Shown here piece by piece: positions 1 to 64,000 of a DNA stretch of 64,000 nt. Source of the DNA: a virus. The stretch's first letter is position 1. The number at the start of each line of letters is the position of its first letter. A model generated the notes under the pieces. The model had not been told where the DNA came from and searched no databases. It was given only the letters and a program-made list of their open reading frames with translations. The position numbers and the translations under genes are program-made. The stretch spans positions 16,170-80,169 of IMG/VR virus record IMGVR_UViG_3300042446_001440. One strand, given 5' to 3'.

Positions 1-1092
1 CAAGATAATAATACATTAGTAGATTTTAATAGAGGAATAATAGATAGAATTGTACCTAGAAAAGATACTCCTACTTCACCTCCAACTACTGACACCCCTC
101 AATCTAATCTTACAACGTTATTAGAATCTTTAGGAGTAATATTTACTTTCTTTACAGATCTAGATCCGGAAGCTCATAAAACTGGTTTATTAAATGATGG
201 AGATTATGATGTAGATGAAGCAGGTAAATACCAAAACTCATTAAAAGATTTAATAAATTTCTTTAAAGCAATAAGTACATCCCGTACAAAAAATAAAGCA
301 ATTATACCTACTAAAGTATCATTAGTAATGGATGGTATAGGAGGAATAGTAATAGGAAATCTATTTAGACTCCCTTCAGATGTATTACCTAAAGGGTATA
401 GAGGAAGAGAAAATGAAGGAGGAAATAAAATAGGATATGCCGTTACTGGTTTAGGACATTCAATACAAAATAACGATTGGATAACTAATGTAGATGCTCA
501 ATTTATGATACTAGATGATCCAAAAAAAGGAATTGATGGTATTGATATTGATTTTGGTAATATAACAATAGTTACTACTGGTCAAGAAGCTAGTTTATCT
601 CCCTCCAATCCAGGTATATCTACTCCAACAGGGGGAACAACAAAGATAATTAATGGCGTAGCAAGAAAAAATGGAGACATAGAGGATTTACTAGTACCAA
701 TGAGATCAGATCTATATATCAGACATTGGAGCTCAGTATGTCAAAGTGATAAAAAACGTATAAGACTTCAAGCAGCAGCAATGCAAAATTTAGAAAAAAT
801 GCTAACAGACGCTTATACAGCGGGAATATATATTAAAGTAAATTCATCATACAGAACATATGAGGACCAAGTAAGAATAAAAAATCTGGCTGCTGGAATA
901 CCAGCTGCTGAACCTGGTAATTCAAATCATGGATTTGGATTAGCTGTAGATTTAGCAAATTCGGATGGTGGTAGAATTAATCCAATATCTACTCCAAAAG
1001 AATGGAAATGGATTCAAGATAATAAAGCAAAATATGGCTTTGAAAATATCAATACCACCACAGAATCACATCATTATAATTATATAAAATAA
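1..1092 (+). CDS. Virion-type protein with C-terminal M15 (VanY/D-Ala-D-Ala carboxypeptidase-like) domain, 5'-partial
   Basis: The frame is open at the left edge, so only the last 363 residues are visible and the true start lies outside the window. The final ~110 residues carry the zinc-peptidase M15 signature: SSYRTYEDQ, then NHGFGLAVD (zinc His and Asp), a W-x-KYGF stretch, and ESHHYNY supplying the last His. M15 enzymes cut peptide stems of peptidoglycan. Fusion to a long upstream segment suggests a baseplate or tail-associated wall-degrading protein rather than a free endolysin. That role is inference; the peptidase fold is well supported. The next gene overlaps its stop by one base. Confidence 0.75.
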   Translation, partial: QDNNTLVDFNRGIIDRIVPRKDTPTSPPTTDTPQSNLTTLLESLGVIFTFFTDLDPEAHKTGLLNDGDYDVDEAGKYQNSLKDLINFFKAISTSRTKNKAIIPTKVSLVMDGIGGIVIGNLFRLPSDVLPKGYRGRENEGGNKIGYAVTGLGHSIQNNDWITNVDAQFMILDDPKKGIDGIDIDFGNITIVTTGQEASLSPSNPGISTPTGGTTKIINGVARKNGDIEDLLVPMRSDLYIRHWSSVCQSDKKRIRLQAAAMQNLEKMLTDAYTAGIYIKVNSSYRTYEDQVRIKNLAAGIPAAEPGNSNHGFGLAVDLANSDGGRINPISTPKEWKWIQDNKAKYGFENINTTTESHHYNYIK

Positions 1093-1613
1093 TGTCACTA
1101 AGAATACCAGCTAACCAAATTGTAAAAAGTAAATATACTATCGGAAAAGAGTATATGTTTGAAAATACTTATAGAGAATATCAAGGATATTATTATGAAA
1201 CAAAGGGTAAATTATTTGCAGGTAAAGAATTTAATATTAATGCTCCCGTATTAGTAAAAATAAATTTTCTTAATACCACTCCTTTACGAACAAATCCCGC
1301 TACATTTGTGTATGGAATAATATCTGGAATAAAATTAAATAGTGCTGTTCCACCTTCTTTTATATTTCAATATAATTCTAATACTAGATATTTTTCATAT
1401 CAACTTACTAAAAAATTAATTAAAGAAATAGATAAAGATACTTTTACTAATTTTCAATCTAATCCTTTATATGTTATAGTATCGTTAAGTTATGCTGGAA
1501 AATTTAAAGATAGTGAATTAAAAGAAGCAGAGAAGAAAATTCCAGGTATAACTACTTATGTAAATACTTCTTATATAAATCCTTCTATAGAAGAAAGTGG
1601 TTTGATAGGCTAA
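1092..1613 (+). CDS. Hypothetical protein (173 aa)
   Basis: It starts at an ATG overlapping the stop of the M15-domain gene (TAATG), so it is translationally coupled to it. The sequence is rich in Tyr, Asn and Thr with a beta-rich look, and shows no signal peptide, membrane helix or catalytic motif that I recognise. Position suggests a small virion or tail-associated protein, which is inference from context only. The replication genes follow after a 41-nt gap. Confidence 0.6.
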   Translation: MSLRIPANQIVKSKYTIGKEYMFENTYREYQGYYYETKGKLFAGKEFNINAPVLVKINFLNTTPLRTNPATFVYGIISGIKLNSAVPPSFIFQYNSNTRYFSYQLTKKLIKEIDKDTFTNFQSNPLYVIVSLSYAGKFKDSELKEAEKKIPGITTYVNTSYINPSIEESGLIG

Positions 1614-1654
1614 ATTTCCTTTCATATCTTAAAGCAAACAAAAGGTTATGAAAT

Positions 1655-2950
1655 ATGTTCTACATTATTGAAAGAAAAGACCAACTAGACCAATTAGGTC
1701 CGTTCAAAGATTGCTTTGTAAAGTTTATTCAAGGGAATGACAACTACCACCCTAAATTAAGTCCATTAAGCTTAATTTATGTCAGAGATACATCTGAACA
1801 TAAAGGATACATTCTATGCTTAAACCACAATGAATCATTTTCATTAGAGATTAAAGACGTATTTGATTGGTTATTGAATAAAACCGAACGCTTATTCGTA
1901 TTGAATAAGAAAGAAGCATTATATTCGTTTCCACACGAACACAAATTATTCGACATTGAATTCCTTAAACTTCCGGACCTAACCGCGTCACACCGCGTGC
2001 CAGCAATTACGTACTATTATCAACACCATACTAACTTACCGAATGTTAACTGCTTAATTCCTATTAGTAAACATTACGAAGAAAACGAAAATATATTTAG
2101 TGTAATACTACCTATAATCCGTAGCTATCGAGCAGATAACGCCGTTTATGCGTTTAATAATGGCCCTTTAACGCGCGTATTTCATGAAATAGAATCACAA
2201 GGTATTCAAGTAGATAAAAAATGCTTCGTGGATTGCTATGGTGAGGAATTAAAATACCCTCAATTTAACCTTAGCAAAAGTAAAATATACAGCCAATACA
2301 ATTTACAAACACTAACAGGCAGACCTTCAAACACATACAACAGTATTAACTTCGCAGCATTAAATAAAACAAGTGGCGAGCGTTTATGCTATAAACCCGC
2401 AAATGGTACGTTTGTAGAATTCGATATGCAAGGATATCATCCACGCTTAATAGCTGAATTGATTGGATTTGAATTTAATGATAAAAACACATACGAGACA
2501 TTAGGAGAATTATTAGGTGTCAGTACTCAAGAAGCTAAGGAACTAACATTCAAACAATTGTATGGAGGTGTATGGGATGAATATAGAAACAAACCATTCT
2601 TCAAAGATATCGTAGCGTTAACCGATGGTATATGGGAAGAGTATCAATATGGGGGACGATATTCGACAGAAAATCGAATATTTATATCTGACCGTGAGAT
2701 GACGCAATCTAAATTGCTGAATTACATCGTTCAAAGTATGGAAACGTCAACTAATGTTAAGATGTTAGTAGATATATTGGAGTATTTAAAAGATAAACAA
2801 ACCAAAATAGTACTGTATACTTATGATGCATTCTTATTCGATTATGCTGAATCAGACGGAAAACAAACGCTAATAGATATAAAACAGTTAATTAAATACC
2901 CAGTGAACATTAAAATGGGTAAATCTTATCACGAACTAAACAAAATATAA
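1655..2950 (+). CDS. Degenerate family-A DNA polymerase-like protein
   Basis: The 431-residue protein has recognisable Pol I palm motifs. TGRPSNTYNSINF resembles the TGR...N.QN region. EFDMQGYHPRLIAE is a motif A with the catalytic Asp (about D257), but His replaces the usual steric-gate Glu. AKELTFKQLYGG matches the O-helix K...F..YG. YTYDAFLF is motif C with its Asp (about D391), but Ala replaces the following Glu. The N-terminal ~170 residues may be a degenerate 3'-5' exonuclease domain (FDIEF), with no clear DxE motif. The protein is much shorter than Pol I, and the phage has a separate full family B polymerase at 23454-26042. It may be an accessory or translesion polymerase, or a non-catalytic relic. 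Confidence 0.6.
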   Translation: MFYIIERKDQLDQLGPFKDCFVKFIQGNDNYHPKLSPLSLIYVRDTSEHKGYILCLNHNESFSLEIKDVFDWLLNKTERLFVLNKKEALYSFPHEHKLFDIEFLKLPDLTASHRVPAITYYYQHHTNLPNVNCLIPISKHYEENENIFSVILPIIRSYRADNAVYAFNNGPLTRVFHEIESQGIQVDKKCFVDCYGEELKYPQFNLSKSKIYSQYNLQTLTGRPSNTYNSINFAALNKTSGERLCYKPANGTFVEFDMQGYHPRLIAELIGFEFNDKNTYETLGELLGVSTQEAKELTFKQLYGGVWDEYRNKPFFKDIVALTDGIWEEYQYGGRYSTENRIFISDREMTQSKLLNYIVQSMETSTNVKMLVDILEYLKDKQTKIVLYTYDAFLFDYAESDGKQTLIDIKQLIKYPVNIKMGKSYHELNKI

Positions 2951-3417
2951 TGGACAGTAAGATATCATTAGTAAACAATCCTAACATATTTATGGGTAAT
3001 GAATGGTCACCCAACACAGACTTAATGAACAAATTATTTTGTACTTTTACATTACTGATTGATTTAGAGGAAACAGTAACAACAATTAATCGCAGATACT
3101 CAATATTATTCGGTAAAATATTTATACTTGAATCACCTCAAAGTGATGAATTGATATGCACATACAATATTGATACCAATAATGTATCAGCAGAACCAAT
3201 GCCTAATACTATCTTATTACATCGTAAGAAAGAATCTAATACATTATATACTATCAATGCACTTAATACATTGATTATGTCATTGAATGAAGGTAGATTA
3301 GATAAAAACTATATGGTGAATTGGCAGGATTATAAAAATAGTATATTACTAACTAATGGTCCTGACCTAAGAAAATTAGATACAGCAATACATAAGATAA
3401 TAGATTTCAATAAATAA
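2950..3417 (+). CDS. Hypothetical protein (155 aa)
   Basis: The start overlaps the stop of the polymerase-like gene by one base (TAATG), indicating coupling. No motif, signal peptide or membrane segment is recognised. Its placement between the polymerase-like gene and the ssDNA-binding protein suggests a replication accessory protein, but this is position-based inference only. The gene is followed by a small hairpin and a likely new transcription unit. Confidence 0.55.
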   Translation: MDSKISLVNNPNIFMGNEWSPNTDLMNKLFCTFTLLIDLEETVTTINRRYSILFGKIFILESPQSDELICTYNIDTNNVSAEPMPNTILLHRKKESNTLYTINALNTLIMSLNEGRLDKNYMVNWQDYKNSILLTNGPDLRKLDTAIHKIIDFNK

Positions 3418-3436
3418 TCTTCGTAAGAAGAGTTTT
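3418..3436 (+). terminator. Weak hairpin followed by T-rich bases
   Basis: TCTTC-GTAA-GAAGA forms a perfect 5-bp stem with a GTAA tetraloop, directly after the stop codon and followed by GTTTT. It is short for an intrinsic terminator and could act as a processing hairpin instead. Confidence 0.3.
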
Positions 3437-3473
3437 GAAAACCAAAATAAGAATCATAGATTCAACCTATATT

Positions 3474-3488
3474 GTGTTCATAGAACAC
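3474..3488 (+). promoter_or_regulatory. Perfect inverted repeat in the leader of the ssDNA-binding protein gene
   Basis: GTGTTC-ATA-GAACAC is a perfect 6-bp inverted repeat ending 22 nt before the start codon of the gp32-like gene. T4 gp32 represses its own mRNA through a leader structure, so an autoregulatory site is possible here. That link is analogy only; the repeat itself is visible. Confidence 0.3.
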
Positions 3489-3510
3489 CTAACAATTAAA
3501 CCCAATTAAC

Positions 3511-4347
3511 ATGGACTTAAGTCTCATCAAACAGAAGTTGACCGCTTCTCAAAACAAAGGTCAAAAGAAAACATACGAAAAGATCGACTACTCAAAGATC
3601 TTCTGGAAACCAAAACCAGGTAAACATCAAGTTCGTATTCTACCTTCAAAATTCAACAAAGCCGATCCATTCCGCGAAGTGTATTTCCACTATGGTTTCT
3701 CTAAAGGACCTATCTTGGCATTAACTAACTGGGATGAAAAAGATCCAATCGCTGAATTCGCAAAATCACTACGCAAATCATCAGACAAAGAAGATTGGCA
3801 GTTAGCATCAAAAATCAGTCCTAAATTACGTTATTTCGTTCCTGTAGTAGTACGTGGCGAAGAAGCAGCAGGTGCTCGTTTATGGGAATTTGGTAAATTG
3901 ATCTACGATCAATTACTAGGTATTGCTAATGACGAAGATTATGGCGATTTTACAGACATTACAGATGGTCGTGACTTTACAGTTGAAGCTGTTGAAGAAG
4001 CAGTAATGGGTAGAAAAGGTATTAAATGCACACTTCGCGTTAAACCTAAAACAACTACAATTTCAGATGACGCCGCATTCGTAACTAATGTATTAGAAAA
4101 TCAACCCGATATTCTTAGCATTAACAAACGTTACACATTTGATGAATTGAAAGATTTATTAGATAAGTGGTTAAATCCTGAAGACGAAGAAACAACTGAA
4201 ACTCCAATCGCTTCTAAAACAGAAGATGAAGAGGAAGAAGATGATTTCTTGAAGGAAATGAACAAGCCGGTAGAACAAACCTACAAACTTGATACCAACG
4301 CAGCAAAAACGTCCAACGCTGACAAATTCGACGATTTATTTAACTAG
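3511..4347 (+). CDS. T4 gp32-like single-stranded DNA-binding protein
   Basis: The 278-residue protein has the gp32 layout. There is a basic N-terminal segment (about 1-40), a core with KIFWKPKPGKHQVRILPSK and a hydrophobic/aromatic OB-type domain (about 40-200), and a strongly acidic C-terminal tail (EDEEEEDDFLKE and a terminal DKFDDLFN). In T4 that tail recruits replication partners. The protein would coat ssDNA at forks and recombination intermediates. It heads a dense run of UvsX-like, exonuclease and helicase genes, as expected for a T4-type replisome. It is diverged from T4 and is assigned from domain order and context. Confidence 0.8.
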   Translation: MDLSLIKQKLTASQNKGQKKTYEKIDYSKIFWKPKPGKHQVRILPSKFNKADPFREVYFHYGFSKGPILALTNWDEKDPIAEFAKSLRKSSDKEDWQLASKISPKLRYFVPVVVRGEEAAGARLWEFGKLIYDQLLGIANDEDYGDFTDITDGRDFTVEAVEEAVMGRKGIKCTLRVKPKTTTISDDAAFVTNVLENQPDILSINKRYTFDELKDLLDKWLNPEDEETTETPIASKTEDEEEEDDFLKEMNKPVEQTYKLDTNAAKTSNADKFDDLFN

Positions 4348-4359
4348 TAAAATCAAGTT

Positions 4360-5463
4360 ATGGCCAAAGCAAAAACGGGAGAAACACTTTCGAGTGTAAT
4401 ATCCAAATCAATAAACGCTAAGGAAGGCTTTAGTTTAGATAATTTTAAAAAATCTAAATTTCTAGACCAATCCGTTAAGTTTAAAAAACAAAGATGGGTT
4501 CCATTCTCTCCTGCATTACAGGAAGCATTAGGAATCCCAGGAATACCATTAGGTGGAGTAACATTACTTCGTGGCCATTCAAACACAGGAAAATCTACAA
4601 CACTATCTGAAATAGCAGCTAATGCTCAACAGATGGGAGTACTACCTGTATACATCATCACTGAGATGAAACATGATTGGGACTTTCCAAGAAAGTTAGG
4701 ATTTCAGATGGAAGAGGTAGTAGATGAAGAAACTGGAGAAGTTACCAACTATAAAGGATTCTTCATGTATGTAGATAGAGGTTCCTTAAATAGCATTGAG
4801 GATATGGCTGGATTCATTGCTGATCTTCTAAACGAACAAGCACAGGGTAAATTACCATACGATTTATTATTCTTAATTGATAGTATCGGTTCAATCCCAT
4901 GTAAAATGAGTATAGAAGCTAACAACAATAATCCTCAATGGAATGCAGGCGCGTATAGTCAACAATTTGGTAATTTCATTAACCAAAGAATTACACTATC
5001 ACGTAAAGAAACACAACCTTACACCAATTCTATAGTAGCAGTAAATAAAGTATGGGTATCACCAGCCGAAACTAGGTTCTCGCAACCTAAAATGAGAAAT
5101 AAAGGTGGAGATACAATGTTCTATGATGCTTCATTAGTATTAACATTTGGTAATATTACCAACTCAGGTGTAAGCAAAATTAAAGCTACTAAGAACGGAA
5201 AAGAAGTAGAATTCGCAACCCGAACTAAAGTAAGCTGCGACAAGAATCACGTTACTGGAATCACTACTAAGTCAACTATAGTAATGACACCTCATGGATT
5301 TATAGAAGATGAACCTAAAGCTATTGACAAATACAAAAAAGAGCATAGCAATGAATGGTCAGCAATTCTAGGAACTACAGGTGAAATTAAAATTGTAGAA
5401 GATAACTCAGAATGGGAAGAAGATAACAAAAACATTCCCGTAATAGGAGTAGAGGAAAACTAG
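4360..5463 (+). CDS. UvsX-like RecA-family recombinase
   Basis: A Walker A sequence, GHSNTGKST, lies at about residues 72-80, preceded by IPGIPLGGVTLLRG as in RecA/UvsX. A Walker B-type strand, YDLLFLIDSIGSIP, follows at about 165-180. The length of 367 aa is close to T4 UvsX (about 390). It would catalyse strand exchange and recombination-dependent replication with the gp32-like protein encoded 13 nt upstream. The next gene starts one base after its stop. I call it UvsX-like from its T4-type neighbours rather than cellular RecA. Confidence 0.85.
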   Translation: MAKAKTGETLSSVISKSINAKEGFSLDNFKKSKFLDQSVKFKKQRWVPFSPALQEALGIPGIPLGGVTLLRGHSNTGKSTTLSEIAANAQQMGVLPVYIITEMKHDWDFPRKLGFQMEEVVDEETGEVTNYKGFFMYVDRGSLNSIEDMAGFIADLLNEQAQGKLPYDLLFLIDSIGSIPCKMSIEANNNNPQWNAGAYSQQFGNFINQRITLSRKETQPYTNSIVAVNKVWVSPAETRFSQPKMRNKGGDTMFYDASLVLTFGNITNSGVSKIKATKNGKEVEFATRTKVSCDKNHVTGITTKSTIVMTPHGFIEDEPKAIDKYKKEHSNEWSAILGTTGEIKIVEDNSEWEEDNKNIPVIGVEEN

Positions 5464-5464
5464 T

Positions 5465-6490
5465 ATGAAAAACAAATATGCCAATATGTTGGCTAAGGTA
5501 AATAATGATCAACGCGGAGTCCAAGACTCCGTTTTGATTCTGGATGGCTTAAATACATTCTTAAGAGCATTTACTATGATCAATCACATTAACCCTGAAG
5601 GCCATCATGTCGGTGGTCTGACGGGTTTCTTAAAATCTTTAGGCTACGCTATCAAAATGATAGACCCCACAAAGGTGATTATAGTATTTGATGGTGTTGG
5701 AGGTTCTAACAGTAGACGAAATTTATTCCCTAATTATAAAGCTAATAGGAATACAAGCCGAATGACTAATTATGCTATCTTCTCTAGTAAAGAAGACGAG
5801 AGAGAAGCAATAAATAATCAAATGGCAAGATTAATAAATTATCTTCAATGTCTACCAGTATCTATGATCTGTGTAGATGGAATTGAAGCGGATGACACAA
5901 TAGGATATCTAGTAGGTAAATTTGAGAAATTTGAATCTACTAAAGAAGTAGTAATAATGTCTGCTGATAAAGATTTCCTTCAATTAGTAAGTGATAAAGT
6001 AAAAGTATATTCACCTACTAAAAAGAAAATGTATAAACCATCCGATGTATTAGAAGAATATAAAGTCAGCAGCATCAATTTCATCAACTATAAAGTATTA
6101 ATGGGAGATGTCTCAGATAATATACCAGGTATAAATGGATTAGGACCTAAAAAACTATTCAAAATGTTTCCTGAATTAGCAACCGACACTCCATTAACAG
6201 TAGAAGGTATAATAAATAAAGCTACTGAGAATATAAATGAACATGACTTATACGCTCGCATAGTAGAAAGAAAACGCCAATTAGAAATTAACAATCAATT
6301 GATGAATCTAAAGACAATTCCTATATCGCAAGGTAACGAGGAACAAATTAAAGCTAGCTTCAACTCACAGTATAAATTAAATTCACATGCCTTTATGAGT
6401 ATGTATATTGCTGATCTCTTAGGAGAAAGCATACCGAATACACCTACTTGGTTAAATCAAGTATTTGGTTCTTTAAATTCTTCTAAATAA
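5465..6490 (+). CDS. 5'-3' exonuclease / RNase H (FLAP family)
   Basis: The 341-residue protein carries the acidic metal-binding motifs of the T4 RNase H and Pol I 5'-nuclease family. These are SVLILDGLNTFLRAF near the N-terminus, VIIVFDGVGGSNSRR, IEADDTIGYLVG, SADKDFLQLVS and MGDVSDNIPGINGLGPKK (the helix-3-turn-helix region). In T4-like phages this enzyme removes RNA primers and 5' flaps during lagging-strand synthesis. It sits between the recombinase and helicase genes. All main motifs look intact, so it should be active. Confidence 0.88.
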   Translation: MKNKYANMLAKVNNDQRGVQDSVLILDGLNTFLRAFTMINHINPEGHHVGGLTGFLKSLGYAIKMIDPTKVIIVFDGVGGSNSRRNLFPNYKANRNTSRMTNYAIFSSKEDEREAINNQMARLINYLQCLPVSMICVDGIEADDTIGYLVGKFEKFESTKEVVIMSADKDFLQLVSDKVKVYSPTKKKMYKPSDVLEEYKVSSINFINYKVLMGDVSDNIPGINGLGPKKLFKMFPELATDTPLTVEGIINKATENINEHDLYARIVERKRQLEINNQLMNLKTIPISQGNEEQIKASFNSQYKLNSHAFMSMYIADLLGESIPNTPTWLNQVFGSLNSSK

Positions 6491-6510
6491 ATTTAAATAA
6501 AATAGGTTAT

Positions 6511-7887
6511 ATGGCTACATTAAATAAGCTTAATCAATACGGAAACGCCTTCCAAATTAAAGTATTAGGTGCATTATTAACACAACGAGATTTCCTATTA
6601 AATATAGCAGATTCATTAGACAGTGAGTACTTTGAATCACAAGCACACAAATGGGTGATAGAATATATTATTAAATACTTCAGCCAATACCATACTTATC
6701 CTACAATAGAAACATTAGCGATTGAAATTAAAAAGATCGATAATGAAGTACTAAGAATATCACTTACAGATTCAATACGTGAAGCATATAAAATGTCTGA
6801 TGTGAGTGATTTAGAATGGGTAGAGAAGGAATTTAGTGATTTCTGTAAGAACCAGCAAATGAAAAAAGCGATTATGACATCAGTAGACCTACTAAACTTA
6901 GGTGACTATGATGGAATTAGAGGCTTAATTAACGATGCTATGAAAGCGGGTGAAGAAAAAAACATAGGTCATATATACGAAACCGATGTTGAATCTAGAT
7001 ATAGAAAAGACGATAGAAACGTCATTCCATTCCCTTGGAAAACATTTAATGAACTAACACAAGGTGGATACGGTAAAGGAGATCTAGTATTATTATTCGG
7101 TAATCCAGGTGGAGGTAAATCATGGGGTGTAATTGCAATGGGAGCGTATGCCGCCGCATTAGGATTTAACGTAGTACATTACACATTAGAATTATCTGAA
7201 GGATATGTAGGTAAACGTTATGATGCAGTATTCTCAGGTGTAGATGTAGATAAATTAGATAATCATCGCAACGATGTAAACGAAGCAATCGCTAAAATAA
7301 AAGGTAAAATCGTTATTAAAGAGTATGCTCCAAAACGAGCATCACTAGATACAATCGAAGCACATCTACAACAATTAGAACATCAAAACGAATTTAAACC
7401 AGATATGATCATTATAGATTATTTAGATCTATTAAGAACTAAAGGTAGAAAAGAACGTAAAGATGAAATCGATGATGTTTATACTGATGCTAAAGGAATG
7501 GCTAAAGAATTAGGAATACCTGTAGTATCACCATCACAAGCAAATAGAACAGGCGCAGATAAGGACATACTTCAAGCGGAAAATGCGGCTGGCTCATACG
7601 ATAAAATTATGATTGGAGATATCATTATATCGCTTGCACGTGGCAGAAAAGATAAGGTAAACGGTACTGGTAATTGGCATTTCATTAAAAATAGATACGG
7701 CGCTGATGGATTAACATTCGGTTCTCACATCAACACAGCCAACGGCTATATAGACATAAATGAACAACCTAGAGATGATGAAGAACATGATGCTAAACAA
7801 ACTAAAGCATCTAGCTACTCAGACGTAGGAGTAGAAGATCGTTACGTTCTTCGAAGTAAGTTCATGAAATTAGAAAAGGAAACATAG
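6511..7887 (+). CDS. DnaB-like replicative helicase (T4 gp41 type)
   Basis: The 458-residue protein has an N-terminal helical domain (about 1-150) and a RecA-type motor domain. The motor contains Walker A GNPGGGKSW (about 197-205), PDMIIIDYLDLLR as Walker B, and an SQANR sequence matching helicase motif H3/H4. This architecture is that of hexameric DnaB/gp41 helicases, which unwind the fork ahead of the polymerase. No primase gene is recognised in this window. The thioredoxin gene follows after 41 nt containing a TATATTTAT box. Confidence 0.9.
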   Translation: MATLNKLNQYGNAFQIKVLGALLTQRDFLLNIADSLDSEYFESQAHKWVIEYIIKYFSQYHTYPTIETLAIEIKKIDNEVLRISLTDSIREAYKMSDVSDLEWVEKEFSDFCKNQQMKKAIMTSVDLLNLGDYDGIRGLINDAMKAGEEKNIGHIYETDVESRYRKDDRNVIPFPWKTFNELTQGGYGKGDLVLLFGNPGGGKSWGVIAMGAYAAALGFNVVHYTLELSEGYVGKRYDAVFSGVDVDKLDNHRNDVNEAIAKIKGKIVIKEYAPKRASLDTIEAHLQQLEHQNEFKPDMIIIDYLDLLRTKGRKERKDEIDDVYTDAKGMAKELGIPVVSPSQANRTGADKDILQAENAAGSYDKIMIGDIIISLARGRKDKVNGTGNWHFIKNRYGADGLTFGSHINTANGYIDINEQPRDDEEHDAKQTKASSYSDVGVEDRYVLRSKFMKLEKET

Positions 7888-7894
7888 TATATAC

Positions 7895-7903
7895 TATATT
7901 TAT
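7895..7903 (+). promoter_or_regulatory. TATATTTAT box upstream of thioredoxin/nrdB
   Basis: TATATTTAT lies 25 nt before the thioredoxin start codon and resembles the Bacteroidota -7 element (TAnnTTTG). No TTTG is seen at the expected upstream spacing, so this is one of the weaker members of the set. Confidence 0.35.
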
Positions 7904-7928
7904 AACTACAACTACAACAATTAAATTT

Positions 7929-8186
7929 ATGATAACAGTTAAAAGATTTACGGCCGCTTGGTGCGGTCCGTGTAAGCAGCTTGCTCCAATTATGGGACAA
8001 GTACAATCCGAGATGTCAAATATCGATTTTCAAACCATAGACGTAGATGCTAGTCCTGACTTAGCAGTGAAATATAATGTATCTTCTATCCCAGCTTTAA
8101 TATTTGAGAAGGATGGGCAAGAAGTAAAGCGTATCTTAGGCGTACAATCAAAATCAACATTAATTTCAATTTTAAACTCACTTTAA
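7929..8186 (+). CDS. Thioredoxin
   Basis: The 85-residue protein has the active-site motif WCGPCKQ at about residues 11-17, the cis-Pro region SIPAL and a compact thioredoxin fold, slightly shorter than the usual ~105 aa. It likely supplies electrons to the phage ribonucleotide reductase encoded just downstream: the nrdB start overlaps its stop (TAATGA), so the two are translationally coupled. It is cytoplasmic, with no signal peptide. Confidence 0.92.
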   Translation: MITVKRFTAAWCGPCKQLAPIMGQVQSEMSNIDFQTIDVDASPDLAVKYNVSSIPALIFEKDGQEVKRILGVQSKSTLISILNSL

Positions 8187-9136
8187 TGATCACTGAACCA
8201 CGTTTATTCTACAAACCATTTGAATATCAAGAAGCATTTAATTTCTATAAAGACCAACATAGAGTACATTGGTTAGCTGATGAAGTTCCATTAGCATCTG
8301 ATCTTAATGATTGGAAACAAAAACTAACCGAATCTGAAAAGAACTTAATCGGTAATATCTTAAAATCATTCGCTCAAACAGAAGTACACGTAAACGATTA
8401 CTGGTCTACTAAAGTATCATTATGGTTTCCAAAACCAGAGATACAAGCAATGGCTCGTGTATTTGCTGACTTTGAAAGTATACATGCTGAAGCATATGCC
8501 CGTTTAAATGAAGAATTAGGGTTAGATGATTTTGAAGCATTTATGGAAGACGAATCATCAAAAGCAAAAATTGACCGTTTACTAGAAGTACCAGGAGATA
8601 ATATAGCAGAAAAAGCACTATCATTAGCTATCTTCTCAGCGTTTACTGAAGGTGTAAATTTATTCTCTTCATTCGCTATATTAATGTCTTTCCAATTAAG
8701 AAACTTAATGAAAGGAACAGGACAAATAGTAGAGTGGAGTGTTAGAGATGAGTCATTACATTCAAGAGCAGGATGTTGGTTATTTAATAAGTTATTAGAA
8801 GAACAACCTGAACTTAATACATCTGAAATGAGAGATAATGTTATTGAAGCATGTAACATATCAGTTAAATTAGAATTTGATTTCATTGATAAAGCATTTG
8901 AGATGGGTGCTGTTGAAGGATTAAATGTAGATCAATTAAAGAACTTCATCAAAGCTAGAGCAAACGAAAAAATGATTGAATTAGGTTATAATGCAATATA
9001 TAATGACATTGATCCAAATCTATTAAAACAAATGGATTGGTTCGGTCACTTAACAAGTGGTAAAACACATCAAGACTTCTTCGCGGGTCGCGTAACAAAT
9101 TATTCTAAATCAGCCGCTGATTGGTCTGACCTTTAA
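8186..9136 (+). CDS. nrdB: Ribonucleoside-diphosphate reductase beta subunit (class Ia-like)
   Basis: The 316-residue protein has the R2 di-iron signature. ESIHAEAYARLN contains the Glu, His and radical Tyr in the expected E-x2-H-x3-Y spacing, FTEGVNLF holds a second Glu, and RDESLHSRAG supplies the last Glu and His. It houses the tyrosyl radical and partners with NrdA (9748-11472) to make deoxynucleotides. The two subunit genes are separated by an HNH homing endonuclease. The start overlaps the thioredoxin stop. The order nrdB before nrdA is the reverse of the common cellular arrangement. Confidence 0.93.
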   Translation: MITEPRLFYKPFEYQEAFNFYKDQHRVHWLADEVPLASDLNDWKQKLTESEKNLIGNILKSFAQTEVHVNDYWSTKVSLWFPKPEIQAMARVFADFESIHAEAYARLNEELGLDDFEAFMEDESSKAKIDRLLEVPGDNIAEKALSLAIFSAFTEGVNLFSSFAILMSFQLRNLMKGTGQIVEWSVRDESLHSRAGCWLFNKLLEEQPELNTSEMRDNVIEACNISVKLEFDFIDKAFEMGAVEGLNVDQLKNFIKARANEKMIELGYNAIYNDIDPNLLKQMDWFGHLTSGKTHQDFFAGRVTNYSKSAADWSDL

Positions 9137-9164
9137 AAAGTATCCAATGGGGACAATATTCTTA

Positions 9165-9173
9165 TATATTTAT
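9165..9173 (+). promoter_or_regulatory. TATATTTAT box upstream of HNH gene
   Basis: The box sits 15 nt before the ATG at 9188, in the only real gap between nrdB and the HNH endonuclease gene. It is followed by a TTG-CAAATAACATAT leader resembling the leaders of the other homing endonuclease genes. Confidence 0.4.
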
Positions 9174-9187
9174 TGCAAATAACATAT

Positions 9188-9751
9188 ATGAAAAAATGCA
9201 ATAAATGTTTAAAGGAATATCCATTAGATGGTTTTAGTAAATTTAAAAGAAATAAAGATGGATATATGTCATACTGCAAAGTATGCCACCGTGTTCAAGT
9301 TAAAGCTAATAGGAGTAAATATAAAGAATACGATAAAGAATACGCTAAACTTCAATGGCCTAAAAATAAAGATAGAATTAGAGAAGAATACAGGGAGTAT
9401 TTTAAAATATATAAACGTGAACGTAGAAAAGATCCTATATTTAGATTAAAAGAAAATATGCGTAATTACTTCTATCAATCTTTCATAAAGAATAGAAATG
9501 CTAAGCGTGATTCCATTTTAAGCTATATAGGATGTTCATTCGATGATTTAAAAATATACTTAGAAAATAGTTTCGATGAAAATATGTCTTGGGAAAACTA
9601 TGGTTCATATTGGGAAATAGACCATAAAGATCCTATATTTAACTTCTCCACATCGGAAGAAGATTTATATAAATGTTGGAATTATAGTAATTTACAACCC
9701 CTAACAATATCAGAAAATAGAATAAAACATAATAAAATACAAACAAAATGA
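9188..9751 (+). CDS. HNH homing endonuclease inserted between nrdB and nrdA
   Basis: The N-terminus is a zinc-ribbon-like segment (KKCNKCLKEYP...SYCKVCHR). The middle is strongly basic. The C-terminus has the HNH core: SYWEIDHKDPIF, then W-NYSNLQPLTISENRIKHNK. I chose ATG 9188 over the upstream TTG at 9173, because the TTG lies at the end of the promoter-like box. Free-standing HNH genes at ribonucleotide reductase loci are classic selfish insertions in T4-like phages. The nrdA start overlaps its stop (ATGA). Confidence 0.85.
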   Translation: MKKCNKCLKEYPLDGFSKFKRNKDGYMSYCKVCHRVQVKANRSKYKEYDKEYAKLQWPKNKDRIREEYREYFKIYKRERRKDPIFRLKENMRNYFYQSFIKNRNAKRDSILSYIGCSFDDLKIYLENSFDENMSWENYGSYWEIDHKDPIFNFSTSEEDLYKCWNYSNLQPLTISENRIKHNKIQTK

Positions 9752-11472
9752 GTATAAATACGGATATTAGTAAGTGGGTTAAAGGAAAAGATTATCCTGA
9801 GTTTATGGATGAAATAGCAATAAGTATGATTTCAAAAGGATATTTACTTCCAGACGAAAACGTATTTGACGCCTATAAGAGAGTAAGTAAAGCAGCATCA
9901 CGCAGATTAAGACGTAAAGATCTACAAGCATACTTTAACGAAGCAATAATAAAAAATTGGCTATGCTTAGCATCACCAGTACTATCAAATCTAGGTACTG
10001 AACGTGGAATGCCAATTTCATGTTTTGGAATTGACGTTGGTGATTCTATTGAAGGAATTGCTGATGCAAATTCAGAATTAATGAGATTATCATCTCAAGG
10101 TGGTGGAGTGGGAATTGGAGTATCTCGCATTAGAGGTAGAGGTAAACATATTAGAGATAATGGCACCTCGGAAGGTGTAGTTCCATGGTGTAAAATATAT
10201 GACTCAACTATCCTAGCAACTAATCAAGGTTCAGTTAGAAGAGGAGCGGCATCAGTTAATTTATCTATTAACCATCCTGATATTGAAGAATTCCTAGGAA
10301 TCCGTAGACCAAAAGGTGATGTTAATCGTCAATGTTTAAACTTACACCAATGTGTAGTAATTGATGATACATTCATGGATAAATTAGAAAATAAAGACGA
10401 ACGCTCAATGCGTTTATGGGGTGAAATACTAAAAACACGTCTTGAAACAGGTGAACCTTATATCATGTTTGAAGATAACGTTAATAAAGCTAATCCTGAA
10501 GGATATAAGAAACTAAATCTACACGTTTCAATGACAAACATATGTAGTGAGATTTCACTATACACAGATGAATTACATTCATTCATATGTTGCTTATCAT
10601 CATTGAATCTAGCACGTTGGGATGAATGGAAAGATTATAAGTTTGAAAATGGAATGACACTACCAGAACTAACATGCTGGTTTCTAGAAGGTGTATTACA
10701 AGAATTTATTGATAGAGCTAAGAACATTAAATTTATGGAAAACACAGTTCGCTCAGCATCTAAAGGTAGAGCAATTGGAATTGGCGTTTTAGGATGGCAC
10801 ACATTACTACAATCAAAGAATTTACCATTCGCAGGAATACAAGCATCATCATTAACAAGAATCATTTCTGAGTTCATTGAGACAGAAGCATTAAAAGCAT
10901 CTAGAGATCAAGCTGAAATGTATGGTGAACCAGAATGGTGTAGAGGTACTGGATTGAGACATTCGCATCATTTAGCAATTGCTCCAACAGTATCAAACGC
11001 TCATATTTCAGGTGGTGTATCTCCATCAATTGAACCTATTCCTGCGAACGTATACAATCTTAAAACCGCTAAAGGAGTATTCATCAAACGAAATAAAATA
11101 CTAGAAACACTATTAGAGAGTAAGGGATATAACATTGATAGCGTTTGGGATCAAATCTTAAAAGATCAAGGATCAGTAATCAACGTTCCTAGCTATATTC
11201 TAACAGACGAAGAAAAATCAGTATTCTTAACGTTTAAGGAAATTAATCAATTAGAAATAGTAAAACAAAATGCTATTAGACAAAAATACGTTGATCAAGC
11301 TATATCATTAAATCTATGCTTTGATCCTAATGATACACCAAAGTGGATATCTCAGGTACACAAAGAAGCACATAAAGCAGGAATTAAAACATTATACTAT
11401 CTACGTACTGAATCAGTATTGAGAGGAGATAACTTACAAAGACTATCAGAATGCATATCTTGTGAAGGGTAG
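9748..11472 (+). CDS. nrdA: Ribonucleoside-diphosphate reductase alpha subunit
   Basis: The 574-residue catalytic subunit shows MPISCFG (first redox Cys), GGGVGIGVSRIRG, the NICSEI active-site loop with the thiyl-radical Cys, CCLSSLNL (second redox Cys), and a C-terminal ECISCEG tail whose Cys pair is re-reduced by thioredoxin. It is shorter than E. coli NrdA (about 760 aa) and lacks the N-terminal ATP cone, so dATP feedback at that site is probably lost, as in other phage enzymes. The C-terminal Cys pair shows that it is not split by the neighbouring endonucleases. Confidence 0.92.
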   Translation: MSINTDISKWVKGKDYPEFMDEIAISMISKGYLLPDENVFDAYKRVSKAASRRLRRKDLQAYFNEAIIKNWLCLASPVLSNLGTERGMPISCFGIDVGDSIEGIADANSELMRLSSQGGGVGIGVSRIRGRGKHIRDNGTSEGVVPWCKIYDSTILATNQGSVRRGAASVNLSINHPDIEEFLGIRRPKGDVNRQCLNLHQCVVIDDTFMDKLENKDERSMRLWGEILKTRLETGEPYIMFEDNVNKANPEGYKKLNLHVSMTNICSEISLYTDELHSFICCLSSLNLARWDEWKDYKFENGMTLPELTCWFLEGVLQEFIDRAKNIKFMENTVRSASKGRAIGIGVLGWHTLLQSKNLPFAGIQASSLTRIISEFIETEALKASRDQAEMYGEPEWCRGTGLRHSHHLAIAPTVSNAHISGGVSPSIEPIPANVYNLKTAKGVFIKRNKILETLLESKGYNIDSVWDQILKDQGSVINVPSYILTDEEKSVFLTFKEINQLEIVKQNAIRQKYVDQAISLNLCFDPNDTPKWISQVHKEAHKAGIKTLYYLRTESVLRGDNLQRLSECISCEG

Positions 11473-11488
11473 CGGGCCTTTAGTATCT

Positions 11489-11518
11489 TCATATATTTAT
11501 TGGAAACAATAATTATGA
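11489..11518 (+). repeat. 30-nt leader shared with a distant HNH gene (copy 1)
   Basis: These 30 bases, from the TATATTTAT box through the start codon, are identical to 48310-48339, although the genes downstream encode unrelated endonuclease families (GIY-YIG here, HNH there). The box at 11492-11500 could act as a -10 element. Confidence 0.7.
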
Positions 11519-12150
11519 TAGGAATATACAAAATTACAAATCCAAGAGGTGAAGTTTATGTGGGATTGTCAAAGAATATAGAATTGCGATGGCAATCCCA
11601 TAAAAATTTCCAATTCCATAAAAACAATAAATTAAAAGAATCTTTACTACGAGATAATATTGAACTTCATATATTTGAAGTAATTGAAGAAGTAGATATA
11701 TCGGATTTAAGACAATATGAAGCTAATGCTTTACTTCGAAAACGAGAAAGGTATTGGATTAATAAATTAAATTCATTCAATATAGGACTAAATGAAAACG
11801 GTGGTGGTAGTGGATGCGGTTCCCATACAGACGAATCTAAACAAAAGATTTCTCAATCTTTAAAGGGTAAACCAAAACCATTAGACTTCGGAGCTAAAAG
11901 AAAAAAATGGCAACATACGGACGAGTGGAAGGAAAAAGTAAAATCAGCTCCTAGATGCCCTGTACTAATGCTTAAAGATAATATAATAGTTCAAGAATTT
12001 CCAAATCAACAATCCGCAGCTGATCATTTAGGAGTAAGAAAACAAGCAATATGGAATATGTTAAACGGATTTAAAAATAGAAATGGTGTTCCTATCATCC
12101 AAGTAAGAGGATACACATTTAAATATAAAGAAAAAAATAGTATAAAATGA
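11515..12150 (+). CDS. GIY-YIG homing endonuclease with NUMOD repeats (SegB-like)
   Basis: The N-terminus has GIYKITNPRGEVYVGLSKN (GIY...YVG), with the conserved Arg in ELRWQSHK and a downstream Glu-containing segment, forming the GIY-YIG nuclease. ESKQKISQSLKGKPKP is a NUMOD3 motif, and the C-terminal PNQQSAADHLGVRKQAIWNML is a NUMOD1-type helix-turn-helix, both used for DNA recognition. I prefer ATG 11515 because the upstream TTG (11500) lies within the promoter-like box. Its position directly after nrdA fits a mobile element targeting the nrd locus. Confidence 0.88.
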   Translation: MIGIYKITNPRGEVYVGLSKNIELRWQSHKNFQFHKNNKLKESLLRDNIELHIFEVIEEVDISDLRQYEANALLRKRERYWINKLNSFNIGLNENGGGSGCGSHTDESKQKISQSLKGKPKPLDFGAKRKKWQHTDEWKEKVKSAPRCPVLMLKDNIIVQEFPNQQSAADHLGVRKQAIWNMLNGFKNRNGVPIIQVRGYTFKYKEKNSIK

Positions 12151-12293
12151 AAAAACAATTTAAAAAACAACTAACAGAAGTTGAATCAACTGAATTAGAC
12201 AAAAAAATCCAAGATAGATGGATTAGTATTAATAAAATGAAACAACTTTTAAAATTAAAAGGATATGATAAGTCTAGTAGAACTTCTAAATGA
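12147..12293 (+). CDS. Small basic hypothetical protein (48 aa)
   Basis: The ATG overlaps the stop of the GIY-YIG gene (ATGA). The product is Lys-rich and helical in character, with no recognised domain. Its 3' end overlaps the start of the next gene by 29 nt. Coding is supported only by tight spacing and uninterrupted reading. Confidence 0.4.
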   Translation: MKKQFKKQLTEVESTELDKKIQDRWISINKMKQLLKLKGYDKSSRTSK

Positions 12294-12522
12294 AATAAAA
12301 GCTTCTAAATATATTGATATTATAGAAAATTTATTACTTAAAATTAACTGGAATCAATTTCAAGAATTCCAGTCTATTCATGATACTGCTCTGAGTATAG
12401 TAGATGATATTAATAATATCCATAATTATGAAGGTGAAAGTGCTATTAAACATTTAGAAGAAATAAAAAAACAAGCTAATGATGTAATATATATTTTAAA
12501 TAATCTGTTAGAAAATCAATAG
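12265..12522 (+). CDS. Hypothetical helical protein (85 aa)
   Basis: The protein is acidic and Ile/Leu-rich, with heptad-like stretches (SLVELLNEIKASKYIDIIEN) suggesting a helical bundle or coiled coil. It has no signal peptide or known motif. It sits in a run of small genes between nrdA and the lipoprotein gene. Confidence 0.5.
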   Translation: MISLVELLNEIKASKYIDIIENLLLKINWNQFQEFQSIHDTALSIVDDINNIHNYEGESAIKHLEEIKKQANDVIYILNNLLENQ

Positions 12523-12539
12523 TATAAAATAATAGGAAT

Positions 12540-12563
12540 GGCAAAATAAAAATCTTAAATTTA
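12540..12563 (+). promoter_or_regulatory. Putative phage promoter (GGCAAA-N10-TAAATTTA)
   Basis: GGCAAA at 12540 is followed after exactly 10 nt by TAAATTTA, just upstream of the start codon at 12568. The same bipartite arrangement recurs at seven other places in the window, mostly at the heads of gene groups. Confidence 0.5.
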
Positions 12564-12567
12564 CACT

Positions 12568-12729
12568 ATGGATTTAGAGCAAATAAAAAAAGAAGCAGAG
12601 CAAATAAAGGAGCTAGATTTTAATAAAATACCTCCTGAAAAAGTAGATGAACTAATAGAAAAACTACTTGGGATGCTAGACACTACAGAACAACACCTAT
12701 CACAAATCAAAATAGATGATCATGAATAA
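12568..12729 (+). CDS. Small acidic hypothetical protein (53 aa)
   Basis: It reads MDLEQIKKEAEQIKELDF and onward, is highly charged and probably forms a helical hairpin. The start lies 5 nt after a GGCAAA/TAAATTTA promoter-like element. The next gene overlaps its end by 14 nt. Confidence 0.5.
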   Translation: MDLEQIKKEAEQIKELDFNKIPPEKVDELIEKLLGMLDTTEQHLSQIKIDDHE

Positions 12730-12928
12730 TACAATAGAAAATATAATACATATTTTAGGTCTATTAATGTTAATAGTTGTATTATTAGGATTTCCATTAA
12801 TGATTCTATGGAATTGGCTGATGCCAGCAATATTTGGACTCCCAGAAATTGGATTCTGGCAAGCAATTGGACTTAATTTATTATCAGCAATATTAATTAA
12901 ACCATCAATTAAAATAAATAAAGACTAA
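12716..12928 (+). CDS. Small membrane protein (70 aa)
   Basis: Two hydrophobic segments are visible (about residues 9-32 and 36-60), consistent with an inner-membrane protein with two helices. A second in-frame ATG at 12722 is an equally plausible start. It has no recognised family. It lies just upstream of a lipoprotein gene. Confidence 0.55.
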   Translation: MIMNNTIENIIHILGLLMLIVVLLGFPLMILWNWLMPAIFGLPEIGFWQAIGLNLLSAILIKPSIKINKD

Positions 12929-12932
12929 GATT

Positions 12933-13601
12933 ATGAAAAAAGGTTATGCAGTATTAGTTATCTTATTACTAACACTACTTAGTTGTAGAAAAAGTAATGA
13001 TCCCTATCCATTTGCAAATAGCAAACGAACTAAATTAGTAATGAATTACCCAAAAGATAATAATGGATATTACAGAGTACCAATTGATTCTTCAACTAAT
13101 ACAAATAGATTCGTTATATATGCTGAAGCTGCTAAACTAATTCCATTCTACTGGTATAATAAAGTATCAGTGATGTCTGTTAGATTTGATTGTAATACTT
13201 ACTATATATTAGGATCACTAAGTGATACTCTAGTAGTTCATATTCCATTATATAGTCCCTTTAGCAGTTTATACAGTAGTCCATACTTTAATGTACCAAT
13301 ACCCGTTAAAAATAAAACCGTAGTACTAAGTCAATATGCAAATAGCATTGTTGAAATGGTACAGGAAACAAGTATATATCTTAAAGAATATGATCCAGGT
13401 AATTCATATAAACCAGCTGATGAATACAAACCAGAAGAGGGAATGTATTGGAGTAAACGTATCGTGGGACCTATACCTGGATATTTTAAAGGAGATACAA
13501 TAATAGTATATTCTAAGACAGAATGGGATGCCGGAAATTATACTTACGAGCACCCAGATGAAACTACCAAAATAGATAGCGTAAAAATAATATTTAAATA
13601 A
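12933..13601 (+). CDS. Predicted lipoprotein (222 aa)
   Basis: The N-terminus MKKGYAVLVILLLTLLSC is a type II signal peptide with a lipobox ending at Cys18, so the mature protein should be lipid-anchored. The remainder is Tyr- and Pro-rich with no recognised domain. Phage lipoproteins sometimes block superinfection or act at the envelope, but nothing in the sequence decides this. The queD-like gene begins 1 nt after its stop. Confidence 0.65.
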   Translation: MKKGYAVLVILLLTLLSCRKSNDPYPFANSKRTKLVMNYPKDNNGYYRVPIDSSTNTNRFVIYAEAAKLIPFYWYNKVSVMSVRFDCNTYYILGSLSDTLVVHIPLYSPFSSLYSSPYFNVPIPVKNKTVVLSQYANSIVEMVQETSIYLKEYDPGNSYKPADEYKPEEGMYWSKRIVGPIPGYFKGDTIIVYSKTEWDAGNYTYEHPDETTKIDSVKIIFK

Positions 13602-13602
13602 T

Positions 13603-14064
13603 ATGAGTAAATTTCAATCAACAAAATTATTCGACGGATTCAGTTGTGTATTCCGTCAATGGAAAGCAGAAGGTACACATTGTCGTTTCCTTCATGGATA
13701 TGGAATATCATTTAGAGTATGGTTCGAAGGCGAATTAGACGAACGCAATTGGGTTTGGGACTTTGGAGGAATGAAACGCGCTAAAGGAACTATAGATGGG
13801 ATGAATCCTAAAGCGTGGATGGATTATATGTTCGACCATACAACTATAGTAGCAGAAGATGATCCAGGATTAGCTGGATTTAAAACAATGGATCAAATAG
13901 GTATAGTCCAATTAAGAGTAATTCCAGCAGTTGGAGCAGAACAATTTGCAAAATATATCTTTGAAAAACTAAATACATTCGTTCAAGAAGAAACAGAAGA
14001 TAGAGTTAAAGTTATAAGAGTAGAATTTATGGAGCACAGTAAGAATACTGCTATTTATGAATAA
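13603..14064 (+). CDS. queD: 6-carboxy-tetrahydropterin synthase-like protein (QueD family)
   Basis: The 153-residue protein has the T-fold signature: CRFLHGYGISFRVWFEG (equivalent to the HGH metal site, with Tyr at one position), WVWDFGGMK, FDHTTI and a C-terminal EFMEHSKNTAIY. QueD converts dihydroneopterin triphosphate, made by FolE, to carboxytetrahydropterin, the QueE substrate on the way to preQ0. The other steps are encoded at 15452 (QueC), 17151 (QueE) and 19452 (FolE), so it belongs to a complete but dispersed phage pathway. Confidence 0.82.
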   Translation: MSKFQSTKLFDGFSCVFRQWKAEGTHCRFLHGYGISFRVWFEGELDERNWVWDFGGMKRAKGTIDGMNPKAWMDYMFDHTTIVAEDDPGLAGFKTMDQIGIVQLRVIPAVGAEQFAKYIFEKLNTFVQEETEDRVKVIRVEFMEHSKNTAIYE

Positions 14065-14335
14065 AAAGTTTGAAAAAAATTACGAAAAGTCACGTCGCAA
14101 GATACTTCGTGAAGAATATGAAAAAAATAATCCTCGTATTCCAACAGAAGACGAATTATTAGAAAATAATAGTTATTGGGATATTGATTACTTAGAAGAA
14201 GCAAACAAAAAAACTAACCAAGGTATTAAATATTGGAAAAATAGATATGATAATGCCTCGGGTAATATGGGAAAATGGTATTGTCAAATACGAATTGATT
14301 TATTAAAGAAAAAATTAAAACACTATGAAAATTAG
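14057..14335 (+). CDS. Hypothetical protein (92 aa)
   Basis: It overlaps the end of queD by 8 nt and the start of the TGT-like gene by 11 nt, so it is part of the same operon. The product is strongly charged (Lys/Glu/Asn) and helical in appearance, with no motif recognised. Its position between two 7-deazaguanine genes makes an accessory role possible but unproven. Confidence 0.5.
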   Translation: MNKKFEKNYEKSRRKILREEYEKNNPRIPTEDELLENNSYWDIDYLEEANKKTNQGIKYWKNRYDNASGNMGKWYCQIRIDLLKKKLKHYEN

Positions 14336-15110
14336 TCACGAGCTTCCCTTATGCTTCATGCATTACAGTACTAAATGGAATGATTATGAATATTGCCTTC
14401 CTCATTTAGTAGACGAATATGATCAATATAGAATACATTTTCAACTAGCTCGTATCTATAAACGCTTCATTATAATGGATAATGGATTATTTGAAGGAGT
14501 AAAACACACACAAAAAGATCTATTATCTAAAATAAATCTAATACGACCAAACATATTCATAGTACCAGATGCTTGGAATGATTCAACTCAAACAATAGTG
14601 AATGCTAAGAGCTGGATGAAAAATAATAGAGCTAAAATATCAGATGAAGTTGAATTAATGGCAGTATTACAAGGTAATACCTTAGCTGAATTACTAACAA
14701 CATATCAAACGCTAGTAGATTTAGGATATAAACACATAGCATTTAATCATTCTAGTATTGCATATCAAGATATGTATCCTAACATTGAACCTCTTAAAGC
14801 ATCAATGTATGGTAGAATGGAATTAATTAGAAAACTAGTAGAAATGAAAGCTATAGTTAACTCAAATTACCACCATTTATTAGGATGTTCATTACCACAG
14901 GAATTTATGGGATATAAAGATTGGAAATTTATTAAATCAGTAGATACGTCTAATCCTATCCTAGTAGGGGCTGAAGGTAAACGCTACACAGATAGTGGTT
15001 TAAATTGGAAACCTAAAGAAAAACTAGAATATTACTTTGAGAAAGATTTGAGTGGGCAAAAAGAAGATATTATGTTTAACGTGCAAAAATTTAAGCAATT
15101 TATAAAATAA
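14325..15110 (+). CDS. dpdA: TGT/DpdA-like 7-deazaguanine transglycosylase
   Basis: The 261-residue protein has the queuine tRNA-ribosyltransferase barrel landmarks: FIIMDNGLFEG (Asp in DNG, about residue 52), PNIFIVPDAWND (about 76-86), ELMAVLQGNT (QG) and GYKHIAFNHSS. It is shorter than cellular TGT. Phage members of this superfamily (DpdA) insert preQ0-type bases into DNA instead of tRNA, giving resistance to restriction. Complete preQ0 genes in the same region make a DNA-modifying role the best reading. A tRNA substrate or a preQ0-independent function cannot be excluded. Confidence 0.68.
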   Translation: MKISHELPLCFMHYSTKWNDYEYCLPHLVDEYDQYRIHFQLARIYKRFIIMDNGLFEGVKHTQKDLLSKINLIRPNIFIVPDAWNDSTQTIVNAKSWMKNNRAKISDEVELMAVLQGNTLAELLTTYQTLVDLGYKHIAFNHSSIAYQDMYPNIEPLKASMYGRMELIRKLVEMKAIVNSNYHHLLGCSLPQEFMGYKDWKFIKSVDTSNPILVGAEGKRYTDSGLNWKPKEKLEYYFEKDLSGQKEDIMFNVQKFKQFIK

Positions 15111-15115
15111 AAGTT

Positions 15116-15394
15116 ATGGAAAGAATGATATCATTATTTGATTATTTAGGCTATGCAGCAGGAAATGAATTAGGACAAAACGTAGCTGACTATGCTAAAA
15201 TTAGAAAAGTAAAATGTGGAATGCGTTCTGTATCTACTCTTAAATATAAAGGACCCGTTATGTTATATACTAAGGAATTTATAGATGAATATTTCGCAGT
15301 AGAAAAATTATTTAATGGTAAAGATTATACAGAGATTAATACCGAATTAACAGAAGATAGTTTTAAAGCAGCAGCAGTAGAGTCAGTATATTAA
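15116..15394 (+). CDS. Hypothetical protein (92 aa)
   Basis: It lies between the TGT-like and queC genes with a short 5-nt gap upstream. It shows no recognised motif, signal peptide or membrane helix. The 57 nt after it contain no gene and only a weak CTCC/GGAG inverted repeat. Confidence 0.5.
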   Translation: MERMISLFDYLGYAAGNELGQNVADYAKIRKVKCGMRSVSTLKYKGPVMLYTKEFIDEYFAVEKLFNGKDYTEINTELTEDSFKAAAVESVY

Positions 15395-15451
15395 TAAAGG
15401 TTTGCAACTCCATAACCTACAATACCGGAGTATACAATATAATTATTTAAA

Positions 15452-16294
15452 ATGAAAAAACAAGCAGTATTAAGTCTATCTGGTGGAATGGATTCATCCA
15501 CACTATTACTTCATCTATTAGCTGAAGGTTATCAGGTAACAGCATTAGGATTCGATTACGGTCAAAAACACAAAGTAGAATTAGAAAGAGCAAAATCATT
15601 AGTAAAGTATATTAATGACGTTATGTTTGAAAGTAAACGAGACAATTTCGTTAAACATCAAATCATCAAATTAGACGGATTACCTTCACTATTAAATTCA
15701 GCACTAGTAGAAGGTGGAAAAGATGTTCCTGAAGGTCACTACGAACAAGACAACATGAAAGAAACAGTTGTTCCTAATCGTAATAAAATATTCAGTTCAT
15801 TAATTCAAGCAGTAGCATTATCAATTGCAACTACAGGAGATAAGAAAGAAGTAAAAATCGCATTAGGAATTCACGCTGGTGATCATGCTATTTATCCTGA
15901 CTGCAGACAAGAATTTAGAGATGCAGATATGGAAGCATTTAAATTAGGTAACTGGGATAGTGAATTAGTATCATTCTATACTCCATATCTAGATACTGAT
16001 AAATTCGGTATATTACAAGATGGATTAGCAGCATGTAACAAATTAGGGCTTAACTTTGATGAAGTATATAAGCGCACAAATACATCTTATAAACCAATTA
16101 AATTGTCAAAGGATATTTGGTTATCAGATTATAAATCAGCAGCATCAGTAGAACGTGTAGAAGCATTTATTAAATTAGGCAGACCAGATCCTGTACAATA
16201 TGGGGAAGTGGTAGAAGGTAGTGGAATAAGAATAGTAAAATGGGAAGAAGTAAGAGCATCAGTAAAAGAAGTATTAGATGCACACAATTCGTAA
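15452..16294 (+). CDS. queC: 7-cyano-7-deazaguanine (preQ0) synthase, lacking the usual zinc cysteines
   Basis: The N-terminal PP-loop LSLSGGMDSSTLLLHLL, the FDYGQKHKVELE segment and VPNRNKIFSS identify QueC, the ATP-dependent enzyme converting carboxydeazaguanine plus ammonia to preQ0. At 280 aa it is somewhat longer than typical (about 225-235 aa). The C-terminal region that normally carries four zinc-binding Cys aligns as LSDYKSAASVERVEAF (about 224-239) and contains no Cys, and the preceding SCY position is SY. The protein has only two Cys in total. The fold is clear, but zinc-free function or altered chemistry should be considered. Confidence 0.82.
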   Translation: MKKQAVLSLSGGMDSSTLLLHLLAEGYQVTALGFDYGQKHKVELERAKSLVKYINDVMFESKRDNFVKHQIIKLDGLPSLLNSALVEGGKDVPEGHYEQDNMKETVVPNRNKIFSSLIQAVALSIATTGDKKEVKIALGIHAGDHAIYPDCRQEFRDADMEAFKLGNWDSELVSFYTPYLDTDKFGILQDGLAACNKLGLNFDEVYKRTNTSYKPIKLSKDIWLSDYKSAASVERVEAFIKLGRPDPVQYGEVVEGSGIRIVKWEEVRASVKEVLDAHNS

Positions 16295-16315
16295 ACAAAA
16301 ATCAAATATACAGTT

Positions 16316-16546
16316 ATGAGTTATCAAACAAAAGTTCGTGCTAATTACATGAACAGAACAGCAAAGTTAGCCTTCTTTAAAGCCCGTAAACGCACAGGCG
16401 ATGTTACTAAAGTAGCAGAAACAGTAGGTTATTCAACTAGTCACGTATCTAATACAATTAGTGGTACTAGGAGAATTAATAATACAATTGCAAATGCAAT
16501 GTATTCACTAACACGCAGACGCATCAAAAACAGTGAGTTAGCATAA
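16316..16546 (+). CDS. Small helix-turn-helix DNA-binding protein
   Basis: The 76-residue basic protein contains GDVTKVAETVGYSTSHVSNTISGTRRINNTIANAM, a clear helix-turn-helix of the kind found in Cro-like or phage regulatory proteins. It probably regulates phage or host transcription. A strong intrinsic terminator follows 14 nt after its stop, marking the end of the unit. Confidence 0.65.
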   Translation: MSYQTKVRANYMNRTAKLAFFKARKRTGDVTKVAETVGYSTSHVSNTISGTRRINNTIANAMYSLTRRRIKNSELA

Positions 16547-16560
16547 GCTAATCCATACCC

Positions 16561-16600
16561 AAGATCTCAGTTGCCCTGTAAGGCAATTGGGATCTTTTTT
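16561..16600 (+). terminator. Strong intrinsic terminator
   Basis: AAGATCTCAGTTGCC pairs with GGCAATTGGGATCTT over 15 positions including two G-U pairs, with a CTGTA loop and a T6 tract. It ends the transcript carrying queC and the HTH gene. Confidence 0.85.
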
Positions 16601-16612
16601 AAACTTAACATT

Positions 16613-16738
16613 ATGATAGAATTTATAGAACATACCTTAGGATTATGTGGAGAAAAACATTTTAATATTGCAGCAGTAATATTGGATTGGCAAAACTTTA
16701 GCCCTATATTAAACTATATTAAATCATTATTCAAATAA
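16613..16738 (+). CDS. Small hypothetical protein (41 aa)
   Basis: It starts 13 nt after the terminator T-tract and reads MIEFIEHTLGLCGEKHF and onward. It has no domain. The segment 16689-16712 inside it contains GGCAAA-N10-TATATTAA, resembling the window's promoter motif and pointing at the next genes, so part of this stretch may be regulatory. Confidence 0.4.
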   Translation: MIEFIEHTLGLCGEKHFNIAAVILDWQNFSPILNYIKSLFK

Positions 16739-16741
16739 AAC

Positions 16742-16900
16742 ATGGAGGACAAACATATGAAGTGTATTAAAAGTAATAAAACCGGAAACATCATCCGAGT
16801 AAGTAATCAACAAGCAGATCAAACTGTAGGTAGAGAATGGAAATTCGTATCTAAATCAGAATGGAAAAATAAAGATAAAGTTGAAAAAAGTAACGTATGA
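16742..16900 (+). CDS. Small hypothetical protein (52 aa)
   Basis: GGAGGA-type bases directly overlap the first codons (ATGGAGGACAAACATATG), so translation may begin at the internal ATG 16757. The sequence KCIKSNKTGNIIRVSN...EWKFVSKSEWK resembles short proteins seen in many phages (a small SH3-like or beta-strand domain). Its stop overlaps the next start (ATGA). Confidence 0.5.
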   Translation: MEDKHMKCIKSNKTGNIIRVSNQQADQTVGREWKFVSKSEWKNKDKVEKSNV

Positions 16901-17154
16901 GTTATATAGTTAAGTTTATATTAGTAATGTTTGTTACGATAGTAGCAGATGTTTGTTGGACCTACTATTTTCTAAATGTAGAAGAACGCAAGCCGATGGC
17001 TGCAGGTATTTGGTCAGCACTTATTATAGTAGCGAGTGCTTTTATAACAACTAGCTATGTAGCAGATAGATCATTAGTACCAGCAGCAGTTCTAGGAGCA
17101 TTTATAGGAACTGCAGGTACAGTATATTATAAAAAGAAAAAAGAAAATAAATGA
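16897..17154 (+). CDS. Small membrane protein (85 aa)
   Basis: Three hydrophobic stretches (about 4-26, 36-55 and 62-77) followed by a basic KKKKENK tail indicate an inner-membrane protein. It overlaps both neighbours by 4 nt and so is co-translated with queE. No role in the deazaguanine pathway can be read from the sequence. Confidence 0.55.
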   Translation: MSYIVKFILVMFVTIVADVCWTYYFLNVEERKPMAAGIWSALIIVASAFITTSYVADRSLVPAAVLGAFIGTAGTVYYKKKKENK

Positions 17155-18053
17155 GTAAAATAGAATCAAATAAGCTACTAATCAGTAGCGACTTCTATTC
17201 CGTCCAAGGAGAAGGAATAAGCAGTGGAATACCATCGTACTTCGTTCGTTTAGGATTATGTAATCTAACTTGCGGTATGTCTAGACCATTCACTAATAAC
17301 CTATTAAAGGAAGCAGCATTAGCTGATGGTGAAATATTCAAAGGTGATTTAGAATTAGAAGGTAAAGCAACTTGGACTTGTGATAGTACATCTCAGTGGT
17401 TATGGAGAGGTGAAAATAAAGATTTCCAATACCTAATTGATCAATGGAAAGAACAAGGTATATATGATGATATTTTAAATGGTAATATCCATATCATTTG
17501 GACAGGTGGTGAACCAACAATTAAAGGACATCAAGTAGCTATTGCCGGTTTTATTAAATATTGGGCTAATTATGTAGAAGATAATAAAGAAGGAGATACA
17601 GAAGTTCATACATTTGATCGTGAAACAAATATGCATTCTATTCATTACAAACCAGTAAATTCATTTCATGAGATAGAAACAAATGGTACAAACTATATTG
17701 AAGAATATTTATTCGGTAAACTAAATCAAATCAACTGTTCACCTAAGTTATCCAATTCAGGTATGACAGCTAAACAACGTATTAATCCAGAAGCGATTAA
17801 ACGTATAATGGAACATAAAAATTATCAATTTAAGTTTGTTGTTAGTATAGAGGACGACATTCAAGAAATCTTTAGAGACTTTATTGAGCCGTTTAATATT
17901 CCATTGAAAAATATAATTATAATGCCTGGAATGGATAGTAGAGATGATTTTCATGAAAGAACGCAGTTTAGCTTAGAAATGGCTAAAAAGTATAAGATTA
18001 GAGGTATGACCAGATTACATTTAAGTGCGTGGGATAAAACCTTGAACGTCTAA
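17151..18053 (+). CDS. queE: 7-carboxy-7-deazaguanine synthase (QueE, radical SAM)
   Basis: FYSVQGEGISSGIPSYFVRL and HIIWTGGEP are QueE hallmarks. The iron-sulfur cysteines are split: C37 and C41 in GLCNLTCGM, but the third is C77 in TWTCDSTS, giving CX3C-X35-C instead of CX3CX2C, with a ~33-residue insertion between them. Related insertions occur in other QueE proteins. The enzyme rearranges carboxytetrahydropterin to carboxydeazaguanine for QueC. At 300 aa it is longer than the usual 200-240. It ends its operon and is followed by a structured RNA and terminator. Confidence 0.85.
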   Translation: MSKIESNKLLISSDFYSVQGEGISSGIPSYFVRLGLCNLTCGMSRPFTNNLLKEAALADGEIFKGDLELEGKATWTCDSTSQWLWRGENKDFQYLIDQWKEQGIYDDILNGNIHIIWTGGEPTIKGHQVAIAGFIKYWANYVEDNKEGDTEVHTFDRETNMHSIHYKPVNSFHEIETNGTNYIEEYLFGKLNQINCSPKLSNSGMTAKQRINPEAIKRIMEHKNYQFKFVVSIEDDIQEIFRDFIEPFNIPLKNIIIMPGMDSRDDFHERTQFSLEMAKKYKIRGMTRLHLSAWDKTLNV

Positions 18054-18085
18054 AAATATATTTTCTAGATATTTATTATAGTAAA

Positions 18086-18168
18086 AGGCTGCTGGCACAG
18101 TTCTAAAATAATAGGCTCAAGGTCCTTAGAGTATGCCAGTACTCTATCATGACTAAGAGCCTTTTTTA
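18086..18168 (+). ncRNA. Pseudoknot-capable structured RNA ending in an intrinsic terminator
   Basis: TAGAGTA (18127-18133) pairs with TACTCTA (18140-18146). The whole 6-nt loop TGCCAG is complementary to CTGGCA at 18092-18097, so a loop-to-upstream pseudoknot is possible. An outer stem, GGCTC (18114-18118) with GAGCC (18157-18161), leads into T6. The element fills the gap between queE and an HNH gene. It could be a terminator-riboswitch-type leader, a small RNA, or a structure left by mobile-element insertion. A TATTTAT box precedes it at about 18070. Confidence 0.5.
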
Positions 18169-18177
18169 TTTATTATA

Positions 18178-18750
18178 ATGCATTATAGACAGATTTGGGA
18201 ACAAGTAAATGGATTAATTCCAATTGATGAACAAGGAAGACCTTATGAAATACATCATCTAGATGGAAATCGAAAAAATAACAATGTTAATAACTTAAAG
18301 TGTGTAACTGTAGAGGATCATTACAATATACATCTACAACAAGGAGATTATTATGCTGCTTGGATTATAGGTCAAAGACTTAGCAGAAGCCTAGAAGAAT
18401 TAGTAGAACTAAAAAAGAAAATGTCAGCTGCTAAAAAAGGTAAGCCGAGTAGTTTTACGGGAAAAAAACATTCCGAAGAATCAAAACATAAAATGTCTGA
18501 ATCCGCTAAACGCAGAGGTATCCCAGAAGAAAGACAGCGTAGAATGGCGTTAGCAAGGATAGGAGTAAAAAGAGGACCATTCTCGGATGAACATAGAGCT
18601 AAACTAAGTGCGGCACATAAAGGTAAACCTAACCTAGGCAAAGGAATATCAAAAGGATTTGTAGAATGCCCTTACTGCAATAAAGTAGGAGGTGCACCAG
18701 GAATGAAAAGGCACCACTTTACACACTGTAAAAAATATTTGGAAAATTAA
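18178..18750 (+). CDS. HNH homing endonuclease with NUMOD3 repeats
   Basis: The HNH core lies near the N-terminus: YEIHHLDGNRKNNNVNNLKCVT. Repeated SAKRRG/EHRAKLSAAHKGKP stretches are NUMOD3 DNA-contact motifs. The C-terminus has a C2H2-like CPYCNK...RHHFTHCKK zinc finger. It begins 10 nt after the T-tract of the structured RNA. It is a free-standing mobile endonuclease placed after queE. Confidence 0.85.
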   Translation: MHYRQIWEQVNGLIPIDEQGRPYEIHHLDGNRKNNNVNNLKCVTVEDHYNIHLQQGDYYAAWIIGQRLSRSLEELVELKKKMSAAKKGKPSSFTGKKHSEESKHKMSESAKRRGIPEERQRRMALARIGVKRGPFSDEHRAKLSAAHKGKPNLGKGISKGFVECPYCNKVGGAPGMKRHHFTHCKKYLEN

Positions 18751-18840
18751 AATAATTAACATATCTTTATTTTATGGTTATAAACATTATCTACAACCTC
18801 GTATACATTCCAGTAATTTATAAAACATTAAACGTATAAC

Positions 18841-19119
18841 GTGAAAACAATTAACATAGAAATCGCAAATATTACTGATGCTCAAGCAATTGCTTTAGAG
18901 GATATGTTTAGAACTTGGGTTAGTTTAGGAAATATTGGCTCAAGCAGATGGACATCCTTTTATGCAGACGGAGACGGTAACTTTAGGCCTAGTATTAAAG
19001 TAGACGGTAAAGACGCTGAATTTTCTCCTTTAATAGATGAAAAAATAAGAAATAAAATGTGGGAAGAAGGGGAATATAGAATTGATTATGACATGCTTGC
19101 ATGGAAATTAAAACATTAA
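18841..19119 (+). CDS. Hypothetical protein (92 aa, GTG start)
   Basis: It starts at GTG, directly after an ACATTAAACGTATAA leader that recurs twice downstream. The sequence is acidic with a DGDGNFRPSIKVDGKDAEFS stretch and no recognised family. The preceding 90 nt hold no gene but include TACATTCC, resembling the -10 half of the window's promoter motif. Confidence 0.5.
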   Translation: MKTINIEIANITDAQAIALEDMFRTWVSLGNIGSSRWTSFYADGDGNFRPSIKVDGKDAEFSPLIDEKIRNKMWEEGEYRIDYDMLAWKLKH

Positions 19120-19129
19120 ACGTATAATA

Positions 19130-19291
19130 GTGGAAAATATAATAGAAGTAAAATTCTGGATGGAACTTGAAACTACAGTAGATAATATGAATGAATTTAC
19201 TAAAAGTGAAGATTATAGATTAGTAGCTGAAATACTTAAAAAGTATTCTATTGATGTAGTTATTTGCTCTAAAGTAAAACCAAAACATTAA
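19130..19291 (+). CDS. Small hypothetical protein (53 aa, GTG start)
   Basis: The GTG follows the second repeated leader. The sequence ENIIEVKFWMELETTVDN continues to a C-terminal KPKH. Ending in KH like its upstream neighbour reflects the shared repeat rather than homology. No domain is recognised. Confidence 0.4.
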   Translation: MENIIEVKFWMELETTVDNMNEFTKSEDYRLVAEILKKYSIDVVICSKVKPKH

Positions 19292-19300
19292 ACACATAAT

Positions 19301-19468
19301 ATGACAATCGATAAAGACGAACTATTTAAACTCTATATGGAGTGGGTCAATGAAGTAACTGAAGAATGTGATTGGAAAACTTCATTCGGCCCAGAAGAGA
19401 TCGTACATTCAATAGCAACAATATTAGAACAAAACCCCCAACTAATAAATAATGAAGTTACTAACTAA
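19301..19468 (+). CDS. Small hypothetical protein (55 aa)
   Basis: It is an acidic helical protein starting at an ATG right after the third leader copy. Its last 17 nt overlap the start of folE in another frame. No motif is recognised. Confidence 0.4.
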   Translation: MTIDKDELFKLYMEWVNEVTEECDWKTSFGPEEIVHSIATILEQNPQLINNEVTN

Positions 19469-20084
19469 ATCAAACGGTAATCTATCCCGTACACCAGAAG
19501 AAATAGAACAAATGATCGAAAATGCTACAACAGCATACGCTAACTTCCTTACAGCAGTTGGATTTGACTATACAGCAGATAGACAAACCGAAGATACACC
19601 TCGTCGTGTAGCTAAAGCATGGCTTAAGGACCTAATTGTAGGTTCAGTAACAAACGAACCAAACATCACTACATTTCCTAACGATGAAGGATATGATGGA
19701 TTAGTAATTCAATCAGGTATCCCTATCACTAGTATGTGTGCACATCATAACCTAGCATTTACTGGATTCGCTACAGTAGCATACGTTCCAGGTGAAATGG
19801 TAATCGGATTATCAAAACTAAATCGTATCGTTGAATGGTTTGCTCGTAGACCACAAATGCAAGAATCATTAACACAACAAATTCATGATTATATTGCTGA
19901 TAAGATGGATTGTAAATCAGTAGCAGTAAGTATCGCTTGTAAACATACATGCTGTTCACATAGAGGTATTAAACACGCCTCAGTAATGTCAACCAATAAA
20001 TTCAGTGGAGTATTCATGGAACGAGACAATTTAATCCGTGAAGAATTACTATCAGCAATCGAAATGAACGGAACTAAATTCTAA
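19452..20084 (+). CDS. folE: GTP cyclohydrolase I
   Basis: The 210-residue protein contains SMCAHHNLAFTGFATVAYVPG, VIGLSKLNRIVEWFARRPQ and CKHTCCSHRGIKH, the zinc-site and substrate motifs of FolE. It makes dihydroneopterin triphosphate from GTP, the first step toward preQ0. With QueD, QueE and QueC in the preceding 6 kb, this completes the pathway and makes deazaguanine synthesis a more likely purpose than folate. Confidence 0.93.
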   Translation: MKLLTKSNGNLSRTPEEIEQMIENATTAYANFLTAVGFDYTADRQTEDTPRRVAKAWLKDLIVGSVTNEPNITTFPNDEGYDGLVIQSGIPITSMCAHHNLAFTGFATVAYVPGEMVIGLSKLNRIVEWFARRPQMQESLTQQIHDYIADKMDCKSVAVSIACKHTCCSHRGIKHASVMSTNKFSGVFMERDNLIREELLSAIEMNGTKF

Positions 20085-20086
20085 TT

Positions 20087-20506
20087 ATGAAGAAAAAATA
20101 TTACAGCTGGGAAGAAATAGACGAGCATATGGAAATGTTATCTTTGGATATTATGAAAAGTGGAGTTAACTTCAATAAAATATATGGTATACAAAGAGGC
20201 GGTTTAATTCCTGCAGTAATGTTATCTCATATACTAAATACTCCTATATCGGATATAATAGATTCCTATACACTAGTAGTAGATGATATTTGCGATACTG
20301 GAGAAACACTAAAATTCTATTCAGAACAAAAGTGTCCAACAGCTACTATCCATTATAAACGCTCAGCAATTATTGAACCTACGTTTTGGAGAGAAATAGC
20401 TGAAGAAGATATATGGTACTGTTACCCTTGGGAAAGAAAAGATTCAAAAACAATTGCTGACTATAAAATATACAATGACACAAGAAGAAAAAGATTTAAT
20501 ACTTGA
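20087..20506 (+). CDS. Type I phosphoribosyltransferase-like protein
   Basis: The 139-residue protein has the PRPP-binding loop LVVDDICDTGETL and an N-terminal YGIQRGGLIPAVMLSH strand typical of purine/xanthine PRTases. It sits directly after folE (2-nt gap). It could salvage purines or couple a base to ribose phosphate in the deazaguanine pathway; the acceptor base is not evident from sequence. The last 32 nt overlap a small downstream gene. Confidence 0.8.
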   Translation: MKKKYYSWEEIDEHMEMLSLDIMKSGVNFNKIYGIQRGGLIPAVMLSHILNTPISDIIDSYTLVVDDICDTGETLKFYSEQKCPTATIHYKRSAIIEPTFWREIAEEDIWYCYPWERKDSKTIADYKIYNDTRRKRFNT

Positions 20507-20609
20507 TATTGATTTTGAATGTGCTAAACTTGAAGATATATTACACGGAGAGGAAGGTAAAGCAATAACATACATAAGAATATTAATATTAAACCTCTTA
20601 AAAAAATAA
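20475..20609 (+). CDS. Small hypothetical protein (44 aa)
   Basis: It is a short acidic protein starting inside the end of the PRTase gene and finishing 2 nt before the next gene. It is supported by gap filling and a plausible coding frame only. Confidence 0.35.
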   Translation: MTQEEKDLILDIDFECAKLEDILHGEEGKAITYIRILILNLLKK

Positions 20610-20611
20610 AT

Positions 20612-20773
20612 ATGCAACCTAAAGAATCAAAATCAAATAAACATTTCCAAATCAGCCTAGTTAAATCAACTATACGGATATTAGCAGGAATAGCTCTAGT
20701 ATTAGGTAATATTCCACTAGCTGGAGTAGCTTTAATAATAGCAGAAATATTAGGGATCGCTGAAGAACTATAA
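20612..20773 (+). CDS. Small membrane protein (53 aa)
   Basis: A basic N-terminus (KESKSNKHFQ) is followed by a long hydrophobic stretch, IRILAGIALVLGNIPLAGVALIIAEILGIA, that could form a helical hairpin in the inner membrane. It is tightly placed between neighbours and has no recognised family. Confidence 0.45.
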   Translation: MQPKESKSNKHFQISLVKSTIRILAGIALVLGNIPLAGVALIIAEILGIAEEL

Positions 20774-20782
20774 AAATAAAAT

Positions 20783-21310
20783 ATGTTAAACGCAAAACAA
20801 ATATTAGAAGAAGGATTATTACAATTAGAAACAGCACAAGGTAAGCCAGCACAAGTTGGATACGACCTTACACTTAAAGCAGTACAAAAAGTAGGTAATA
20901 GCATTGGTGGAAACTTTGAATTTATAGGTAAAATTGGTAAAATCTTAAAAGATAAAACCGAACTTACAACCTACACTCCTAAAGATATTATTAATTTAGA
21001 TGGAGTTAGAGGATGGCTATTACACGAGGGTGTATATGATATCACATTTAATGAAGGATGTAAAATACCAGAAAATCGAGTAGCATTTATTAAACAACGC
21101 TCATCTCTCTACCGCAATGGTGCTATAATCAATAGCCCTGTATTTGATCCCGGCTTTGAAACAGCAAATATGGGTACTATATTATACGTACATGAAACAA
21201 TATTCATTGAAGAAAATGCACGTGTAGCACAGATATACTTCCACGAATGCAATGGCGCTGATCTATACAACGGACAGTGGCAAAACGATAAGCAACGTAG
21301 CTCACTATAA
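20783..21310 (+). CDS. dCTP deaminase/dUTPase-family protein
   Basis: The 175-residue protein has the trimeric dUTPase/Dcd fold signatures: YDLTLKAV, RVAFIKQRSSLYRNGAIINSPVFDPGF and the late ARVAQIYFHE strand. The RSSLYRNG segment matches Dcd better than plain dUTPase. It would feed dUMP/dTMP synthesis or keep dUTP low during replication. A terminator follows 5 nt after its stop. Confidence 0.8.
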   Translation: MLNAKQILEEGLLQLETAQGKPAQVGYDLTLKAVQKVGNSIGGNFEFIGKIGKILKDKTELTTYTPKDIINLDGVRGWLLHEGVYDITFNEGCKIPENRVAFIKQRSSLYRNGAIINSPVFDPGFETANMGTILYVHETIFIEENARVAQIYFHECNGADLYNGQWQNDKQRSSL

Positions 21311-21315
21311 TATTA

Positions 21316-21345
21316 ATAGCTCCTCATATCGAGGGGCTATCTTTC
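21316..21345 (+). terminator. Intrinsic terminator after the deaminase gene
   Basis: ATAGCTCCTC pairs with GAGGGGCTAT (10 bp with one G-U) around an ATATC loop, followed by CTTTCTCTT. It separates nucleotide metabolism from the fibre-like genes. Confidence 0.75.
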
Positions 21346-21348
21346 TCT

Positions 21349-21357
21349 TATATTTAT
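21349..21357 (+). promoter_or_regulatory. TATATTTAT box upstream of the fibre-like gene
   Basis: It lies immediately downstream of a terminator and 15 nt before the start at 21373, a typical place for a new promoter. No clear -33 TTTG is seen. Confidence 0.45.
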
Positions 21358-21372
21358 ATGTAAATAACATAG

Positions 21373-22704
21373 ATGGCAATTGTATATCGCGTAACGAATG
21401 CTCCTAATACAGGAAGTTCATTCATTAAAAACACTACATTAACATACGCTGAAGGTGATGGTAACTTCGCTGTATTGGAAAATTTATCTTCCTCTTACGT
21501 CGCTTTTATCCGCTCGTATAATACGGGTTCATTTACTGGATCCTTTACAGGTTCACTTCTTGGAACGGCGTCATATGCTAACCACAGTAATAGCGCATCA
21601 TATGCCGCTACATCGTCTTATGCAAAATATGCTGAAACATCATCATATGCCACCTCATTCACTGTAGCTAATACATTAACTGCCCAAACAATAATAGTTC
21701 AAACTATTACTTCAAGTGTTGAATTCGTAACTGGATCTACAAGATTTGGAAGTCTTATAGGTAATACTCATATATTTACAGGAAGTGTAAGTGTTAGTGG
21801 TAGCATAACAGGAACTAACGGAGTGGTTAATAATTTAACTGCATCTTGGGCTATATCTAGTTCGTATGCAAGTAATAGCGTTAGCGGTTCATATGCCATT
21901 TCCGCATCTTATTCAAATAATAGTACAAGTGCCTCTTATTCAAATAATAGTACATCAGCATCTTATGCTTTAACTGCTTCATATTCAAACAACAGTACAA
22001 GTGCCTCTTATGCATTAACCTCTTCATATTCTAAATATGCTGAGACATCATCATATGCTACTAGTTTTAGCGTAGCTAATAACTTAGTAGTAGGGGGTAC
22101 AATAACAAGTGGTGGAACGGCAGTGGTATTAGGAAGTGGAACTACAAACACCGTACCAAAGTTTACAGCAGCAAGTACAATAGGGGATAGTAATATAAAA
22201 GATAATGGAACTGTAGTAAGTATTAACGCCACAGCAGGTAGTTTTGGAGCACTTCAAGTTGGTAGCTACAATGGTAATATCTTAATGAATACTAATAATA
22301 CATCTGCTGGTTTAATATTTCAAAATACTGATTCTTCTAATAAATTATGGGATTTTTCTTCTTATAACAATAACCTATCTTTTAATGAATCAAATATTGG
22401 TGTTGTAATGTTACTTCAAGCAGGAGGAAATGTAGGTATAAGACAACCAAACCCAACAGCTGCACTTCATGTATCAGGAACAGTAAGATTTCCAGATTTA
22501 ACATCAACATCAGGATTATCAAATATAGTAATGACTGATCTTTCAACAGGACAACTTCACTACACAGCATCATCTATGTTTGTAACAAATATAAATGATA
22601 CCTATGCAGCAACACCAGCAATAACAAACATAATCACTTTATCAGCAGCTGAATACAGTAGTATAGGAGCTCCTTCATCAAACACACTTTACGTGATAAT
22701 ATAA
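21373..22704 (+). CDS. Repetitive tail-fibre-like structural protein
   Basis: The 443-residue protein is dominated by Ser/Ala/Tyr repeats (SASYA, TSSYA, ALTASYSNNS) after a GSFTGSFTGSLLGTASYA stretch, typical of beta-helical fibre shafts in marine T4-like phages. A C-terminal segment, GNVGIRQPNPTAALHVSGTVR, resembles the knob-proximal region of fibre and adhesin proteins. It probably forms a trimeric fibre contacting the host surface. The DNA repeats favour recombination and length variation. No chaperone or autocleavage domain is recognised. Confidence 0.65.
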   Translation: MAIVYRVTNAPNTGSSFIKNTTLTYAEGDGNFAVLENLSSSYVAFIRSYNTGSFTGSFTGSLLGTASYANHSNSASYAATSSYAKYAETSSYATSFTVANTLTAQTIIVQTITSSVEFVTGSTRFGSLIGNTHIFTGSVSVSGSITGTNGVVNNLTASWAISSSYASNSVSGSYAISASYSNNSTSASYSNNSTSASYALTASYSNNSTSASYALTSSYSKYAETSSYATSFSVANNLVVGGTITSGGTAVVLGSGTTNTVPKFTAASTIGDSNIKDNGTVVSINATAGSFGALQVGSYNGNILMNTNNTSAGLIFQNTDSSNKLWDFSSYNNNLSFNESNIGVVMLLQAGGNVGIRQPNPTAALHVSGTVRFPDLTSTSGLSNIVMTDLSTGQLHYTASSMFVTNINDTYAATPAITNIITLSAAEYSSIGAPSSNTLYVII

Positions 22705-22708
22705 ATGT

Positions 22709-23401
22709 ATGGGTAGTTTAAAAGTAGGTACAACATTAAGGGATACAATAGGTCAATTAAAATTAGGAAGTAGCAATGTAACAGCTATGTATAACGGTAG
22801 CGTACAAGTATTTCCATCAGCGACTACAACAACAACTAGCACAACTACTACAACAACAACGGCAGCACCAACTACAACGACAACAACAACTACTACAACT
22901 GCAGCACCAACAACTACAACAACAACAACTACAACGGCTGCACCAACAACAACTACAACAACAACTGCGGCACCAACTACAACTACAACAACAACGGCTG
23001 CACCAACAACAACTAGTACAACTACAAGTACAACAACTGTTCCTCCATCAACTGTAGACGTTACTCTACAATATGATGGTTTAGCATGGGAAATTTACGC
23101 CTCAATACCATTCTCATCCCCATCAACACTTGATGATTTAAATTTCTATGGAACAGCAACTGGTTATTCTTCAGCAGGATGTATTAATGTCACAAGCACG
23201 CAAGGCTTCTCAATTACTTTATTAGCAGGTAATACTTCGACACATACTGAACTTGGAACAAACCCACCATTAGATTGGGAAAGTATGAAAGTTACAACAT
23301 TGTATGTAGAGGGTGAATTAATAACTACTACTCCACAAAGTATAGTAGTAAACGGCCATACTTATATAATAACAGGATACGGAAATTGCTTTAACGCATA
23401 A
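22709..23401 (+). CDS. Thr-rich mucin-like linker protein, probable virion surface protein
   Basis: A short N-terminal domain (about 1-37, GSLKVGTTLRDTIGQLKLGS) is followed by about 70 residues of Thr tracts punctuated by AAP and then an ordered C-terminal domain of about 110 residues. The N-terminal part may anchor to a fibre or capsid, and the Thr tract is a flexible or O-glycosylatable stalk. The glycosyltransferase cluster downstream makes glycosylation of this protein an attractive but untested idea. Confidence 0.55.
   Translation: MGSLKVGTTLRDTIGQLKLGSSNVTAMYNGSVQVFPSATTTTTSTTTTTTTAAPTTTTTTTTTTAAPTTTTTTTTTAAPTTTTTTTAAPTTTTTTTAAPTTTSTTTSTTTVPPSTVDVTLQYDGLAWEIYASIPFSSPSTLDDLNFYGTATGYSSAGCINVTSTQGFSITLLAGNTSTHTELGTNPPLDWESMKVTTLYVEGELITTTPQSIVVNGHTYIITGYGNCFNA
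22828..23036 (+). repeat. ACA/ACT-rich simple repeat encoding poly-Thr
   Basis: About 210 nt consist almost wholly of ACA and ACT codons interrupted by GCA/GCT-GCA-CCA blocks at about 30-36-nt spacing. The repeat is prone to slippage and gives a variable-length stalk. Confidence 0.85.
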
Positions 23402-23419
23402 CATATAAAAATTTAAGTT

Positions 23420-23441
23420 GGGAACTGCAAAGTTCCCTTCT
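23420..23441 (+). terminator. Intrinsic terminator before the DNA polymerase gene
   Basis: GGGAACT-GCAA-AGTTCCC is a perfect 7-bp stem with a GNRA-like GCAA loop followed by TTCTTATATTT. It ends the fibre unit. Confidence 0.7.
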
Positions 23442-23450
23442 TATATTTAA
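23442..23450 (+). promoter_or_regulatory. TATATTTAA box upstream of the DNA polymerase gene
   Basis: The box lies 3 nt before the ATG at 23454, with GTTG about 21 nt further upstream. This fits a Bacteroidota-type -33/-7 pair, although the transcript leader would then be very short. Confidence 0.4.
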
Positions 23451-23453
23451 CGT

Positions 23454-26042
23454 ATGTATCAATCAATATATTACGATCGCCCAACATACACTTATTATCT
23501 AAGAGATGATGAGAAAGGCTGGCTCGATTTTAAATACACTCCCGAGCTATATAAGATAACTCCAAATGGACCTTTAGAAACACTAGATGGTAAACGTGCT
23601 ACACCTGTAGAAAAATACGAATGGAGAGACATTTCATTATATGAACAAGACGTTGATAAATGTACTCGCGTACTAATTGACCTATATAAAGACAGTGATG
23701 ATGCTCCTAAATTTCAAAACATAGTATACTTTGATATTGAGTGTGAGATTGGAGGGACATTAACATCAGAATACATTAAAACAGCACCTATGAAGATGAC
23801 TTCAGTTGCTATATATGATTCTACTACTAAAAAACACTACTGCCTAATACTAGATGAAAAACAACAACTTACATCTATAGAAGAAGAAAATAGACAAATA
23901 AAACCTTACCGTACCGAAGCAGATATGCTCTCAGCATTTCTAGACTTATGGAAATATCTAGACCCAACCATCATTACAGGATGGAATAGTGGATTCTTCG
24001 ATGTACCCTATCTGTATTATAGACTATGCAATGTGCTAGGTAAAGATCAAGCTGCTCGCTTATCTCCAATTCGCAAATTTAACTTCACTGAATGGGATAC
24101 ATCTCAACCTATTGAAATAGGAGGTATTAACCATCTAGATTACATGTTATTATTTAAAAAGTACATTGTAAAGCAAGAACCATCATATAAATTAAATGAT
24201 GTAGGAGAAAAATACGTTAAATTAGGTAAAGTAGAATACGAAGGATCATTAGATAAGTTATTCGTAGATGATATAAATAAATTTATAGAATACAATATTC
24301 GTGACGTTGAAATTATCATTGAATTAGAGAAGAAATTAAAGTTCATGGATTTAACAGTAGCAATCTGTCATCTATGTCACGTACCCTACGAAAATATCTA
24401 CCTATCAACAGTATTGAATGATGGAGCTATATTGACTTATCTTAAACGTCAAGGTATAGTATCACCAAATAAACCAACTACAATCAATCCAATACTGAAA
24501 GAGAGCAACAATGATGAATATGCAGGTGGATACTTAAAAGACCCAGTACCCGGATTATACGAGTGGGTTATTGATTTGGACTTTACCTCCCTATACCCCT
24601 GCATCATCCGCTCACTCAATATCGGAATTGAAACATTAATAGGTAGAATCGTAAATAATGGTAAATATGATAATCATTGGACGTATGCTGAACTAAAGGA
24701 AATGGATCCTACTGACTTAGTAGTGATTGAACGATTAAATGAAGACTTTACCTTATCTCGCTCACAAGTAGCAGTAAGTAAGATATTGAACATGATAGAA
24801 GCAAACGCTTGGATTACAGCAGCATCAGGAGCAATATTTCAAACTACTAAATCATCAGTAGTATGTGAAGTATTAACTGATTGGTTCAATAAGCGTGTTG
24901 AATATAAAAACATGATGAAAGCAGCATATAAAGCTGGAGATACAGTTAAATATGAATTCTACCATCGATTACAACACGCTTATAAGATTAAATTAAATGA
25001 CGTTTATGGATGCTATGCTATCAACAGCTGGAGATACACAGACGGACATAAAATAATATCCTCAGCAATTACATTAACAGGACAAAGACTAATCCAAGAA
25101 TCAATCATATTCGTAAATAAGTGGTTAAATACACAATTACAAACTGAAGGTAAAGATTACGTAGTAACATCCGATACCGATTCACTATTCGTTCAAGTTA
25201 AAGACTTAGCATTACGTCGTAATCCTGATCTAGCTACTGCTAGTAAAGAAGAATGGGTAACTAATATCTTAGAAATCACAACTGAAATACAAAAAGCAGC
25301 AAATGATTATATTTCTACCTTCGTTAGGAAAACATTTAACATACTAGATAATAGAGAGCATTACTTAGAATTAAAACAAGAAGTAGTCATTGAACGAGGA
25401 TACTTTGCAGGTAAACGTCGTTATGCGATGGCAATTGTAAATAAAGAAGGCCTACCTGTAGATGAAATGGTGATGATGGGATTAGATATGATGAAATCAA
25501 ATATGCCTCCACTATACAAGAAATTTGGACACGGACTATTAACAGAAATAATGGCTGGTAAACCCAAATCCGAAATTGATAAATGTATAGTAGATTTCAA
25601 AACATCACTAGATCAACTACCCTGGAGCGAGTTAGCAAGACCAACAGGCGTTAAACAAATAAACTCATACATCGCTAAACGTCCATCACCAGGCGAAATA
25701 TTCAGTGAATTTAAATTAAAAGCACCTATTAACACAAAGGCAGCAGTATATTATAATGATTTGCTAAAATTCAAGAAAGCGGATAAAACATTCACAAGAT
25801 TTACAGAAGGCGATAAGATGAAATATGTATCATTGAAGCCCAATCCCTTTAACATTAACGTAATAGGTTTTACTGGATATAATGATCCTGAATTTATCAC
25901 ATCCTTCATAGATAAGTATGTAGATAGAGAGGATGCATTTAACTCAGTACTATTAAATAAGTTAACTGGCATATACAGTGATCTAGGTTGGGACTTCCCC
26001 GTATTAAACGCTAAAGTCTTAAAATTCTTTAAATTCAATTAA
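23454..26042 (+). CDS. Family B replicative DNA polymerase (T4 gp43 type)
   Basis: The 862-residue protein is full length. Exonuclease motifs are YFDIECEIGG (DxE, about residue 90), GWNSGFFDVPYL and a YNIRDVEII segment. Polymerase motifs are DLDFTSLYPCIIRS (motif A, about 371), KIKLNDVYGCYA (motif B) and TSDTDSLFVQ (motif C, about 573). It is the main fork polymerase with proofreading. Clamp and clamp-loader genes lie within the next 7 kb. No intein or intron interrupts it. Confidence 0.95.
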   Translation: MYQSIYYDRPTYTYYLRDDEKGWLDFKYTPELYKITPNGPLETLDGKRATPVEKYEWRDISLYEQDVDKCTRVLIDLYKDSDDAPKFQNIVYFDIECEIGGTLTSEYIKTAPMKMTSVAIYDSTTKKHYCLILDEKQQLTSIEEENRQIKPYRTEADMLSAFLDLWKYLDPTIITGWNSGFFDVPYLYYRLCNVLGKDQAARLSPIRKFNFTEWDTSQPIEIGGINHLDYMLLFKKYIVKQEPSYKLNDVGEKYVKLGKVEYEGSLDKLFVDDINKFIEYNIRDVEIIIELEKKLKFMDLTVAICHLCHVPYENIYLSTVLNDGAILTYLKRQGIVSPNKPTTINPILKESNNDEYAGGYLKDPVPGLYEWVIDLDFTSLYPCIIRSLNIGIETLIGRIVNNGKYDNHWTYAELKEMDPTDLVVIERLNEDFTLSRSQVAVSKILNMIEANAWITAASGAIFQTTKSSVVCEVLTDWFNKRVEYKNMMKAAYKAGDTVKYEFYHRLQHAYKIKLNDVYGCYAINSWRYTDGHKIISSAITLTGQRLIQESIIFVNKWLNTQLQTEGKDYVVTSDTDSLFVQVKDLALRRNPDLATASKEEWVTNILEITTEIQKAANDYISTFVRKTFNILDNREHYLELKQEVVIERGYFAGKRRYAMAIVNKEGLPVDEMVMMGLDMMKSNMPPLYKKFGHGLLTEIMAGKPKSEIDKCIVDFKTSLDQLPWSELARPTGVKQINSYIAKRPSPGEIFSEFKLKAPINTKAAVYYNDLLKFKKADKTFTRFTEGDKMKYVSLKPNPFNINVIGFTGYNDPEFITSFIDKYVDREDAFNSVLLNKLTGIYSDLGWDFPVLNAKVLKFFKFN

Positions 26043-26044
26043 CA

Positions 26045-26275
26045 ATGATCCGTCTAAACGAGAGTACCAAGCAAATAAGAGTAGATACAAGTATTAAAAT
26101 TATAGAGCAAGACGGTACTGAGGTGACGGCATTAGTAACAGTATTGGTAGGGGTAAATAGAGTAAAAGAAGACAAATGGTACAATATATACAAAATTGCA
26201 AATACACTATTCAATAAAGATTTCATATTGGATAGGCGGTTAACGCCTAAGAAATCATGGTGGAAAATTTGGTAA
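26045..26275 (+). CDS. Hypothetical protein (76 aa)
   Basis: It starts 2 nt after the polymerase stop. It is a small protein with beta-type N-terminal strands and a basic, Trp-rich tail (LTPKKSWWKIW), and no recognised family. The C-terminal tail resembles clamp- or membrane-interacting peptides only loosely. Confidence 0.5.
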   Translation: MIRLNESTKQIRVDTSIKIIEQDGTEVTALVTVLVGVNRVKEDKWYNIYKIANTLFNKDFILDRRLTPKKSWWKIW

Positions 26276-26291
26276 GTCACAATAAAAGTTA

Positions 26292-26300
26292 TATATTTAA
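26292..26300 (+). promoter_or_regulatory. TATATTTAA with upstream TTTG before the clamp gene
   Basis: TTTG about 20 nt upstream plus TATATTTAA give the Bacteroidota -33/-7 arrangement. The clamp start codon follows 3 nt later. Confidence 0.45.
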
Positions 26301-26303
26301 GTT

Positions 26304-27029
26304 ATGAAAAAGTTATATTTAGAAGACGTTATCGAAAAATACTATCTAGGTGGACTAGTAGAACGTGTTAAAATCAATATCAAAGATAAAACACTAACGA
26401 CTAAATTCCTAGCTACTAAGAAAAATCTAGTAGGGACAATTACAGCTCCCAACATCGAATTAGAAGATTGCGAATTTGGTATATACGATACATCGCAACT
26501 ACTAAAATTAATCGGTATTACAGATCATTTCCTAATGCTAAACGTTGAAAAGCATGGTAAAATAGCAAATAAGCTATTAATTGCAGACAACGAATTTAAT
26601 CTAGAATATGCATTAGCCGATGTAATGTTAACTCCATCAGTACCATCTATTGAAGAACCAGAATATGATATGCAAGCAGACGTAGATACTGACTTCGTAT
26701 CTCGTTTCCTAAAAGCAGCTAAAGCATTAAATACAGACGTGTTCATCGTTGAACAATCTACAGACGCAGAAGGCGAAAAAGCAATGAAGTTTACACTAGG
26801 TGGAACCGAAGGCTACACTAATAAAATTAACTTTACATTACCCACACTAGTACATGGTAGAGTAGGTAAAATTACTAAATTTACATTAGAGGAATTCAAT
26901 GAAATACTATTAGCAAATAAAGAATTTAAAGCAGGTAAATTAAGCATTAGTGTAGATGGATTATTAAAACTAGAATTTATCAACGAAGAAGGAGTAATAG
27001 CCTCTTATATTCTCGTCGGTAAGGAATAA
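26304..27029 (+). CDS. Sliding clamp (T4 gp45-like)
   Basis: The 241-residue protein resembles gp45. It has alternating strands and helices (CEFGIYDTSQLLKLIGI, DFVSRFLKAAKALNTDVF) and the two-domain repeat expected of a trimeric clamp. Its position next to the polymerase and close to gp44/gp62-like genes supports the call. It would tether the polymerase to DNA and, in T4-type phages, can also serve late transcription. No single diagnostic motif exists, so the assignment rests on overall pattern and context. Confidence 0.78.
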   Translation: MKKLYLEDVIEKYYLGGLVERVKINIKDKTLTTKFLATKKNLVGTITAPNIELEDCEFGIYDTSQLLKLIGITDHFLMLNVEKHGKIANKLLIADNEFNLEYALADVMLTPSVPSIEEPEYDMQADVDTDFVSRFLKAAKALNTDVFIVEQSTDAEGEKAMKFTLGGTEGYTNKINFTLPTLVHGRVGKITKFTLEEFNEILLANKEFKAGKLSISVDGLLKLEFINEEGVIASYILVGKE

Positions 27030-27034
27030 TCTTC

Positions 27035-27046
27035 ATATACGTATAT
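27035..27046 (+). promoter_or_regulatory. 12-bp palindrome upstream of groES
   Basis: ATATACGTATAT is a perfect palindrome 36 nt before the groES start, in the only gap between the clamp and chaperonin genes. It may be an operator or part of a promoter. AT-rich chance occurrence is possible. Confidence 0.3.
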
Positions 27047-27082
27047 ACGCAAACACAAAGTTATAATAAATAAAAGTTACAA

Positions 27083-27373
27083 ATGACAATCAAACCGTTA
27101 CATAACCACGTCGTGGTTAAACAAGTAGATGAAACCGAAACAATGTATGGTAATATCATCGTACCAGATGCAGGTAAAGAAAAACCACTAATGGGTGAAA
27201 TTATCGCTACAGGCCCCGGCATCATCAACATGAATGGAATATTAATTCCAAATACACTATTAGTAGGTCAAAAAGTAGTATTCCCATCATTTGGAGGACA
27301 ACGCGTCTCTATAGGTGGAGAAGATTACCTAATCTACAAAGAACAAGACATATTTGCAATTCTAGAAGACTAA
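27083..27373 (+). CDS. groES: Co-chaperonin GroES
   Basis: The 96-residue protein matches GroES from end to end: IKPLHNHVVVKQ, a mobile-loop region (ETETMYGNIIVPDA), GEIIATGPG, VGQKVVFPSFGG and a terminal DIFAILED. It is more like bacterial GroES than the highly diverged T4 gp31. It forms the lid of the GroEL chamber. groEL follows after 11 nt, so the pair is an operon. Confidence 0.93.
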   Translation: MTIKPLHNHVVVKQVDETETMYGNIIVPDAGKEKPLMGEIIATGPGIINMNGILIPNTLLVGQKVVFPSFGGQRVSIGGEDYLIYKEQDIFAILED

Positions 27374-27384
27374 AACCAATATAA

Positions 27385-29016
27385 ATGAGTAAAATAATCA
27401 GTTTCGACCGCGAAGCAAAACAAAGGCTTCAAGCAGGTATCGACAAAGTAAACAAAGCAGTATCCGTTACAATGGGTCCCTTCGGACGTAACGTATTAAT
27501 TGAAAAAGAACATGGCCAAGTAGCATCCACTAAAGATGGAGTTACCGTTTCAAGAACCATTACATTGGAAGATCCAATTGAAAACATGGCGGCTACAGTA
27601 ATTAAACAAGCAGCAGAGAAAACAGTAAGTGCAGCAGGTGATGGAACAACAACATCAACCGTATTAGCTCATTCAATCGCTTCACAAGCTCTAGATGCTA
27701 CATCATACCCATCAACAAACGCAACTCAAGTAAAGCGTGGTATCGAACAAGCAGTTAAAGTAGTAGTAGCGGAATTAAAGAAAATGTCTCGCCCTATCGA
27801 AAGCGAAGATCAAATTAAACAAATCGCTACATTATCAGCTAATGGTGATGCTGAAATAGGTGAATTAGTAGCTACAGCATTAGATAAAGTAGGAAGAGAC
27901 GGAGTCGTTACAGTAGAGGAATCGCGTACTGGGGAAACTAGTTTAGAAGTAGTAGAAGGTATGCAGTTTGATAGAGGTTACAAGTCACACTACATGGTAA
28001 CAGACAACAACACAATGTCTGCTAACCTAGTAGATGCATTAGTATTACTAGTGGATGGTAGAATTTCAGCAGTGAAAGATCTATTACCGATTTTAGAATC
28101 AGTATCTAATGATAATAAATCATTATTGATTATAGCTGAAGATATTGATGGTGAAGCACTAGCAACATTGATTGTAAATAAGATGAGAGGTATTTTGAAG
28201 GTAGCGGCTGTTAAAGCACCTGACTTTGGAGAACGTCGCTTATTAATCTTAGAAGACATTGCAACCATCACAGGTGGAACAGTAGTATCACCTCAAAAGG
28301 GAATGAAATTAGATAAATTCAATAAAACCTGGTTTGGATCTGCACGTACAATTACTGTAGGTAAGGATACAACTACAATTATTGATGGTAAAGGAGATAC
28401 AACAGCAATCGAAACACGTGTATTAGAATTAAAAGCACAAATCGACAAATCAAGTTCACCATATGAAATTGAGAAACTACAAGAGCGCCTAGCTAAAATG
28501 ATTGGTGGAGTAGCTATTATCAATGTAGGAGGAGGAACGGATATTGAGATGAAGGAAAAGAAAGATCGCCTTGATGATGCTCTACAAGCAACACAAGCAG
28601 CATTAGATGAAGGTATATTACCTGGAGCTGGAGTAGCATTATTGAATGCTAGAAAAGCACTTAAAGCAGATCTAGATGGTAAAAATGATATATCTAAAGG
28701 AGTAGCAATAGTGTTTGCAGCTTGTGGAAAACCATTTAAACAAATTCTAGAAAACGCAGGTGAAGATGCTAGTGAATGGTTAATGTCCTTAAACATACAT
28801 AGCGAAAACCTAGATCTAGTACCTGATATTGCAAAAGGAGCAGCAGTAGATGCCTTCGAAGCAGGAATCATTGATCCTACTAAAGTAGTAAGATCAGCAT
28901 TAGAGAATGCAGCTGCAGCAGCAGTAACATTACTGATGACAGAATGTGTAATCCATGATAAACCTGATACTAAGAAAAAGGTAGAAGACTTTGGGATGGC
29001 AGAGATGGGAATGTAA
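27385..29016 (+). CDS. groEL: Chaperonin GroEL
   Basis: The 543-residue protein is full length, with [34 protein letters not shown] (ATPase loop), GFGERR-type ADFGERR and [23 protein letters not shown] motifs. The usual Gly-Gly-Met tail is shortened to MAEMGM. Phages usually supply only a cochaperonin, so a complete GroEL/ES pair is notable. It likely folds capsid or other large phage proteins and frees the phage from host chaperone supply. Acquisition from a bacterial host is probable. Confidence 0.95.
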
Positions 29017-29042
29017 TTTCACAGTACAATAAAAATATAGTT

Positions 29043-29981
29043 ATGAAGCAACACACGCTCTGGATAGAGAAATATAGATCACAAACCCTAGAACAATATA
29101 TCGGAAATGATGCGATCAAAGATCGCATCGCCGATTGTATTGCTAAAAACGATATACCACACTTTATATTTAGTGGAACAGCAGGTACAGGTAAGACAAC
29201 ATTAGCTAAGCTAATAGTAAATAATATTAAATGTGATTACCTCTACTTAAATGCTAGTGATGAAAATGGAATTGACATTATTAGAGATAAAGTAAAAGGC
29301 TTCGCATCATCAGCCTCATTTAATCCACTTAAAGTGATTATATTAGATGAAGCAGATTTCCTCACTCAACCTGCTCAAGCAGCACTTAGAAACATTATTG
29401 AAGAATATTCAATCAATACACGTTTTATTTTAACTTGTAATTATATTGAACGTTTAATTGAACCACTACAGTCCCGCTGTGAAATCAATATCCTAAAACC
29501 ACCAACTAAAGGCGGTGTAGCTAAACATATCTGTACTAATGTATTAGATGTTGAAAAGATAACATATGAAATGAAGGATATAGCTCAGGTAGTAAATATG
29601 TTCTACCCTGATATTCGTTCCATTATTAAAGTACTACAACAAAATACTATACTTGATCATCTATCAGGAGAAAATATATTAGTAATAGATAAAATAGATA
29701 ATAACTGGTGTAAGCAACTCGTTCAAATACTAAATAAACGCGATAAGGATGCTTGGTTTCAAATACGCCAACTTGTAGCAGATTCGCAAGTAGATGATTT
29801 TCAAATCGCTTATAGATATATGTTTGAACATATGCCTGAATTTAGTTATGGAAACGATGCTAATCTATCAGTTATATTAGATGATTTCATTTGGAGGTCA
29901 TCAGTAGTACCTGATAAAGAAATTAACTTCGCAGCAGCAATCGCTAAAATATTAGACACAACCAAAAAACAAATATTATAA
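29043..29981 (+). CDS. Clamp loader large subunit (T4 gp44-like, RFC/AAA+)
   Basis: The 312-residue protein has the AAA+ RFC signature: LWIEKYRSQTLEQYIGN, Walker A FSGTAGTGKTTLAK, Walker B VIILDEADFL and the SRC motif LQSRCEI. It opens the sliding clamp and loads it at primer ends with the gp62-like partner encoded about 500 nt downstream. It begins 26 nt after groEL. The next gene overlaps by one base. Confidence 0.9.
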   Translation: MKQHTLWIEKYRSQTLEQYIGNDAIKDRIADCIAKNDIPHFIFSGTAGTGKTTLAKLIVNNIKCDYLYLNASDENGIDIIRDKVKGFASSASFNPLKVIILDEADFLTQPAQAALRNIIEEYSINTRFILTCNYIERLIEPLQSRCEINILKPPTKGGVAKHICTNVLDVEKITYEMKDIAQVVNMFYPDIRSIIKVLQQNTILDHLSGENILVIDKIDNNWCKQLVQILNKRDKDAWFQIRQLVADSQVDDFQIAYRYMFEHMPEFSYGNDANLSVILDDFIWRSSVVPDKEINFAAAIAKILDTTKKQIL

Positions 29982-30229
29982 TGGAACAACAACAGATGAA
30001 TATTAGTCTAGATAAGACAACAGGAATATCATGTAATGAATGTAAAGGTGAAGTATTTCAAGAAGGAGTGATGCTTAGAAAAGCATCTCGATTCTTAACA
30101 GGTACAGCACAAGACGCATTAGTACCAATTCAAGTATTCGTATGCGCTAAGTGTGGAAACGTAAATAATGAATTCCTACCTTTACAGTTAAGAACTGATG
30201 AAGTAGAAGTTATAGAAGAAAATAATTAA
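29981..30229 (+). CDS. Zinc-ribbon protein (82 aa)
   Basis: Two Cys pairs, SCNECKG near the N-terminus and VCAKCGN near residue 58, form a zinc ribbon with a 40-residue spacer (EVFQEGVMLRKASRFLTG). Similar small proteins are common near clamp-loader genes in T4-like phages, but their role is unknown. It is coupled to the gp44-like gene by a one-base overlap. Confidence 0.65.
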   Translation: MEQQQMNISLDKTTGISCNECKGEVFQEGVMLRKASRFLTGTAQDALVPIQVFVCAKCGNVNNEFLPLQLRTDEVEVIEENN

Positions 30230-30231
30230 CA

Positions 30232-30486
30232 ATGTTTAATATATTCAAACAAATAAAACAACTTAAAATGAAAAAAGAAGAGTTAGAATTGGAAAGAGAA
30301 CAAATGTTAGAAGTTATACAGAAATTAAATGTTGCTACTAAACAACAAGATGCTTATATTTCTCAATTACGAGAAAATTTAGATGAAGCAATTGCTCGAG
30401 TAAAATACTTAGCTGGACAGCTTGATATGAAAGAAGCACAGAAAAAAGCATCAACCCAATTCAATGATAATAATAGAGATTATTAA
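30232..30486 (+). CDS. Coiled-coil protein (84 aa)
   Basis: Charged heptad repeats run through almost the whole protein (KKEELELEREQMLEVIQKL onward), so it should form a long coiled coil. No catalytic motif is seen. It overlaps the next gene by one base and so is co-translated with the probable gp62. Confidence 0.6.
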   Translation: MFNIFKQIKQLKMKKEELELEREQMLEVIQKLNVATKQQDAYISQLRENLDEAIARVKYLAGQLDMKEAQKKASTQFNDNNRDY

Positions 30487-30866
30487 TGTCAACAATATTT
30501 GACCATATTAAAAATATTACCACTAATAAGGGTCCGTACCTGGGAGACGAGGGATGGAACAATTGGATGATCAATCGCTTCCTAAGTATGGACCCCGATT
30601 ACTGTGAAGTAGTAAATATCGTTCAGAAGAATACCTGGCAGATGAAGGGAGAAAATCTATATAACTTATATAAAGATCTTATTCCTAAACAATACAAGTA
30701 TCTTAAGTATATTAAGGCATCTAAAAAGGTAGATTATAAACCTGAAGAGGTAGAAGCGGTACAAGTATACTTTGAAGTTAGTAAAAAAGAAGCTAAAGAA
30801 TATATAAACATGCTTCCTAAAACTGAATTAGAAACAATCACATCTCAAATACATGGCGAAATGTAA
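30486..30866 (+). CDS. Probable clamp loader small subunit (T4 gp62-like)
   Basis: The 126-residue protein contains WMINRFLSMDPDYCEVVNIVQ and a YKDLIPKQYKYLKYIK segment, resembling the NRxLS...K.YIK pattern of short gp62 proteins in cyanophages. Its location downstream of gp44 supports the call. T4 gp62 is longer (187 aa). There is no diagnostic catalytic motif, so the identification is moderate. Confidence 0.55.
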   Translation: MSTIFDHIKNITTNKGPYLGDEGWNNWMINRFLSMDPDYCEVVNIVQKNTWQMKGENLYNLYKDLIPKQYKYLKYIKASKKVDYKPEEVEAVQVYFEVSKKEAKEYINMLPKTELETITSQIHGEM

Positions 30867-31320
30867 TTTACATTCATGGGAAGGATCACCACAAGTAGAC
30901 TATTGCTATCTGTGTGAACAAGAACAATATAAAATAAATGTTATGAACAACAGTACAATAAATGTAAAATCAGCTATATCACAATCGCTGATGGAAGAAC
31001 TAGTGTATGGTTCTCTCGATAAGAATTTAATGGCGGCTCTAGTTGAAGTAGCTACTCAGCTACCTAAAGACTCTATTACATGTGCAGTGATGGAAGATTT
31101 AAAACATAGAGCAGATCGTGGATTACAAAAATATAATACCACACTAGGTGAAAATGATCATCAAAATATGCTACAACATGCATACGAAGAAGCTCTAGAC
31201 ATGGCTCAATACCTTAAGAAAGAGATCATTACTTTAAATACTATTCAAGACTTAGTTAAGAAACATCCCAACGACACTGAATTAGGAATGCTAATACGAA
31301 ACAAATATGGCAAAGCCTAA
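30853..31320 (+). CDS. MazG-like/all-alpha NTP pyrophosphohydrolase-like protein
   Basis: The N-terminal 30 residues contain a CYLCEQE pair and may be a separate small zinc-like segment; an internal ATG at 30943 is an alternative start. The C-terminal half has HRADRGLQKYNTTLGENDHQNMLQHAYEEALDMAQYLKKE, matching the EE..D helical metal-site pattern of phage MazG-related proteins, which hydrolyse NTPs or alarmones. It overlaps both neighbours by about 14 nt. Confidence 0.5.
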   Translation: MAKCNLHSWEGSPQVDYCYLCEQEQYKINVMNNSTINVKSAISQSLMEELVYGSLDKNLMAALVEVATQLPKDSITCAVMEDLKHRADRGLQKYNTTLGENDHQNMLQHAYEEALDMAQYLKKEIITLNTIQDLVKKHPNDTELGMLIRNKYGKA

Positions 31321-32251
31321 ACTAACAGAGATTGAATTAAGTATTAAGAAATATATTCCTCCTGAAGTAAACCCAGCATACCAACGCTCAGTATCTTATT
31401 CCCAATATTCTATGTGGGCTACTTGTCCTCATAGATGGGCAATGAAATACATTGAGAATAAAGAACCTTATCAGGCTAGTATCCACACCGTATTCGGAAC
31501 AGCGTTTCATGAAACATTGCAAGAGTATCTCAAAATAATGTATAATGAAAGTGGATCAGCCTCTGATAAAATGAATCTAGAAGAACTATTCCAAGAACGA
31601 TTTAGAGAAGTATATTCTAAAGAATATAAATCAGCTGGAGCTCACTTTAGTAGCCCTACTGAAATGAGAGATTTCTTCGATGATGCAAGAGCAATGCTAA
31701 TCTGGATTCAAAAAAGAAGAAATAAAATATTCACTATCCGTAATGTAAGATTATTAGGAATAGAAATACCTTTACTACTTAAACTATCAAATAACCTATA
31801 TTATAAAGCATTCGTTGACTTTGCAGTATATGATATAGATTTAAAAAAAGTTACTATATATGATATCAAAACATCAACGCGTGGATGGAGTGACGCTGAA
31901 AAAAGAGACGATAAAAAAACTGCTCAAATCTTACTATACAAAGAGTATTTCGCTAGACAGTACGGATTTGACATCGAGCAAATCGAAGTCGAGTTCTTCA
32001 TCGTTAAGCGAAAAATCTATGAAAAAGCTGAATACCCTATTCCCCGGATTCAGTCATTTAGACCAGCTAGTGGAAAATCCAAACGACGAAACGCCGTAGA
32101 TAGCTTCCAAGACTTCATTAAAGATTGTTTCGATGAAAGTGGAAAGCCACAAATAAAATCTTACCTTAAAAATGTAGGTGAGAGTAGTTGCAAATGGTGT
32201 CCTTACAAAGATGATGCAAGTCTTTGCGATAAGAATGCGGTTTCCATATAG
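31307..32251 (+). CDS. PD-(D/E)XK exonuclease, RecB/Cas4-like
   Basis: The 314-residue protein begins with SYSQYSMWATCPHRWAMKYI and FGTAFHETLQEYL (His of the RecB motif). It then has AFVDFAVYDID and VTIYDIKTSTRGW (D...DIKT catalytic core) with downstream Gln/Tyr-rich helices. A C-terminal SCKWCPYKDDASLCD forms an iron-sulfur-type Cys cluster with an earlier Cys. Such nucleases process DNA ends in recombination and packaging. It closes the replication module. Confidence 0.82.
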   Translation: MAKPKLTEIELSIKKYIPPEVNPAYQRSVSYSQYSMWATCPHRWAMKYIENKEPYQASIHTVFGTAFHETLQEYLKIMYNESGSASDKMNLEELFQERFREVYSKEYKSAGAHFSSPTEMRDFFDDARAMLIWIQKRRNKIFTIRNVRLLGIEIPLLLKLSNNLYYKAFVDFAVYDIDLKKVTIYDIKTSTRGWSDAEKRDDKKTAQILLYKEYFARQYGFDIEQIEVEFFIVKRKIYEKAEYPIPRIQSFRPASGKSKRRNAVDSFQDFIKDCFDESGKPQIKSYLKNVGESSCKWCPYKDDASLCDKNAVSI

Positions 32252-32256
32252 ACGTA

Positions 32257-32265
32257 TATATTTAT
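32257..32265 (+). promoter_or_regulatory. TATATTTAT box upstream of the glycan cluster
   Basis: The box is 15 nt before the start of the small RHH-like gene that heads the glycosyltransferase region. It follows the last replication gene with no terminator visible. Confidence 0.4.
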
Positions 32266-32280
32266 ATCAAATATAATATT

Positions 32281-32472
32281 ATGGCAAAGATGCAATTAAC
32301 ATCGGTAAAAATACCGGAAGACTTATTCGAACAATTTAAAATAGCATGTGTTAGATACAAATTCAGCGTACAAAAATTAACAGAACGCGGTATGTTTCTA
32401 TATCTAACAGATGAAGAATGGAGAAAAACAATTCACAATACCCTAGACACACAATTAACAGGAAGTTTATAA
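32281..32472 (+). CDS. Small ribbon-helix-helix-like protein (63 aa)
   Basis: MQLTSVKIPEDLFEQFKIACVRYKFSVQKLTERG fits the beta-strand/helix/helix pattern of CopG/Arc-type DNA-binding proteins. It lies 19 nt before the first glycosyltransferase gene and could regulate that cluster. The C-terminal part is unassigned. Confidence 0.5.
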   Translation: MAKMQLTSVKIPEDLFEQFKIACVRYKFSVQKLTERGMFLYLTDEEWRKTIHNTLDTQLTGSL

Positions 32473-32491
32473 AATTTAAAACACGTTACGA

Positions 32492-33982
32492 ATGAAAGAA
32501 GGTTATATTGAGCAATCAAAACGTAAGAAAATCTTACTACTATGTGATGATATTAGAATGACATCTGGTATCTCAACAATGGCGCGAGAAATGGTCATTG
32601 GAACTGCCCACCATTTTAATTGGGTAAATGTAGGTGGAGCTATTAATCACCCTGATCAAGGTAAACGCTTTGATATTAATGGTGATACCAATACCCATGC
32701 AGGAATATCAGATGCTAGTGTATATTTGTATCCTATTAATGGATATGGAGATCCTACATTTCTAAAACAGATGATAGCATTAGAAAAACCAGATGCACTA
32801 ATGATGTTTACTGATCCAAGATATTGGATTTGGTTGTTTCAAATGGAGCATGAAATAAGAAAGAAAATGCCTATTATATATTTAAATATATGGGACGATT
32901 TACCTTATCCCATGTATAATAAACCATACTATGAGTCATGTGATGCCCTATTAGCAATCAGTAAACAAACTGAAAATCTAAATAGAGCAGTATTAGGACC
33001 AGAATTATCAGCTGAGAAAGTAATTAAATATGTTCCTCATGGTATTAATGAAAGTATATTCTTTCCTATTACTACTGAACATACTGAATATTTATCCTTG
33101 CAAGAATTTAAAAAACAATTATATGGAAATAAATCGTACGACTTTACTGTATTATATAATGCGCGTAACATCCGTCGTAAATCGGTTCCTGATTTAATGT
33201 TAGCTTGGAAGATATTCATTGATGAACTTCCAGAAGATAAAGCTAAAAAATGCGCTTTAGTATTACATACTCAAATCGCAGATGAAAATGGTACTGACCT
33301 ACAAGCAGTAAAAGATATGCTATTTGGATATGAAGAGAAATATAACATCATATTTGATCAGAATAAGTATCCTGCTAACATGATGAATTTACTCTATAAT
33401 GCTACAGATGTGAATGCATTAGTTAGTAGTAATGAAGGTTGGGGATTATCATTAACAGAAGCAATGATGTGTGGTAAACCAATCATAGCAACAGTAACAG
33501 GCGGAATGCAAGACCAAATGCGTTTTGAAGATGAAAATGGTGAATGGGTTAAATTCACTGAAGAATTCGGTTCTAACCATAGAGGTAAATATAAAAAACA
33601 TGGTAAATGGGCGTTTCCCGTATTCCCATCTAACCTATCAATTGTAGGTTCAATTCCAACCCCTTATATTTTTGATGATAGAGCAGAACCATTCGATATT
33701 GCTGAACAAATTCAAGAGGTATATGCCTTAAAAACAAATCAAATCGAAGAGTATGGATCTCATACTAGAGGATTTCAAACATATGAAGAAGTTTGTAAAG
33801 CAGCTAGAGATTGGGTTACATCAGATGAATCAATGCAGTCAGCAAGATGGATGTGTAAGAATATAATTGATGGTATAGATGAAACATTCGCTAACTGGCA
33901 ACCACGTCATTCATTTGAATTAATTCAAGTAGAAACTCCAAAACAACCAAAACATTACAATAAATACGTTATAGCAAAATAA
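32492..33982 (+). CDS. Glycosyltransferase, GT4-like (496 aa)
   Basis: It has a Rossmann-type N-terminus (KILLLCDDIRMTSGISTMAREM), a linker with YVPHGINESIF, and a C-terminal nucleotide-sugar half, NALVSSNEGWGLSLTEAMMCGKPIIATVTGG. The EGWGLSLTEAM segment is the family's E-x7-E motif. It would transfer a sugar from an NDP-donor. It is the first of a long run of glycan genes. The acceptor is unknown. Confidence 0.82.
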   Translation: MKEGYIEQSKRKKILLLCDDIRMTSGISTMAREMVIGTAHHFNWVNVGGAINHPDQGKRFDINGDTNTHAGISDASVYLYPINGYGDPTFLKQMIALEKPDALMMFTDPRYWIWLFQMEHEIRKKMPIIYLNIWDDLPYPMYNKPYYESCDALLAISKQTENLNRAVLGPELSAEKVIKYVPHGINESIFFPITTEHTEYLSLQEFKKQLYGNKSYDFTVLYNARNIRRKSVPDLMLAWKIFIDELPEDKAKKCALVLHTQIADENGTDLQAVKDMLFGYEEKYNIIFDQNKYPANMMNLLYNATDVNALVSSNEGWGLSLTEAMMCGKPIIATVTGGMQDQMRFEDENGEWVKFTEEFGSNHRGKYKKHGKWAFPVFPSNLSIVGSIPTPYIFDDRAEPFDIAEQIQEVYALKTNQIEEYGSHTRGFQTYEEVCKAARDWVTSDESMQSARWMCKNIIDGIDETFANWQPRHSFELIQVETPKQPKHYNKYVIAK

Positions 33983-33983
33983 T

Positions 33984-35294
33984 ATGAAACAATTAATCGT
34001 TATAAGTTGCCCAATAGACACATATAGTGGATATGGTGCTCGCGCAAGAGATATAGTTAAATCGCTTTTAAAGACGGATAAATACGAGGTAAAGATCCTA
34101 TCACAACGATGGGGTAATACGCCTTTTGGATTTTTAAAAGCAGACAATGCTGAAGATAAACAGATATTAGACTGTATATTATCATCAAATGAATTACCAA
34201 AACAACCAGACATTTGGATTCAACACACAGTACCAAATGAATTCCAAGCAATAGGAAGATATAATATTGGTATTACAGCAGGAATTGAAACAACACTATG
34301 TGATATTTCTTGGATTGATGGAGTTAATAAAATGGATTTAACATTAGTATCCTCTGAACATGCTAAAAGAGTATTTGAAGTGTCAGCATTCGAGCAAAGA
34401 GATAAAAATACTCAGCAATTAGTTAAAACTATTAAATTAGAAAAACCAGTTGACGTATTATTTGAAGGAGTAGACACTAGCATATATGAGAAAATAGATG
34501 CTATAAATGAAAGTCAAGTATGGGATGTACTAGATACTATTCAAGAAGATTTTAATTTCCTATATGTTGGACATTGGCTTCAAGGTGAATTAGGACAAGA
34601 TAGAAAAGACACAGGTATGTTAATTAAAACATTCCTTGAAACATTTAAAGGAAAAGGTAAAAAACCTGGACTGATTATGAAAACTTCTACTGCTACCTAT
34701 TCTGTAATGGACCGAGATGAAATATTAGATAAAATTCAAAGATTAAGACTATTAGTAGGTGATCAAGATTTACCAAATATATATTTAATGCATGGTGAAT
34801 TAACAGATGGAGAAGTAAATGAATTATATAATCATCCTAAAGTAAAAGCACACGTGTCATTTACTAAAGGTGAAGGATATGGTAGACCATTATTAGAAGC
34901 AACTATTAGTCAAAAACCAGTAATTGCTCCTAACTGGAGTGGACAAATTGATTTCTTAGATAAAGATATGTCTGTATTGTTAGCAGGTGAAATAAAACAA
35001 ATTCATCACTCAGCAGTAGTAAAAGATATGTTATTACCTGAAAGTGGATGGTTTACTGTTGATTATGAGAAAGCATCTGCTGTATTAACAGACGTTTATA
35101 AAAATTATAAAAAGTACATTGATGGGGCAAAGAAACAAGCTTATCGTTCACGTACAGAATTTAGTTTAGATAAGATGGCTGAAAAATTAAATTCAATAAT
35201 TGATACAAAGATACCTAAACAAGTAGCACTTAAACTACCTCAGCTTAAAAAAATTGAATTACCTAAACTTAAAAAAGTAGATGATGCAGAGTAA
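33984..35294 (+). CDS. Glycosyltransferase, GT4-like (436 aa)
   Basis: The N-terminus CPIDTYSGYGARARDIVKSL resembles mannosyl/glycosyl donors of group 1. The C-terminal VKAHVSFTKGEGYGRPLLEATISQKPVIAPNWSG carries the E-x-GRPLLEA form of the donor-binding motif. A Lys/Leu-rich tail (KLPQLKKIELPKLKKVD) has repeated KLP/KL units of unknown meaning. It starts 1 nt after the preceding glycosyltransferase. Confidence 0.82.
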   Translation: MKQLIVISCPIDTYSGYGARARDIVKSLLKTDKYEVKILSQRWGNTPFGFLKADNAEDKQILDCILSSNELPKQPDIWIQHTVPNEFQAIGRYNIGITAGIETTLCDISWIDGVNKMDLTLVSSEHAKRVFEVSAFEQRDKNTQQLVKTIKLEKPVDVLFEGVDTSIYEKIDAINESQVWDVLDTIQEDFNFLYVGHWLQGELGQDRKDTGMLIKTFLETFKGKGKKPGLIMKTSTATYSVMDRDEILDKIQRLRLLVGDQDLPNIYLMHGELTDGEVNELYNHPKVKAHVSFTKGEGYGRPLLEATISQKPVIAPNWSGQIDFLDKDMSVLLAGEIKQIHHSAVVKDMLLPESGWFTVDYEKASAVLTDVYKNYKKYIDGAKKQAYRSRTEFSLDKMAEKLNSIIDTKIPKQVALKLPQLKKIELPKLKKVDDAE

Positions 35295-35338
35295 TACAGG
35301 AGCCGTAGTTTATACTTATCAAAATAACAACTTAAATT

Positions 35339-35731
35339 ATGAAAGAATTACTTACAATATGTCCTAAATGCAGTTCAAATGCATGTAGTGAAATATCAAA
35401 TGATAAATTAATTGTATGGAATTGTTTTGGATGTGGCTTCACATCCAATTCAACCCTTACAGAAAAAAATATAGAAACAACAGAGGAAGTATTACCTGAA
35501 TTATATAAAGCACTTAGATTTAAAAGTGTTGAAGGATTATATTGGTATCCTATGTCTGTAATATTAGAAAATAAAGCAATGGTATTTGCTGAAGGTAAAA
35601 CCATTGAAGATTGGAAATGGTCTGCCATTCAATCTAAAGAAGATAAACCTGATATGTCTACTAAAAAAGAATATATAGAATCCGAGTTTATGGATGCGTT
35701 AGAATATATTGGTTACTTTAATCAAAAATAA
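35339..35731 (+). CDS. Zinc-ribbon hypothetical protein (130 aa)
   Basis: CPKCSSNACSE followed by WNCFGCGFTSN forms a four-Cys zinc ribbon at the N-terminus. The remainder is an acidic domain with no known family. It sits inside the glycan cluster but resembles a general phage protein more than an enzyme. Confidence 0.55.
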   Translation: MKELLTICPKCSSNACSEISNDKLIVWNCFGCGFTSNSTLTEKNIETTEEVLPELYKALRFKSVEGLYWYPMSVILENKAMVFAEGKTIEDWKWSAIQSKEDKPDMSTKKEYIESEFMDALEYIGYFNQK

Positions 35732-35733
35732 AT

Positions 35734-36360
35734 ATGCCTACAATTAGTTATGCAATTACAGCCTGTAATGAACATGTTGAATTAGAACGTCTATTAAATC
35801 AATTAAACGAAAGTATTCGTCTTGAAGATGAGATAGTGGTTCAATTAGATATAACAGCTACTGCTGAAGTTAGGGCGGTAGCTGAACATTATAATGTAGG
35901 AGCTCAATATGAATACCATAGAGTATATGCTACACTAAATAACGACTTCGCATCATTTAAAAATAATCTTAGCGAACATTGCACACGCGACTATATCTTT
36001 CAAATAGATGCAGATGAATATCCACACCCAGAACTAATTGAAAATTTACCTGCTCTTCTTGAACATAATCCTGAAATTGATGTATTTCTAGTTCCTAGAA
36101 TTAATACAGTAGAGGGACTAACAGAAGAACATATTAGAAAGTGGGGATGGAATGTACAAAATAGTAGAGTTAATTTCCCAGACTACCAATGGAGAATATG
36201 GGTAAATAAGAAAAATATTAAATGGATAAATAAAGTTCATGAACGATTAGATGGTTTTGGATTATATTGTAATTTACCTCTAATAGATGAACTATGCCTA
36301 TACCACCCAAAAGATATAATTAGACAAGAAAAACAAAATAATTTTTACAACACACTATGA
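35734..36360 (+). CDS. Glycosyltransferase family 2-like (208 aa)
   Basis: It has ISYAITACNEHVELERLL, EIVVQLD and the DxD-like FQIDADEYPHPEL motif of GT-A folds, with a C-terminal NKVHERLDG segment. It starts 2 nt after the zinc-ribbon gene, and its stop overlaps the first FkbM methyltransferase gene (ATGA). Confidence 0.82.
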   Translation: MPTISYAITACNEHVELERLLNQLNESIRLEDEIVVQLDITATAEVRAVAEHYNVGAQYEYHRVYATLNNDFASFKNNLSEHCTRDYIFQIDADEYPHPELIENLPALLEHNPEIDVFLVPRINTVEGLTEEHIRKWGWNVQNSRVNFPDYQWRIWVNKKNIKWINKVHERLDGFGLYCNLPLIDELCLYHPKDIIRQEKQNNFYNTL

Positions 36361-37091
36361 ACTCAGAAATATTTAAAAATGAAGACGGCACTTTCATCAT
36401 TTTCCCGAATGACGCTATTGCCCAACATATTAAAAGTGGTAGATTATGGGAACCTCATTTTAAGACTGTTATTTCCAATTTAATTGAACTAGGAAATACA
36501 GTCGTTGATTGCGGTGCTAATTTTGGATACAATGCTGTTTTGATGGGGAAAGAAATAGGATCTAATGGAATGCTTATAGCATTTGAACCACAAAGAATTA
36601 TCCATCAACAACTGAATGGTAATTTAATATTAAATAACATATTCAATGCAATTACTTTCCAAGCAGCCTTAGGAGATGGTTCTATATCATCAACTACTAT
36701 GAGTTCTGTGAATTATGAACTACCTTGGGTAAACATTGGAGATACATCTGTGGGAAATGGTGGAGAAGAAGTAGCTGTTTACTCATTAGATAGCATCAAT
36801 ATGGTAAGTGTAGATTTTATCAAAATAGATGTTCAGGGATATGAATTATTTACACTTCAAGGAGCTAAAGATACTTTAAGTAAATTTCAACCTGATCTAT
36901 TTATTGAAATTGAACCACATCAACTAATTAAATTTGGTATAAATGCAGACCAGTTATTAGATTATATTAAGTCATTTGGATATAAGATCTTTAAAATAAA
37001 TAATGACTATCCTTGTGATCACATCTGTACAATAAACAATCTAGATAAAATAGAAAAACTAAAAAATTTATTACCGTTATTAGAAGTATAA
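36357..37091 (+). CDS. FkbM-family methyltransferase (244 aa)
   Basis: TVVDCGANFGYNAVLMGKEIG is the SAM-binding motif I, AFEPQ is motif II, and DFIKIDVQGYELFTLQGA is the FkbM core. FkbM enzymes O-methylate sugars, polyketides or peptides. It is one of three or four FkbM-type paralogues in this cluster (also at 38005, 40890 and 41484), suggesting methylated glycans. Confidence 0.85.
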   Translation: MNSEIFKNEDGTFIIFPNDAIAQHIKSGRLWEPHFKTVISNLIELGNTVVDCGANFGYNAVLMGKEIGSNGMLIAFEPQRIIHQQLNGNLILNNIFNAITFQAALGDGSISSTTMSSVNYELPWVNIGDTSVGNGGEEVAVYSLDSINMVSVDFIKIDVQGYELFTLQGAKDTLSKFQPDLFIEIEPHQLIKFGINADQLLDYIKSFGYKIFKINNDYPCDHICTINNLDKIEKLKNLLPLLEV

Positions 37092-38014
37092 TGAAAAAAG
37101 TTTTATTTTTTGATCCTCATTTAAATGAGAGGGGAACTAGTATTGCTACATATGACTATGCTTATTACAATGAAACTATTTTAGGAAATAAATCTATCAT
37201 AGCATCTCTAACATCATCAGAATTAAAAAGTTATAATAAGTTTAATGATAGGTTTGAAGTCATTATGTGTAAGGACACAGCTGAATTATCTAATATTGAG
37301 TGTGATTACATGTATGTATTAAAATTTGGTACTAATGATGGGGTATTACATAAAAATGCTAAGAATTTAGTTCATGTTGTGTTTCCATCATACGATCCTC
37401 ATGGAGATGTATATGCTTACATTTCAAAATGGTTAGCTGAGGCTCATGGCAAAAACTCTCTATTTGTACCCCATATGGTTAATCTACCAGAGGTTAAAGA
37501 AGATTTTAAAGATTTTTTTAAGATTAAAGATAAGTTAGTAGTTGGTTGGTATGGAGGTGATAATTTTGACATTTCATTTGCTCAACAAGCTGTTATAGAG
37601 GCTGCATCTAAAAGGAGTGATATTGTATTTCTATTTATGAACCAATCAGCGTTCTGTGATATAGATAACGTCATATTTGTTAAAGGAACTACAGATCAAG
37701 AACAAAAAGTAGCATTCATCAACACATGTAATGTTATGATACATGCTAGAGAAAGAGGAGAAACATTTGGATTAGCAGTAGCAGAATTTTCCTCCAAAAA
37801 CAAACCAATCATTACTTACTTTGACTCACCAGAAAGAAACCATTTAGTTCAATTGAGAGATAAAGGAATTTATTATTCTAATTACTCAGAATTACTAAAT
37901 ATACTACTTAACATCCAATTATCAGATATTCAACACAGAGAATGGAATCAATATACTGATTTTACTCCTGAAAAAGTTATTAATCAATTTAACAATGTAT
38001 TTTTATGGAATTAG
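37091..38014 (+). CDS. Glycosyltransferase-like protein (307 aa)
   Basis: VLFFDPHLNERGTSIATYDYAY at the N-terminus and NVMIHARERGETFGLAVAEFSSKNKPIITYFDS at the C-terminus fit a GT4-type fold with an E-x-FGLA-x-E donor motif. KDKLVVGWYGGD begins the second Rossmann domain. It overlaps the previous stop by one base. Confidence 0.75.
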   Translation: MKKVLFFDPHLNERGTSIATYDYAYYNETILGNKSIIASLTSSELKSYNKFNDRFEVIMCKDTAELSNIECDYMYVLKFGTNDGVLHKNAKNLVHVVFPSYDPHGDVYAYISKWLAEAHGKNSLFVPHMVNLPEVKEDFKDFFKIKDKLVVGWYGGDNFDISFAQQAVIEAASKRSDIVFLFMNQSAFCDIDNVIFVKGTTDQEQKVAFINTCNVMIHARERGETFGLAVAEFSSKNKPIITYFDSPERNHLVQLRDKGIYYSNYSELLNILLNIQLSDIQHREWNQYTDFTPEKVINQFNNVFLWN

Positions 38015-38598
38015 ATCAAATTAAATCTTATTTTACCCCCACCAATATCTTAGATATTGGGGCTAATGTTGGTGGATGGTATAATCATTGTAAATCTTAC
38101 TTCCCAGATAGCTATATACTTTCTATTGAAGCAAATGAAGGGTGTGAAAGTGCTTTAAAAGCATGCAATCCAAATTATATTATTGCTTTATTAGCAAAGG
38201 ACGAAGAGATGTATGATTTTTTTACATTAAGGGATGCCCCTACAGCTACTGGTAATTCAATATATAAAGAATTAACTTATGTCTACACGGATAACTCTAC
38301 TATCATTAATAAGAAAAAAGGAGTAATGTTAGATAATTTATTAAGAAATCGAAGTTTTAATTTAATCAAAATGGATGTACAGGGGGCAGAACTAGATGTG
38401 ATTAAAGGGGGGCTAACAATATGTAAACAAGCTAAAGGAATAATCTTAGAAGTAGCTTTTGAAGCATACAATCAAAATGCCCCATTATATGATGAAGTAA
38501 TAGAATATATGTCTTCAATAGGATTCAGTAAAGAATTAATACTAACAAACCTACCACAACACCATGACATATTCTTTATAAATAAAAATATTTTATAA
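38005..38598 (+). CDS. FkbM-family methyltransferase (197 aa)
   Basis: It is compact: NILDIGANVGGWYNHCKSYFP (SAM motif I), ILSIEANEGCE and NLIKMDVQGAELDVIKGG. It is shorter than its paralogue at 36357. It overlaps the upstream glycosyltransferase by 10 nt and is followed immediately by the next gene. Confidence 0.82.
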   Translation: MELDQIKSYFTPTNILDIGANVGGWYNHCKSYFPDSYILSIEANEGCESALKACNPNYIIALLAKDEEMYDFFTLRDAPTATGNSIYKELTYVYTDNSTIINKKKGVMLDNLLRNRSFNLIKMDVQGAELDVIKGGLTICKQAKGIILEVAFEAYNQNAPLYDEVIEYMSSIGFSKELILTNLPQHHDIFFINKNIL

Positions 38599-39468
38599 AT
38601 GAAGATATTATACGTAACTAACCATTTAAGTATAGCTAGAGCAAGTGGTGGATATATTAATGATTATCAAAATGATCTAATATTCTATGGGTTAAGAGAA
38701 TTATTTGGAGACGATGTTGTAGATAGTACCCAAATCGTATCACTTTATAAAGAAAATAAAGATAAAATACCATCCCAACACATATGGGGAGGTATGACTA
38801 CTTGTTGGTTAATAGATAAAAATAATATTAACCGGGATAGTATTGAAGACAAAATTAAATCCCAATATTACGATTTAATAATATATGGTACTATTAAAAG
38901 ATGTAAAGACTATTACGATTTAGCTTCTAAAGTATATCCCCCAAATAAAATAATTCTAATTGATGGTAATGACGAAAGTGAATTAGATCCTCTTTATAAA
39001 AAACATTTATATTTTAAAAGAGAATTAACTATAAACCATCCTAATCTTCTACCTATAACATTCGGAATACCTACTTCTAAAATAGCCACACCTACCCTTG
39101 CAAAAACTAAAGATTTTGCTACATGTATACCTGGCCAACCTGAAACTTATATTTTTAAAGAAGAACAGCCATATTATGAAGATTATCAAAAATCATTTTA
39201 TGGAGTAACCATAAAGAAAGCTGGGTGGGATTGTATGAGACACTATGAAATATTAGCTAATTATTGCATACCCTACTTCATTGGATTGGAAGATTGTCCT
39301 AAAGATACACTATCTCATTTTCCTAAAGAATTATTATTAGAAGCAAGAGAATTAGCTAATAACTTTGATGAGCAAAAATACTTCAATATATTGGATGAAT
39401 TATTTAATTACACAAAAAATAATTTAACAACAAAAAGCATAGCAAACTATATAATATCTAAAATATAA
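38599..39468 (+). CDS. Glycosyltransferase-like protein (289 aa)
   Basis: It has KILYVTNHLSIARASGGYIND, YDLIIYGTIKRC and a C-terminal KKAGWDCMRHYEILANYCIPYFIGLEDCPKD region seen in spore-coat and exostosin-like glycosyltransferases. No DxD motif is obvious. The assignment rests on this pattern and on the surrounding cluster. Confidence 0.6.
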   Translation: MKILYVTNHLSIARASGGYINDYQNDLIFYGLRELFGDDVVDSTQIVSLYKENKDKIPSQHIWGGMTTCWLIDKNNINRDSIEDKIKSQYYDLIIYGTIKRCKDYYDLASKVYPPNKIILIDGNDESELDPLYKKHLYFKRELTINHPNLLPITFGIPTSKIATPTLAKTKDFATCIPGQPETYIFKEEQPYYEDYQKSFYGVTIKKAGWDCMRHYEILANYCIPYFIGLEDCPKDTLSHFPKELLLEARELANNFDEQKYFNILDELFNYTKNNLTTKSIANYIISKI

Positions 39469-40121
39469 TGTACACTAGTAATTTACACGAACCCGAAACT
39501 ATCCGCAATTTAAATTGTGAAATTAAACGTCACGATATAATTAATCATTTAATTGGAAAATACAATTTGGTTAATTACTTAGAGATTGGTGTATTTAAAG
39601 GAGAAAATATAAGAGAAATTAATGCTCTCCATAAAGATGGAGTTGACCCCGGACATGAAGGGGTAATAGTACCTGAAGTAAATTATAGAATGACGTCAGA
39701 CGATTTCTTTGAATTACTTAAAGGACATGAGGATATTAAATATGATATTATTTTTATAGATGGTTTACATCATGCTGACCAAGTAACTAAAGATATTAAG
39801 AATGCTTTAAATCACTTAGTACCTAAAGGGTTTGTTGTATTACACGATTGTAATCCAATCAGCTATGAAGCACAACTAATACCTAGACAAACAGTAGCTT
39901 GGAATGGTGATACATGGAAGGCATTTGTTGGATTTAAAATGGATAATATAGATTTTCAATGTTGTGTTATAGATACTGACTTTGGAGTTGGAGTAATTAA
40001 GAATACTGTTTACACACCTAAATTTAATATCCATTCAACTTTACATTGGAATCAGCTTAACGAAGATAGAAAACAGTTATTAAATCTAATTAGTTATGAT
40101 GAATTTAAAGCAACTTATTAA
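39468..40121 (+). CDS. Class I SAM-dependent methyltransferase (217 aa)
   Basis: NYLEIGVFKGENIREI is a motif I-like SAM loop, and IIFIDGLHHADQVTKDI plus GFVVLHDCNP match the Methyltransf_24 type often found in surface-glycan loci. It starts at an ATG overlapping the preceding stop. Confidence 0.75.
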   Translation: MYTSNLHEPETIRNLNCEIKRHDIINHLIGKYNLVNYLEIGVFKGENIREINALHKDGVDPGHEGVIVPEVNYRMTSDDFFELLKGHEDIKYDIIFIDGLHHADQVTKDIKNALNHLVPKGFVVLHDCNPISYEAQLIPRQTVAWNGDTWKAFVGFKMDNIDFQCCVIDTDFGVGVIKNTVYTPKFNIHSTLHWNQLNEDRKQLLNLISYDEFKATY

Positions 40122-40893
40122 TAAATCTGTTTACGGAACGATAGGTTATATTTCATCTCAAGAAGATTTAGATGTATTAGAACAATATATTGTATATAAT
40201 TTACCTGTTTTAAAAGAATTTAAACAAATATTAGTAGCAACTAATTATTCTGATTTAGATCTAATAGAAGATAATAAACAACTATGGACTAAATATTTTC
40301 CAAATTGTACTTTATTAGACTCCAAAACTAATAGGGGCCATAACTTTGGCACAGCGGATTTAGATAATATGATTTTTAATTATTGCAAAACAACAGGTGA
40401 AGAATGGCTATGCAAATCAGCAAATGACATTATAGTTCAGGAATCAATATTAAATAAAGAAGTAGAAGAAGCTGACTTTTACTATATGAATGGGATTGGC
40501 TATACAGGTATGGCGGAATATGACTTTGATTTTGATAGGATAGTGAAGGAATGTTTTTATCCCCAAACAAATCTATATTTTGTAAATGTTAGTAAAACTG
40601 ATTATCTAACAGATAAAATATATCTAGACGAAACATATCAATATTCCCTAACTATTCCCAATTATAATGGAAAAATATGGGAATATATTAGTGGATGGAG
40701 TTGTGAAAATTTTCTTAAACAATGTGTTGAAAGGAATAATCTTTCTAAATATAATTGGGTTTCTCAAGAAAAGTATCGTAATTTACTTCAAATAATAAAA
40801 GACTTTAATTTCCATGATTGTAGTCATAAAAATATAATGATAGAGGGTGTATGTCATCTTCAAAATCCTCAAAATCAAATAATAGAAATATGA
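40096..40893 (+). CDS. Putative glycosyltransferase (265 aa)
   Basis: It has an N-terminal GTIGYISSQEDLDVLEQYIV, then NRGHNFGTADLDNMIF and EWLCKSANDIIVQES, resembling GT-A enzymes where an N/SAND stretch replaces DxD. The assignment is cautious and partly contextual. The start overlaps the previous gene by 26 nt (ATG at 40096 or 40099), and its stop overlaps the next start (ATGA). Confidence 0.5.
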   Translation: MMNLKQLINKSVYGTIGYISSQEDLDVLEQYIVYNLPVLKEFKQILVATNYSDLDLIEDNKQLWTKYFPNCTLLDSKTNRGHNFGTADLDNMIFNYCKTTGEEWLCKSANDIIVQESILNKEVEEADFYYMNGIGYTGMAEYDFDFDRIVKECFYPQTNLYFVNVSKTDYLTDKIYLDETYQYSLTIPNYNGKIWEYISGWSCENFLKQCVERNNLSKYNWVSQEKYRNLLQIIKDFNFHDCSHKNIMIEGVCHLQNPQNQIIEI

Positions 40894-41474
40894 AAAATAT
40901 CTTTTTAGATTGTGGAACGCATTTATGTGAAGGATTAATTAATTTCTATAATAAGGGAATTATAGATGATACCTTTGAAATACATACATTTGAAGCAAAC
41001 CCAGAATGTAATATAGAGGAAAGAATTAAACAAATTCCTTTAAATATAATTCCATATAACAAAGCAGTATGGATTGAAGATGGATTTATATACTTTAATC
41101 AAGAAAACCATCAAGAGAGTAGAACCGGCTCTCCAACAGACGGATATTCAAATATTGATGGATGGGGATCATCTGTTGATGGTATAGGATTTAATCATCC
41201 TGGATATAATACTAAAGTTAAAGTACCAAGTATAAACTTCAGTAAATTTGTCTCTGAATTTCCATCCGAATCAAATATAATTTGTAAAATAGATATTGAA
41301 GGAAGTGAGTATGAAGTTCTTAGACATATGATTAGAGAAAATACAATTACAAAAATAAAAGAATTATATATAGAATTCCATGAAAGATTTATGCCTGCTG
41401 AATCTCCAGAAACAGAACAAAAACTAATTACTCAGATCCAGGATTTAGGAATTAAAGTACATACCTGGTTTTAA
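40890..41474 (+). CDS. FkbM-like methyltransferase (194 aa)
   Basis: I start it at ATG 40890, because the frame upstream is low-complexity Ser/Asn and overlaps the previous gene. NIFLDCGTHLCEGLINF replaces the usual GAN-G motif, THTFEANPEC-like EIHTFEANPECN follows, and IICKIDIEGSEYEVLRHMI is the FkbM core. The DCGTH motif is atypical, so SAM binding may be altered. Confidence 0.7.
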   Translation: MKNIFLDCGTHLCEGLINFYNKGIIDDTFEIHTFEANPECNIEERIKQIPLNIIPYNKAVWIEDGFIYFNQENHQESRTGSPTDGYSNIDGWGSSVDGIGFNHPGYNTKVKVPSINFSKFVSEFPSESNIICKIDIEGSEYEVLRHMIRENTITKIKELYIEFHERFMPAESPETEQKLITQIQDLGIKVHTWF

Positions 41475-41483
41475 TATAATAAC

Positions 41484-42230
41484 ATGGATATATATTTTAA
41501 AGAAACCCCAGCAGGTCATTTTTGCCTTATTGAAAAAGATCTAATTAGTAGCTGTATAGCCAACTCAGGATATTGGGAACCTCATTTATATTATTTTTAC
41601 TCTCAATTTATTAAACCCAATTACACCATTATAGATGGAGGAGCTAATATTGGTTTTCATAGCATACAATTCGCTAAATTAGCAAATGAAGGTAAAGTAT
41701 ATAGCTTTGAACCACAATCACTAATATTTAATGTTCTATCAACTAATTCACTTATAAATGGAACAAGTGATATAATCCTACAATATAGATTAGGTTTAAG
41801 TGATACTGATGGTAACCTAAAAATGACTCCACTCAGTGAACAACAATTCTCAGAAACTTGTATTAACTATGGAGGAAGAGGAATAACAGACTCAGATTTG
41901 GGTGAGGAAGTAGTAGAATTAACAACTATAGATAACTTACATTTACCTAAATTAGATTTTATTAAACTAGATGTACAAGGATTTGAATTAAAAGCACTTA
42001 AGGGTGGTGAAAATACTATTAAGTCTAATTACCCAATAATGTTTATTGAAAATTATCTTAATTTAGAAGTAGACCAACATGTAATGCAGTTATTAGAAGA
42101 TTGGGGGTATGTAATATATAGATTATTATGTACTGAGAATAAAGAAGATTGTATAATAGTACATCCAGAAAGACACATTGAAGAAATTAAATTTATTGAA
42201 ACACAAGATAAAATAAAATGGACAAAATAA
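41484..42230 (+). CDS. FkbM-family methyltransferase (248 aa)
   Basis: It closely parallels the enzyme at 36357: SGYWEPHLYYF, TIIDGGANIGFHSIQFAK, YSFEPQS and LDFIKLDVQGFELKALKGG. The two probably arose by duplication within the cluster. It overlaps the last glycosyltransferase gene by 13 nt. Confidence 0.85.
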   Translation: MDIYFKETPAGHFCLIEKDLISSCIANSGYWEPHLYYFYSQFIKPNYTIIDGGANIGFHSIQFAKLANEGKVYSFEPQSLIFNVLSTNSLINGTSDIILQYRLGLSDTDGNLKMTPLSEQQFSETCINYGGRGITDSDLGEEVVELTTIDNLHLPKLDFIKLDVQGFELKALKGGENTIKSNYPIMFIENYLNLEVDQHVMQLLEDWGYVIYRLLCTENKEDCIIVHPERHIEEIKFIETQDKIKWTK

Positions 42231-43414
42231 CGTTTTGCATACCTAGTAAAAATAATTTAAGATACTTAAAAACATGTATCCCTTCTATTCGTAAAAATTC
42301 ATTTAGAAAAGACCATGATATTATTGTATTTGTAGATAGCGATAATGATGGGACTGTAAACTGGTTAGAAGAAAATAAAGAACAATACAATATTACATAC
42401 TATATTAACCCAGATCTAGGAAAACAATTATTTGGAATAGGTAAAGCATATGATTATTGCATTGAACATTCTCAAACAGACATATGTATGATATTTCATG
42501 CTGATATGATGTTAGGTAAGGATGCTGATTTAGAAGCATATAAACATATGCAATCAAAAACAGTAGTATGTTCTACTAGAATTGAACCACCTCTACACCC
42601 AAATGCTGGAGAGAAAATACTTCAAGATTTTGGAGTATGGCCTGAAGATTTTAAAGAAAATGAATTTAATGAATTCGTAGAGCAAACCAAACAACAATAC
42701 GAGGATAAAATAACCAATGGTATATTTGCACCGTGGATGATATATAAACAAGACTTATTAGCTCTAGGAGGACATGACCCTATATTAATGTCAGCTAGAG
42801 AAGATTCGGACCTATTTAACAGAATGAAATTAGCTGGGTATAAGTTTATTCAAAGCTGGAAGTCTTTAGTATACCATTTAACGGGAAGAGGAGGACAATT
42901 TCAACACGGAGATATAGAAAAAGCTAAAAGTGAAGAATGGCAAAAACTAATGAATAATTCAACTAAAGAATTTATTAGAAAATGGGGATCTCCAGTTAAA
43001 CATACTCCATTAATGGATCCTATAATACTTCCTAAATATAATATTGCCTTTGTAATTAATAACGGTAATTTACCATTATTAGACGCATTAGAGCCATGGT
43101 GTGATAGGATATATGTTAATGAGAAATTTAAGGTAATAGGTAGAGCTTGGGATTATGTTGAGATGGAACAGAGTAATACCAAATTTGATTTAAGTAAACG
43201 CGTATTAACTATAGAAAACAATGATCCAATTAGTGAAAATGATATAGTAGTTGAATTTGATGGAAATCAGATAACCCAACAATCATTCCTCATATTACAG
43301 CAGTTACCCGATATTATACAGAACTCGGGAGCGATCGGAACATTTGAATTAGATATATTTAAAATAACAATCAATAGTTTAGAAACATACGAACATACTT
43401 TAATATATTTATAG
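42218..43414 (+). CDS. Glycosyltransferase family 2-like (398 aa)
   Basis: ITFCIPSKNNLRYLKTCIPSI, IIVFVDSDNDGT and MIFHADMMLG (DxD-like HAD) mark a GT-A fold, and SAREDSDLFNRMKLAGYKFIQSW is the acceptor-side ED motif. The last ~110 residues are an extra domain of unknown role. It is the final gene of the glycan run. Confidence 0.8.
   Translation: MDKITFCIPSKNNLRYLKTCIPSIRKNSFRKDHDIIVFVDSDNDGTVNWLEENKEQYNITYYINPDLGKQLFGIGKAYDYCIEHSQTDICMIFHADMMLGKDADLEAYKHMQSKTVVCSTRIEPPLHPNAGEKILQDFGVWPEDFKENEFNEFVEQTKQQYEDKITNGIFAPWMIYKQDLLALGGHDPILMSAREDSDLFNRMKLAGYKFIQSWKSLVYHLTGRGGQFQHGDIEKAKSEEWQKLMNNSTKEFIRKWGSPVKHTPLMDPIILPKYNIAFVINNGNLPLLDALEPWCDRIYVNEKFKVIGRAWDYVEMEQSNTKFDLSKRVLTIENNDPISENDIVVEFDGNQITQQSFLILQQLPDIIQNSGAIGTFELDIFKITINSLETYEHTLIYL
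43404..43412 (+). promoter_or_regulatory. TATATTTAT box upstream of the ClpP-like gene
   Basis: The box overlaps the stop region of the last glycosyltransferase and lies 18 nt before the protease start, so it may begin a new transcript. Confidence 0.4.
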
Positions 43415-43430
43415 AAGAAAAATATATATT

Positions 43431-43970
43431 ATGGCTACTTCTTCAAAACGCAACGCACCAAAGTTAAGCAGAATTGTAACATTAGGAGAAATTGAGTCAG
43501 AACTTATCAATAATATCATACAATTAATATATGAAATTAATGATGAAGACGCGAAAAAAACGCATGCTGAACCAATTAAGCTCATAATCAACTCACTTGG
43601 AGGCGAAGTGTATAGTGGCCTAGCTTTAATTGATGTCATTGATAGTTCACAGACTCCCGTTTATACAATATGTCATGGTTCATGCATGTCTATGGCGTTA
43701 CCAATATACGCTGCTGGTCACCATAGATTAGCAAGTAAAAATGCTACATTCATGTATCATGAAGCATCATATGCCGCTGAAGGAAAAGTATTACACCATA
43801 AACAAGAATTGAAAGAAACTGATCGTATTGATATATTATGTGATAATTACTTATTATCTAAAACTAAATTCACTCAAAAACAGCTGACAGATATTAAAAA
43901 TAAGCGTGGAGAGTGGTATTTTGATATAAAAGTAGCTACTAAATATGGGCTAGTAAACGAAGTAATTTAA
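43431..43970 (+). CDS. ClpP-like serine protease (S14 family)
   Basis: The 179-residue protein has LIINSLGGEVYSGLALIDVI, the serine elbow HGSCMSMALPIYAAG and the His in FMYHEAS, all in ClpP order and spacing. It lacks the ClpP N-terminal processing region. It could work with host Clp ATPases, process phage structural proteins, or degrade host regulators. It is placed between the glycan cluster and small unknown genes rather than near head genes. Confidence 0.82.
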   Translation: MATSSKRNAPKLSRIVTLGEIESELINNIIQLIYEINDEDAKKTHAEPIKLIINSLGGEVYSGLALIDVIDSSQTPVYTICHGSCMSMALPIYAAGHHRLASKNATFMYHEASYAAEGKVLHHKQELKETDRIDILCDNYLLSKTKFTQKQLTDIKNKRGEWYFDIKVATKYGLVNEVI

Positions 43971-43992
43971 TATTTATATATAAACATAAACA

Positions 43993-44292
43993 ATGGCTGA
44001 CAATAAACCAAAATTAAAAATCGACGTAAATCATAACCCAACTAAGAAGGGTATTAAAGTACAGTTTGTACTACCACAAACCTTAGAAGGTGATGCTAAA
44101 GCAGAGATGACTCAGAAATTACAAGCTAGACTAAATAGTGGATTACAACAATATAATCTTACAGTTAGTCAAGATACAGACGTTCCATACAGTAACGTTA
44201 TAGGATTCTTAATTCCAATAGCTGATATTAAGTTATTAATTAAGAAAGCTATTACAGGTGGAGCTGAAGCGCCTCCAGAAGAAGCAATTTAA
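43993..44292 (+). CDS. Hypothetical protein (99 aa)
   Basis: A TAATATTTAT box lies 16 nt upstream. The product is Lys-rich and soluble, with a PQTLEGDAKAEMTQKLQARL helix and an acidic Pro-rich end (GAEAPPEEAI). It has no recognised family. Confidence 0.5.
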   Translation: MADNKPKLKIDVNHNPTKKGIKVQFVLPQTLEGDAKAEMTQKLQARLNSGLQQYNLTVSQDTDVPYSNVIGFLIPIADIKLLIKKAITGGAEAPPEEAI

Positions 44293-44307
44293 TTTTAATA
44301 ATTAGTT

Positions 44308-44625
44308 ATGATTAAAACTCGAAAGATGAGGAGAAAAATACCTATATTCAAAGTTGTAATGAATGGTAGAGAGGATTACTCCCAACTAACAGAAATACCC
44401 GAAATAATAGAGGTAGTAATTGAAGAGACTGTTGTTGCTATTAAAGATGGAATAGAGAAAAATAAAAAATCTATATCTTTATTTGAAGTGGCAAATTCAG
44501 ATTGTTATATTGACTTAGAGAAAAACAAATGGAAACCAACTCTAGAACATACTATTGGTTACTTTGTTGAAAAGGAAGACTATAGTAAATGTGCTGAGAT
44601 TAGAGATTTAATAAACAAACTGTAG
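44308..44625 (+). CDS. Hypothetical protein with UVR-like C-terminus (105 aa)
   Basis: The C-terminal EKEDYSKCAEIRDLINKL matches the UVR motif seen in UvrB/UvrC and ClpE-type proteins, which mediates protein pairing. A similar end occurs in the protein at 47526-47843. The function is unknown; a protein-protein adaptor role is plausible. Confidence 0.55.
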   Translation: MIKTRKMRRKIPIFKVVMNGREDYSQLTEIPEIIEVVIEETVVAIKDGIEKNKKSISLFEVANSDCYIDLEKNKWKPTLEHTIGYFVEKEDYSKCAEIRDLINKL

Positions 44626-44627
44626 TT

Positions 44628-45056
44628 ATGGAAAAAGACCCCCACGCGGAAGGTATTAAAAAGTCTATTGAGGATATTATTGGCGCTGATACGTCTTTAA
44701 GACGTAAGAAAAAAACAGACGAGGATTTTCAAAAAGAAAAATTTACAAAACTTATTCAAACATTAGATGAAATAGAAGTACGTTCTATGATAATGGGTGG
44801 TGATTTGGGTTTAGATTTTACTAAATATGATGATAAATTCTACTCAGTAATTGATGGGTTATTAGGATTACTATACCCAAAAGAAGCATGTGAATTAATA
44901 TTCTTCTACTTATATGAACGTATAAATGAAGATGGTTCAACTAATGAATTAGTAGATGAAGATGGGAATATAGTTTCCCTCGTTTCCCCAACCGATCTTT
45001 GGTATTTAATAAAAATAATCCAAGATAAAATTGGGAAGGCAAAAAAGAAAGCATAA
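44628..45056 (+). CDS. Hypothetical protein (142 aa)
   Basis: It starts 2 nt after the UVR-like gene. It is mostly helical and acidic with a basic KAKKKA end. The MIMGGDLGLDFTKYDDKFY and LYPKEACELIFFYLYERI stretches are reminiscent of conserved T4-like phage hypotheticals. No catalytic motif is recognised. Confidence 0.55.
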   Translation: MEKDPHAEGIKKSIEDIIGADTSLRRKKKTDEDFQKEKFTKLIQTLDEIEVRSMIMGGDLGLDFTKYDDKFYSVIDGLLGLLYPKEACELIFFYLYERINEDGSTNELVDEDGNIVSLVSPTDLWYLIKIIQDKIGKAKKKA

Positions 45057-45085
45057 ATTAAATCAAACAAAAATAAATAAACAAA

Positions 45086-45229
45086 ATGAAAACAGTTATC
45101 GCAATCGCAATGATCGTGGCTTTAGCCTCATGTGGTGGTGCTGCAACTAGCACTCCAACCTCAACTGATTCAACTAAAGTTGACAGTACCGTAGTAGTAG
45201 ACTCAGTAAAAGTAGAGTCTGTAAAATAA
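45086..45229 (+). CDS. Tiny lipoprotein (47 aa)
   Basis: MKTVIAIAMIVALASCGGAA is a short type II signal peptide with the lipobox Cys at residue 16. The mature part is a Ser/Thr/Val-rich tail (TDSTKVDSTVVVDSVKV). It resembles small entericidin-like or immunity lipoproteins in size only. A strong terminator follows at once. Confidence 0.6.
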   Translation: MKTVIAIAMIVALASCGGAATSTPTSTDSTKVDSTVVVDSVKVESVK

Positions 45230-45236
45230 TCCCCCT

Positions 45237-45270
45237 AATAACGGGGCTTAGAGTCCCGTTATTTTTTATT
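45237..45270 (+). terminator. Strong intrinsic terminator
   Basis: AATAACGGG pairs perfectly with CCCGTTATT around a GCTTAGAGT loop, followed by TTTTATT. It ends the lipoprotein transcript. The next start codon is at 45271, directly at the end of the tract, so that gene needs its own upstream transcript or read-through. Confidence 0.85.
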
Positions 45271-45873
45271 ATGCCTGCTGCAAAACCTTTAACTAAGTTT
45301 CAAATAGAAACAGCAATGCGCTACACTAAATCAGTGAGAGCAGCCGCTAAGTATTTAGGATGTTCCTATCATCACCTTAAGCCTTTTATGAAGGTACTTA
45401 GAGTAGATGATTCAGATCCTAATTCACCAACTTTATTTGATGCTCATAAAAATCAAAACGGTAAAGGCATTCCTAAGTTCTTACCTAACAAACGTAAAGA
45501 ACCAAATGTTAAAAATATTATCTTAACAGGTACAGGATGGGAATCATTTACACCTGATAAAATAAAAGTAAGACTAGTAGCTGAGGGTTATTTAAGAGAT
45601 GAATGTTATGTTTGTGGATTTAGTGAACGTAGAGTAACAGACTTTAAAATTCCATTACTCCTACATTTTAAAGATAATAATAAATGTAATTATCTACTTG
45701 ATAATCTAGAGCAAACATGCTATAATTGCTATTATTTATACGTTGGAGAGGTATTAACACCAAGCCAAATACGCAGTGTAGAAGATTCATCACCACCATT
45801 AGCAAAACCATTTGAATGGGACTTAGATGATGAACAAATAGCAAATATGAAGGCATTAGGAATTTTTGAATAA
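45271..45873 (+). CDS. HNH-like zinc protein with N-terminal helix-turn-helix (200 aa)
   Basis: TKSVRAAAKYLGCSYHHLKPFMKVL is a helix-turn-helix. The C-terminal ECYVCGFSERR...LLLHFKDNNKCNYLLDNLEQTCYNCYYL has the two CxxC pairs and the N residue of HNH nucleases. The expected HH/DH catalytic pair is LHFKDN, so only one His remains. It could be a degenerate homing endonuclease or a DNA-binding regulator. It starts at the end of the terminator. Confidence 0.6.
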   Translation: MPAAKPLTKFQIETAMRYTKSVRAAAKYLGCSYHHLKPFMKVLRVDDSDPNSPTLFDAHKNQNGKGIPKFLPNKRKEPNVKNIILTGTGWESFTPDKIKVRLVAEGYLRDECYVCGFSERRVTDFKIPLLLHFKDNNKCNYLLDNLEQTCYNCYYLYVGEVLTPSQIRSVEDSSPPLAKPFEWDLDDEQIANMKALGIFE

Positions 45874-45893
45874 TTAAAATAAAAACAATAAAT

Positions 45894-46184
45894 ATGAGTT
45901 ACGAATTAGCACAAAAATATGTTGACTTTCAAATTCCATCAGAAATTAAACAAGCTGCTAAAGCAGGTGTAAGAATGACTGGTTCACTAAATTTCATCAA
46001 GATGATGATGTTTGCAGATGAAGTACAATTAACCAATGATAATATTGATTATTATATGGGTCTTCCTCCACAACGATTAGAAGATGAAACGTACGATGAA
46101 ATGAAAAACAGAGGCAAACTAGCAAAAGCACTATTGAAATATAGAGCACAATTATATGATTATTCAGTATACGAAAAACAATAA
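45894..46184 (+). CDS. Hypothetical protein (96 aa)
   Basis: It is a soluble, helical, Met- and Tyr-rich protein with no known motif. It lies 3 nt before a DUF4494-like gene and after the HNH-like gene. Confidence 0.5.
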   Translation: MSYELAQKYVDFQIPSEIKQAAKAGVRMTGSLNFIKMMMFADEVQLTNDNIDYYMGLPPQRLEDETYDEMKNRGKLAKALLKYRAQLYDYSVYEKQ

Positions 46185-46187
46185 AAC

Positions 46188-46397
46188 ATGGCACAATTTT
46201 TCCAAGTAAAAGTTCAATTTAGAACAGAAGACGAAAGAGGTAAAGTAAAAAAAGAAAACGTAGCGTATTTAGTAGATGCAATGTCAGTAACAGAAGCAGA
46301 AGCTAGAACAGTACAATATTTAACCGAGCATGGTGAAGAGGCATTTGAAGTAAAAGCAGCATCTGAATCTAAAATCGCTCAGGTAGTAACAGCTTAA
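46188..46397 (+). CDS. DUF4494-like protein (69 aa)
   Basis: The pattern FFQVKVQFRTEDERGKVKKENVAYLVDAMSVTEAEART matches DUF4494, a small family common in Bacteroidota and their phages. Its biochemical role is unknown. It is the last protein gene before the tRNA/tmRNA region. Confidence 0.65.
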   Translation: MAQFFQVKVQFRTEDERGKVKKENVAYLVDAMSVTEAEARTVQYLTEHGEEAFEVKAASESKIAQVVTA

Positions 46398-46407
46398 ACT
46401 TAATAAT

Positions 46408-46509
46408 AGTCAGGTGGCGGAATGGTTGTAGACGCTAGTTGAATGTATTGATTACTTCTGACGCATTCGATGAACAAATAATTGCTAGGTTCAAATCCTG
46501 CCCTGACTA
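46408..46509 (+). tRNA. Aberrant tRNA (Leu/Ser-like) with unassignable anticodon
   Basis: The acceptor AGTCAGG pairs with CCTGACT, a Leu-like D-arm GCGGAATGGTTGTAGACGC is present, and a T-arm with loop TTCAAAT is intact. Between D- and T-arms lie about 45 nt that fold as GAATG/CATTC with an 18-nt loop, not a 7-nt anticodon loop. The total of 102 nt is too long for a normal class II tRNA. It may be interrupted, degenerate, or a tRNA mimic. Confidence 0.5.
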
Positions 46510-46634
46510 CAAAATCGTTCGAACGTGGAACGACGAAGACGGCCGTGGCATACCGTAAGATCTGCTCGCTTAGTGGCTCCGTATCGTAGGACGGCACAGT
46601 TAGCAACTCTGGTGGTATTCTAAAAGTTGCAAAC
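46510..46634 (+). other. Unassigned structured segment between tRNAs
   Basis: Two hairpins are visible: TCGTTC/GAACGA near the start (loop GAACGTG) and AGCAACT...AGTTGC near 46601-46635. I find no complete tRNA, protein gene or terminator in these 125 nt. The GC content looks higher than in the surrounding genes, suggesting RNA function. Confidence 0.35.
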
Positions 46635-46707
46635 TCCAGAATAGCTCAGTTGGTAGAGCAGCTGATTTGTAATCAGCAGGTCGCAAGTTCGACTCTTGTT
46701 TCTGGAT
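46635..46707 (+). tRNA. tRNA-Thr (TGT)
   Basis: The full cloverleaf is visible: acceptor TCCAGAA/TTCTGGA, D-arm AGCTCAGTTGGTAGAGCA, anticodon stem GCTGA/TCAGC with loop TTTGTAA (anticodon TGT) and T-arm GCAAG-TTCGACT-CTTGT. CCA is not encoded. Confidence 0.93.
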
Positions 46708-46708
46708 C

Positions 46709-46809
46709 AAGGATGAGAGAATACAAAGTAGCAGCACCCGTCATCATGTGTAACTCGTGGTGCCAACTACCAGTAACTTTGTTTGGTTGGCCAACCGAAC
46801 CTCATCTTT
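46709..46809 (+). ncRNA. Unassigned structured RNA between tRNA-Thr and tRNA-Ser
   Basis: AAGGATGAG (46709-46717) closes with CTCATCTTT (46801-46809). Inside, ACAAAGT (46723) pairs with ACTTTGT (46776), GTAG with CTAC, and GCACC (46734) with GGTGC (46759), giving one long arm. A GGTT/AACC hairpin follows. The closing stem and two-arm layout recall a tRNA, but no anticodon or T-loop consensus is present. Confidence 0.5.
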
Positions 46810-46812
46810 ATT

Positions 46813-46899
46813 GGAAGAGTAGCCAAGCGGTTGACGGCACCTGACTTGAAATCAGACATACGGGAAACTGTATCGTGGGTTCGAATCCTACCTCTTCCG
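46813..46899 (+). tRNA. tRNA-Ser (TGA)
   Basis: It has acceptor GGAAGAG/CTCTTCC, D-arm AGCCAAGCGGTTGACGGC, anticodon loop CTTGAAA (TGA), a class II variable arm (ATACGGGAAACTGTAT) and T-loop TTCGAAT. CCA is not encoded. Confidence 0.95.
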
Positions 46900-46904
46900 C
46901 AGCT

Positions 46905-46975
46905 TGGGTTATGGTGTAATGGCAACACTACAGATTTTGATTCTGTCGTTTTAGGTTCGAGTCCTGGTAACCCAA
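46905..46975 (+). tRNA. tRNA-Gln (TTG)
   Basis: It has acceptor TGGGTTA/TAACCCA, anticodon stem ACAGA/TCTGT with loop TTTTGAT (TTG), and T-arm TTAGG-TTCGAGT-CCTGG. It is compact and complete. Confidence 0.95.
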
Positions 46976-46979
46976 CAAA

Positions 46980-47111
46980 AAGAACTAGCAAACAAATGAC
47001 ACGCACGGCAGCCTGGAATGTGTGCACACTGAACAGGCAATGCGAACGAAGAGGATGGGATACCTCACTGTGCGTAGGTTAGATTCAACGCCCGTCGCTA
47101 GTTCTTTTTTT
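46980..47111 (+). ncRNA. Structured RNA closed by a 10-bp stem and ending in a T-tract
   Basis: AAGAACTAGC (46980-46989) pairs perfectly with GCTAGTTCTT (47097-47106), followed directly by a T7 tract as in an intrinsic terminator. Inside are GCCTG/CAGGC enclosing a GTGTGCACAC palindrome, GAGG/CCTC, and GCGT/ACGC around AGGTTAGATTCA. It is not a recognised tRNA. It could be a discrete small RNA with its own terminator. Confidence 0.55.
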
Positions 47112-47115
47112 ACAT

Positions 47116-47275
47116 TGTAGGATGGTGAAATGCTCTAGAGCTTGGAATACACAGCGCCCCGTCTAGGCGCCGCGGATCACGAAATAGATAAATGATAATG
47201 GGTTGACCACACGCTTGCAAGCACAAATGTCATTTATTGAATCGCCGTATGGAGGTTCAAATCCTTCTCCTACAG
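47116..47275 (+). ncRNA. Oversized tRNA-like RNA (about 160 nt)
   Basis: The acceptor TGTAGGA pairs with TCCTACA, and a perfect T-arm, GGAGG-TTCAAAT-CCTTC, precedes the 3' strand. A GTG/CAC D-stem has a GCTCTAGAGC hairpin inserted in its loop, and GCGCC-CCGTCTA-GGCGC could be a 7-nt anticodon-like loop. About 80 further nt, including a TAAATGA/TCATTTA stem, replace the variable loop. It is not a normal tRNA and may be an interrupted or repurposed one. Confidence 0.5.
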
Positions 47276-47277
47276 CT

Positions 47278-47424
47278 AAAGAGGATAAAATGTGTAGTAA
47301 CCTCAAGGAAGCTAGCTCCTACTACACTCTTTAAGTGTTACCCAAAGGGTAAACGCACTGGTATGAGACTTGTTCTCTCAAACTCGATACCTAAAGTTGA
47401 GCTGTCAATTGAAAGATTGACTTA
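47278..47424 (+). ncRNA. String of perfect hairpins before tRNA-Leu
   Basis: AAAGAG/CTCTTT encloses GTGTAGTA/TACTACAC and AGGA/TCCT. Then come TTACCC-AAA-GGGTAA, TGAGA-CTTGTTC-TCTCA within GGTAT/ATACC, and GTCAAT-TGAAAG-ATTGAC. Every stem is perfect, so the stretch is under structural constraint. No protein start or tRNA is visible. Confidence 0.5.
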
Positions 47425-47426
47425 AT

Positions 47427-47512
47427 GCCCCGGTGGTGGAACTGGTAGACACGCAGGACTTAAAATCCTGTTCGCTGTAAGGCGAGTGACGGTTCGATTC
47501 CGTTCTAGGGCA
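47427..47512 (+). tRNA. tRNA-Leu (TAA)
   Basis: It is class II. Acceptor GCCCCGG/CTAGGGC has one C-A mismatch. D-arm GTGGAACTGGTAGACAC, anticodon stem CAGGA/TCCTG with loop CTTAAAA (TAA), variable arm TCGCTGTAAGGCGA and T-loop TTCGATT complete the molecule. Confidence 0.94.
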
Positions 47513-47525
47513 CATAATTATAATC

Positions 47526-47843
47526 ATGGCATGTCATTGTTTACATCTGAAAAACGCAAGCGAATTCTACACGTTACTTAAACAACGTGACCCCGATTTA
47601 ATCAAGAAAATGGTTAAATGTGTAATGAGCGCATATAAGCGAAATAAAGCAGATATTGATATATTTGATATCACATTCAAAGACATGAGCGAATTGACAT
47701 TTAATATTGAAAGATCACAGTACAGCGAATTACTCAGCAATTGTCTTAAAGACATGATTGAAATAGAAGAGTACGAATTATGTGCTGAGATTAAGAAAAT
47801 AATAGATAAAAAATCAAAACACGGGGATGGCATAGGCATTTGA
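47526..47843 (+). CDS. Hypothetical protein with UVR-like C-terminus (105 aa)
   Basis: It has an N-terminal MACHCLHLKNASEFYTLL and a C-terminal EIEEYELCAEIKKIIDKK UVR-like motif resembling the end of the protein at 44308-44625. The last seven codons overlap the 5' strand of the tmRNA, so either the gene ends inside the tmRNA transcript or the two are processed apart. The function is unknown. Confidence 0.55.
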   Translation: MACHCLHLKNASEFYTLLKQRDPDLIKKMVKCVMSAYKRNKADIDIFDITFKDMSELTFNIERSQYSELLSNCLKDMIEIEEYELCAEIKKIIDKKSKHGDGIGI

Positions 47844-48292
47844 TCCGTATGAGATGGGTATGTATACACGCAGAGACATGGCATTCATTCTCTTTAATCA
47901 TGATGCAAACAATTTAAACGACAACAAAATCGCTCGTCAAGAAATCGGTGCTTCTATTATCAACATGGCTTTTGCTAGAGTTGCTATGGCTGCCTAAGAT
48001 CTTCGGATCTTTCTTTCCCTGGCAACTTGGGTGAAACAGTAAGTTGCAAAAAATTCCACTTTGGGGAGTAGGGTGTTCATCTACCCGACGCCCACCAGGT
48101 TGGGGATGTACGACCATAACACGTCCGTGGAGCTGATGAAAATGTTTTTCTAGTTATGTCAAAACTAGATGGTGGACTGTTACCAAATCGGTAGCCCTAA
48201 CATACGGTGCAGTAGCAATACAGTACTAAGCGTGTGAGAAGCTGTACATATTTGTACTTACGGAGACGAGGGTTCGAACCCCTCCATCTCCA
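47823..48292 (+). ncRNA. ssrA: Transfer-messenger RNA (tmRNA)
   Basis: 5' GGGGATG (47823) pairs with 3' CATCTCC (48285-48291, one G-U), followed by discriminator A. The T-arm is GAGGG-TTCGAAC-CCCTC. P2 forms from CCGTA/TACGG (47845/48259), TATGTA/TACATA (47859/48245) and ACACGC/GCGTGT (47866/48230). A tag frame with probable resume codon GCA at 47905 runs ANNLNDNKIA... to ...RVAMAA and a TAA at 47995. A hairpin AAGATC-TTCG-GATCTT sits at the stop codon, then a pseudoknot with CCC/GGG and GCAACTT/AAGTTGC. It rescues stalled ribosomes with SmpB, which is not seen here. The exact resume codon is uncertain. Confidence 0.85.
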
Positions 48293-48309
48293 CTCATCTC
48301 CCCCTGTTC

Positions 48310-48339
48310 TCATATATTTATTGGAAACAATAATTATGA
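48310..48339 (+). repeat. 30-nt leader shared with the GIY-YIG gene (copy 2)
   Basis: It is identical to 11489-11518 and includes the TATATTTAT box (48313-48321) and the start codon of the HNH gene, 18 nt after the tmRNA 3' end. Confidence 0.7.
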
Positions 48340-48782
48340 AAACAGGGACTAAGGAGTATTATGCCAATTATTATGAGCAAAACAAAGAAGAACATAATTT
48401 TAAGTCTATAGAGTGGCAATCTCAAAATAAAGATAAGGCATTAGAATCCGTTAAAAAATGGAAAGGAAAGAATGCAGATAAAGTAAGAGAATGGGATAGA
48501 TTACGGAAACAACAACAAAATAAAGAACGTAGACAATTTGTAAATGAATATAAATTAACATGTTCTTGTAAAAAATGTGGCGATATTAGACCATATGTCT
48601 TAGATTTTCACCACTTGGACCCTTCAGCCAAATCGTTTGACTTAGGTAATGCTTCCAAATATAATATATCTAAATTAAAATTAGAATTAGAAAAATGTAT
48701 TACATTATGCAGAAATTGCCATAGTGAATTTCATTATTTTGAAAAAAAACAAAATATAATTATTACGGAGTATGTAAAATAA
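48336..48782 (+). CDS. HNH homing endonuclease (148 aa)
   Basis: A basic N-terminal half (EYYANYYEQNKEEHNFKSIEW) leads to the HNH core: TCSCKKCGDIRPYVLDFHHLDP and CITLCRNCHSEFHY, with two CxxC zinc pairs. I start at ATG 48336 because the upstream in-frame sequence overlaps the tmRNA. Its insertion just beyond the tmRNA fits a mobile element using RNA genes as a safe site. Confidence 0.85.
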   Translation: MKTGTKEYYANYYEQNKEEHNFKSIEWQSQNKDKALESVKKWKGKNADKVREWDRLRKQQQNKERRQFVNEYKLTCSCKKCGDIRPYVLDFHHLDPSAKSFDLGNASKYNISKLKLELEKCITLCRNCHSEFHYFEKKQNIIITEYVK

Positions 48783-48825
48783 AAAACTTATAATTTATTC
48801 TTTACATATCTCCACAAATTTAAAA

Positions 48826-48850
48826 CTAGGGAAGCAGAAATGTTTCCCTA
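48826..48850 (+). terminator. Hairpin between the HNH gene and the secreted-protein unit
   Basis: TAGGGAA pairs with TTCCCTA (7 bp, loop GCAGAAATGT), followed by TTGTTGTCTC. The T-run is poor, so termination may be partial. A CATATTTAT box follows at 48863. Confidence 0.5.
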
Positions 48851-48890
48851 TTGTTGTCTCTACATATTTATAGGTAACCATTATAAAATT

Positions 48891-49403
48891 ATGAGACACT
48901 TCATTTTAGTTGTCCTCGCAGCATTCCTAATGGTAGGTTTTGTGGGTGATAAACGTAAAATGAAAAGATCCCACCATAATCCTACTAAACTGTGTGTAAA
49001 CAGCGTCACAAACAACATTAAAGTTGGCCCTCTAACGGGCAATCAGAATTTATCATTTGGAGTTAAAAATATACTTGAAGAAGTAGCCCAAGACCGAGGA
49101 TGGATACTCGTAGATAGATTTGAAGCAGATCAAGTACTCGATGTAGAAATAGTTTATTTCGACTACGAGCAAACTAAAAGTAATATGTCTGTATTTCATA
49201 AAAATGAAAACAAAATCATTATTACAATACAAGGTACAGTCACCGAAAACGGAAAGGTAGTAAAATCAACCTCAGTTACAGACAAATCAGGAGAAGTAGT
49301 TTCGTCAACAGGAATAGTAGCGGAAGGGGGAACCTTTAGCTCAGTTATGGTAAGAAACGCAATCAAGAAAACTTGCGTTGTTATGGCTTATCGTATACTA
49401 TAA
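48891..49403 (+). CDS. Exported protein, possibly CsgG/LptE-like fold (170 aa)
   Basis: I start at ATG 48891, which gives the signal-peptide-like MRHFILVVLAAFLMVGFVG. The mature part has GVKNILEEVAQDRGWILVDRFEADQVLDVEIVYFDY, an alpha/beta pattern resembling the periplasmic domain of CsgG or LptE-type proteins. This family call is weak. It opens a run of exported proteins. Confidence 0.5.
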   Translation: MRHFILVVLAAFLMVGFVGDKRKMKRSHHNPTKLCVNSVTNNIKVGPLTGNQNLSFGVKNILEEVAQDRGWILVDRFEADQVLDVEIVYFDYEQTKSNMSVFHKNENKIIITIQGTVTENGKVVKSTSVTDKSGEVVSSTGIVAEGGTFSSVMVRNAIKKTCVVMAYRIL

Positions 49404-49413
49404 AAACTGAAGC

Positions 49414-51171
49414 ATGAAACAAACATTAGTATTATTACTACTATTAATAGGATTTAATTCCTATAGTCAAAACTGGCCTAAAATATGGGTCCCTTCAAGT
49501 GTAACTAAAGATATCAATGGTGGCACTATTAGTAAAGGAGATACTGTAGATGTTGTAATTGAAATGAATAGAAACTACAACGATCAAGAACCATTATCAA
49601 ATCAAATCCGCTCAATACTATTTGATTTTCAACATCAAAACGATGCTTTTAAGTTAATAAACATGATTGTCCCTACTATTGGTAGTGGAGCAATACCTAA
49701 TACCAACTACAGTATTAGTAAAAATGAATACCCAGGATATAACTATTTAGAATCAACTTTAAACACAACTACTAATGGTAATACAAATTATAACTATAGT
49801 AACTATGCTTATAGTCCAACAAGTGTTAAACAAATTACTCGTGTTAGTCTAAATATTAATGCTAATTTAGGTAATGGGGTTATTTTTATACTTCGTTTTA
49901 TAGCATTAAATCCAAATGCAGGGTATGTATACGATCCTCTAAAAATGAACTTCGCAGCCTGTTTTACAACTACATCCGGTGCTGGAGGAAGTATTATGAC
50001 AAATCAAATATGTCCATTTATTTTAGATCCTACTGCTAACTCATTATTAACATTAAAAATGGAAAATAATAGTAATTTAGATATGGGTTATATGCCTAAA
50101 GTGTATATTGGAGAATATGCACAAGATGGTACTACACAAGTAGATGTAAAAGAATTTAGCATAGCATCTAATGGTGTTGTAAATATAGATCAAAGTTGGT
50201 TAAAAACAAATACTAACTATTTTATTATGCCGTGGGCACCACTAGATAGTGCGTATTCTATACAAGATAAAGCAGTAACCGTATCTGATTTTACAGCAGC
50301 CCAAACTGAGTTTATTAATCAAAATCTAGATAAAACATATAGTAACTCAAATATGCAAACAGGTATGAGTTATTATGCCTCGGATGTAGATAAGAATCAG
50401 ATATTTGATGCTGCTGATGTTAATAAAATATTTACTCAAGTTACAGGGGCAGGATATCTGTTAACTGTTAATCAAGCAAATTCATGGAATAATAGCGTAT
50501 TTACATTCTTTACAGATAGTATGTATAATAATTTAAAAACTACTAATTGGTCTACTATTAACTCTTGGAAAGTAGATTTCAAAACATCATCTGTAAACCA
50601 AAATGTTAATTTAAAATACTCAATATTAGGAGATATTAATCGTTCACACTCATCTCAAGTAATAACAACTACAGGTCAGATTATAAGTAATAGAATAGCA
50701 AATAATTCTAATGTAACTACTCCTTTGGTATTCATTAATACACCAAATGAAATATCAAATATAGACGTTAATTTAAACAACGTTACAGTGACGTCTGATA
50801 ATATTGAAATACCATTTAAAGTAGATTCAAAAACAAATAAAACATCAGCATTACAATTTGAAATAGTATATGACGCAACTAAAATTAAATTTGAAGAAAT
50901 AAAATCTGAATTACCTAATACATGGTTTACATTTGTAAATCCAACAACAGGCAAAATTAAATTTGGAGCAATTGATAAAGATTTAAAAACTCCAATTACG
51001 GGAGCAACTATACCATTCAAATTAAGATTCTCCTCTATAGGAAGTGGAGTTGATGTATTATCTCAAATTAAAATAACATCAAATATGGATGCTAGTGATA
51101 ATAAGGGTAATCAATTAGGAATCAATTTAAATATAGTAACCATTAAATTAACAGGATACAATAAATTTTAA
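49414..51171 (+). CDS. Secreted cohesin/dockerin-like surface protein (585 aa)
   Basis: MKQTLVLLLLLIGFNSYSQ is a Sec signal peptide. Residues ~20-200 and ~440-585 look like cohesin-type beta-sandwiches (SALQFEIVYDATKIKFEEI near the end is typical). DVDKNQIFDAADVNKIFTQ is a calcium-binding dockerin/EF-hand-like loop, and ILGDINRSHSS may be a second. Such modules mediate tight protein pairing at cell surfaces. In a phage this is unusual; it may be a virion adhesin or act on the infected cell's surface. Confidence 0.6.
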   Translation: MKQTLVLLLLLIGFNSYSQNWPKIWVPSSVTKDINGGTISKGDTVDVVIEMNRNYNDQEPLSNQIRSILFDFQHQNDAFKLINMIVPTIGSGAIPNTNYSISKNEYPGYNYLESTLNTTTNGNTNYNYSNYAYSPTSVKQITRVSLNINANLGNGVIFILRFIALNPNAGYVYDPLKMNFAACFTTTSGAGGSIMTNQICPFILDPTANSLLTLKMENNSNLDMGYMPKVYIGEYAQDGTTQVDVKEFSIASNGVVNIDQSWLKTNTNYFIMPWAPLDSAYSIQDKAVTVSDFTAAQTEFINQNLDKTYSNSNMQTGMSYYASDVDKNQIFDAADVNKIFTQVTGAGYLLTVNQANSWNNSVFTFFTDSMYNNLKTTNWSTINSWKVDFKTSSVNQNVNLKYSILGDINRSHSSQVITTTGQIISNRIANNSNVTTPLVFINTPNEISNIDVNLNNVTVTSDNIEIPFKVDSKTNKTSALQFEIVYDATKIKFEEIKSELPNTWFTFVNPTTGKIKFGAIDKDLKTPITGATIPFKLRFSSIGSGVDVLSQIKITSNMDASDNKGNQLGINLNIVTIKLTGYNKF

Positions 51172-51173
51172 TT

Positions 51174-51542
51174 ATGAAAAAATTATTATTAACCACATTA
51201 ATCGTTTTATTAGTAATTGGAGGATGTCAAAAAATTGATGTTCCTATTATTAAACCACAAATAATAGAGCTAGGTAAAACATCAACATCAACTCAAATTA
51301 ATAATATAACACAAGTAAATAATGTATTTACTATTGGGTATACTGTAACTACAGGAGCTAAATATTCAGTACAGATTATACCATTTGGAAGTGAAACACC
51401 TGTAAAAACATTAGGATTTACGGCATTAACAGATACAGTTACAAAAACATATGATTTAAATTCTTTAGATAAAAAAGATTATGATATCATATTAATCGAT
51501 ATAAACGGAACAGAAACAAAAAGACCTATAAAAATTAAATAA
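51174..51542 (+). CDS. Predicted lipoprotein (122 aa)
   Basis: MKKLLLTTLIVLLVIGGCQ is a lipobox signal peptide with Cys18. The mature part is a Thr/Ile-rich beta domain (YTVTTGAKYSVQIIPFGSE), perhaps Ig-like. It begins 2 nt after the cohesin-like gene and probably anchors part of that envelope module. Confidence 0.65.
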   Translation: MKKLLLTTLIVLLVIGGCQKIDVPIIKPQIIELGKTSTSTQINNITQVNNVFTIGYTVTTGAKYSVQIIPFGSETPVKTLGFTALTDTVTKTYDLNSLDKKDYDIILIDINGTETKRPIKIK

Positions 51543-51543
51543 A

Positions 51544-51900
51544 ATGGCAAAAATAACTAAAACAACTAAGACAACAGAAGAAGCGGCAATGGCTAAAAAC
51601 GAAAAACACAATGATGGTACAATGAGTGGTTTAAAAAAGACCATGATTGGTACTATTGGTACATTAGTAACAGCAGGTGGAGCATTTTTAATGACGTATA
51701 TGCAAAAACCAAAAGAAGGTGATGTTAAACAAGCAGCACCCCAAAGTATTAATATTAATATGCCTGCTCAACAACAGGCAACTTCAAATAGTAAAACAGT
51801 AATCATCAAAGAAAAAAGTAGTACTGCACCTCAACCAGTTGCTCCTGCTACTAAGAAAAAAGATGGTGATGAATTTAAAGAGAAACCTGCTCAGTGGTAA
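51544..51900 (+). CDS. Single-pass membrane protein with Pro/Ala/Gln-rich tail (118 aa)
   Basis: It has a basic N-terminus, one hydrophobic helix (MIGTIGTLVTAGGAFLMTYM, about 34-53) and a long disordered tail (PAQQQATSNSKTVIIKEKSS). The layout recalls inner-membrane spanins or TonB-like linkers that reach across the periplasm. Given the neighbouring holin-like gene, a lysis role is plausible. Confidence 0.5.
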   Translation: MAKITKTTKTTEEAAMAKNEKHNDGTMSGLKKTMIGTIGTLVTAGGAFLMTYMQKPKEGDVKQAAPQSININMPAQQQATSNSKTVIIKEKSSTAPQPVAPATKKKDGDEFKEKPAQW

Positions 51901-51932
51901 TTACCCCTTGTTAACCGTTAAAAATTAAAAGT

Positions 51933-52190
51933 ATGAATTTCAAACAATGGATCATCGACTTATTTAAAGATGAGAGAGGATCAACATCAATCAAACCAGT
52001 TATTGCATTTGTAGGTGCTTTATTCCTATGTGGAACAATGTTAGCGAATAGCTTTTCAAAAGCTGATTTCGCTCCATCTCCAGATTTAGTAAATGCAGTA
52101 ATGATTATCACCGCAATTGGTATGGGTGCTGATACATTAGATAAATTTACTAAAAAAGCAAAAGCTGAAGAACCAAAAACAGAAGAATAA
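51933..52190 (+). CDS. Holin-like membrane protein (85 aa)
   Basis: FKDERGSTSIKPVIAFVGALFLCGTMLANSF and LVNAVMIITAIGMGADTLDKF give two membrane helices flanked by charged ends, as in class II holins. A C-terminal KKAKAEEPKTEE tail is charged. A strong hairpin terminator follows. It is assigned from topology only. Confidence 0.5.
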   Translation: MNFKQWIIDLFKDERGSTSIKPVIAFVGALFLCGTMLANSFSKADFAPSPDLVNAVMIITAIGMGADTLDKFTKKAKAEEPKTEE

Positions 52191-52192
52191 TT

Positions 52193-52220
52193 AAGGGAGG
52201 GTTTAGGCCCTCCTTTCCTT
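52193..52220 (+). terminator. Intrinsic terminator after the holin-like gene
   Basis: AAGGGAGGG pairs with CCCTCCTTT (9 bp with one G-U) around TTTAGG, followed by CCTTT. Confidence 0.65.
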
Positions 52221-52239
52221 TAACCATTAAAACTAAAAA

Positions 52240-52491
52240 ATGAAAAAACTAAAAAACATAGGTCGTGCTATTGCTATGGCATCCCTATTATTAATGTCAG
52301 TAATGATATTTAGTATAGTATTTTTCGAATTGTATCTAGTCTACTTAAATACATCAGGACAAATCGAAAAATCAGAAAAAATAATGAGCGATATTGATTT
52401 TAAAATTGATGGAACCTATAAAACTAACCCCAATAATATTTGGTATGAAAAACCTACTGATAATATTACCTCTACTAATAGCATTAAGTAG
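52240..52491 (+). CDS. Single-pass membrane protein (83 aa)
   Basis: It has one long hydrophobic helix (about 12-36, AIAMASLLLMSVMIFSIVFF) with a charged periplasmic tail. Its last 47 nt overlap the start of the CsgG-like gene in another frame, coupling the two. Confidence 0.5.
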   Translation: MKKLKNIGRAIAMASLLLMSVMIFSIVFFELYLVYLNTSGQIEKSEKIMSDIDFKIDGTYKTNPNNIWYEKPTDNITSTNSIK

Positions 52492-53161
52492 TAAATCTCA
52501 AAACATTGGTACAACCAAAACAGAGGAATATAAAGCCTCGTTTGAAACCAAAGTAAATATTGACTCATTAATGGATTATAGTGGCCCAACCATCCCTATT
52601 CAGATATTAAAATGTGGTATAAGCGATGAAATATATGAACAATACCCAGAACTCAAAGAAAAGAAAGTCGGTCTTGGTGTGGCGAATATATCTATGGAAT
52701 ACCTTGAAAATCTTAACCGTTTTACTTTTACTGAAGATAAAACAGAAATAAAGAATAGAATGGTAAAACAATTTCAGGCATCACAATCTGGAATTAGTCA
52801 AGATAAATTAGATGGACGTGGTAAAATACGTCTTGCTCATTACTTCGTTGAAATTGAAGTATATGATTTCTCAGTAAGTGAAGATGAAACAGTTAATCTA
52901 AAAGATGGAGTTAAAAATTTAGTTGTAACTCGTTTAGGTTTACAAGTACGTTTTACTGATGCTGAAACGGGTGAAATACTATCAGCAAGTGGATTAGGTG
53001 AAGCTAAAACAACTCGTGAAATGAGTTTAATGAGTGATGCTAATTTATCTGATATTAAATTTAACCAATCAACAATAGGAACGACAACTAAAAAAGCATT
53101 AGATATAGCCTGTAGTAGAATATTACTGAGGATGATTAAGAAGAATATATTCAAGAAATAA
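52445..53161 (+). CDS. CsgG-like exported protein (238 aa)
   Basis: I start at ATG 52445, giving the signal peptide MKNLLIILPLLIALSSKSQ. The core VTRLGLQVRFTDAETGEILSASGLGEAKTT and the preceding AHYFVEIEVYDFSV resemble CsgG, whose oligomer forms an outer-membrane secretion pore for curli. It lacks an obvious lipobox Cys. CsgG/CsgF homologues have been reported in marine T4-like phages, where a pore or lysis role has been proposed. That role here is inference. Confidence 0.6.
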   Translation: MKNLLIILPLLIALSSKSQNIGTTKTEEYKASFETKVNIDSLMDYSGPTIPIQILKCGISDEIYEQYPELKEKKVGLGVANISMEYLENLNRFTFTEDKTEIKNRMVKQFQASQSGISQDKLDGRGKIRLAHYFVEIEVYDFSVSEDETVNLKDGVKNLVVTRLGLQVRFTDAETGEILSASGLGEAKTTREMSLMSDANLSDIKFNQSTIGTTTKKALDIACSRILLRMIKKNIFKK

Positions 53162-53169
53162 TCTAATGA

Positions 53170-54552
53170 ATGTTGAAAAAAATAATATACACGTTATTAC
53201 TAACGTTAGTTAGTTTCATAACTAAGGGACAGGTTATTACTCAAACCTATATAGACCCATGTGATAGTAAAACATATACTGTTACATTCCCTGTCCAAGC
53301 CCAAGCTGTAATGGTAATAATCAGAAATGAATATAAATCATTTAGCTATACTGAGGCAGCATCTGGAGCAGTATACATATGGGTTAACCAAGTATTATCT
53401 AAACCATGCCCCGTAACAACACCAGTAGTAACAACAGCGGTACAACAAGCAGTATCCCAAGCAGCAGCACAAGCAGCATCACAAGCAGCAAGTTCAGCCG
53501 CATCCTCAGCAGCAAGCGCAGCAGCATCAAATGCAGCAAGTGGAGCAGCATCAGGAGCCGCTTCAGGAGCAGCAAGTGGAGCAGCATCATCAGCAGCTTC
53601 AGGAGCAGCATCGAGTGGTGCGCCACCACCACCTCCCTCATCATCTTCATCCCAGTCTTCCTCATCATCTGGCTCTTCATCTTCATCAACCTCAAGTGGG
53701 GAGAGCAGCAGCGGAGGAAGCAGTTCAAGCAGCGAATCAAAAACGGAATCCAAAACGGAAAGCAAGAACGAATCAAAAACCGAATCAAAGGAAGAAAGTA
53801 AATCTGAAACTAAAGAAGAAAAATCAGAATCTAAAGAGGAAAAGAAAGAAGATAAAAAAGAAGAGAAGAAGGAAAGCAAAAAAGAGGAAAAGAAAAAAGT
53901 AATAATAAATCCCGTAATGATTGGTTCTGATCTAACAGTAGGTCAAAATGCAACAGGTGGATTTACACCAATTATATCATTAAGTATGTCTCAATCATCG
54001 GCTACCGGTGAATCAAGTTGGGGTGTTAGTTCAATGATTTGGGGTGATTTAAAATCGTTTGCTCTATCTATCAATAAAAGCGATATGATATTTAAGAACG
54101 GCGCTTTAACCGCTATTAAATCATATTCATATACCATTGCTCGTGTAGCTAATACAAACTTAACGTTTGGAGGCTACACTTGGATTAAACCACATCCAAA
54201 ATATGGAACATACGGTTATAATCTATCCTATATTAACATTAAATTAAAAGACGATGTTGGGTACTCATACTCAACTATGACATCAACAACAGCGTTCTGG
54301 ACTAAACCATACCCCGTAAGTAAAAGATCAGTATTATCTCCAGGAGTATTTTTAATGGCGTCACCATATGCTTTTAATAGTAAATCAGGAAGTACCTGGA
54401 ATTACAATGTAACAGGTTTAATAGGTACAGGATATAGTTTTAAATTAAGTAAAAGATTTGGCTTTAATATTGATTACAAAACAAGTATATCAACAACACC
54501 AAATACTCCAATACTAAGTTACTTCTTAATAGGTTCTAGAATGATGTTATAG
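53170..54552 (+). CDS. Outer-membrane-like protein with long low-complexity linker (460 aa)
   Basis: A signal peptide (MLKKIIYTLLLTLVSFITKG) and a short domain of about 80 residues precede an Ala/Ser-repeat segment, a Pro5-Ser-rich stretch and a Glu/Lys/Ser-charged run (about 90-260). The last ~210 residues alternate aromatic and polar residues (TFGGYTWIKPHPKYG, GYSFKLSKRFGF), ending in a hydrophobic strand, like an outer-membrane barrel. It follows the CsgG-like gene by 8 nt and may form part of the same envelope complex. Confidence 0.6.
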   Translation: MLKKIIYTLLLTLVSFITKGQVITQTYIDPCDSKTYTVTFPVQAQAVMVIIRNEYKSFSYTEAASGAVYIWVNQVLSKPCPVTTPVVTTAVQQAVSQAAAQAASQAASSAASSAASAAASNAASGAASGAASGAASGAASSAASGAASSGAPPPPPSSSSSQSSSSSGSSSSSTSSGESSSGGSSSSSESKTESKTESKNESKTESKEESKSETKEEKSESKEEKKEDKKEEKKESKKEEKKKVIINPVMIGSDLTVGQNATGGFTPIISLSMSQSSATGESSWGVSSMIWGDLKSFALSINKSDMIFKNGALTAIKSYSYTIARVANTNLTFGGYTWIKPHPKYGTYGYNLSYINIKLKDDVGYSYSTMTSTTAFWTKPYPVSKRSVLSPGVFLMASPYAFNSKSGSTWNYNVTGLIGTGYSFKLSKRFGFNIDYKTSISTTPNTPILSYFLIGSRMML

Positions 54553-54562
54553 ATTTGGTTAA

Positions 54563-54586
54563 GGCAAAATAGTTTCGTATATTTAT
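54563..54586 (+). promoter_or_regulatory. Putative phage promoter (TTTG, GGCAAA-N9-TATATTTAT)
   Basis: TTTG (54554) lies 20 nt before TATATTTAT (54578-54586), and GGCAAA (54563) lies between them. It thus combines the Bacteroidota-type pair with the window's GGCAAA motif. The start codon at 54602 follows. Confidence 0.55.
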
Positions 54587-54601
54587 TGAAAATAGCAGGT
54601 T

Positions 54602-55102
54602 ATGTATAGAATCCAGCAATTCTTCAAACAAATTTACAATTTAATTCGTTGGTTTCCCACTATCTGGAAAGATAAGGATTGGGATGACCACTATATCTTT
54701 GAAATATTAAAATTCAAACTTAAAAATCAAGCTGAATATATTGGTAAGAAAAACCGTCATTTATCCGCTAAACGCGATGCTGAAATAATGATGTTATGTG
54801 TTCGCTTAATCGAGAAAGTTCAAAGTGAATATTATGGAATGGAATATCACGAATATTACAAATCAAATATTAAATTTGTACCTAGTATTTCCCACCCAGG
54901 TAGTTATGAAATGGAGGAGGAACTAATATCAGAACACTACGACAATTATTTTAAAAAATATCCATTAATATATAGAATGGTCCCTGATTTGCAAGCACCT
55001 AAAGCAAAAATAGCATTTCAAATGGCTAGAATAAACGGAGAACGAGCACACAAATTATTATTTACAATATTAGAACAAAATATTAGAAAATGGTGGGATT
55101 AA
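54602..55102 (+). CDS. Hypothetical protein (166 aa)
   Basis: It is soluble, aromatic-rich and helical (FFKQIYNLIRWFPTIWKDKDWDDHYIFEIL), with the pattern of a conserved phage hypothetical. It has no catalytic motif. It overlaps the following small membrane protein gene by 10 nt. Confidence 0.55.
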   Translation: MYRIQQFFKQIYNLIRWFPTIWKDKDWDDHYIFEILKFKLKNQAEYIGKKNRHLSAKRDAEIMMLCVRLIEKVQSEYYGMEYHEYYKSNIKFVPSISHPGSYEMEEELISEHYDNYFKKYPLIYRMVPDLQAPKAKIAFQMARINGERAHKLLFTILEQNIRKWWD

Positions 55103-55257
55103 TTATTGTACTTGTTATTGTATTACCAATAGCTTGTATTTGGTCAATAAGAATTGACAACATGAATAGAAATCACCCCGAGTATAAGGGTGAAGATTTC
55201 CTAAACTCAGCAGGGCGTGATGGTTGGGATGAAGATCTAGATCAATCGGCAAAATAA
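55093..55257 (+). CDS. Small membrane protein (54 aa, GTG start)
   Basis: An N-terminal helix (GLIIVLVIVLPIACIWSI) is followed by an acidic tail (GEDFLNSAGRDGWDEDLDQ). The GTG start overlaps the previous gene. The function is unknown. Confidence 0.45.
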   Translation: MGLIIVLVIVLPIACIWSIRIDNMNRNHPEYKGEDFLNSAGRDGWDEDLDQSAK

Positions 55258-55271
55258 GGGTTATATATTCA
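55248..55271 (+). promoter_or_regulatory. Putative phage promoter (GGCAAA-N10-TATATTCA)
   Basis: GGCAAA (55248) and TATATTCA (55264-55271) have the exact 10-nt spacing of the motif and lie just before the ATG at 55276. Confidence 0.5.
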
Positions 55272-55275
55272 TGTT

Positions 55276-55614
55276 ATGAAAATACTAACAGCGTTTATAC
55301 TATGCATAGCTGCTAGTATAATATCATTCATTCAGCTACAAGGACAGATAGCATGGAAATTTCCTAAAGATCATCCATATCTAATGATGTTATTAGGATT
55401 ACCTATTTCATTAATATTCATTAATACAACTAGAATATTTAATGAATATTATGGAGCTAATTGGCCAGGTCGTTTAATTGGATTTGGAATTGGTATTATA
55501 ATCTTTACAATAATGAGTTGGTTAGTATTTAAAGAACACCCAACTCCTAAAACAATAGTGTGTTTAGGATTAGCATCGCTAATTGTTGCATTACAAGTAT
55601 TTTGGAAGAATTAA
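55276..55614 (+). CDS. Four-helix membrane protein (112 aa)
   Basis: Four hydrophobic segments (about 2-22, 33-50, 66-87 and 94-110) resemble a small transporter or SMR-like topology, with no conserved Glu of that family in helix 1. The role is unknown. Confidence 0.55.
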   Translation: MKILTAFILCIAASIISFIQLQGQIAWKFPKDHPYLMMLLGLPISLIFINTTRIFNEYYGANWPGRLIGFGIGIIIFTIMSWLVFKEHPTPKTIVCLGLASLIVALQVFWKN

Positions 55615-55617
55615 ATT

Positions 55618-55779
55618 ATGATAGTAAATTATAAAGATAAAAGAATTAGTACAATAATTAAATTAGAAATAGAATTAACTGAAGCACTAATCAATGGTCA
55701 TAAGGCAGCAGATAATGATAAGTTTGCTAAAACTAGAGCTAAACTAAAAAAACTTAGAGAAGAATTAAATATAACTTGA
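55618..55779 (+). CDS. Small basic coiled-coil protein (53 aa)
   Basis: It contains IIKLEIELTEALINGH...KLKKLREELN, a charged helical repeat. It is tightly packed against its neighbours. The function is unknown. Confidence 0.45.
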   Translation: MIVNYKDKRISTIIKLEIELTEALINGHKAADNDKFAKTRAKLKKLREELNIT

Positions 55780-55781
55780 AT

Positions 55782-56546
55782 ATGAAACTAGTAGCTATCA
55801 GCGATACACACAATAGACATAAGCACTTAACATCTGTAGCTATGGGAAGTAGACTACCGGATGGTGATTTGCTTATTCATGCTGGTGACTTAACTGGACA
55901 AGGTATGAAAGGAGAAGTACAAGACGTACTTAAATGGTTAGTGCAACAAGTACCTCGCTATACTCACGGAATAGTATTTACAGCTGGTAATCATGATAGG
56001 ACATTTGATGGCCCTAAGTTTGGTGATTATAACATCTACGATGATATATTAGAAGGACCTAAAGAAAAGCCATTATGGCTTCAAGAAGCTCTAGCTAGTT
56101 TGCCATCCAACATTCACTACTTAGAGAACGAAGACATAACTATAGATGGAGTTAAGATATGGGGTAGTCCAGTAACACCTTGGTTTCATGGAGACAGATG
56201 GGCATTCAATAAACATAGAGGTGAAGATATAGATGCAGTATGGAATAAGATTCCAATGGATACTGATATTATTGTAACACACGGACCTATAGCATATAAA
56301 TTAGATTATGTAGCACACGATCAACACTATGCTGGGTGTGAGCATTTAAGACAACGAATACAGTCAATTAAACCTTTAATTCATATTAGTGGTCATATAC
56401 ATGAATGTTATGGTTATGATTACGATGAGAATACTAACTACTTCAATGCTAGTATCTGCAACCATCAGTACGAACCGTTAAATGCGCCTTGGGAGATTGA
56501 GATGGATTTGGAGAGCAGAGAAATAAGCGGTAACTTTATAATATAA
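55782..56546 (+). CDS. Calcineurin-like metallophosphoesterase (254 aa)
   Basis: ISDTHNRH, LIHAGDLTGQG, FTAGNHDR, VTHGPIAY and HISGHIHECYG are the complete metal-site motifs (D-H, GD, GNHD, H, GHIH). ATG 55782 is preferred to the in-frame TTG at 55776. The substrate is unknown: phosphodiester, nucleotide or signalling cyclic nucleotide. Such enzymes in phages have been linked to nucleotide turnover or defeat of cyclic-nucleotide defences, which is only a possibility here. Confidence 0.85.
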   Translation: MKLVAISDTHNRHKHLTSVAMGSRLPDGDLLIHAGDLTGQGMKGEVQDVLKWLVQQVPRYTHGIVFTAGNHDRTFDGPKFGDYNIYDDILEGPKEKPLWLQEALASLPSNIHYLENEDITIDGVKIWGSPVTPWFHGDRWAFNKHRGEDIDAVWNKIPMDTDIIVTHGPIAYKLDYVAHDQHYAGCEHLRQRIQSIKPLIHISGHIHECYGYDYDENTNYFNASICNHQYEPLNAPWEIEMDLESREISGNFII

Positions 56547-56555
56547 AATAAATCA

Positions 56556-56750
56556 ATGGCACTTAAAAAGCAATTAAAAGAGGTCAAAGCAAAAATATTA
56601 TATTGGCAACAATACCCAGCTACCAATTGGTTAGGTAAAATATACCAACACCACCAAATAGGGAAGTATGAATATGAGAAGGAACATATTGAGCAATTAT
56701 TAAAAGATAAAAAAAGTTATGAAAAAGAAAAACCAAACAATGATAAATGA
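56556..56750 (+). CDS. Small basic hypothetical protein (64 aa)
   Basis: A Lys-rich helical protein with a YWQQYPATNWLGKIYQHHQ middle. It overlaps the next gene by 32 nt. No family is recognised. Confidence 0.4.
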   Translation: MALKKQLKEVKAKILYWQQYPATNWLGKIYQHHQIGKYEYEKEHIEQLLKDKKSYEKEKPNNDK

Positions 56751-57051
56751 AGTTATTGATAATTTTAATTGGCATAAAGTGTCAGTGGTGATGGAAGAAT
56801 TAAATTGGAAATGGGCTGGTTTAGATGAAGGTGGAAGTATACCTACTAAATTAGATTTAAAAGTAGCAGCACAAGAGAGACTTGAATCTGCTATTAGGCA
56901 AGCATTAAATCCAAAAAATACAGAAGATAAAGACATTGGATGGATTAGTGCTAGTGGTGGATTAAAAGCAACAGCTTGGAGAACAAAAACCTATAAATTA
57001 GCTCAAATTAGATTAGAATTCGTCATTGAAGAATGGGATGCTACAAAATAA
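56719..57051 (+). CDS. Hypothetical protein (110 aa)
   Basis: Aromatic and charged, it has SASGGLKATAWRTKTYKLAQIRLEFVIEEWD at the C-terminus, a pattern frequent in phage hypotheticals. An internal ATG at 56740 could be the true start. The function is unknown. Confidence 0.5.
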   Translation: MKKKNQTMINEVIDNFNWHKVSVVMEELNWKWAGLDEGGSIPTKLDLKVAAQERLESAIRQALNPKNTEDKDIGWISASGGLKATAWRTKTYKLAQIRLEFVIEEWDATK

Positions 57052-57057
57052 AATTAT

Positions 57058-57294
57058 ATGAAAGTAAAAACACTAAGAAATTATTTAATAGGATTACCAG
57101 AAGAGTTCGACGAATTCTTTGTGAAAATGACAAAGCACGAATTTCCAAAAAATGATTCACTAAAGAGATCTGTAGAGAATATTCACGGTACCATAGCAAG
57201 ATTAGAAACAAAAGAAGTATTCCTATTGGATGAAGCAGGGTCGGACTTTTTTAATAGTGTAAGTAATGACGACTACCAAAATAAAATTATATGA
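57058..57294 (+). CDS. Hypothetical protein (78 aa)
   Basis: TLRNYLIGLPEEFDEFFVKMTKHE begins a small alpha/beta protein, and its stop overlaps the next start (ATGA). It is distantly reminiscent of the protein at 59025 (a query/limit-type fold), without firm evidence. Confidence 0.45.
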   Translation: MKVKTLRNYLIGLPEEFDEFFVKMTKHEFPKNDSLKRSVENIHGTIARLETKEVFLLDEAGSDFFNSVSNDDYQNKII

Positions 57295-57524
57295 AAGCAA
57301 TATTAGAATTCAACCTACCTGAAGATAAACAGGACTTTACAGTAGCAACAAATGGACTTAATTTTTGGCATGTGTTATATGACTTAGATCAATCGTTAAG
57401 ATCTAAGACCAAATATGCTCCTGATGACCTACCTCAAGATAAGTATGATGCATACGAGGAGATTAGGGACGAGCTTCATGAGCTTCTGTCAAATCATAAT
57501 GTCAATCTTGATATGGTTAGTTAA
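57291..57524 (+). CDS. Hypothetical protein (77 aa)
   Basis: ILEFNLPEDKQDFTVATNGLNFWHVLYDLDQSLRSKTKY is the pattern of a small phage family often found in accessory regions. The function is unknown. Confidence 0.55.
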   Translation: MKAILEFNLPEDKQDFTVATNGLNFWHVLYDLDQSLRSKTKYAPDDLPQDKYDAYEEIRDELHELLSNHNVNLDMVS

Positions 57525-57535
57525 AATTAAATAAT

Positions 57536-57868
57536 ATGGAAAAATATAAAAGTGACTACAAGAAACCAAAGTGGACGTTTAACTTCTATAAGAACTATAG
57601 ATTTGTATTGATTCCTGAAAAGCGGATAGTAAAAAAAGTATTGTGGAAAGATAAATTCGATTCACCACGATGCGAAGTACCACCATATATTAGAATTGAG
57701 TGGTTGTGGTTTGGATTTTATGCTGAGCAAGGAAATGATGAGCAGTGGGAACAGTGGTTATGGGTTCATATATACCATGATGGTAATGTAGATAGAGCAA
57801 AGAAAGAATGGGAATGGATTGATGGAATAACTAAAAAGTCTACTTGGGACGACACATTTGGAAAATGA
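57536..57868 (+). CDS. Hypothetical protein (110 aa)
   Basis: Trp/Tyr-rich, with YIRIEWLWFGFYAEQGNDEQWEQWLWVHIYHDG, it looks like a beta-rich domain. Its stop overlaps the next start (ATGA). Confidence 0.5.
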   Translation: MEKYKSDYKKPKWTFNFYKNYRFVLIPEKRIVKKVLWKDKFDSPRCEVPPYIRIEWLWFGFYAEQGNDEQWEQWLWVHIYHDGNVDRAKKEWEWIDGITKKSTWDDTFGK

Positions 57869-57972
57869 TTAAAATAATATACTTAATATTTCAGCTAGCA
57901 GTAGCATCATCCATACCTTTATTATTATTATGGGTAGCAATTAAAATATCTGACAAAACAAATAAGTCATGA
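57865..57972 (+). CDS. Tiny membrane peptide (35 aa)
   Basis: IIYLIFQLAVASSIPLLLLWVAIKI is a single hydrophobic helix with a short basic tail. It is fully overlapped at its ends by flanking genes (ATGA at both sides). Confidence 0.4.
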   Translation: MIKIIYLIFQLAVASSIPLLLLWVAIKISDKTNKS

Positions 57973-58184
57973 AAACAGCAATGGAACTAGCACTAGCTAG
58001 AATAGAGTTAATGAAGGATATAAGTCCAGATAGTATACATTGGAAAATGTTTAAAGATAATTATATTCAACAAGAAGAGCAACAGATTCAAAATGCTTAT
58101 TGGGTAGCATATAAAGAAGGTCAGTATAGTGGTGATAGAACAGCAGAAGAATATTATAAAGAAACGTTTAAAGATAATATATGA
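57969..58184 (+). CDS. Hypothetical protein (71 aa)
   Basis: It has a helical N-terminus and a YKEGQYSGDRTAEEYYKETF C-terminus. It is coupled to both neighbours. The function is unknown. Confidence 0.45.
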   Translation: MKTAMELALARIELMKDISPDSIHWKMFKDNYIQQEEQQIQNAYWVAYKEGQYSGDRTAEEYYKETFKDNI

Positions 58185-58438
58185 ATTACATTTACTACGC
58201 ATGCTATGCATCAGATAAAGGTTCAATAGCAGCATCAAACACACTTGAAGGACTATTTGAAATAGTAGATGACCATATGGGAGCTACTGATCAATATGGA
58301 CACTCAGGAATAAGAACTAAATACGAACCTCATTATAGTAAGTACCCTTCATCAAACGAACTAGAAGGAATTATAACCTATCAAACACCAGATGAAGAAA
58401 GGGTGAGTGTTTATATAGTTGACTTTAATCAAAAATAA
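58181..58438 (+). CDS. Hypothetical protein (85 aa)
   Basis: It starts at an ATG overlapping the previous stop. IYYACYASDKGSIAASNTLEGLFEIVDDH suggests a small alpha/beta domain. The function is unknown. Confidence 0.45.
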   Translation: MNYIYYACYASDKGSIAASNTLEGLFEIVDDHMGATDQYGHSGIRTKYEPHYSKYPSSNELEGIITYQTPDEERVSVYIVDFNQK

Positions 58439-58439
58439 T

Positions 58440-58649
58440 ATGACACCCAAAAAAATAGCAGAAAAATTATATTGTAAGTATATAGATGCAATGCCACACC
58501 CAGAACATTCAAATATAGCAACTTATGTTATTGCAAAAAGATGTTCTTTAATTGCAATAGATGAGGTATTAAAATTTTCAAAAGCACATGGGTTTATTGG
58601 ATTAACAGAAGAATATAAACAAGTTAAAAAAGAAATAGAAAAATTATGA
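58440..58649 (+). CDS. Hypothetical protein (69 aa)
   Basis: I start at ATG 58440 (MTPKKIAEKLYCKYIDAM), one base after the previous stop, rather than upstream. It is helical and soluble, and its stop overlaps the next start. Confidence 0.5.
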   Translation: MTPKKIAEKLYCKYIDAMPHPEHSNIATYVIAKRCSLIAIDEVLKFSKAHGFIGLTEEYKQVKKEIEKL

Positions 58650-59047
58650 AACCAATACACAAATTTAATGGAGGCAACGGAGCTACATTATGCCACAGAT
58701 GTAATAGAATAATTTCTATAGGACTAACTGATGATCTATATTGTATAGAACATGGTGGAATGAAAAGAGGATATAAGTACTATATAACACGTCACGATGG
58801 ATTAAGTAAAAGTGGTAATGATATAAAATGGGTTGAATGGAATGAAGATAGCTCATTTAAAGATAAATTTGATACTATAGCCGTTGGTCGTAGTATGGTA
58901 TTAGATTTCAGTATGGGTAATTTCAAATGGATGACAACTCAAGTAACAGAGGTTTTGGAAAGCACAGCAACTTATATTAAATTTAAAACGAAAAATAGCG
59001 AATACGAACTTTATATTATAGAACATGACAGCAAAACAACTAATTGA
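58646..59047 (+). CDS. Hypothetical protein with N-terminal zinc motif (133 aa)
   Basis: LCHRCNR and DLYCIEHGG form a Cys/His zinc-binding start. The rest is beta-rich (SMVLDFSMGNFKWMTTQVTEVL). The function is unknown. Confidence 0.5.
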   Translation: MKPIHKFNGGNGATLCHRCNRIISIGLTDDLYCIEHGGMKRGYKYYITRHDGLSKSGNDIKWVEWNEDSSFKDKFDTIAVGRSMVLDFSMGNFKWMTTQVTEVLESTATYIKFKTKNSEYELYIIEHDSKTTN

Positions 59048-59249
59048 GACACTACAACAAATTGATCCCGAAACAAGAATATTTGTTGCAGGATATGAAG
59101 GTGGGTATGATGATCTTGTTACTGTGTCTGAAATTAAAGATATAGCATTAGATGTTCATGCTGAGTGGTATTATGGTGATCATGAAGATGCCGACCATTC
59201 ATATTATAAAGTAGAAGGTAAAACAATAGTTAAAGGTATAGTATTATGA
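59025..59249 (+). CDS. Hypothetical protein (74 aa)
   Basis: TAKQLIETLQQIDPETRIFVAGYEGGYDDLVTVSEI follows a short phage family pattern (a small alpha/beta domain). It overlaps both neighbours. The function is unknown. Confidence 0.5.
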   Translation: MTAKQLIETLQQIDPETRIFVAGYEGGYDDLVTVSEIKDIALDVHAEWYYGDHEDADHSYYKVEGKTIVKGIVL

Positions 59250-59686
59250 GTTATTCAAGATGGAGTACATCCGTTTGGTATACATTTTGGGCAGCAACAA
59301 CTGATCTAAGCTACAAATGGCCTACTAATGAATTAAAACGTTCTCAAGTATTTGAGATATGTGATATGCCATCATTTCGACTTACATATGGTGAATTACA
59401 AGATAAGGGAATGACTAGTATTTTAGAAGAGATAAATACATTTTACAATAAAGACCATTCAGGTAATATATTTGCTGGATTTGTAGATGGAGTATCTACT
59501 TACGAGCCTATGAACTACGTAGCTAAAGAACCAAATATATTAGAAATGTTAGAACTAACAGAATATATAAGAAGATGGGAGGCAGATGTGGATGATCACT
59601 TTAAATTCATTAACTTTATAAAGTATGAATGGTATTATCCACTCAAAAATAAATGTTATGAAAAAAGTAAAGCAAAAAGACGTTAA
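59246..59686 (+). CDS. Hypothetical protein (146 aa)
   Basis: Aromatic-rich, with WSTSVWYTFWAATTDLSYKW at the start and a basic end (NKCYEKSKAKRR). It has no motif. It overlaps the next gene by 29 nt. Confidence 0.5.
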   Translation: MSYSRWSTSVWYTFWAATTDLSYKWPTNELKRSQVFEICDMPSFRLTYGELQDKGMTSILEEINTFYNKDHSGNIFAGFVDGVSTYEPMNYVAKEPNILEMLELTEYIRRWEADVDDHFKFINFIKYEWYYPLKNKCYEKSKAKRR

Positions 59687-59864
59687 ACGAGAATGGTTTA
59701 TTGTAATGAATTCTGATTTAGAATATTTTGCTGGATTAATGTATGGTGGAGAGATAGTTTGGTGTAGTGATTACAAAGAAGCAAAACCACTAGATGACGA
59801 ACGCAAATTCGTAACATTAAAGAATATGTGTTTTGGCAATGAACTAATCTTAGATTACATTTAA
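59658..59864 (+). CDS. Hypothetical protein (68 aa)
   Basis: I prefer ATG 59658 (MKKVKQKDVKREWFIV) to an upstream ATG inside the previous gene. It is a small beta-rich protein. The function is unknown. Confidence 0.45.
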   Translation: MKKVKQKDVKREWFIVMNSDLEYFAGLMYGGEIVWCSDYKEAKPLDDERKFVTLKNMCFGNELILDYI

Positions 59865-59874
59865 ATAATAAGTT

Positions 59875-60063
59875 ATGACTCCAGTTTACCCAAAGGAAAA
59901 TCTTGAATATAGAGAAAGAGTATTAGAGCGCTTTCGTAAATTAGTTAAAGATACAAGATGGGATACTTGTGAAGATAAAATATCACCACGTGGACGTAAA
60001 CCAAAAAAATTCGTTCGCATTGAAACTAAACCTCGATCATCAGAAAAATATAATTGGTTATGA
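59875..60063 (+). CDS. Small basic hypothetical protein (62 aa)
   Basis: RERVLERFRKLVKDTRWDTCEDKISPRGRKPKKFVRIE is strongly basic and may bind nucleic acid. Its stop overlaps the next start (ATGA). Confidence 0.45.
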   Translation: MTPVYPKENLEYRERVLERFRKLVKDTRWDTCEDKISPRGRKPKKFVRIETKPRSSEKYNWL

Positions 60064-60302
60064 CAACACAACTTAGTTTATTCCCCGAAATGGAATCTAA
60101 TTCTAATAAGTACACATCAGTAAATGATACGTACTTTGGATTTGAATTGTTTGAAGAAATATTAGCGGCTATTAATGAACGAAACAGCGTTACAGAAGAT
60201 AACATGTTTAGAGCAGGCGTTGGTTCTGCTGATGCAGCTGTTAGACGAATTAGAGAAGAATATTACCACGCAATTTTAATATCGGCAAATGGAGGATTAT
60301 AA
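60060..60302 (+). CDS. Hypothetical protein (80 aa)
   Basis: The ATG at 60060 is chosen over the upstream in-frame TTG. It begins TTQLSLFPEMESN, where QLSLFP resembles a clamp-binding QxxLxxF peptide. The middle has a helix-turn-helix-like DAAVRRIREEYYHAI. It may be a clamp-associated regulator, which is speculative. Confidence 0.45.
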   Translation: MTTQLSLFPEMESNSNKYTSVNDTYFGFELFEEILAAINERNSVTEDNMFRAGVGSADAAVRRIREEYYHAILISANGGL

Positions 60303-60384
60303 TAACGATAAATTAACTAATATCCTTATTTTAATAATTGGTATTGGTTTGATTATAGCGTCTTTGTACAGTGTATTGACGTAA
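60289..60384 (+). CDS. Tiny membrane peptide (31 aa)
   Basis: MEDYNNDKLTNILILIIGIG leads into a single membrane helix. It overlaps the previous gene's last 14 nt. It is supported only by frame and spacing. Confidence 0.35.
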   Translation: MEDYNNDKLTNILILIIGIGLIIASLYSVLT

Positions 60385-60393
60385 TATATTTAT
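60385..60393 (+). promoter_or_regulatory. TATATTTAT with TTTG upstream of the nuclease gene
   Basis: TTTG lies 18 nt upstream of TATATTTAT, and the start codon follows 4 nt later, so the transcript would be nearly leaderless or start further upstream. Confidence 0.35.
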
Positions 60394-60397
60394 AGGT

Positions 60398-61030
60398 ATG
60401 AAATACCTACTACCACTGTTATTGTTGTTTTGCATCAATACTTACGCTCAAGATACTATTACATTAGTACATAAGTCATATAGAACTACATTCAGTAAAT
60501 CAAAACATTATCCAGTTAAGGTAGAGTGGTGGTTAACTAGAGCAATGTTAAGTTGCCCTGTTAAAATAAAACGTACAGATAGATTCGTAGCTGATCCTCA
60601 GCTACCAAATGAAACAAATATACAAAAAGATTATGATGGTAATGGATTGGATCGTGGGCATAACTTTAATGCTGCTGATGGTGCCTGTGATCAGACGTCG
60701 ATGGTAGAGTCATTTTATTTTTCAAATATGACGGCTCAATATCCTTCATTGAATAGGGGTGATTGGAAAGCATTAGAATCAATGACACGTGAATATGCAC
60801 TTAAAGATGATTCAATTCATGTGTGGTGTGGCTCAATAGGTGTAGCTAAGAAGATTGGAACAACATCAGTACCAACTGAATGTTGGAAAGTATTATACTT
60901 TGTTAAAACTAAAGAATGGATGGCATTTTTATTCTCAAATACACCTACTAAACCAACAGGTATCCATTCACACGAGGTAACAGTTGAAATAATAGAGAAA
61001 CTAACAGGCTTTAAGTTTAAGGCAAAATAA
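60398..61030 (+). CDS. Secreted DNA/RNA non-specific endonuclease (210 aa)
   Basis: MKYLLPLLLLFCINTYAQ is a signal peptide. DRGHNFNAAD is the DRGH active site of the NucA/beta-beta-alpha-Me family, followed by FYFSNMTAQYPSLNRGDWKALE carrying the metal Asn and conserved PxLN..W pattern. It would be exported to the periplasm or medium and degrade DNA/RNA, perhaps for nucleotide scavenging or to destroy incoming competitor DNA. Confidence 0.85.
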   Translation: MKYLLPLLLLFCINTYAQDTITLVHKSYRTTFSKSKHYPVKVEWWLTRAMLSCPVKIKRTDRFVADPQLPNETNIQKDYDGNGLDRGHNFNAADGACDQTSMVESFYFSNMTAQYPSLNRGDWKALESMTREYALKDDSIHVWCGSIGVAKKIGTTSVPTECWKVLYFVKTKEWMAFLFSNTPTKPTGIHSHEVTVEIIEKLTGFKFKAK

Positions 61031-61044
61031 AAGTCATACATTTA
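61021..61044 (+). promoter_or_regulatory. Putative phage promoter (GGCAAA-N10-TACATTTA)
   Basis: GGCAAA begins within the last codons of the nuclease gene, and TACATTTA lies at 61037-61044, before the gene at 61070. The spacing is exactly 10 nt. Confidence 0.5.
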
Positions 61045-61069
61045 CTACGAACCAAAAAATAAATAAAAT

Positions 61070-61255
61070 ATGGCTATTCAAACGAAAGATCAAGCGCAAG
61101 GAAAAGTAGACAAAAAGTTAGATAGAGTTTTAAATAAGCCAAAAAAGTATGTCCCATTGATGGAACGTAACTTCAACGACTTAACTACATTAGCAGAACA
61201 ATTTGAGTGGTTAAAGCGTAAGCAACGAATAAAAGATAGAAACGCGGCACAATAA
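61070..61255 (+). CDS. Small basic hypothetical protein (61 aa)
   Basis: Lys/Arg-rich and helical (KVDKKLDRVLNKPKKYVPLMERN), probably nucleic-acid binding. It is monocistronic between promoter-like sites. The function is unknown. Confidence 0.5.
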   Translation: MAIQTKDQAQGKVDKKLDRVLNKPKKYVPLMERNFNDLTTLAEQFEWLKRKQRIKDRNAAQ

Positions 61256-61285
61256 TATTCGTACATTCATCTAAATTAAAAACGT

Positions 61286-61480
61286 ATGACAAATAATATT
61301 GAATTAGATATGAAATGTCTTCAAATAGAAGATTTAGTTAGAGGAATGGTAATGTGTGGTTGCGATGATCTTGAAAAGTTAGTAGCTGCTGTCGATACAC
61401 ATTATACACCAACTAACGAATTTGAAATGGAAATGTATAGCGAAGCTATTATATACGGCAAATTAGGTGTTTTAAACTAA
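61286..61480 (+). CDS. Hypothetical protein (64 aa)
   Basis: An acidic helical protein (NNIELDMKCLQIEDLVRGMVMCG). It is preceded by TACATTCA at about 61264 without GGCAAA. The function is unknown. Confidence 0.45.
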   Translation: MTNNIELDMKCLQIEDLVRGMVMCGCDDLEKLVAAVDTHYTPTNEFEMEMYSEAIIYGKLGVLN

Positions 61481-61487
61481 TTTGGGA

Positions 61488-61511
61488 GGCAAAGTAATAC
61501 TCGTACATTCA
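61488..61511 (+). promoter_or_regulatory. Putative phage promoter (TTTG, GGCAAA-N10-TACATTCA)
   Basis: TTTG (61481) is 19 nt before TACATTCA (61504-61511), and GGCAAA (61488) has the 10-nt spacing. This is the best full match, driving the DUF932-like gene. Confidence 0.6.
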
Positions 61512-61547
61512 ACGTATTAAATAATTAAAAAACCAAATAAATAAGTT

Positions 61548-62339
61548 ATGACAAACGAATTAAGCACAACATCAATGATGACTAGCACTAGTTACTCATT
61601 AGAGCAAATCAGAGAAATTGCTCCCTCTGTATTTACAGAAACCAAAGCAGCCCATTTAACAGACAAGTACATTCAAACCCCAACATCACGTGTTGTAGAG
61701 GATTTAATGGCACTAGGATGGGAAGTAACTAAAGCGCAAGAAGTTAAAGCGCGTAAAGGTAAAGGATTCCAAAAACACCTTGTTGTATTCCGTAACCCGG
61801 ATATTATGATTAAGGGTAAAGGGGGTGATGATGCATTTCCACAAATCCTATTAACAAATAGTCATGATGGTAAAGCAGCATTTAATTTCAGAGTAGGTAT
61901 TTTCAGATTAGTATGTAGTAATGGATTAGTAATTAGCGATGCTGATTTTAGTAATGTATCTATTCGTCATATGAATTATACATTCGAAACACTACAAACC
62001 AAAATTGGAGAAGTAATTGCTAAGTTACCTGGTTTAGTTGCTAAGATTAATTTATTCAAATCAACTCAGCTAAGTGAAACAGCAATGATTGAATTTGCTA
62101 CTAAAGCAATAGCATTGAGAAATAAAGAAACGGTTAATATAATGGAAGTGTTACGAGCTGATAGGGATGCTGATATGGGAGATGATTTATGGTCAGTATT
62201 TAATCGTGTTCAAGAGAAGATTATTAACGGTGGTTATGGTTACGGACGTAAGAGTCGTAAGGCAAGATCAATTAAGAACTTCCAACAAGATATTAAGTTA
62301 AATGAAGAACTATTTGAATTAGCTGATACTTACCTATAA
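61548..62339 (+). CDS. DUF932-like phage protein (263 aa)
   Basis: The KYIQTPTSRVVEDLMALGW and FRVGIFRLVCSNGLVI region (about 110-135) matches the DUF932/phage-plasmid-like family (often annotated TIGR03299), abundant in phages but of unknown function. It is monocistronic between two promoter-like elements, suggesting early, strong expression. Confidence 0.7.
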   Translation: MTNELSTTSMMTSTSYSLEQIREIAPSVFTETKAAHLTDKYIQTPTSRVVEDLMALGWEVTKAQEVKARKGKGFQKHLVVFRNPDIMIKGKGGDDAFPQILLTNSHDGKAAFNFRVGIFRLVCSNGLVISDADFSNVSIRHMNYTFETLQTKIGEVIAKLPGLVAKINLFKSTQLSETAMIEFATKAIALRNKETVNIMEVLRADRDADMGDDLWSVFNRVQEKIINGGYGYGRKSRKARSIKNFQQDIKLNEELFELADTYL

Positions 62340-62346
62340 GTAAAAT

Positions 62347-62376
62347 GGGGGAGGCAAAACCTCCCCCTTACATTCA
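62347..62376 (+). promoter_or_regulatory. Hairpin merged with a putative phage promoter
   Basis: GGGGGAGG-CAAAA-CCTCCCCC (62347-62367) is a perfect 8-bp stem containing GGCAAA, and TACATTCA begins 10 nt after that GGCAAA (62369-62376). The element could end the upstream transcript and start the next. Confidence 0.5.
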
Positions 62377-62397
62377 CGTTAACCAAATAAATAAGTT

Positions 62398-62934
62398 ATG
62401 ATAAAAACGTTAGTAATTCACCCTAAGGATTCAAGTACAGATTTCCTAAAACCAATATATCAACATCTTACTGACGCAACGATCCTTACAGGAGGTAAAA
62501 CTAAAGATGAAGTAAGAGAATTAATTGAACAACACGATAAAATAATTATGTTAGGACATGGTTCACCAAGTGGTTTATTTAGTTGTGGTCAATTTGGAAT
62601 GGACGGAATGATTATCGATCGAAGTATGGTTGCAGCGTTAGGTAATAAGAAAAATAACATATACATTTGGTGTAATGCAGATCGATTTGTTAATATGTAT
62701 TACTTAAAAGGATTTTATACAGGTATGTTTATATCTGAATATAGCGAAGCATCATATTGTGGAGTATCATCATTCAAGGGTGAAGTAGAACAATCAAATG
62801 CTTTATTTGCAGATATAGTAGGCCAATCTATATTAATGGAAGCTAAAAATATACAAGCTAACACAAAGCTGTTGTATCACATTAAGAATAGTGGAGTCAA
62901 CAAATACAATAATGATAGATTATATTATAGATAA
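62398..62934 (+). CDS. Possible caspase-fold (clan CD) protein (178 aa)
   Basis: DKIIMLGHGSPSGLFS places a His-Gly after a hydrophobic strand, and KNNIYIWCNADRF places a Cys after the next strand. These match the HG...C dyad spacing of clan CD peptidases (caspase/CHAT-like). The rest is alpha/beta. No homology is certain; it may instead be a non-peptidase with a similar fold. It is a strongly promoted single gene between phage promoter motifs. Confidence 0.45.
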   Translation: MIKTLVIHPKDSSTDFLKPIYQHLTDATILTGGKTKDEVRELIEQHDKIIMLGHGSPSGLFSCGQFGMDGMIIDRSMVAALGNKKNNIYIWCNADRFVNMYYLKGFYTGMFISEYSEASYCGVSSFKGEVEQSNALFADIVGQSILMEAKNIQANTKLLYHIKNSGVNKYNNDRLYYR

Positions 62935-62947
62935 GTAAAAAATAAAT

Positions 62948-63253
62948 ATGGCCCCTAAGAAAAAAGAAAATGATATTTTTATGGGAGATGGACAACATCT
63001 AAACATCCAATCCTCTCAACATCTTCAAACATTTAATTCATTAAAATTGTTTACAGTTGAAGATGGTGCTATTGAACTAAATATAGAGATAAAAGCTGAT
63101 TTTAGTAAGATACCCTCTAAATATCAAGAGGTATTTTTGAATATGTTTTCATCAAAGTATGTAGGTACAGTATCATTTGGTGACAATCCATTTAGCGCTT
63201 GTCAACCACTTAAAAAACGCAGATGGTATCAGTTTTGGCGTTCTATAAAATAG
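62948..63253 (+). CDS. Hypothetical protein (101 aa)
   Basis: Gln/Ser-rich start (NIQSSQHLQTFNSLKLFTVED) and a basic Trp-rich end (KKRRWYQFWRSIK). It follows the possible peptidase gene by 13 nt. The function is unknown. Confidence 0.45.
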   Translation: MAPKKKENDIFMGDGQHLNIQSSQHLQTFNSLKLFTVEDGAIELNIEIKADFSKIPSKYQEVFLNMFSSKYVGTVSFGDNPFSACQPLKKRRWYQFWRSIK

Positions 63254-63280
63254 TATAATATTTATAAAAAATAAAAATAA

Positions 63281-63451
63281 ATGGCATCAGCACAAGTAGA
63301 AATGAAAGTAATTAGTGTGTTATTAGATGAAGCGATGGATAGTGGATTGGAAGTAGAAGTAATATATTCAGCTCTTAAAGTAATGAGAGAAGACGACGCA
63401 ATCACCCCAGCACAAGCATTTCAATACGCAATGGACGAGTGGGTTAAGTAA
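63281..63451 (+). CDS. Small hypothetical protein (56 aa)
   Basis: MASAQVEMKVISVLLDEAMD begins an acidic helical protein. An ATAATATTTAT box lies 15 nt upstream. The function is unknown. Confidence 0.5.
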   Translation: MASAQVEMKVISVLLDEAMDSGLEVEVIYSALKVMREDDAITPAQAFQYAMDEWVK

Positions 63452-63482
63452 ATACATAAGCACTCATCATACAAACACTAAA

Positions 63483-63513
63483 GTGGCTAGGCAAAATTGC
63501 TTAGCTACCTTTA
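63483..63513 (+). promoter_or_regulatory. Hairpin merged with a putative phage promoter
   Basis: GTGGCTAGGC/GCTTAGCTAC (10 bp, two G-U pairs) contains GGCAAA at 63490, and TACCTTTA (63506-63513) begins after 10 nt. It has the same hairpin-plus-promoter design as at 62347, before the gene at 63535. Confidence 0.5.
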
Positions 63514-63534
63514 TGTTAACCAAATAAATAAGTT

Positions 63535-63723
63535 ATGAGTGTAAAATTAATGCAAACCGAAACAACATTTCATGTTGAGTATAATGGAGAAGAATATTCC
63601 ATTACCATATTAGAAGATGGTGTTATAGGTTATACGAACTATGACGTGTTTGATGACCAAGGTCAATTAGTAGATGAAGATTTAGAAGCAATACTTATTG
63701 CTTATTTAGAAGAGCATTTGTAA
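63535..63723 (+). CDS. Small acidic hypothetical protein (62 aa)
   Basis: A beta-rich start (ETTFHVEYNGEEYSITILEDG) and acidic end. It shares the GTTAACCAAATAAATAAGTT leader with the genes at 62398 and 63769. The function is unknown. Confidence 0.5.
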   Translation: MSVKLMQTETTFHVEYNGEEYSITILEDGVIGYTNYDVFDDQGQLVDEDLEAILIAYLEEHL

Positions 63724-63747
63724 GGCAAAGTAATGATTGTACATTCA
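63724..63747 (+). promoter_or_regulatory. Putative phage promoter (TTTG, GGCAAA-N10-TACATTCA)
   Basis: TTTG (63717) is 19 nt before TACATTCA (63740-63747), and GGCAAA (63724) sits 10 nt before it. Only ~22 nt separate it from the start at 63769. Confidence 0.6.
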
Positions 63748-63768
63748 CGTTAACCAAATAAATAAGTT

Positions 63769-64000
63769 ATGAACCAAGAAAAAAAACGCGGCCGCCCGGC
63801 AAAAGTAAAGAACGTTACCTACGTTCCATCATTAATTGATTTTTCAAACATTACACCCTTAAACAAATTAGATATTGATTCTAAAATGTTAGAAGTAATG
63901 AAAAGTGGTTTACCTATAGATGAATTATTATCTGAAGAAGGTGGTTTACCTTGTGCATCAAATTATATGATGATAGGCGATCCTGGAGTAGGTAAAACAA
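63769..64000 (+). CDS. RecA/DnaB-type ATPase with AT-hook-like start, 3'-partial
   Basis: The N-terminal KKRGRPAKVK resembles an AT-hook. NYMMIGDPGVGKT is a Walker A loop near residue 70, after GLPIDELLSEEGGLPCASN, as in RadA/KaiC/DnaB-type P-loop proteins. It is distinct from the UvsX-like and gp41-like genes here. The frame runs off the right edge. Confidence 0.6.
   Translation, partial: MNQEKKRGRPAKVKNVTYVPSLIDFSNITPLNKLDIDSKMLEVMKSGLPIDELLSEEGGLPCASNYMMIGDPGVGKT

Follow-up and report, generated by a model that had tools for sequence, protein, structure and literature searches.

The window analysed here is a 64,000-nucleotide stretch of an 80,169-base IMG/VR virus record, an incomplete contig of a T4-like phage whose record carries T4-like replication genes for PolB, a UvsX-like recombinase, a clamp loader and a DnaB-like helicase. 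A cluster of phage tRNA genes is followed directly by a tmRNA gene with a long tag reading frame, and a gene for a ClpP-family serine peptidase lies about 4 kb upstream of the tmRNA on the same strand (Table 1). Elsewhere the window contains a GroEL-like chaperonin gene (27385-29016; phrog_5725, E 2e-149) and a preQ0 set of QueE-like, QueC, PTPS and GTP cyclohydrolase I genes (17151-18053 and other ORFs), which suggests 7-deazaguanine DNA modification. Matches of the HNH, GIY-YIG and NUMOD3 homing-endonuclease type occur among the window proteins at 45271-45873 and elsewhere, with one HNH match in the tRNA/tmRNA region. A 105-aa ORF (47526-47843) overlaps the 5′ end of the tmRNA by 21 nt, an arrangement also seen at locus L158; maturation of the tmRNA at its 5′ end would cut off the stop codon of the ORF, giving a non-stop message. 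Such overlap was set aside as a general non-stop mechanism, since it occurs in any form in only 5 of 96 long-tag loci.

Table 1. Features of the tmRNA locus and its neighbours (window coordinates).
Feature	Position	Strand	Details and evidence
ClpP-family serine peptidase gene, 179 aa	43431..43970	+	PF00574, E 4e-25; possible functional partner
Four phage tRNA genes (Thr, Ser, Gln, Leu)	46635..47513	+	Directly upstream of tmRNA; ARAGORN, Rfam
One-piece tmRNA (ssrA) gene	47823..48292	+	RF00023, 61.9 bits; covariation
Acceptor stem, 5′ strand GGGGATG	47823..47829	+	Pairs with 48285-48291; carries the G3-U70 alanine identity pair
P2 outer helix, 5′ strand	47844..47849	+	Partner 48259-48264; double changes in 5/6 pairs
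P2 inner helix, 5′ strand ACACGC	47866..47871	+	Partner 48230-48235; covariation alignment
Pseudoknot PK1	47873..47906	+	S1 47873-47876/47889-47892; S2 47881-47884/47903-47906
Tag reading frame	47920..47997	+	Resume codon GAC; 25 codons (47920-47994), DNKIARQEIGASIINMAFARVAMAA; stop TAA 47995-47997
UUCG-capped hairpin directly 3′ of tag stop codon	47998..48009	+	Sequence; compensated in part of type A relatives
Pseudoknot PK2 (H-type)	48017..48047	+	S1 48017-48019/48029-48031; S2 48022-48028/48041-48047; double changes in 6/10 pairs
T-arm, 5 bp and 7-nt loop	48268..48284	+	Double changes in 4/5 pairs
Acceptor stem, 3′ strand CATCTCC	48285..48291	+	Sequence; covariation in relatives
Discriminator A of tmRNA	48292	+	3′ CCA absent from encoded gene

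An Rfam cmscan of the whole window placed RF00023 at 47823-48295 on the plus strand over the full model length (61.9 bits against a gathering score of 47; E 9.3e-22). A sequence-only reading of this DNA had proposed a one-piece tmRNA here and named a covariance model and ARAGORN as checks; the covariance model and the covariation described below bear the proposal out, and ARAGORN did not call the gene at 47823-48292, though it does call tmRNA genes with tags of the same kind in relatives. Across 23 long-tag relatives, ARAGORN reported the long tag in 12, missed the gene in 6 and shortened the tag in 5 more, so that surveys based on this program likely undercount the long-tag group. The shortened tags were those of L048, L050, L051 and L160, at 8 residues each, and of L266; automated annotation would hide such tags.

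All the structural elements of a tmRNA are present: a paired tRNA-like domain with its G3-U70 pair, a long P2 helix and PK1 upstream of the tag, and a further pseudoknot downstream. In an alignment of 13 homologous tmRNAs sharing the tag type of the window, the two P2 helices, the T-arm and PK1 were paired in 98.1% of cells, with double-sided changes in 15 of 25 pairs; none of 500 shuffles scored as high, and sliding the partner strand left pairing at only 30-57%. PK2 was paired in 99.2% of cells, again with no shuffle of 500 reaching its score. The acceptor stem takes many different but matching sequences, with compensating changes, across 93 unique long-tag tmRNAs, and its third pair is G-U in 91 of these, G3-U70 being the established identity element for alanine. 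The acceptor pairing, T-arm, P2 helix and at least one H-type pseudoknot that had been noticed from the letters were thus all recovered, PK1 as well as PK2 being H-type with compensatory changes, and the hairpin noticed at the stop codon is there in the sequence. Compensatory change in homologues, which the same reading had named as the test that might overturn it, keeps both the P2 and the acceptor pairings. That the locus encodes a tmRNA is practically certain. A pseudogene or chance tmRNA-like sequence, to which the missing ARAGORN call might point, has been refuted by the RF00023 match, the covariation of the helices and PK2 and the conservation of tag codons described below, and its probability is close to nil.

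The tag frame has a resume codon, a stop and a hydrophobic Ala-Ala end. In the window, UUUAAAC is followed by GAC AAC AAA; the same UUUAAAC context occurs in Flavobacteriaceae tmRNAs, where it precedes GGC GAA AAU AAC UAC GCU UUA GCU GCU UAA, encoding the 9-residue tag GENNYALAA. The distance from gene start to resume codon is about 94-97 in these host-type tmRNAs and 91-97 in most long-tag relatives called by ARAGORN, with L266 (106) as the exception, and unaided ARAGORN calls in close relatives gave DNKIARQEEGARIINMAFANVALAA in L047 and DNKKSRQEIGASIINMAFANVAVAA in L260. On the basis of this context, this distance and these calls, we take GAC 47920 as the resume codon, which gives an encoded tag of 25 residues, DNKIARQEIGASIINMAFARVAMAA, in addition to the alanine brought by the tmRNA itself. 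The tag is indeed unusually long, as first proposed (25 residues against 9 in Flavobacteriaceae), but the proposed length of about 30 is corrected to 25 by the resume codon. The frame upstream of GAC 47920 stays open past PK1, and a tag of about 30 residues from GCA 47905-47907 was rejected because that codon overlaps the 3′ strand of PK1 and the UUUAAAC context points to GAC 47920.

This common resume context, together with PolB relationships, makes a Bacteroidota host likely, as the sequence-only reading had hinted. Among GTDB genomes, the closest PolB proteins come from contigs of two Flavobacteriaceae MAGs (39-43% identity) and of another MAG (44%), and a Bacteroidetes MAG gave a weaker match. 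The nearest isolate by PolB, Microcystis phage Mel-JY01 (35%), has no tmRNA.

A PolB search yielded 38 related phage loci, and 12 of their records have an RF00023 match above the cut-off; the match in L055 falls just under it, and L002, found via a structural-region protein, adds a further match. All related records matching RF00023 have long tags. A pattern taken from the 3′ part of the relatives' tmRNAs was then scanned over viral contigs and matched at least 120 of them, and tag lengths among the matches listed were bimodal, with ordinary tags of 8-16 residues, long tags of 22-31 residues and none between. Well over 100 tmRNAs on viral contigs carry tags of 22-31 residues, which fall into several peptide families: type A, the family of the window (DNK..RQE.GA.IINMAFAN..VAMAA), type B (DVELSTMTFEDAMAFVGADYAVAA), type C (AKTQSERVAEGEAILASIFGEVAVAA) and type E (GNTNFWSLVNAGVSTPVTEELLAA), with several single long tags outside these. 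Type C looks related to type A, both having R..EG.AI...F followed by VA.AA. Almost every family retains the AxAA degron at the C-terminus, and sister tmRNAs have tags ending in ADYALAA or NEYALAA, near the GENNYALAA of the probable host.

Degenerate peptide patterns for these families matched 18 viral contigs for type A, 29 for type C and at least 120 for type B. Every one of the 18 type A matches has a tmRNA-type tag at its end, and acceptor and T-arm framing is intact around 14; type C matches behave likewise, some being left unframed by the parser. Of the 120 type B matches listed, intact tmRNA framing surrounds 101, another 16 fall close to the end of a contig, and 3 are tag-like without the T-arm pattern. 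No type A match, and none of the type B matches listed, looks like part of an ordinary protein. A somewhat tighter pattern for type B, the commonest family, had no match in 84,980 cellular species genomes and, as a control, was detected in 38 of the loci collected here. A tblastn search of the tag peptides against isolate phages gave no match, but this negative carries no weight, since the search also misses the Bxz1 tag, which is present in the ET08, Sebata and Alice genomes of the very collection searched. The window tmRNA is a member of a previously unrecognised group in aquatic viruses, with a conserved tag two to three times the length of that of the probable host.

Within the tag core, dN/dS in frame was 0.25 for type A (16 unique sequences), 0.08 for type C (18) and 0.21 for type B (45), and it exceeded 1 in both shifted frames of all three types (lowest 1.06). 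The third codon position was the most variable (permutation p 0.008 for type A and 5e-5 for types B and C). Purifying selection in frame and variation at third positions together indicate that the extension is translated and that its peptide sequence matters, and the 25-codon tag of the window is very probably translated. On the contrary reading, translation would restart at an Ala or Gly codon inside the frame, close to its stop, to give a short tag (for example ANEYALAA), and the upstream frame would be an RNA spacer. This view could draw on the four 8-residue ARAGORN tags; it is highly unlikely, because the codons further upstream show protein-like evolution in types A, B and C alike, GAC matches the host resume codon in distance and UAAAC context, and ARAGORN itself finds the long tag in 12 of the 23 relatives.

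The tag also behaves as an exchangeable module between otherwise similar tmRNAs. The tmRNA of L175, with a type C tag, is 87% identical to those of L169 and L053, with type B tags, before the tag and 83% identical after it, and only 49% identical within it; L148 and L181, and likewise L158 and L141, have a common 5′ part and tags of different families. Translation of the extension, purifying selection and cassette exchange therefore argue for a function at the level of the peptide. The extension gave no match to solved protein structures, and the idea that it forms an amphipathic helix was dropped when its hydrophobic moment proved not to exceed that of shuffles. The families differ strongly from one another, and a single common binding partner is not obvious.

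With moderate confidence, we favour a reading in which the phage tmRNA works by trans-translation with host SmpB and its tag combines a host-like degron with a selected extension that tunes the choice of protease or adaptor. The RNA would act in the infected cell as a one-piece molecule in ordinary trans-translation with host factors: host AlaRS would charge it with alanine through G3-U70, and host SmpB and EF-Tu would bring it to stalled ribosomes. SmpB was not found in the record of the window or in 14 relatives, so the SmpB of the host would have to serve. Stalled chains would then gain an alanine and the 25-residue tag, in which the C-terminal AMAA end would act as a host-like degron of the ssrA type. 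Ahead of this degron, from the resume codon on, runs an N-terminal extension of some 15 residues. It may serve as an additional recognition element, steering tagged chains to one particular AAA+ protease or adaptor in the infected cell or hastening their breakdown, a role proposed by analogy with the extended Mycoplasma tag and Lon; the phage records contain no Lon.

The ClpP-family gene offers another route, in which degradation would be run by the phage and the extension read by the phage peptidase, with host ClpX or a phage unfoldase or adaptor, as an orthogonal pair. The gene is present in 9 of 10 related records and occupies the same place in 7 related phages, and its product retains the active-site Ser and His, with Glu at the acid position. 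In PHROGs, the top-ranking families for this protein are head maturation proteases, which weighs against such a role; the relatives, however, have an S77 prohead protease as well, which leaves no obvious need for the ClpP-like protein in head maturation, and we set aside its assignment as prohead protease. Outside the lineage of the window phage, a ClpP-family gene is found at that place in none of the 32 long-tag tmRNA loci whose upstream sequence extends for 5.5 kb or more, which excludes the adjacency as a general rule for long-tag tmRNAs and leads us to treat it as a lead. The record G036, in addition, has the ClpP gene and no tmRNA above the cut-off, and no phage ClpX was found among the 41 window proteins scanned, the records being fragments. 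The position of the gene remains suggestive of a functional link to the tag, and this phage-run scheme appears improbable as a whole.

Similarly doubtful is the possibility that rescue itself is what matters, with a non-proteolytic role for the tag in solubility, ribosome release, membrane or chaperone targeting, or as a regulatory peptide. The phage GroEL-like chaperonin and tRNAs would fit a general support of translation and folding, and the tag extensions are diverse; against this, the retention of the AxAA end by almost every family argues that tagged chains remain destined for degradation, as in the favoured reading of a tuned degron. A broader proposal, unlikely though not negligible, is that these phages run a trans-translation branch of their own, with a swappable, phage-specified degron cassette addressing a protease or adaptor of the phage's choosing, possibly the phage ClpP. 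If so, chains that stall during infection would be handled by the phage, bypassing the usual route of the host.

One long phage tag was known before this work. Phage tmRNAs as such are already known (PMC4131195, PMC9004378, PMC11915505), with 402 tmRNA-bearing phages and 133 unique forms in one survey (PMC9004378) and 79 phage sequences, with 10 aa given as the commonest tag length, in another (PMC11915505). In the literature searched, whose coverage was partial, we found no description of a family of long, conserved and exchangeable phage tags. Phage tmRNAs have so far been listed and hardly explained; a large set of such tags means that the peptide has an importance of its own to these viruses, over and above ribosome release, and the question of why a phage carries a tmRNA at all becomes directly testable. 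Should the extensions choose the protease or adaptor, they would also form a ready natural set of degrons for Bacteroidota.

Among known systems, the OM43 phage Melnitz, Bacillus phage G, crAss-like and Lak phages resemble the window in encoding a tmRNA, and they differ in having short tags in phage G (AKLNITNNELQVA), Lak-B2 (about 10 aa) and Kehishuvirus (about 8 aa) and a permuted form in Melnitz, whose tmRNA is two-piece (PMC9004378), and in crAss-like phages. The model for permuted tmRNA, RF04321, has matches in Chryseobacterium phage MA9V-3 and the crAss-like cr114_1, cr10_1, cr125_1 and cr50_1 (L252-L256), with the score of cr125_1 falling just under the cut-off, which is unexpected because their hosts have a one-piece tmRNA. 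The mycobacteriophage Bxz1 group, represented here by the genomes of ET08, Sebata and Alice, shares with the window a phage tmRNA with a 25-residue tag, ATDTDATVTDAEIEAFFAEEAAALV, and differs in host phylum, in phage and in a tag of other sequence ending in ALV rather than AA; with its own tag and its T4-like PolB phage, the window does not belong to the Bxz1 type.

The ssrA tags of Mycoplasma and Mesoplasma, of about 27 aa, have a polar start and a hydrophobic middle and occur in cells that lack ClpXP. The 25 codons of the window reach the length of this extended type (about 25 residues or more) and share its polar start and hydrophobic middle; the Mycoplasma and Mesoplasma gene is cellular and its tag sequence is different. 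For the M. florum ssrA tag, a different length and degradation by Lon are mentioned in a passage of one article that cites Gur and Sauer 2008 (PMC8138137). The nearest known form is the Flavobacteriaceae ssrA, which the window resembles in its acceptor stem, T-arm, P2, PK1, UUUAAAC-G context, resume distance and AxAA end. It departs from that form in having a tag of 25 rather than 9 codons, Asp instead of Gly at the resume position, variable insertions between PK2 and the 3′ P2 strand, and a phage without smpB as its bearer.

Follow-up and report, generated by a model that had tools for sequence, protein, structure and literature searches.

The eight genes between positions 48891 and 54552 probably form a module that spans the envelope of an infected Bacteroidota host and displays adhesins of the lectin type on the cell by means of the host type IX secretion system (T9SS), a reading to which we assign a probability of about 60%. 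The stretch of 64,000 nucleotides that was analysed, referred to here as the window, covers positions 16170-80169 of an 80,169-base virus record, and its source, by our own reading of the gene content, is a T4-like Bacteroidota phage. The module is built from known parts and its mechanistically unusual feature is a repeatedly split sorting domain. Among the functions that the original prediction had offered, a surface structure fits best, while a lysis pore and a dedicated secretion channel are less likely. The T9SS link, the switch between fused and split tails and the genes for lectin partners lay beyond the reach of that prediction.

The block is filled by eight genes, A to H, all on the + strand and arranged head to tail with short gaps, and all eight products are exported or membrane proteins. 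Gene A (48891-49403) encodes a CsgG-like/YajG-like periplasmic protein of 170 aa with an N-terminal signal or anchor segment, and it is followed by the 585-aa protein B (49414-51171) and by C (51174-51542), a 122-aa lipoprotein with the lipobox IGGC. D (51544-51900, 118 aa) has a Pro/Ala/Lys-rich tail and a conserved C-terminal GDEFKE..(Q/K)W motif in the alignment, and is probably a periplasmic protein anchored in the inner membrane. E (51933-52190, 85 aa) is holin-like and optional, being found in 35 of 165 loci, and F (52240-52491) is a membrane anchor of 83 aa. The last two genes encode the CsgG-like protein G (52445-53161, 238 aa) and the barrel protein H (53170-54552, 460 aa). Signal-peptide-like N-termini were recognised in A, B, G and H (by visual inspection in the case of B and G), and a crude hydropathy measure placed one hydrophobic segment each in D and F and two in E. 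Pfam, PHROGs and NCBIfam returned almost no matches for the window's own A-H proteins. The T4-type late promoter TATAAATA was without enrichment (14 found against 23 expected).

Relatives of G were confirmed 550 times among viral contigs and twice in bacterial genome contigs. The core gene order recurred in 165 loci, and since G served to select them, the numbers found (G 165, H 162, D 157, B 152, A 136 and L, a lectin protein, 117) measure how often the other genes accompany G and not the frequency of the module; the isolate Flavobacterium phage immuto is counted twice among them, since it was present in two collections. The usual orders were ABDGHL, BDGHAL, LBBDGHA and ABCDGH. A gene order kept in 165 loci indicates that the block did not arise by chance, and the envelope module that had been proposed from the run of exported and membrane proteins is upheld. 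In immuto the module corresponds to gp013-gp019, which bear no annotation beyond lectin, cohesin and hypothetical proteins, and adjoins replication and nucleotide-metabolism genes. A search of the open-access literature found no paper on the proteomics of immuto. Conservation was uneven within the module, with median identities between loci of 28% for B and 30% for H, the most variable proteins, against 60% for G, the most conserved, and 52% for D.

The fold of G was modelled with AlphaFold2 from an alignment of 48 relatives (pLDDT 75.8, pTM 0.70). When this model was compared with the PDB by Foldseek, CsgG structures took the first 16 places (best E 2e-6, probability 1.0, TM about 0.45), ahead of PelC, FlgT and LptE. 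Comparison of the G profile with 12 CsgG sequences by hhalign aligned 158 columns at an E of 1.1e-4. The CsgG-like fold named in the original prediction is thus confirmed at the level of the predicted structure and of profile comparison. It was seen only by these two routes: the Pfam CsgG model matched neither G nor anything else in the whole record, the G profile found no CsgG among PDB sequences, and a search of viral_contigs with the E. coli CsgG sequence alone gave no relative. The hairpin segments of G (about 23 and about 25 residues) are charged and shorter than those of CsgG, and the SGGxGxxYFGIG motif is missing, so that G may possibly be a periplasmic ring for which H provides the barrel, which we put forward as a hypothesis. 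The signal peptide of the window's G is without a lipobox. A lipobox-like Cys at the end of this signal peptide was present in 37 of 114 fused-type relatives (e.g. L099, L104, L139, L144, L159) against 1 of 37 split-type relatives, and lipidation of G may be confined to a single lineage.

Protein A was related to G in hhalign (E 1.6e-6), with an FNQ...KK C-terminal motif common to both, and gave a weak match to Pfam Lipoprotein_16. The block therefore has related CsgG-like proteins at its start and close to its end. A direct tie between A and CsgG was dropped, as A had no profile match to CsgG and is linked to it only through G. In some loci the N-terminus of A carried a fused segment related to F (blastp matches in L080 and L051; longer anchored A in L069, L070 and L082), which places A near the inner membrane in those loci.

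Protein H starts with a signal peptide and an N-terminal domain with two invariant Cys, continues with a low-complexity A/S-rich helix and a K/E-rich linker, and ends in a barrel (residues 249-458) for which 12 strands were predicted; the barrel with a repetitive linker was thus recovered as it had been described. Its best PDB match was FapF at about 9% identity, and OmpG, NanC, PcoB and autotransporter barrels scored close to it. Only the designation outer-membrane barrel is therefore safe at the level of the model, as the match to FapF is not specific to any exporter. Among viral proteins, Foldseek found generic phage barrels only. A PHROG match that would make H an internal virion protein was set aside as a low-complexity match, and Pfam matches on relatives of H were likewise treated as low-complexity artefacts.

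The secreted part of the module evolves fast and consists, by domain matches, of B and L. Among 47 relatives of B, Pfam recognised Cohesin in 25, Por_Secre_tail in 13, Lectin_C in 7, PA14 in 4, Dockerin_1 in 4 and GLEYA in 3, where the Cohesin scores were over or near the Pfam cut-off and the dockerin matches were below the cut-offs. The window's own B had no Pfam match, and its C-terminal cohesin (residues 462-564) and dockerin-like loop (residues 324-335) were located by alignment to these relatives only; on this basis the cohesin/dockerin-like protein noticed earlier can be identified with the 585-aa B. The L proteins (34 scanned) matched Lectin_C in 29 cases, Dockerin_1 in 9, Laminin_G_3 in 6 and Ig_7 in 5, besides PA14. 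L has a signal peptide and no match to the T9SS tail in any locus, and it was not recognised inside the window's block.

B is linked to the T9SS type A sorting domain in one of two ways: by sequence matching, the domain is fused to B as a tail or, where this tail is missing, there is a separate lipoprotein C of the same family, and never both. The NCBIfam model TIGR04183 matched the C-terminus of B in 9 of 10 proteins scanned, that is, all but the window's B (8 over the curated cut-off, 1 at it). An HMM built from the nine B tails was then used across the loci, and the 152 loci with B divided into 114 with a fused tail, 37 in which B had no tail and a separate gene C stood between B and D, and a single one with neither. 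In this last locus (L099) the tail lies in frame behind a stop codon; the in-frame stop before the T9SS tail of the cohesin protein (L099:4946-5681) is either an assembly error or a real truncation. The gap between B and D was 1-74 bp in fused loci, which leaves no room for C, against at least 351 bp in split loci.

A simple pattern detected the lipobox in 33 of the 37 C proteins. The tail HMM matched C itself in six loci (E about 1e-9 or better), and the four of these that were tested reached 7e-6 to 2e-4 with Pfam Por_Secre_tail, slightly short of the Pfam cut-off, while the profile of the C family aligned with the B tails at 3.2e-8. The window's own C had no direct T9SS domain match and joins the family by blastp (9e-8 to L058). 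As the window-type members of C taken alone reached only 0.0025 against the B tails, a shared origin of C and the tails is likely, not proven, in this phage. A PHROG match of C to the superinfection exclusion protein Cor (E 3e-4) was discarded as a match of signal peptide and lipobox. In a G tree built with 71 non-redundant loci the fused or split state changed four times, at least three of these changes being forced by well supported branches, and the exclusivity of the two states hence does not reflect one inherited event. We advance only tentatively, as a possibility, that the stand-alone lipoprotein C replaces the fused tail and sorts or holds B in trans at the host surface, and that C, a CsgG-like ring and a separate barrel together make up a display machine that spans the envelope. 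If true, this would be a mode of T9SS sorting or anchoring not described before and a new kind of phage surface structure.

Several features of the window outside the module were also recorded. Directly upstream of it are four tRNA genes (Thr, Ser, Gln, Leu) and an ORF resembling an HNH endonuclease (46635-47513 and 48234-48782). Close upstream, about ten genes at 32492-43414 read by eye in the ORF list as glycosyltransferases and FkbM-type methyltransferases, for which surface glycans or module proteins could be possible substrates. The genes resembling QueC, QueE and FolE at 15452-20084 read as a queuosine/7-deazaguanine pathway, which suggests modified phage DNA, and a 230-aa protein with long Thr runs and TTTTAAP repeats is encoded at 22709-23401.

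Other uses of the module were weighed. One is lysis, in which G and H, partnered by the holin-like E, would at a late stage of infection form an outer-membrane pore or weak spot, as was proposed for the CsgGF of phage Melnitz (PMC9004378). The CsgG fold of G and the two-helix proteins like E that adjoin the module in some loci agree with such a role. The cohesin, the lectins and the T9SS tails are left unexplained by it, most loci have no E close to the module, and in G the segments that correspond to the membrane hairpins of CsgG are short and charged. Moreover, the VanY-like probable endolysin of the window (positions 328-1092) lies about 48 kb from the module and the annotated endolysin of immuto lies 5.7 kb beyond it, so that the lysis pore complex suggested earlier fared poorly and we regard it as quite improbable. 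The module could instead be a self-contained channel in which G and H, with D and A, take B and L through the outer membrane independently of the host T9SS, and in its favour are the best structural matches of G and H, CsgG and FapF, which are both exporters, as well as the signal peptide of the tailless L. Such a channel is not the most economical explanation for the 585-aa protein, since a T9SS sorting domain of the host type is found on B in about three quarters of the loci, and loci with and without it alike retain the CsgG-like and barrel genes. That G, H, D and A occur in either type of locus, fused or split, means that they are not simply a substitute for the T9SS. The similarity to FapF is unspecific, and CsgE, CsgF and curlin repeats gave no match at E 1 in the 80-kb record, which is possibly incomplete; we consider this channel unlikely.

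The variable and modular lectin domains recall receptor-binding repertoires, and the secreted proteins might on this ground decorate virions or help the particle to adsorb or to bind its receptor. Proteins that are assembled into virions in the cytoplasm would not be expected to bear Sec signal peptides, a lipobox or a T9SS tail, and the position of the immuto module beside replication and nucleotide-metabolism genes also speaks against it, which makes a virion role very improbable.

Under the favoured reading, a lectin display on the infected cell, the core of the module comprises, by sequence and modelled structure, a probable inner-membrane protein (D), two CsgG-like periplasmic proteins (A and G) and an outer-membrane-type barrel (H). 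In fused loci B would reach the cell surface through the host T9SS, and in this phage and other split loci it may be brought to or held at the surface with lipoprotein C. L could dock on B by a cohesin-dockerin contact. D, A, G and H would bridge the inner and outer membranes, with G as ring and H as barrel, and may aid export, assembly or anchoring, a task in the display that we infer from gene order only. The changed surface binding of the infected cell would then bring a putative benefit, which is likely superinfection exclusion or the capture of neighbouring cells. If this holds, a large group of aquatic phages of Bacteroidota, one of them an isolate whose host is in culture, redecorates the host surface with variable lectins during infection by combining the host's type IX system with phage-made envelope parts. 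It would give the puzzling CsgG-like phage genes a testable role, and the repeated switch between fused and separate sorting domains offers a natural experiment on the workings of T9SS signals.

The open-access literature searched described neither the combined module nor a separate lipoprotein with a sorting domain, and the module's parts were compared with systems already known. Phage CsgG and CsgF have been reported in pelagimyophages (PMC7029224) and in Melnitz (PMC9004378), where uptake, sibling capture and lysis were proposed. The module shares with the CsgG/CsgF of HTVC008M and Melnitz and with bacterial curli (type VIII secretion) the CsgG fold with a signal peptide, and in both cases T4-like phages encode this fold next to genes for exported proteins. 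Unlike curli and marine phage CsgG, G has no CsgG similarity at the Pfam level and no SGGxGxxYFGIG motif, and it is also without a lipobox in this phage. The module also brings its own barrel protein and cohesin/lectin proteins, which bears out the earlier remark that it goes beyond CsgG/CsgF. In HTVC008M and Melnitz (L167:3818-4504 and L168:3851-4570) the gene that immediately follows csgG has the annotation curlin minor subunit CsgB or curlin-associated repeat protein, contrary to the papers on these phages, in which csgA/csgB are said to be absent.

Phage-encoded T9SS cargo has been reported in Cryophage, for which superinfection exclusion was suggested (PMC7468147), and in crAss-BACON phages (PMC6949934). 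These phages and the present module have in common proteins with type A sorting domains of the T9SS and with variable binding domains, PA14 among them. Here the cargo is a cohesin protein with lectin partners inside a conserved envelope module, and one lineage has a member of the sorting-domain family as a separate lipoprotein. The C-terminal domain on an exported protein by which type A cargo is recognised was found in the relatives of B and not in the window's B, which has gene C instead. With FapF, the channel of Pseudomonas functional amyloid, H has in common a C-terminal barrel, predicted in H to have 12 strands, after an N-terminal helical and linker region, and it differs in its long low-complexity linker and in that other 12-strand barrels score similarly. 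As in cellulosome scaffolds, a predicted cohesin is present on one exported protein and dockerin-like loops on B and its partners; in contrast to cellulosomes, the components are encoded by a phage, lectins take the place of cellulases, the dockerin scores are weak and the binding is putative.
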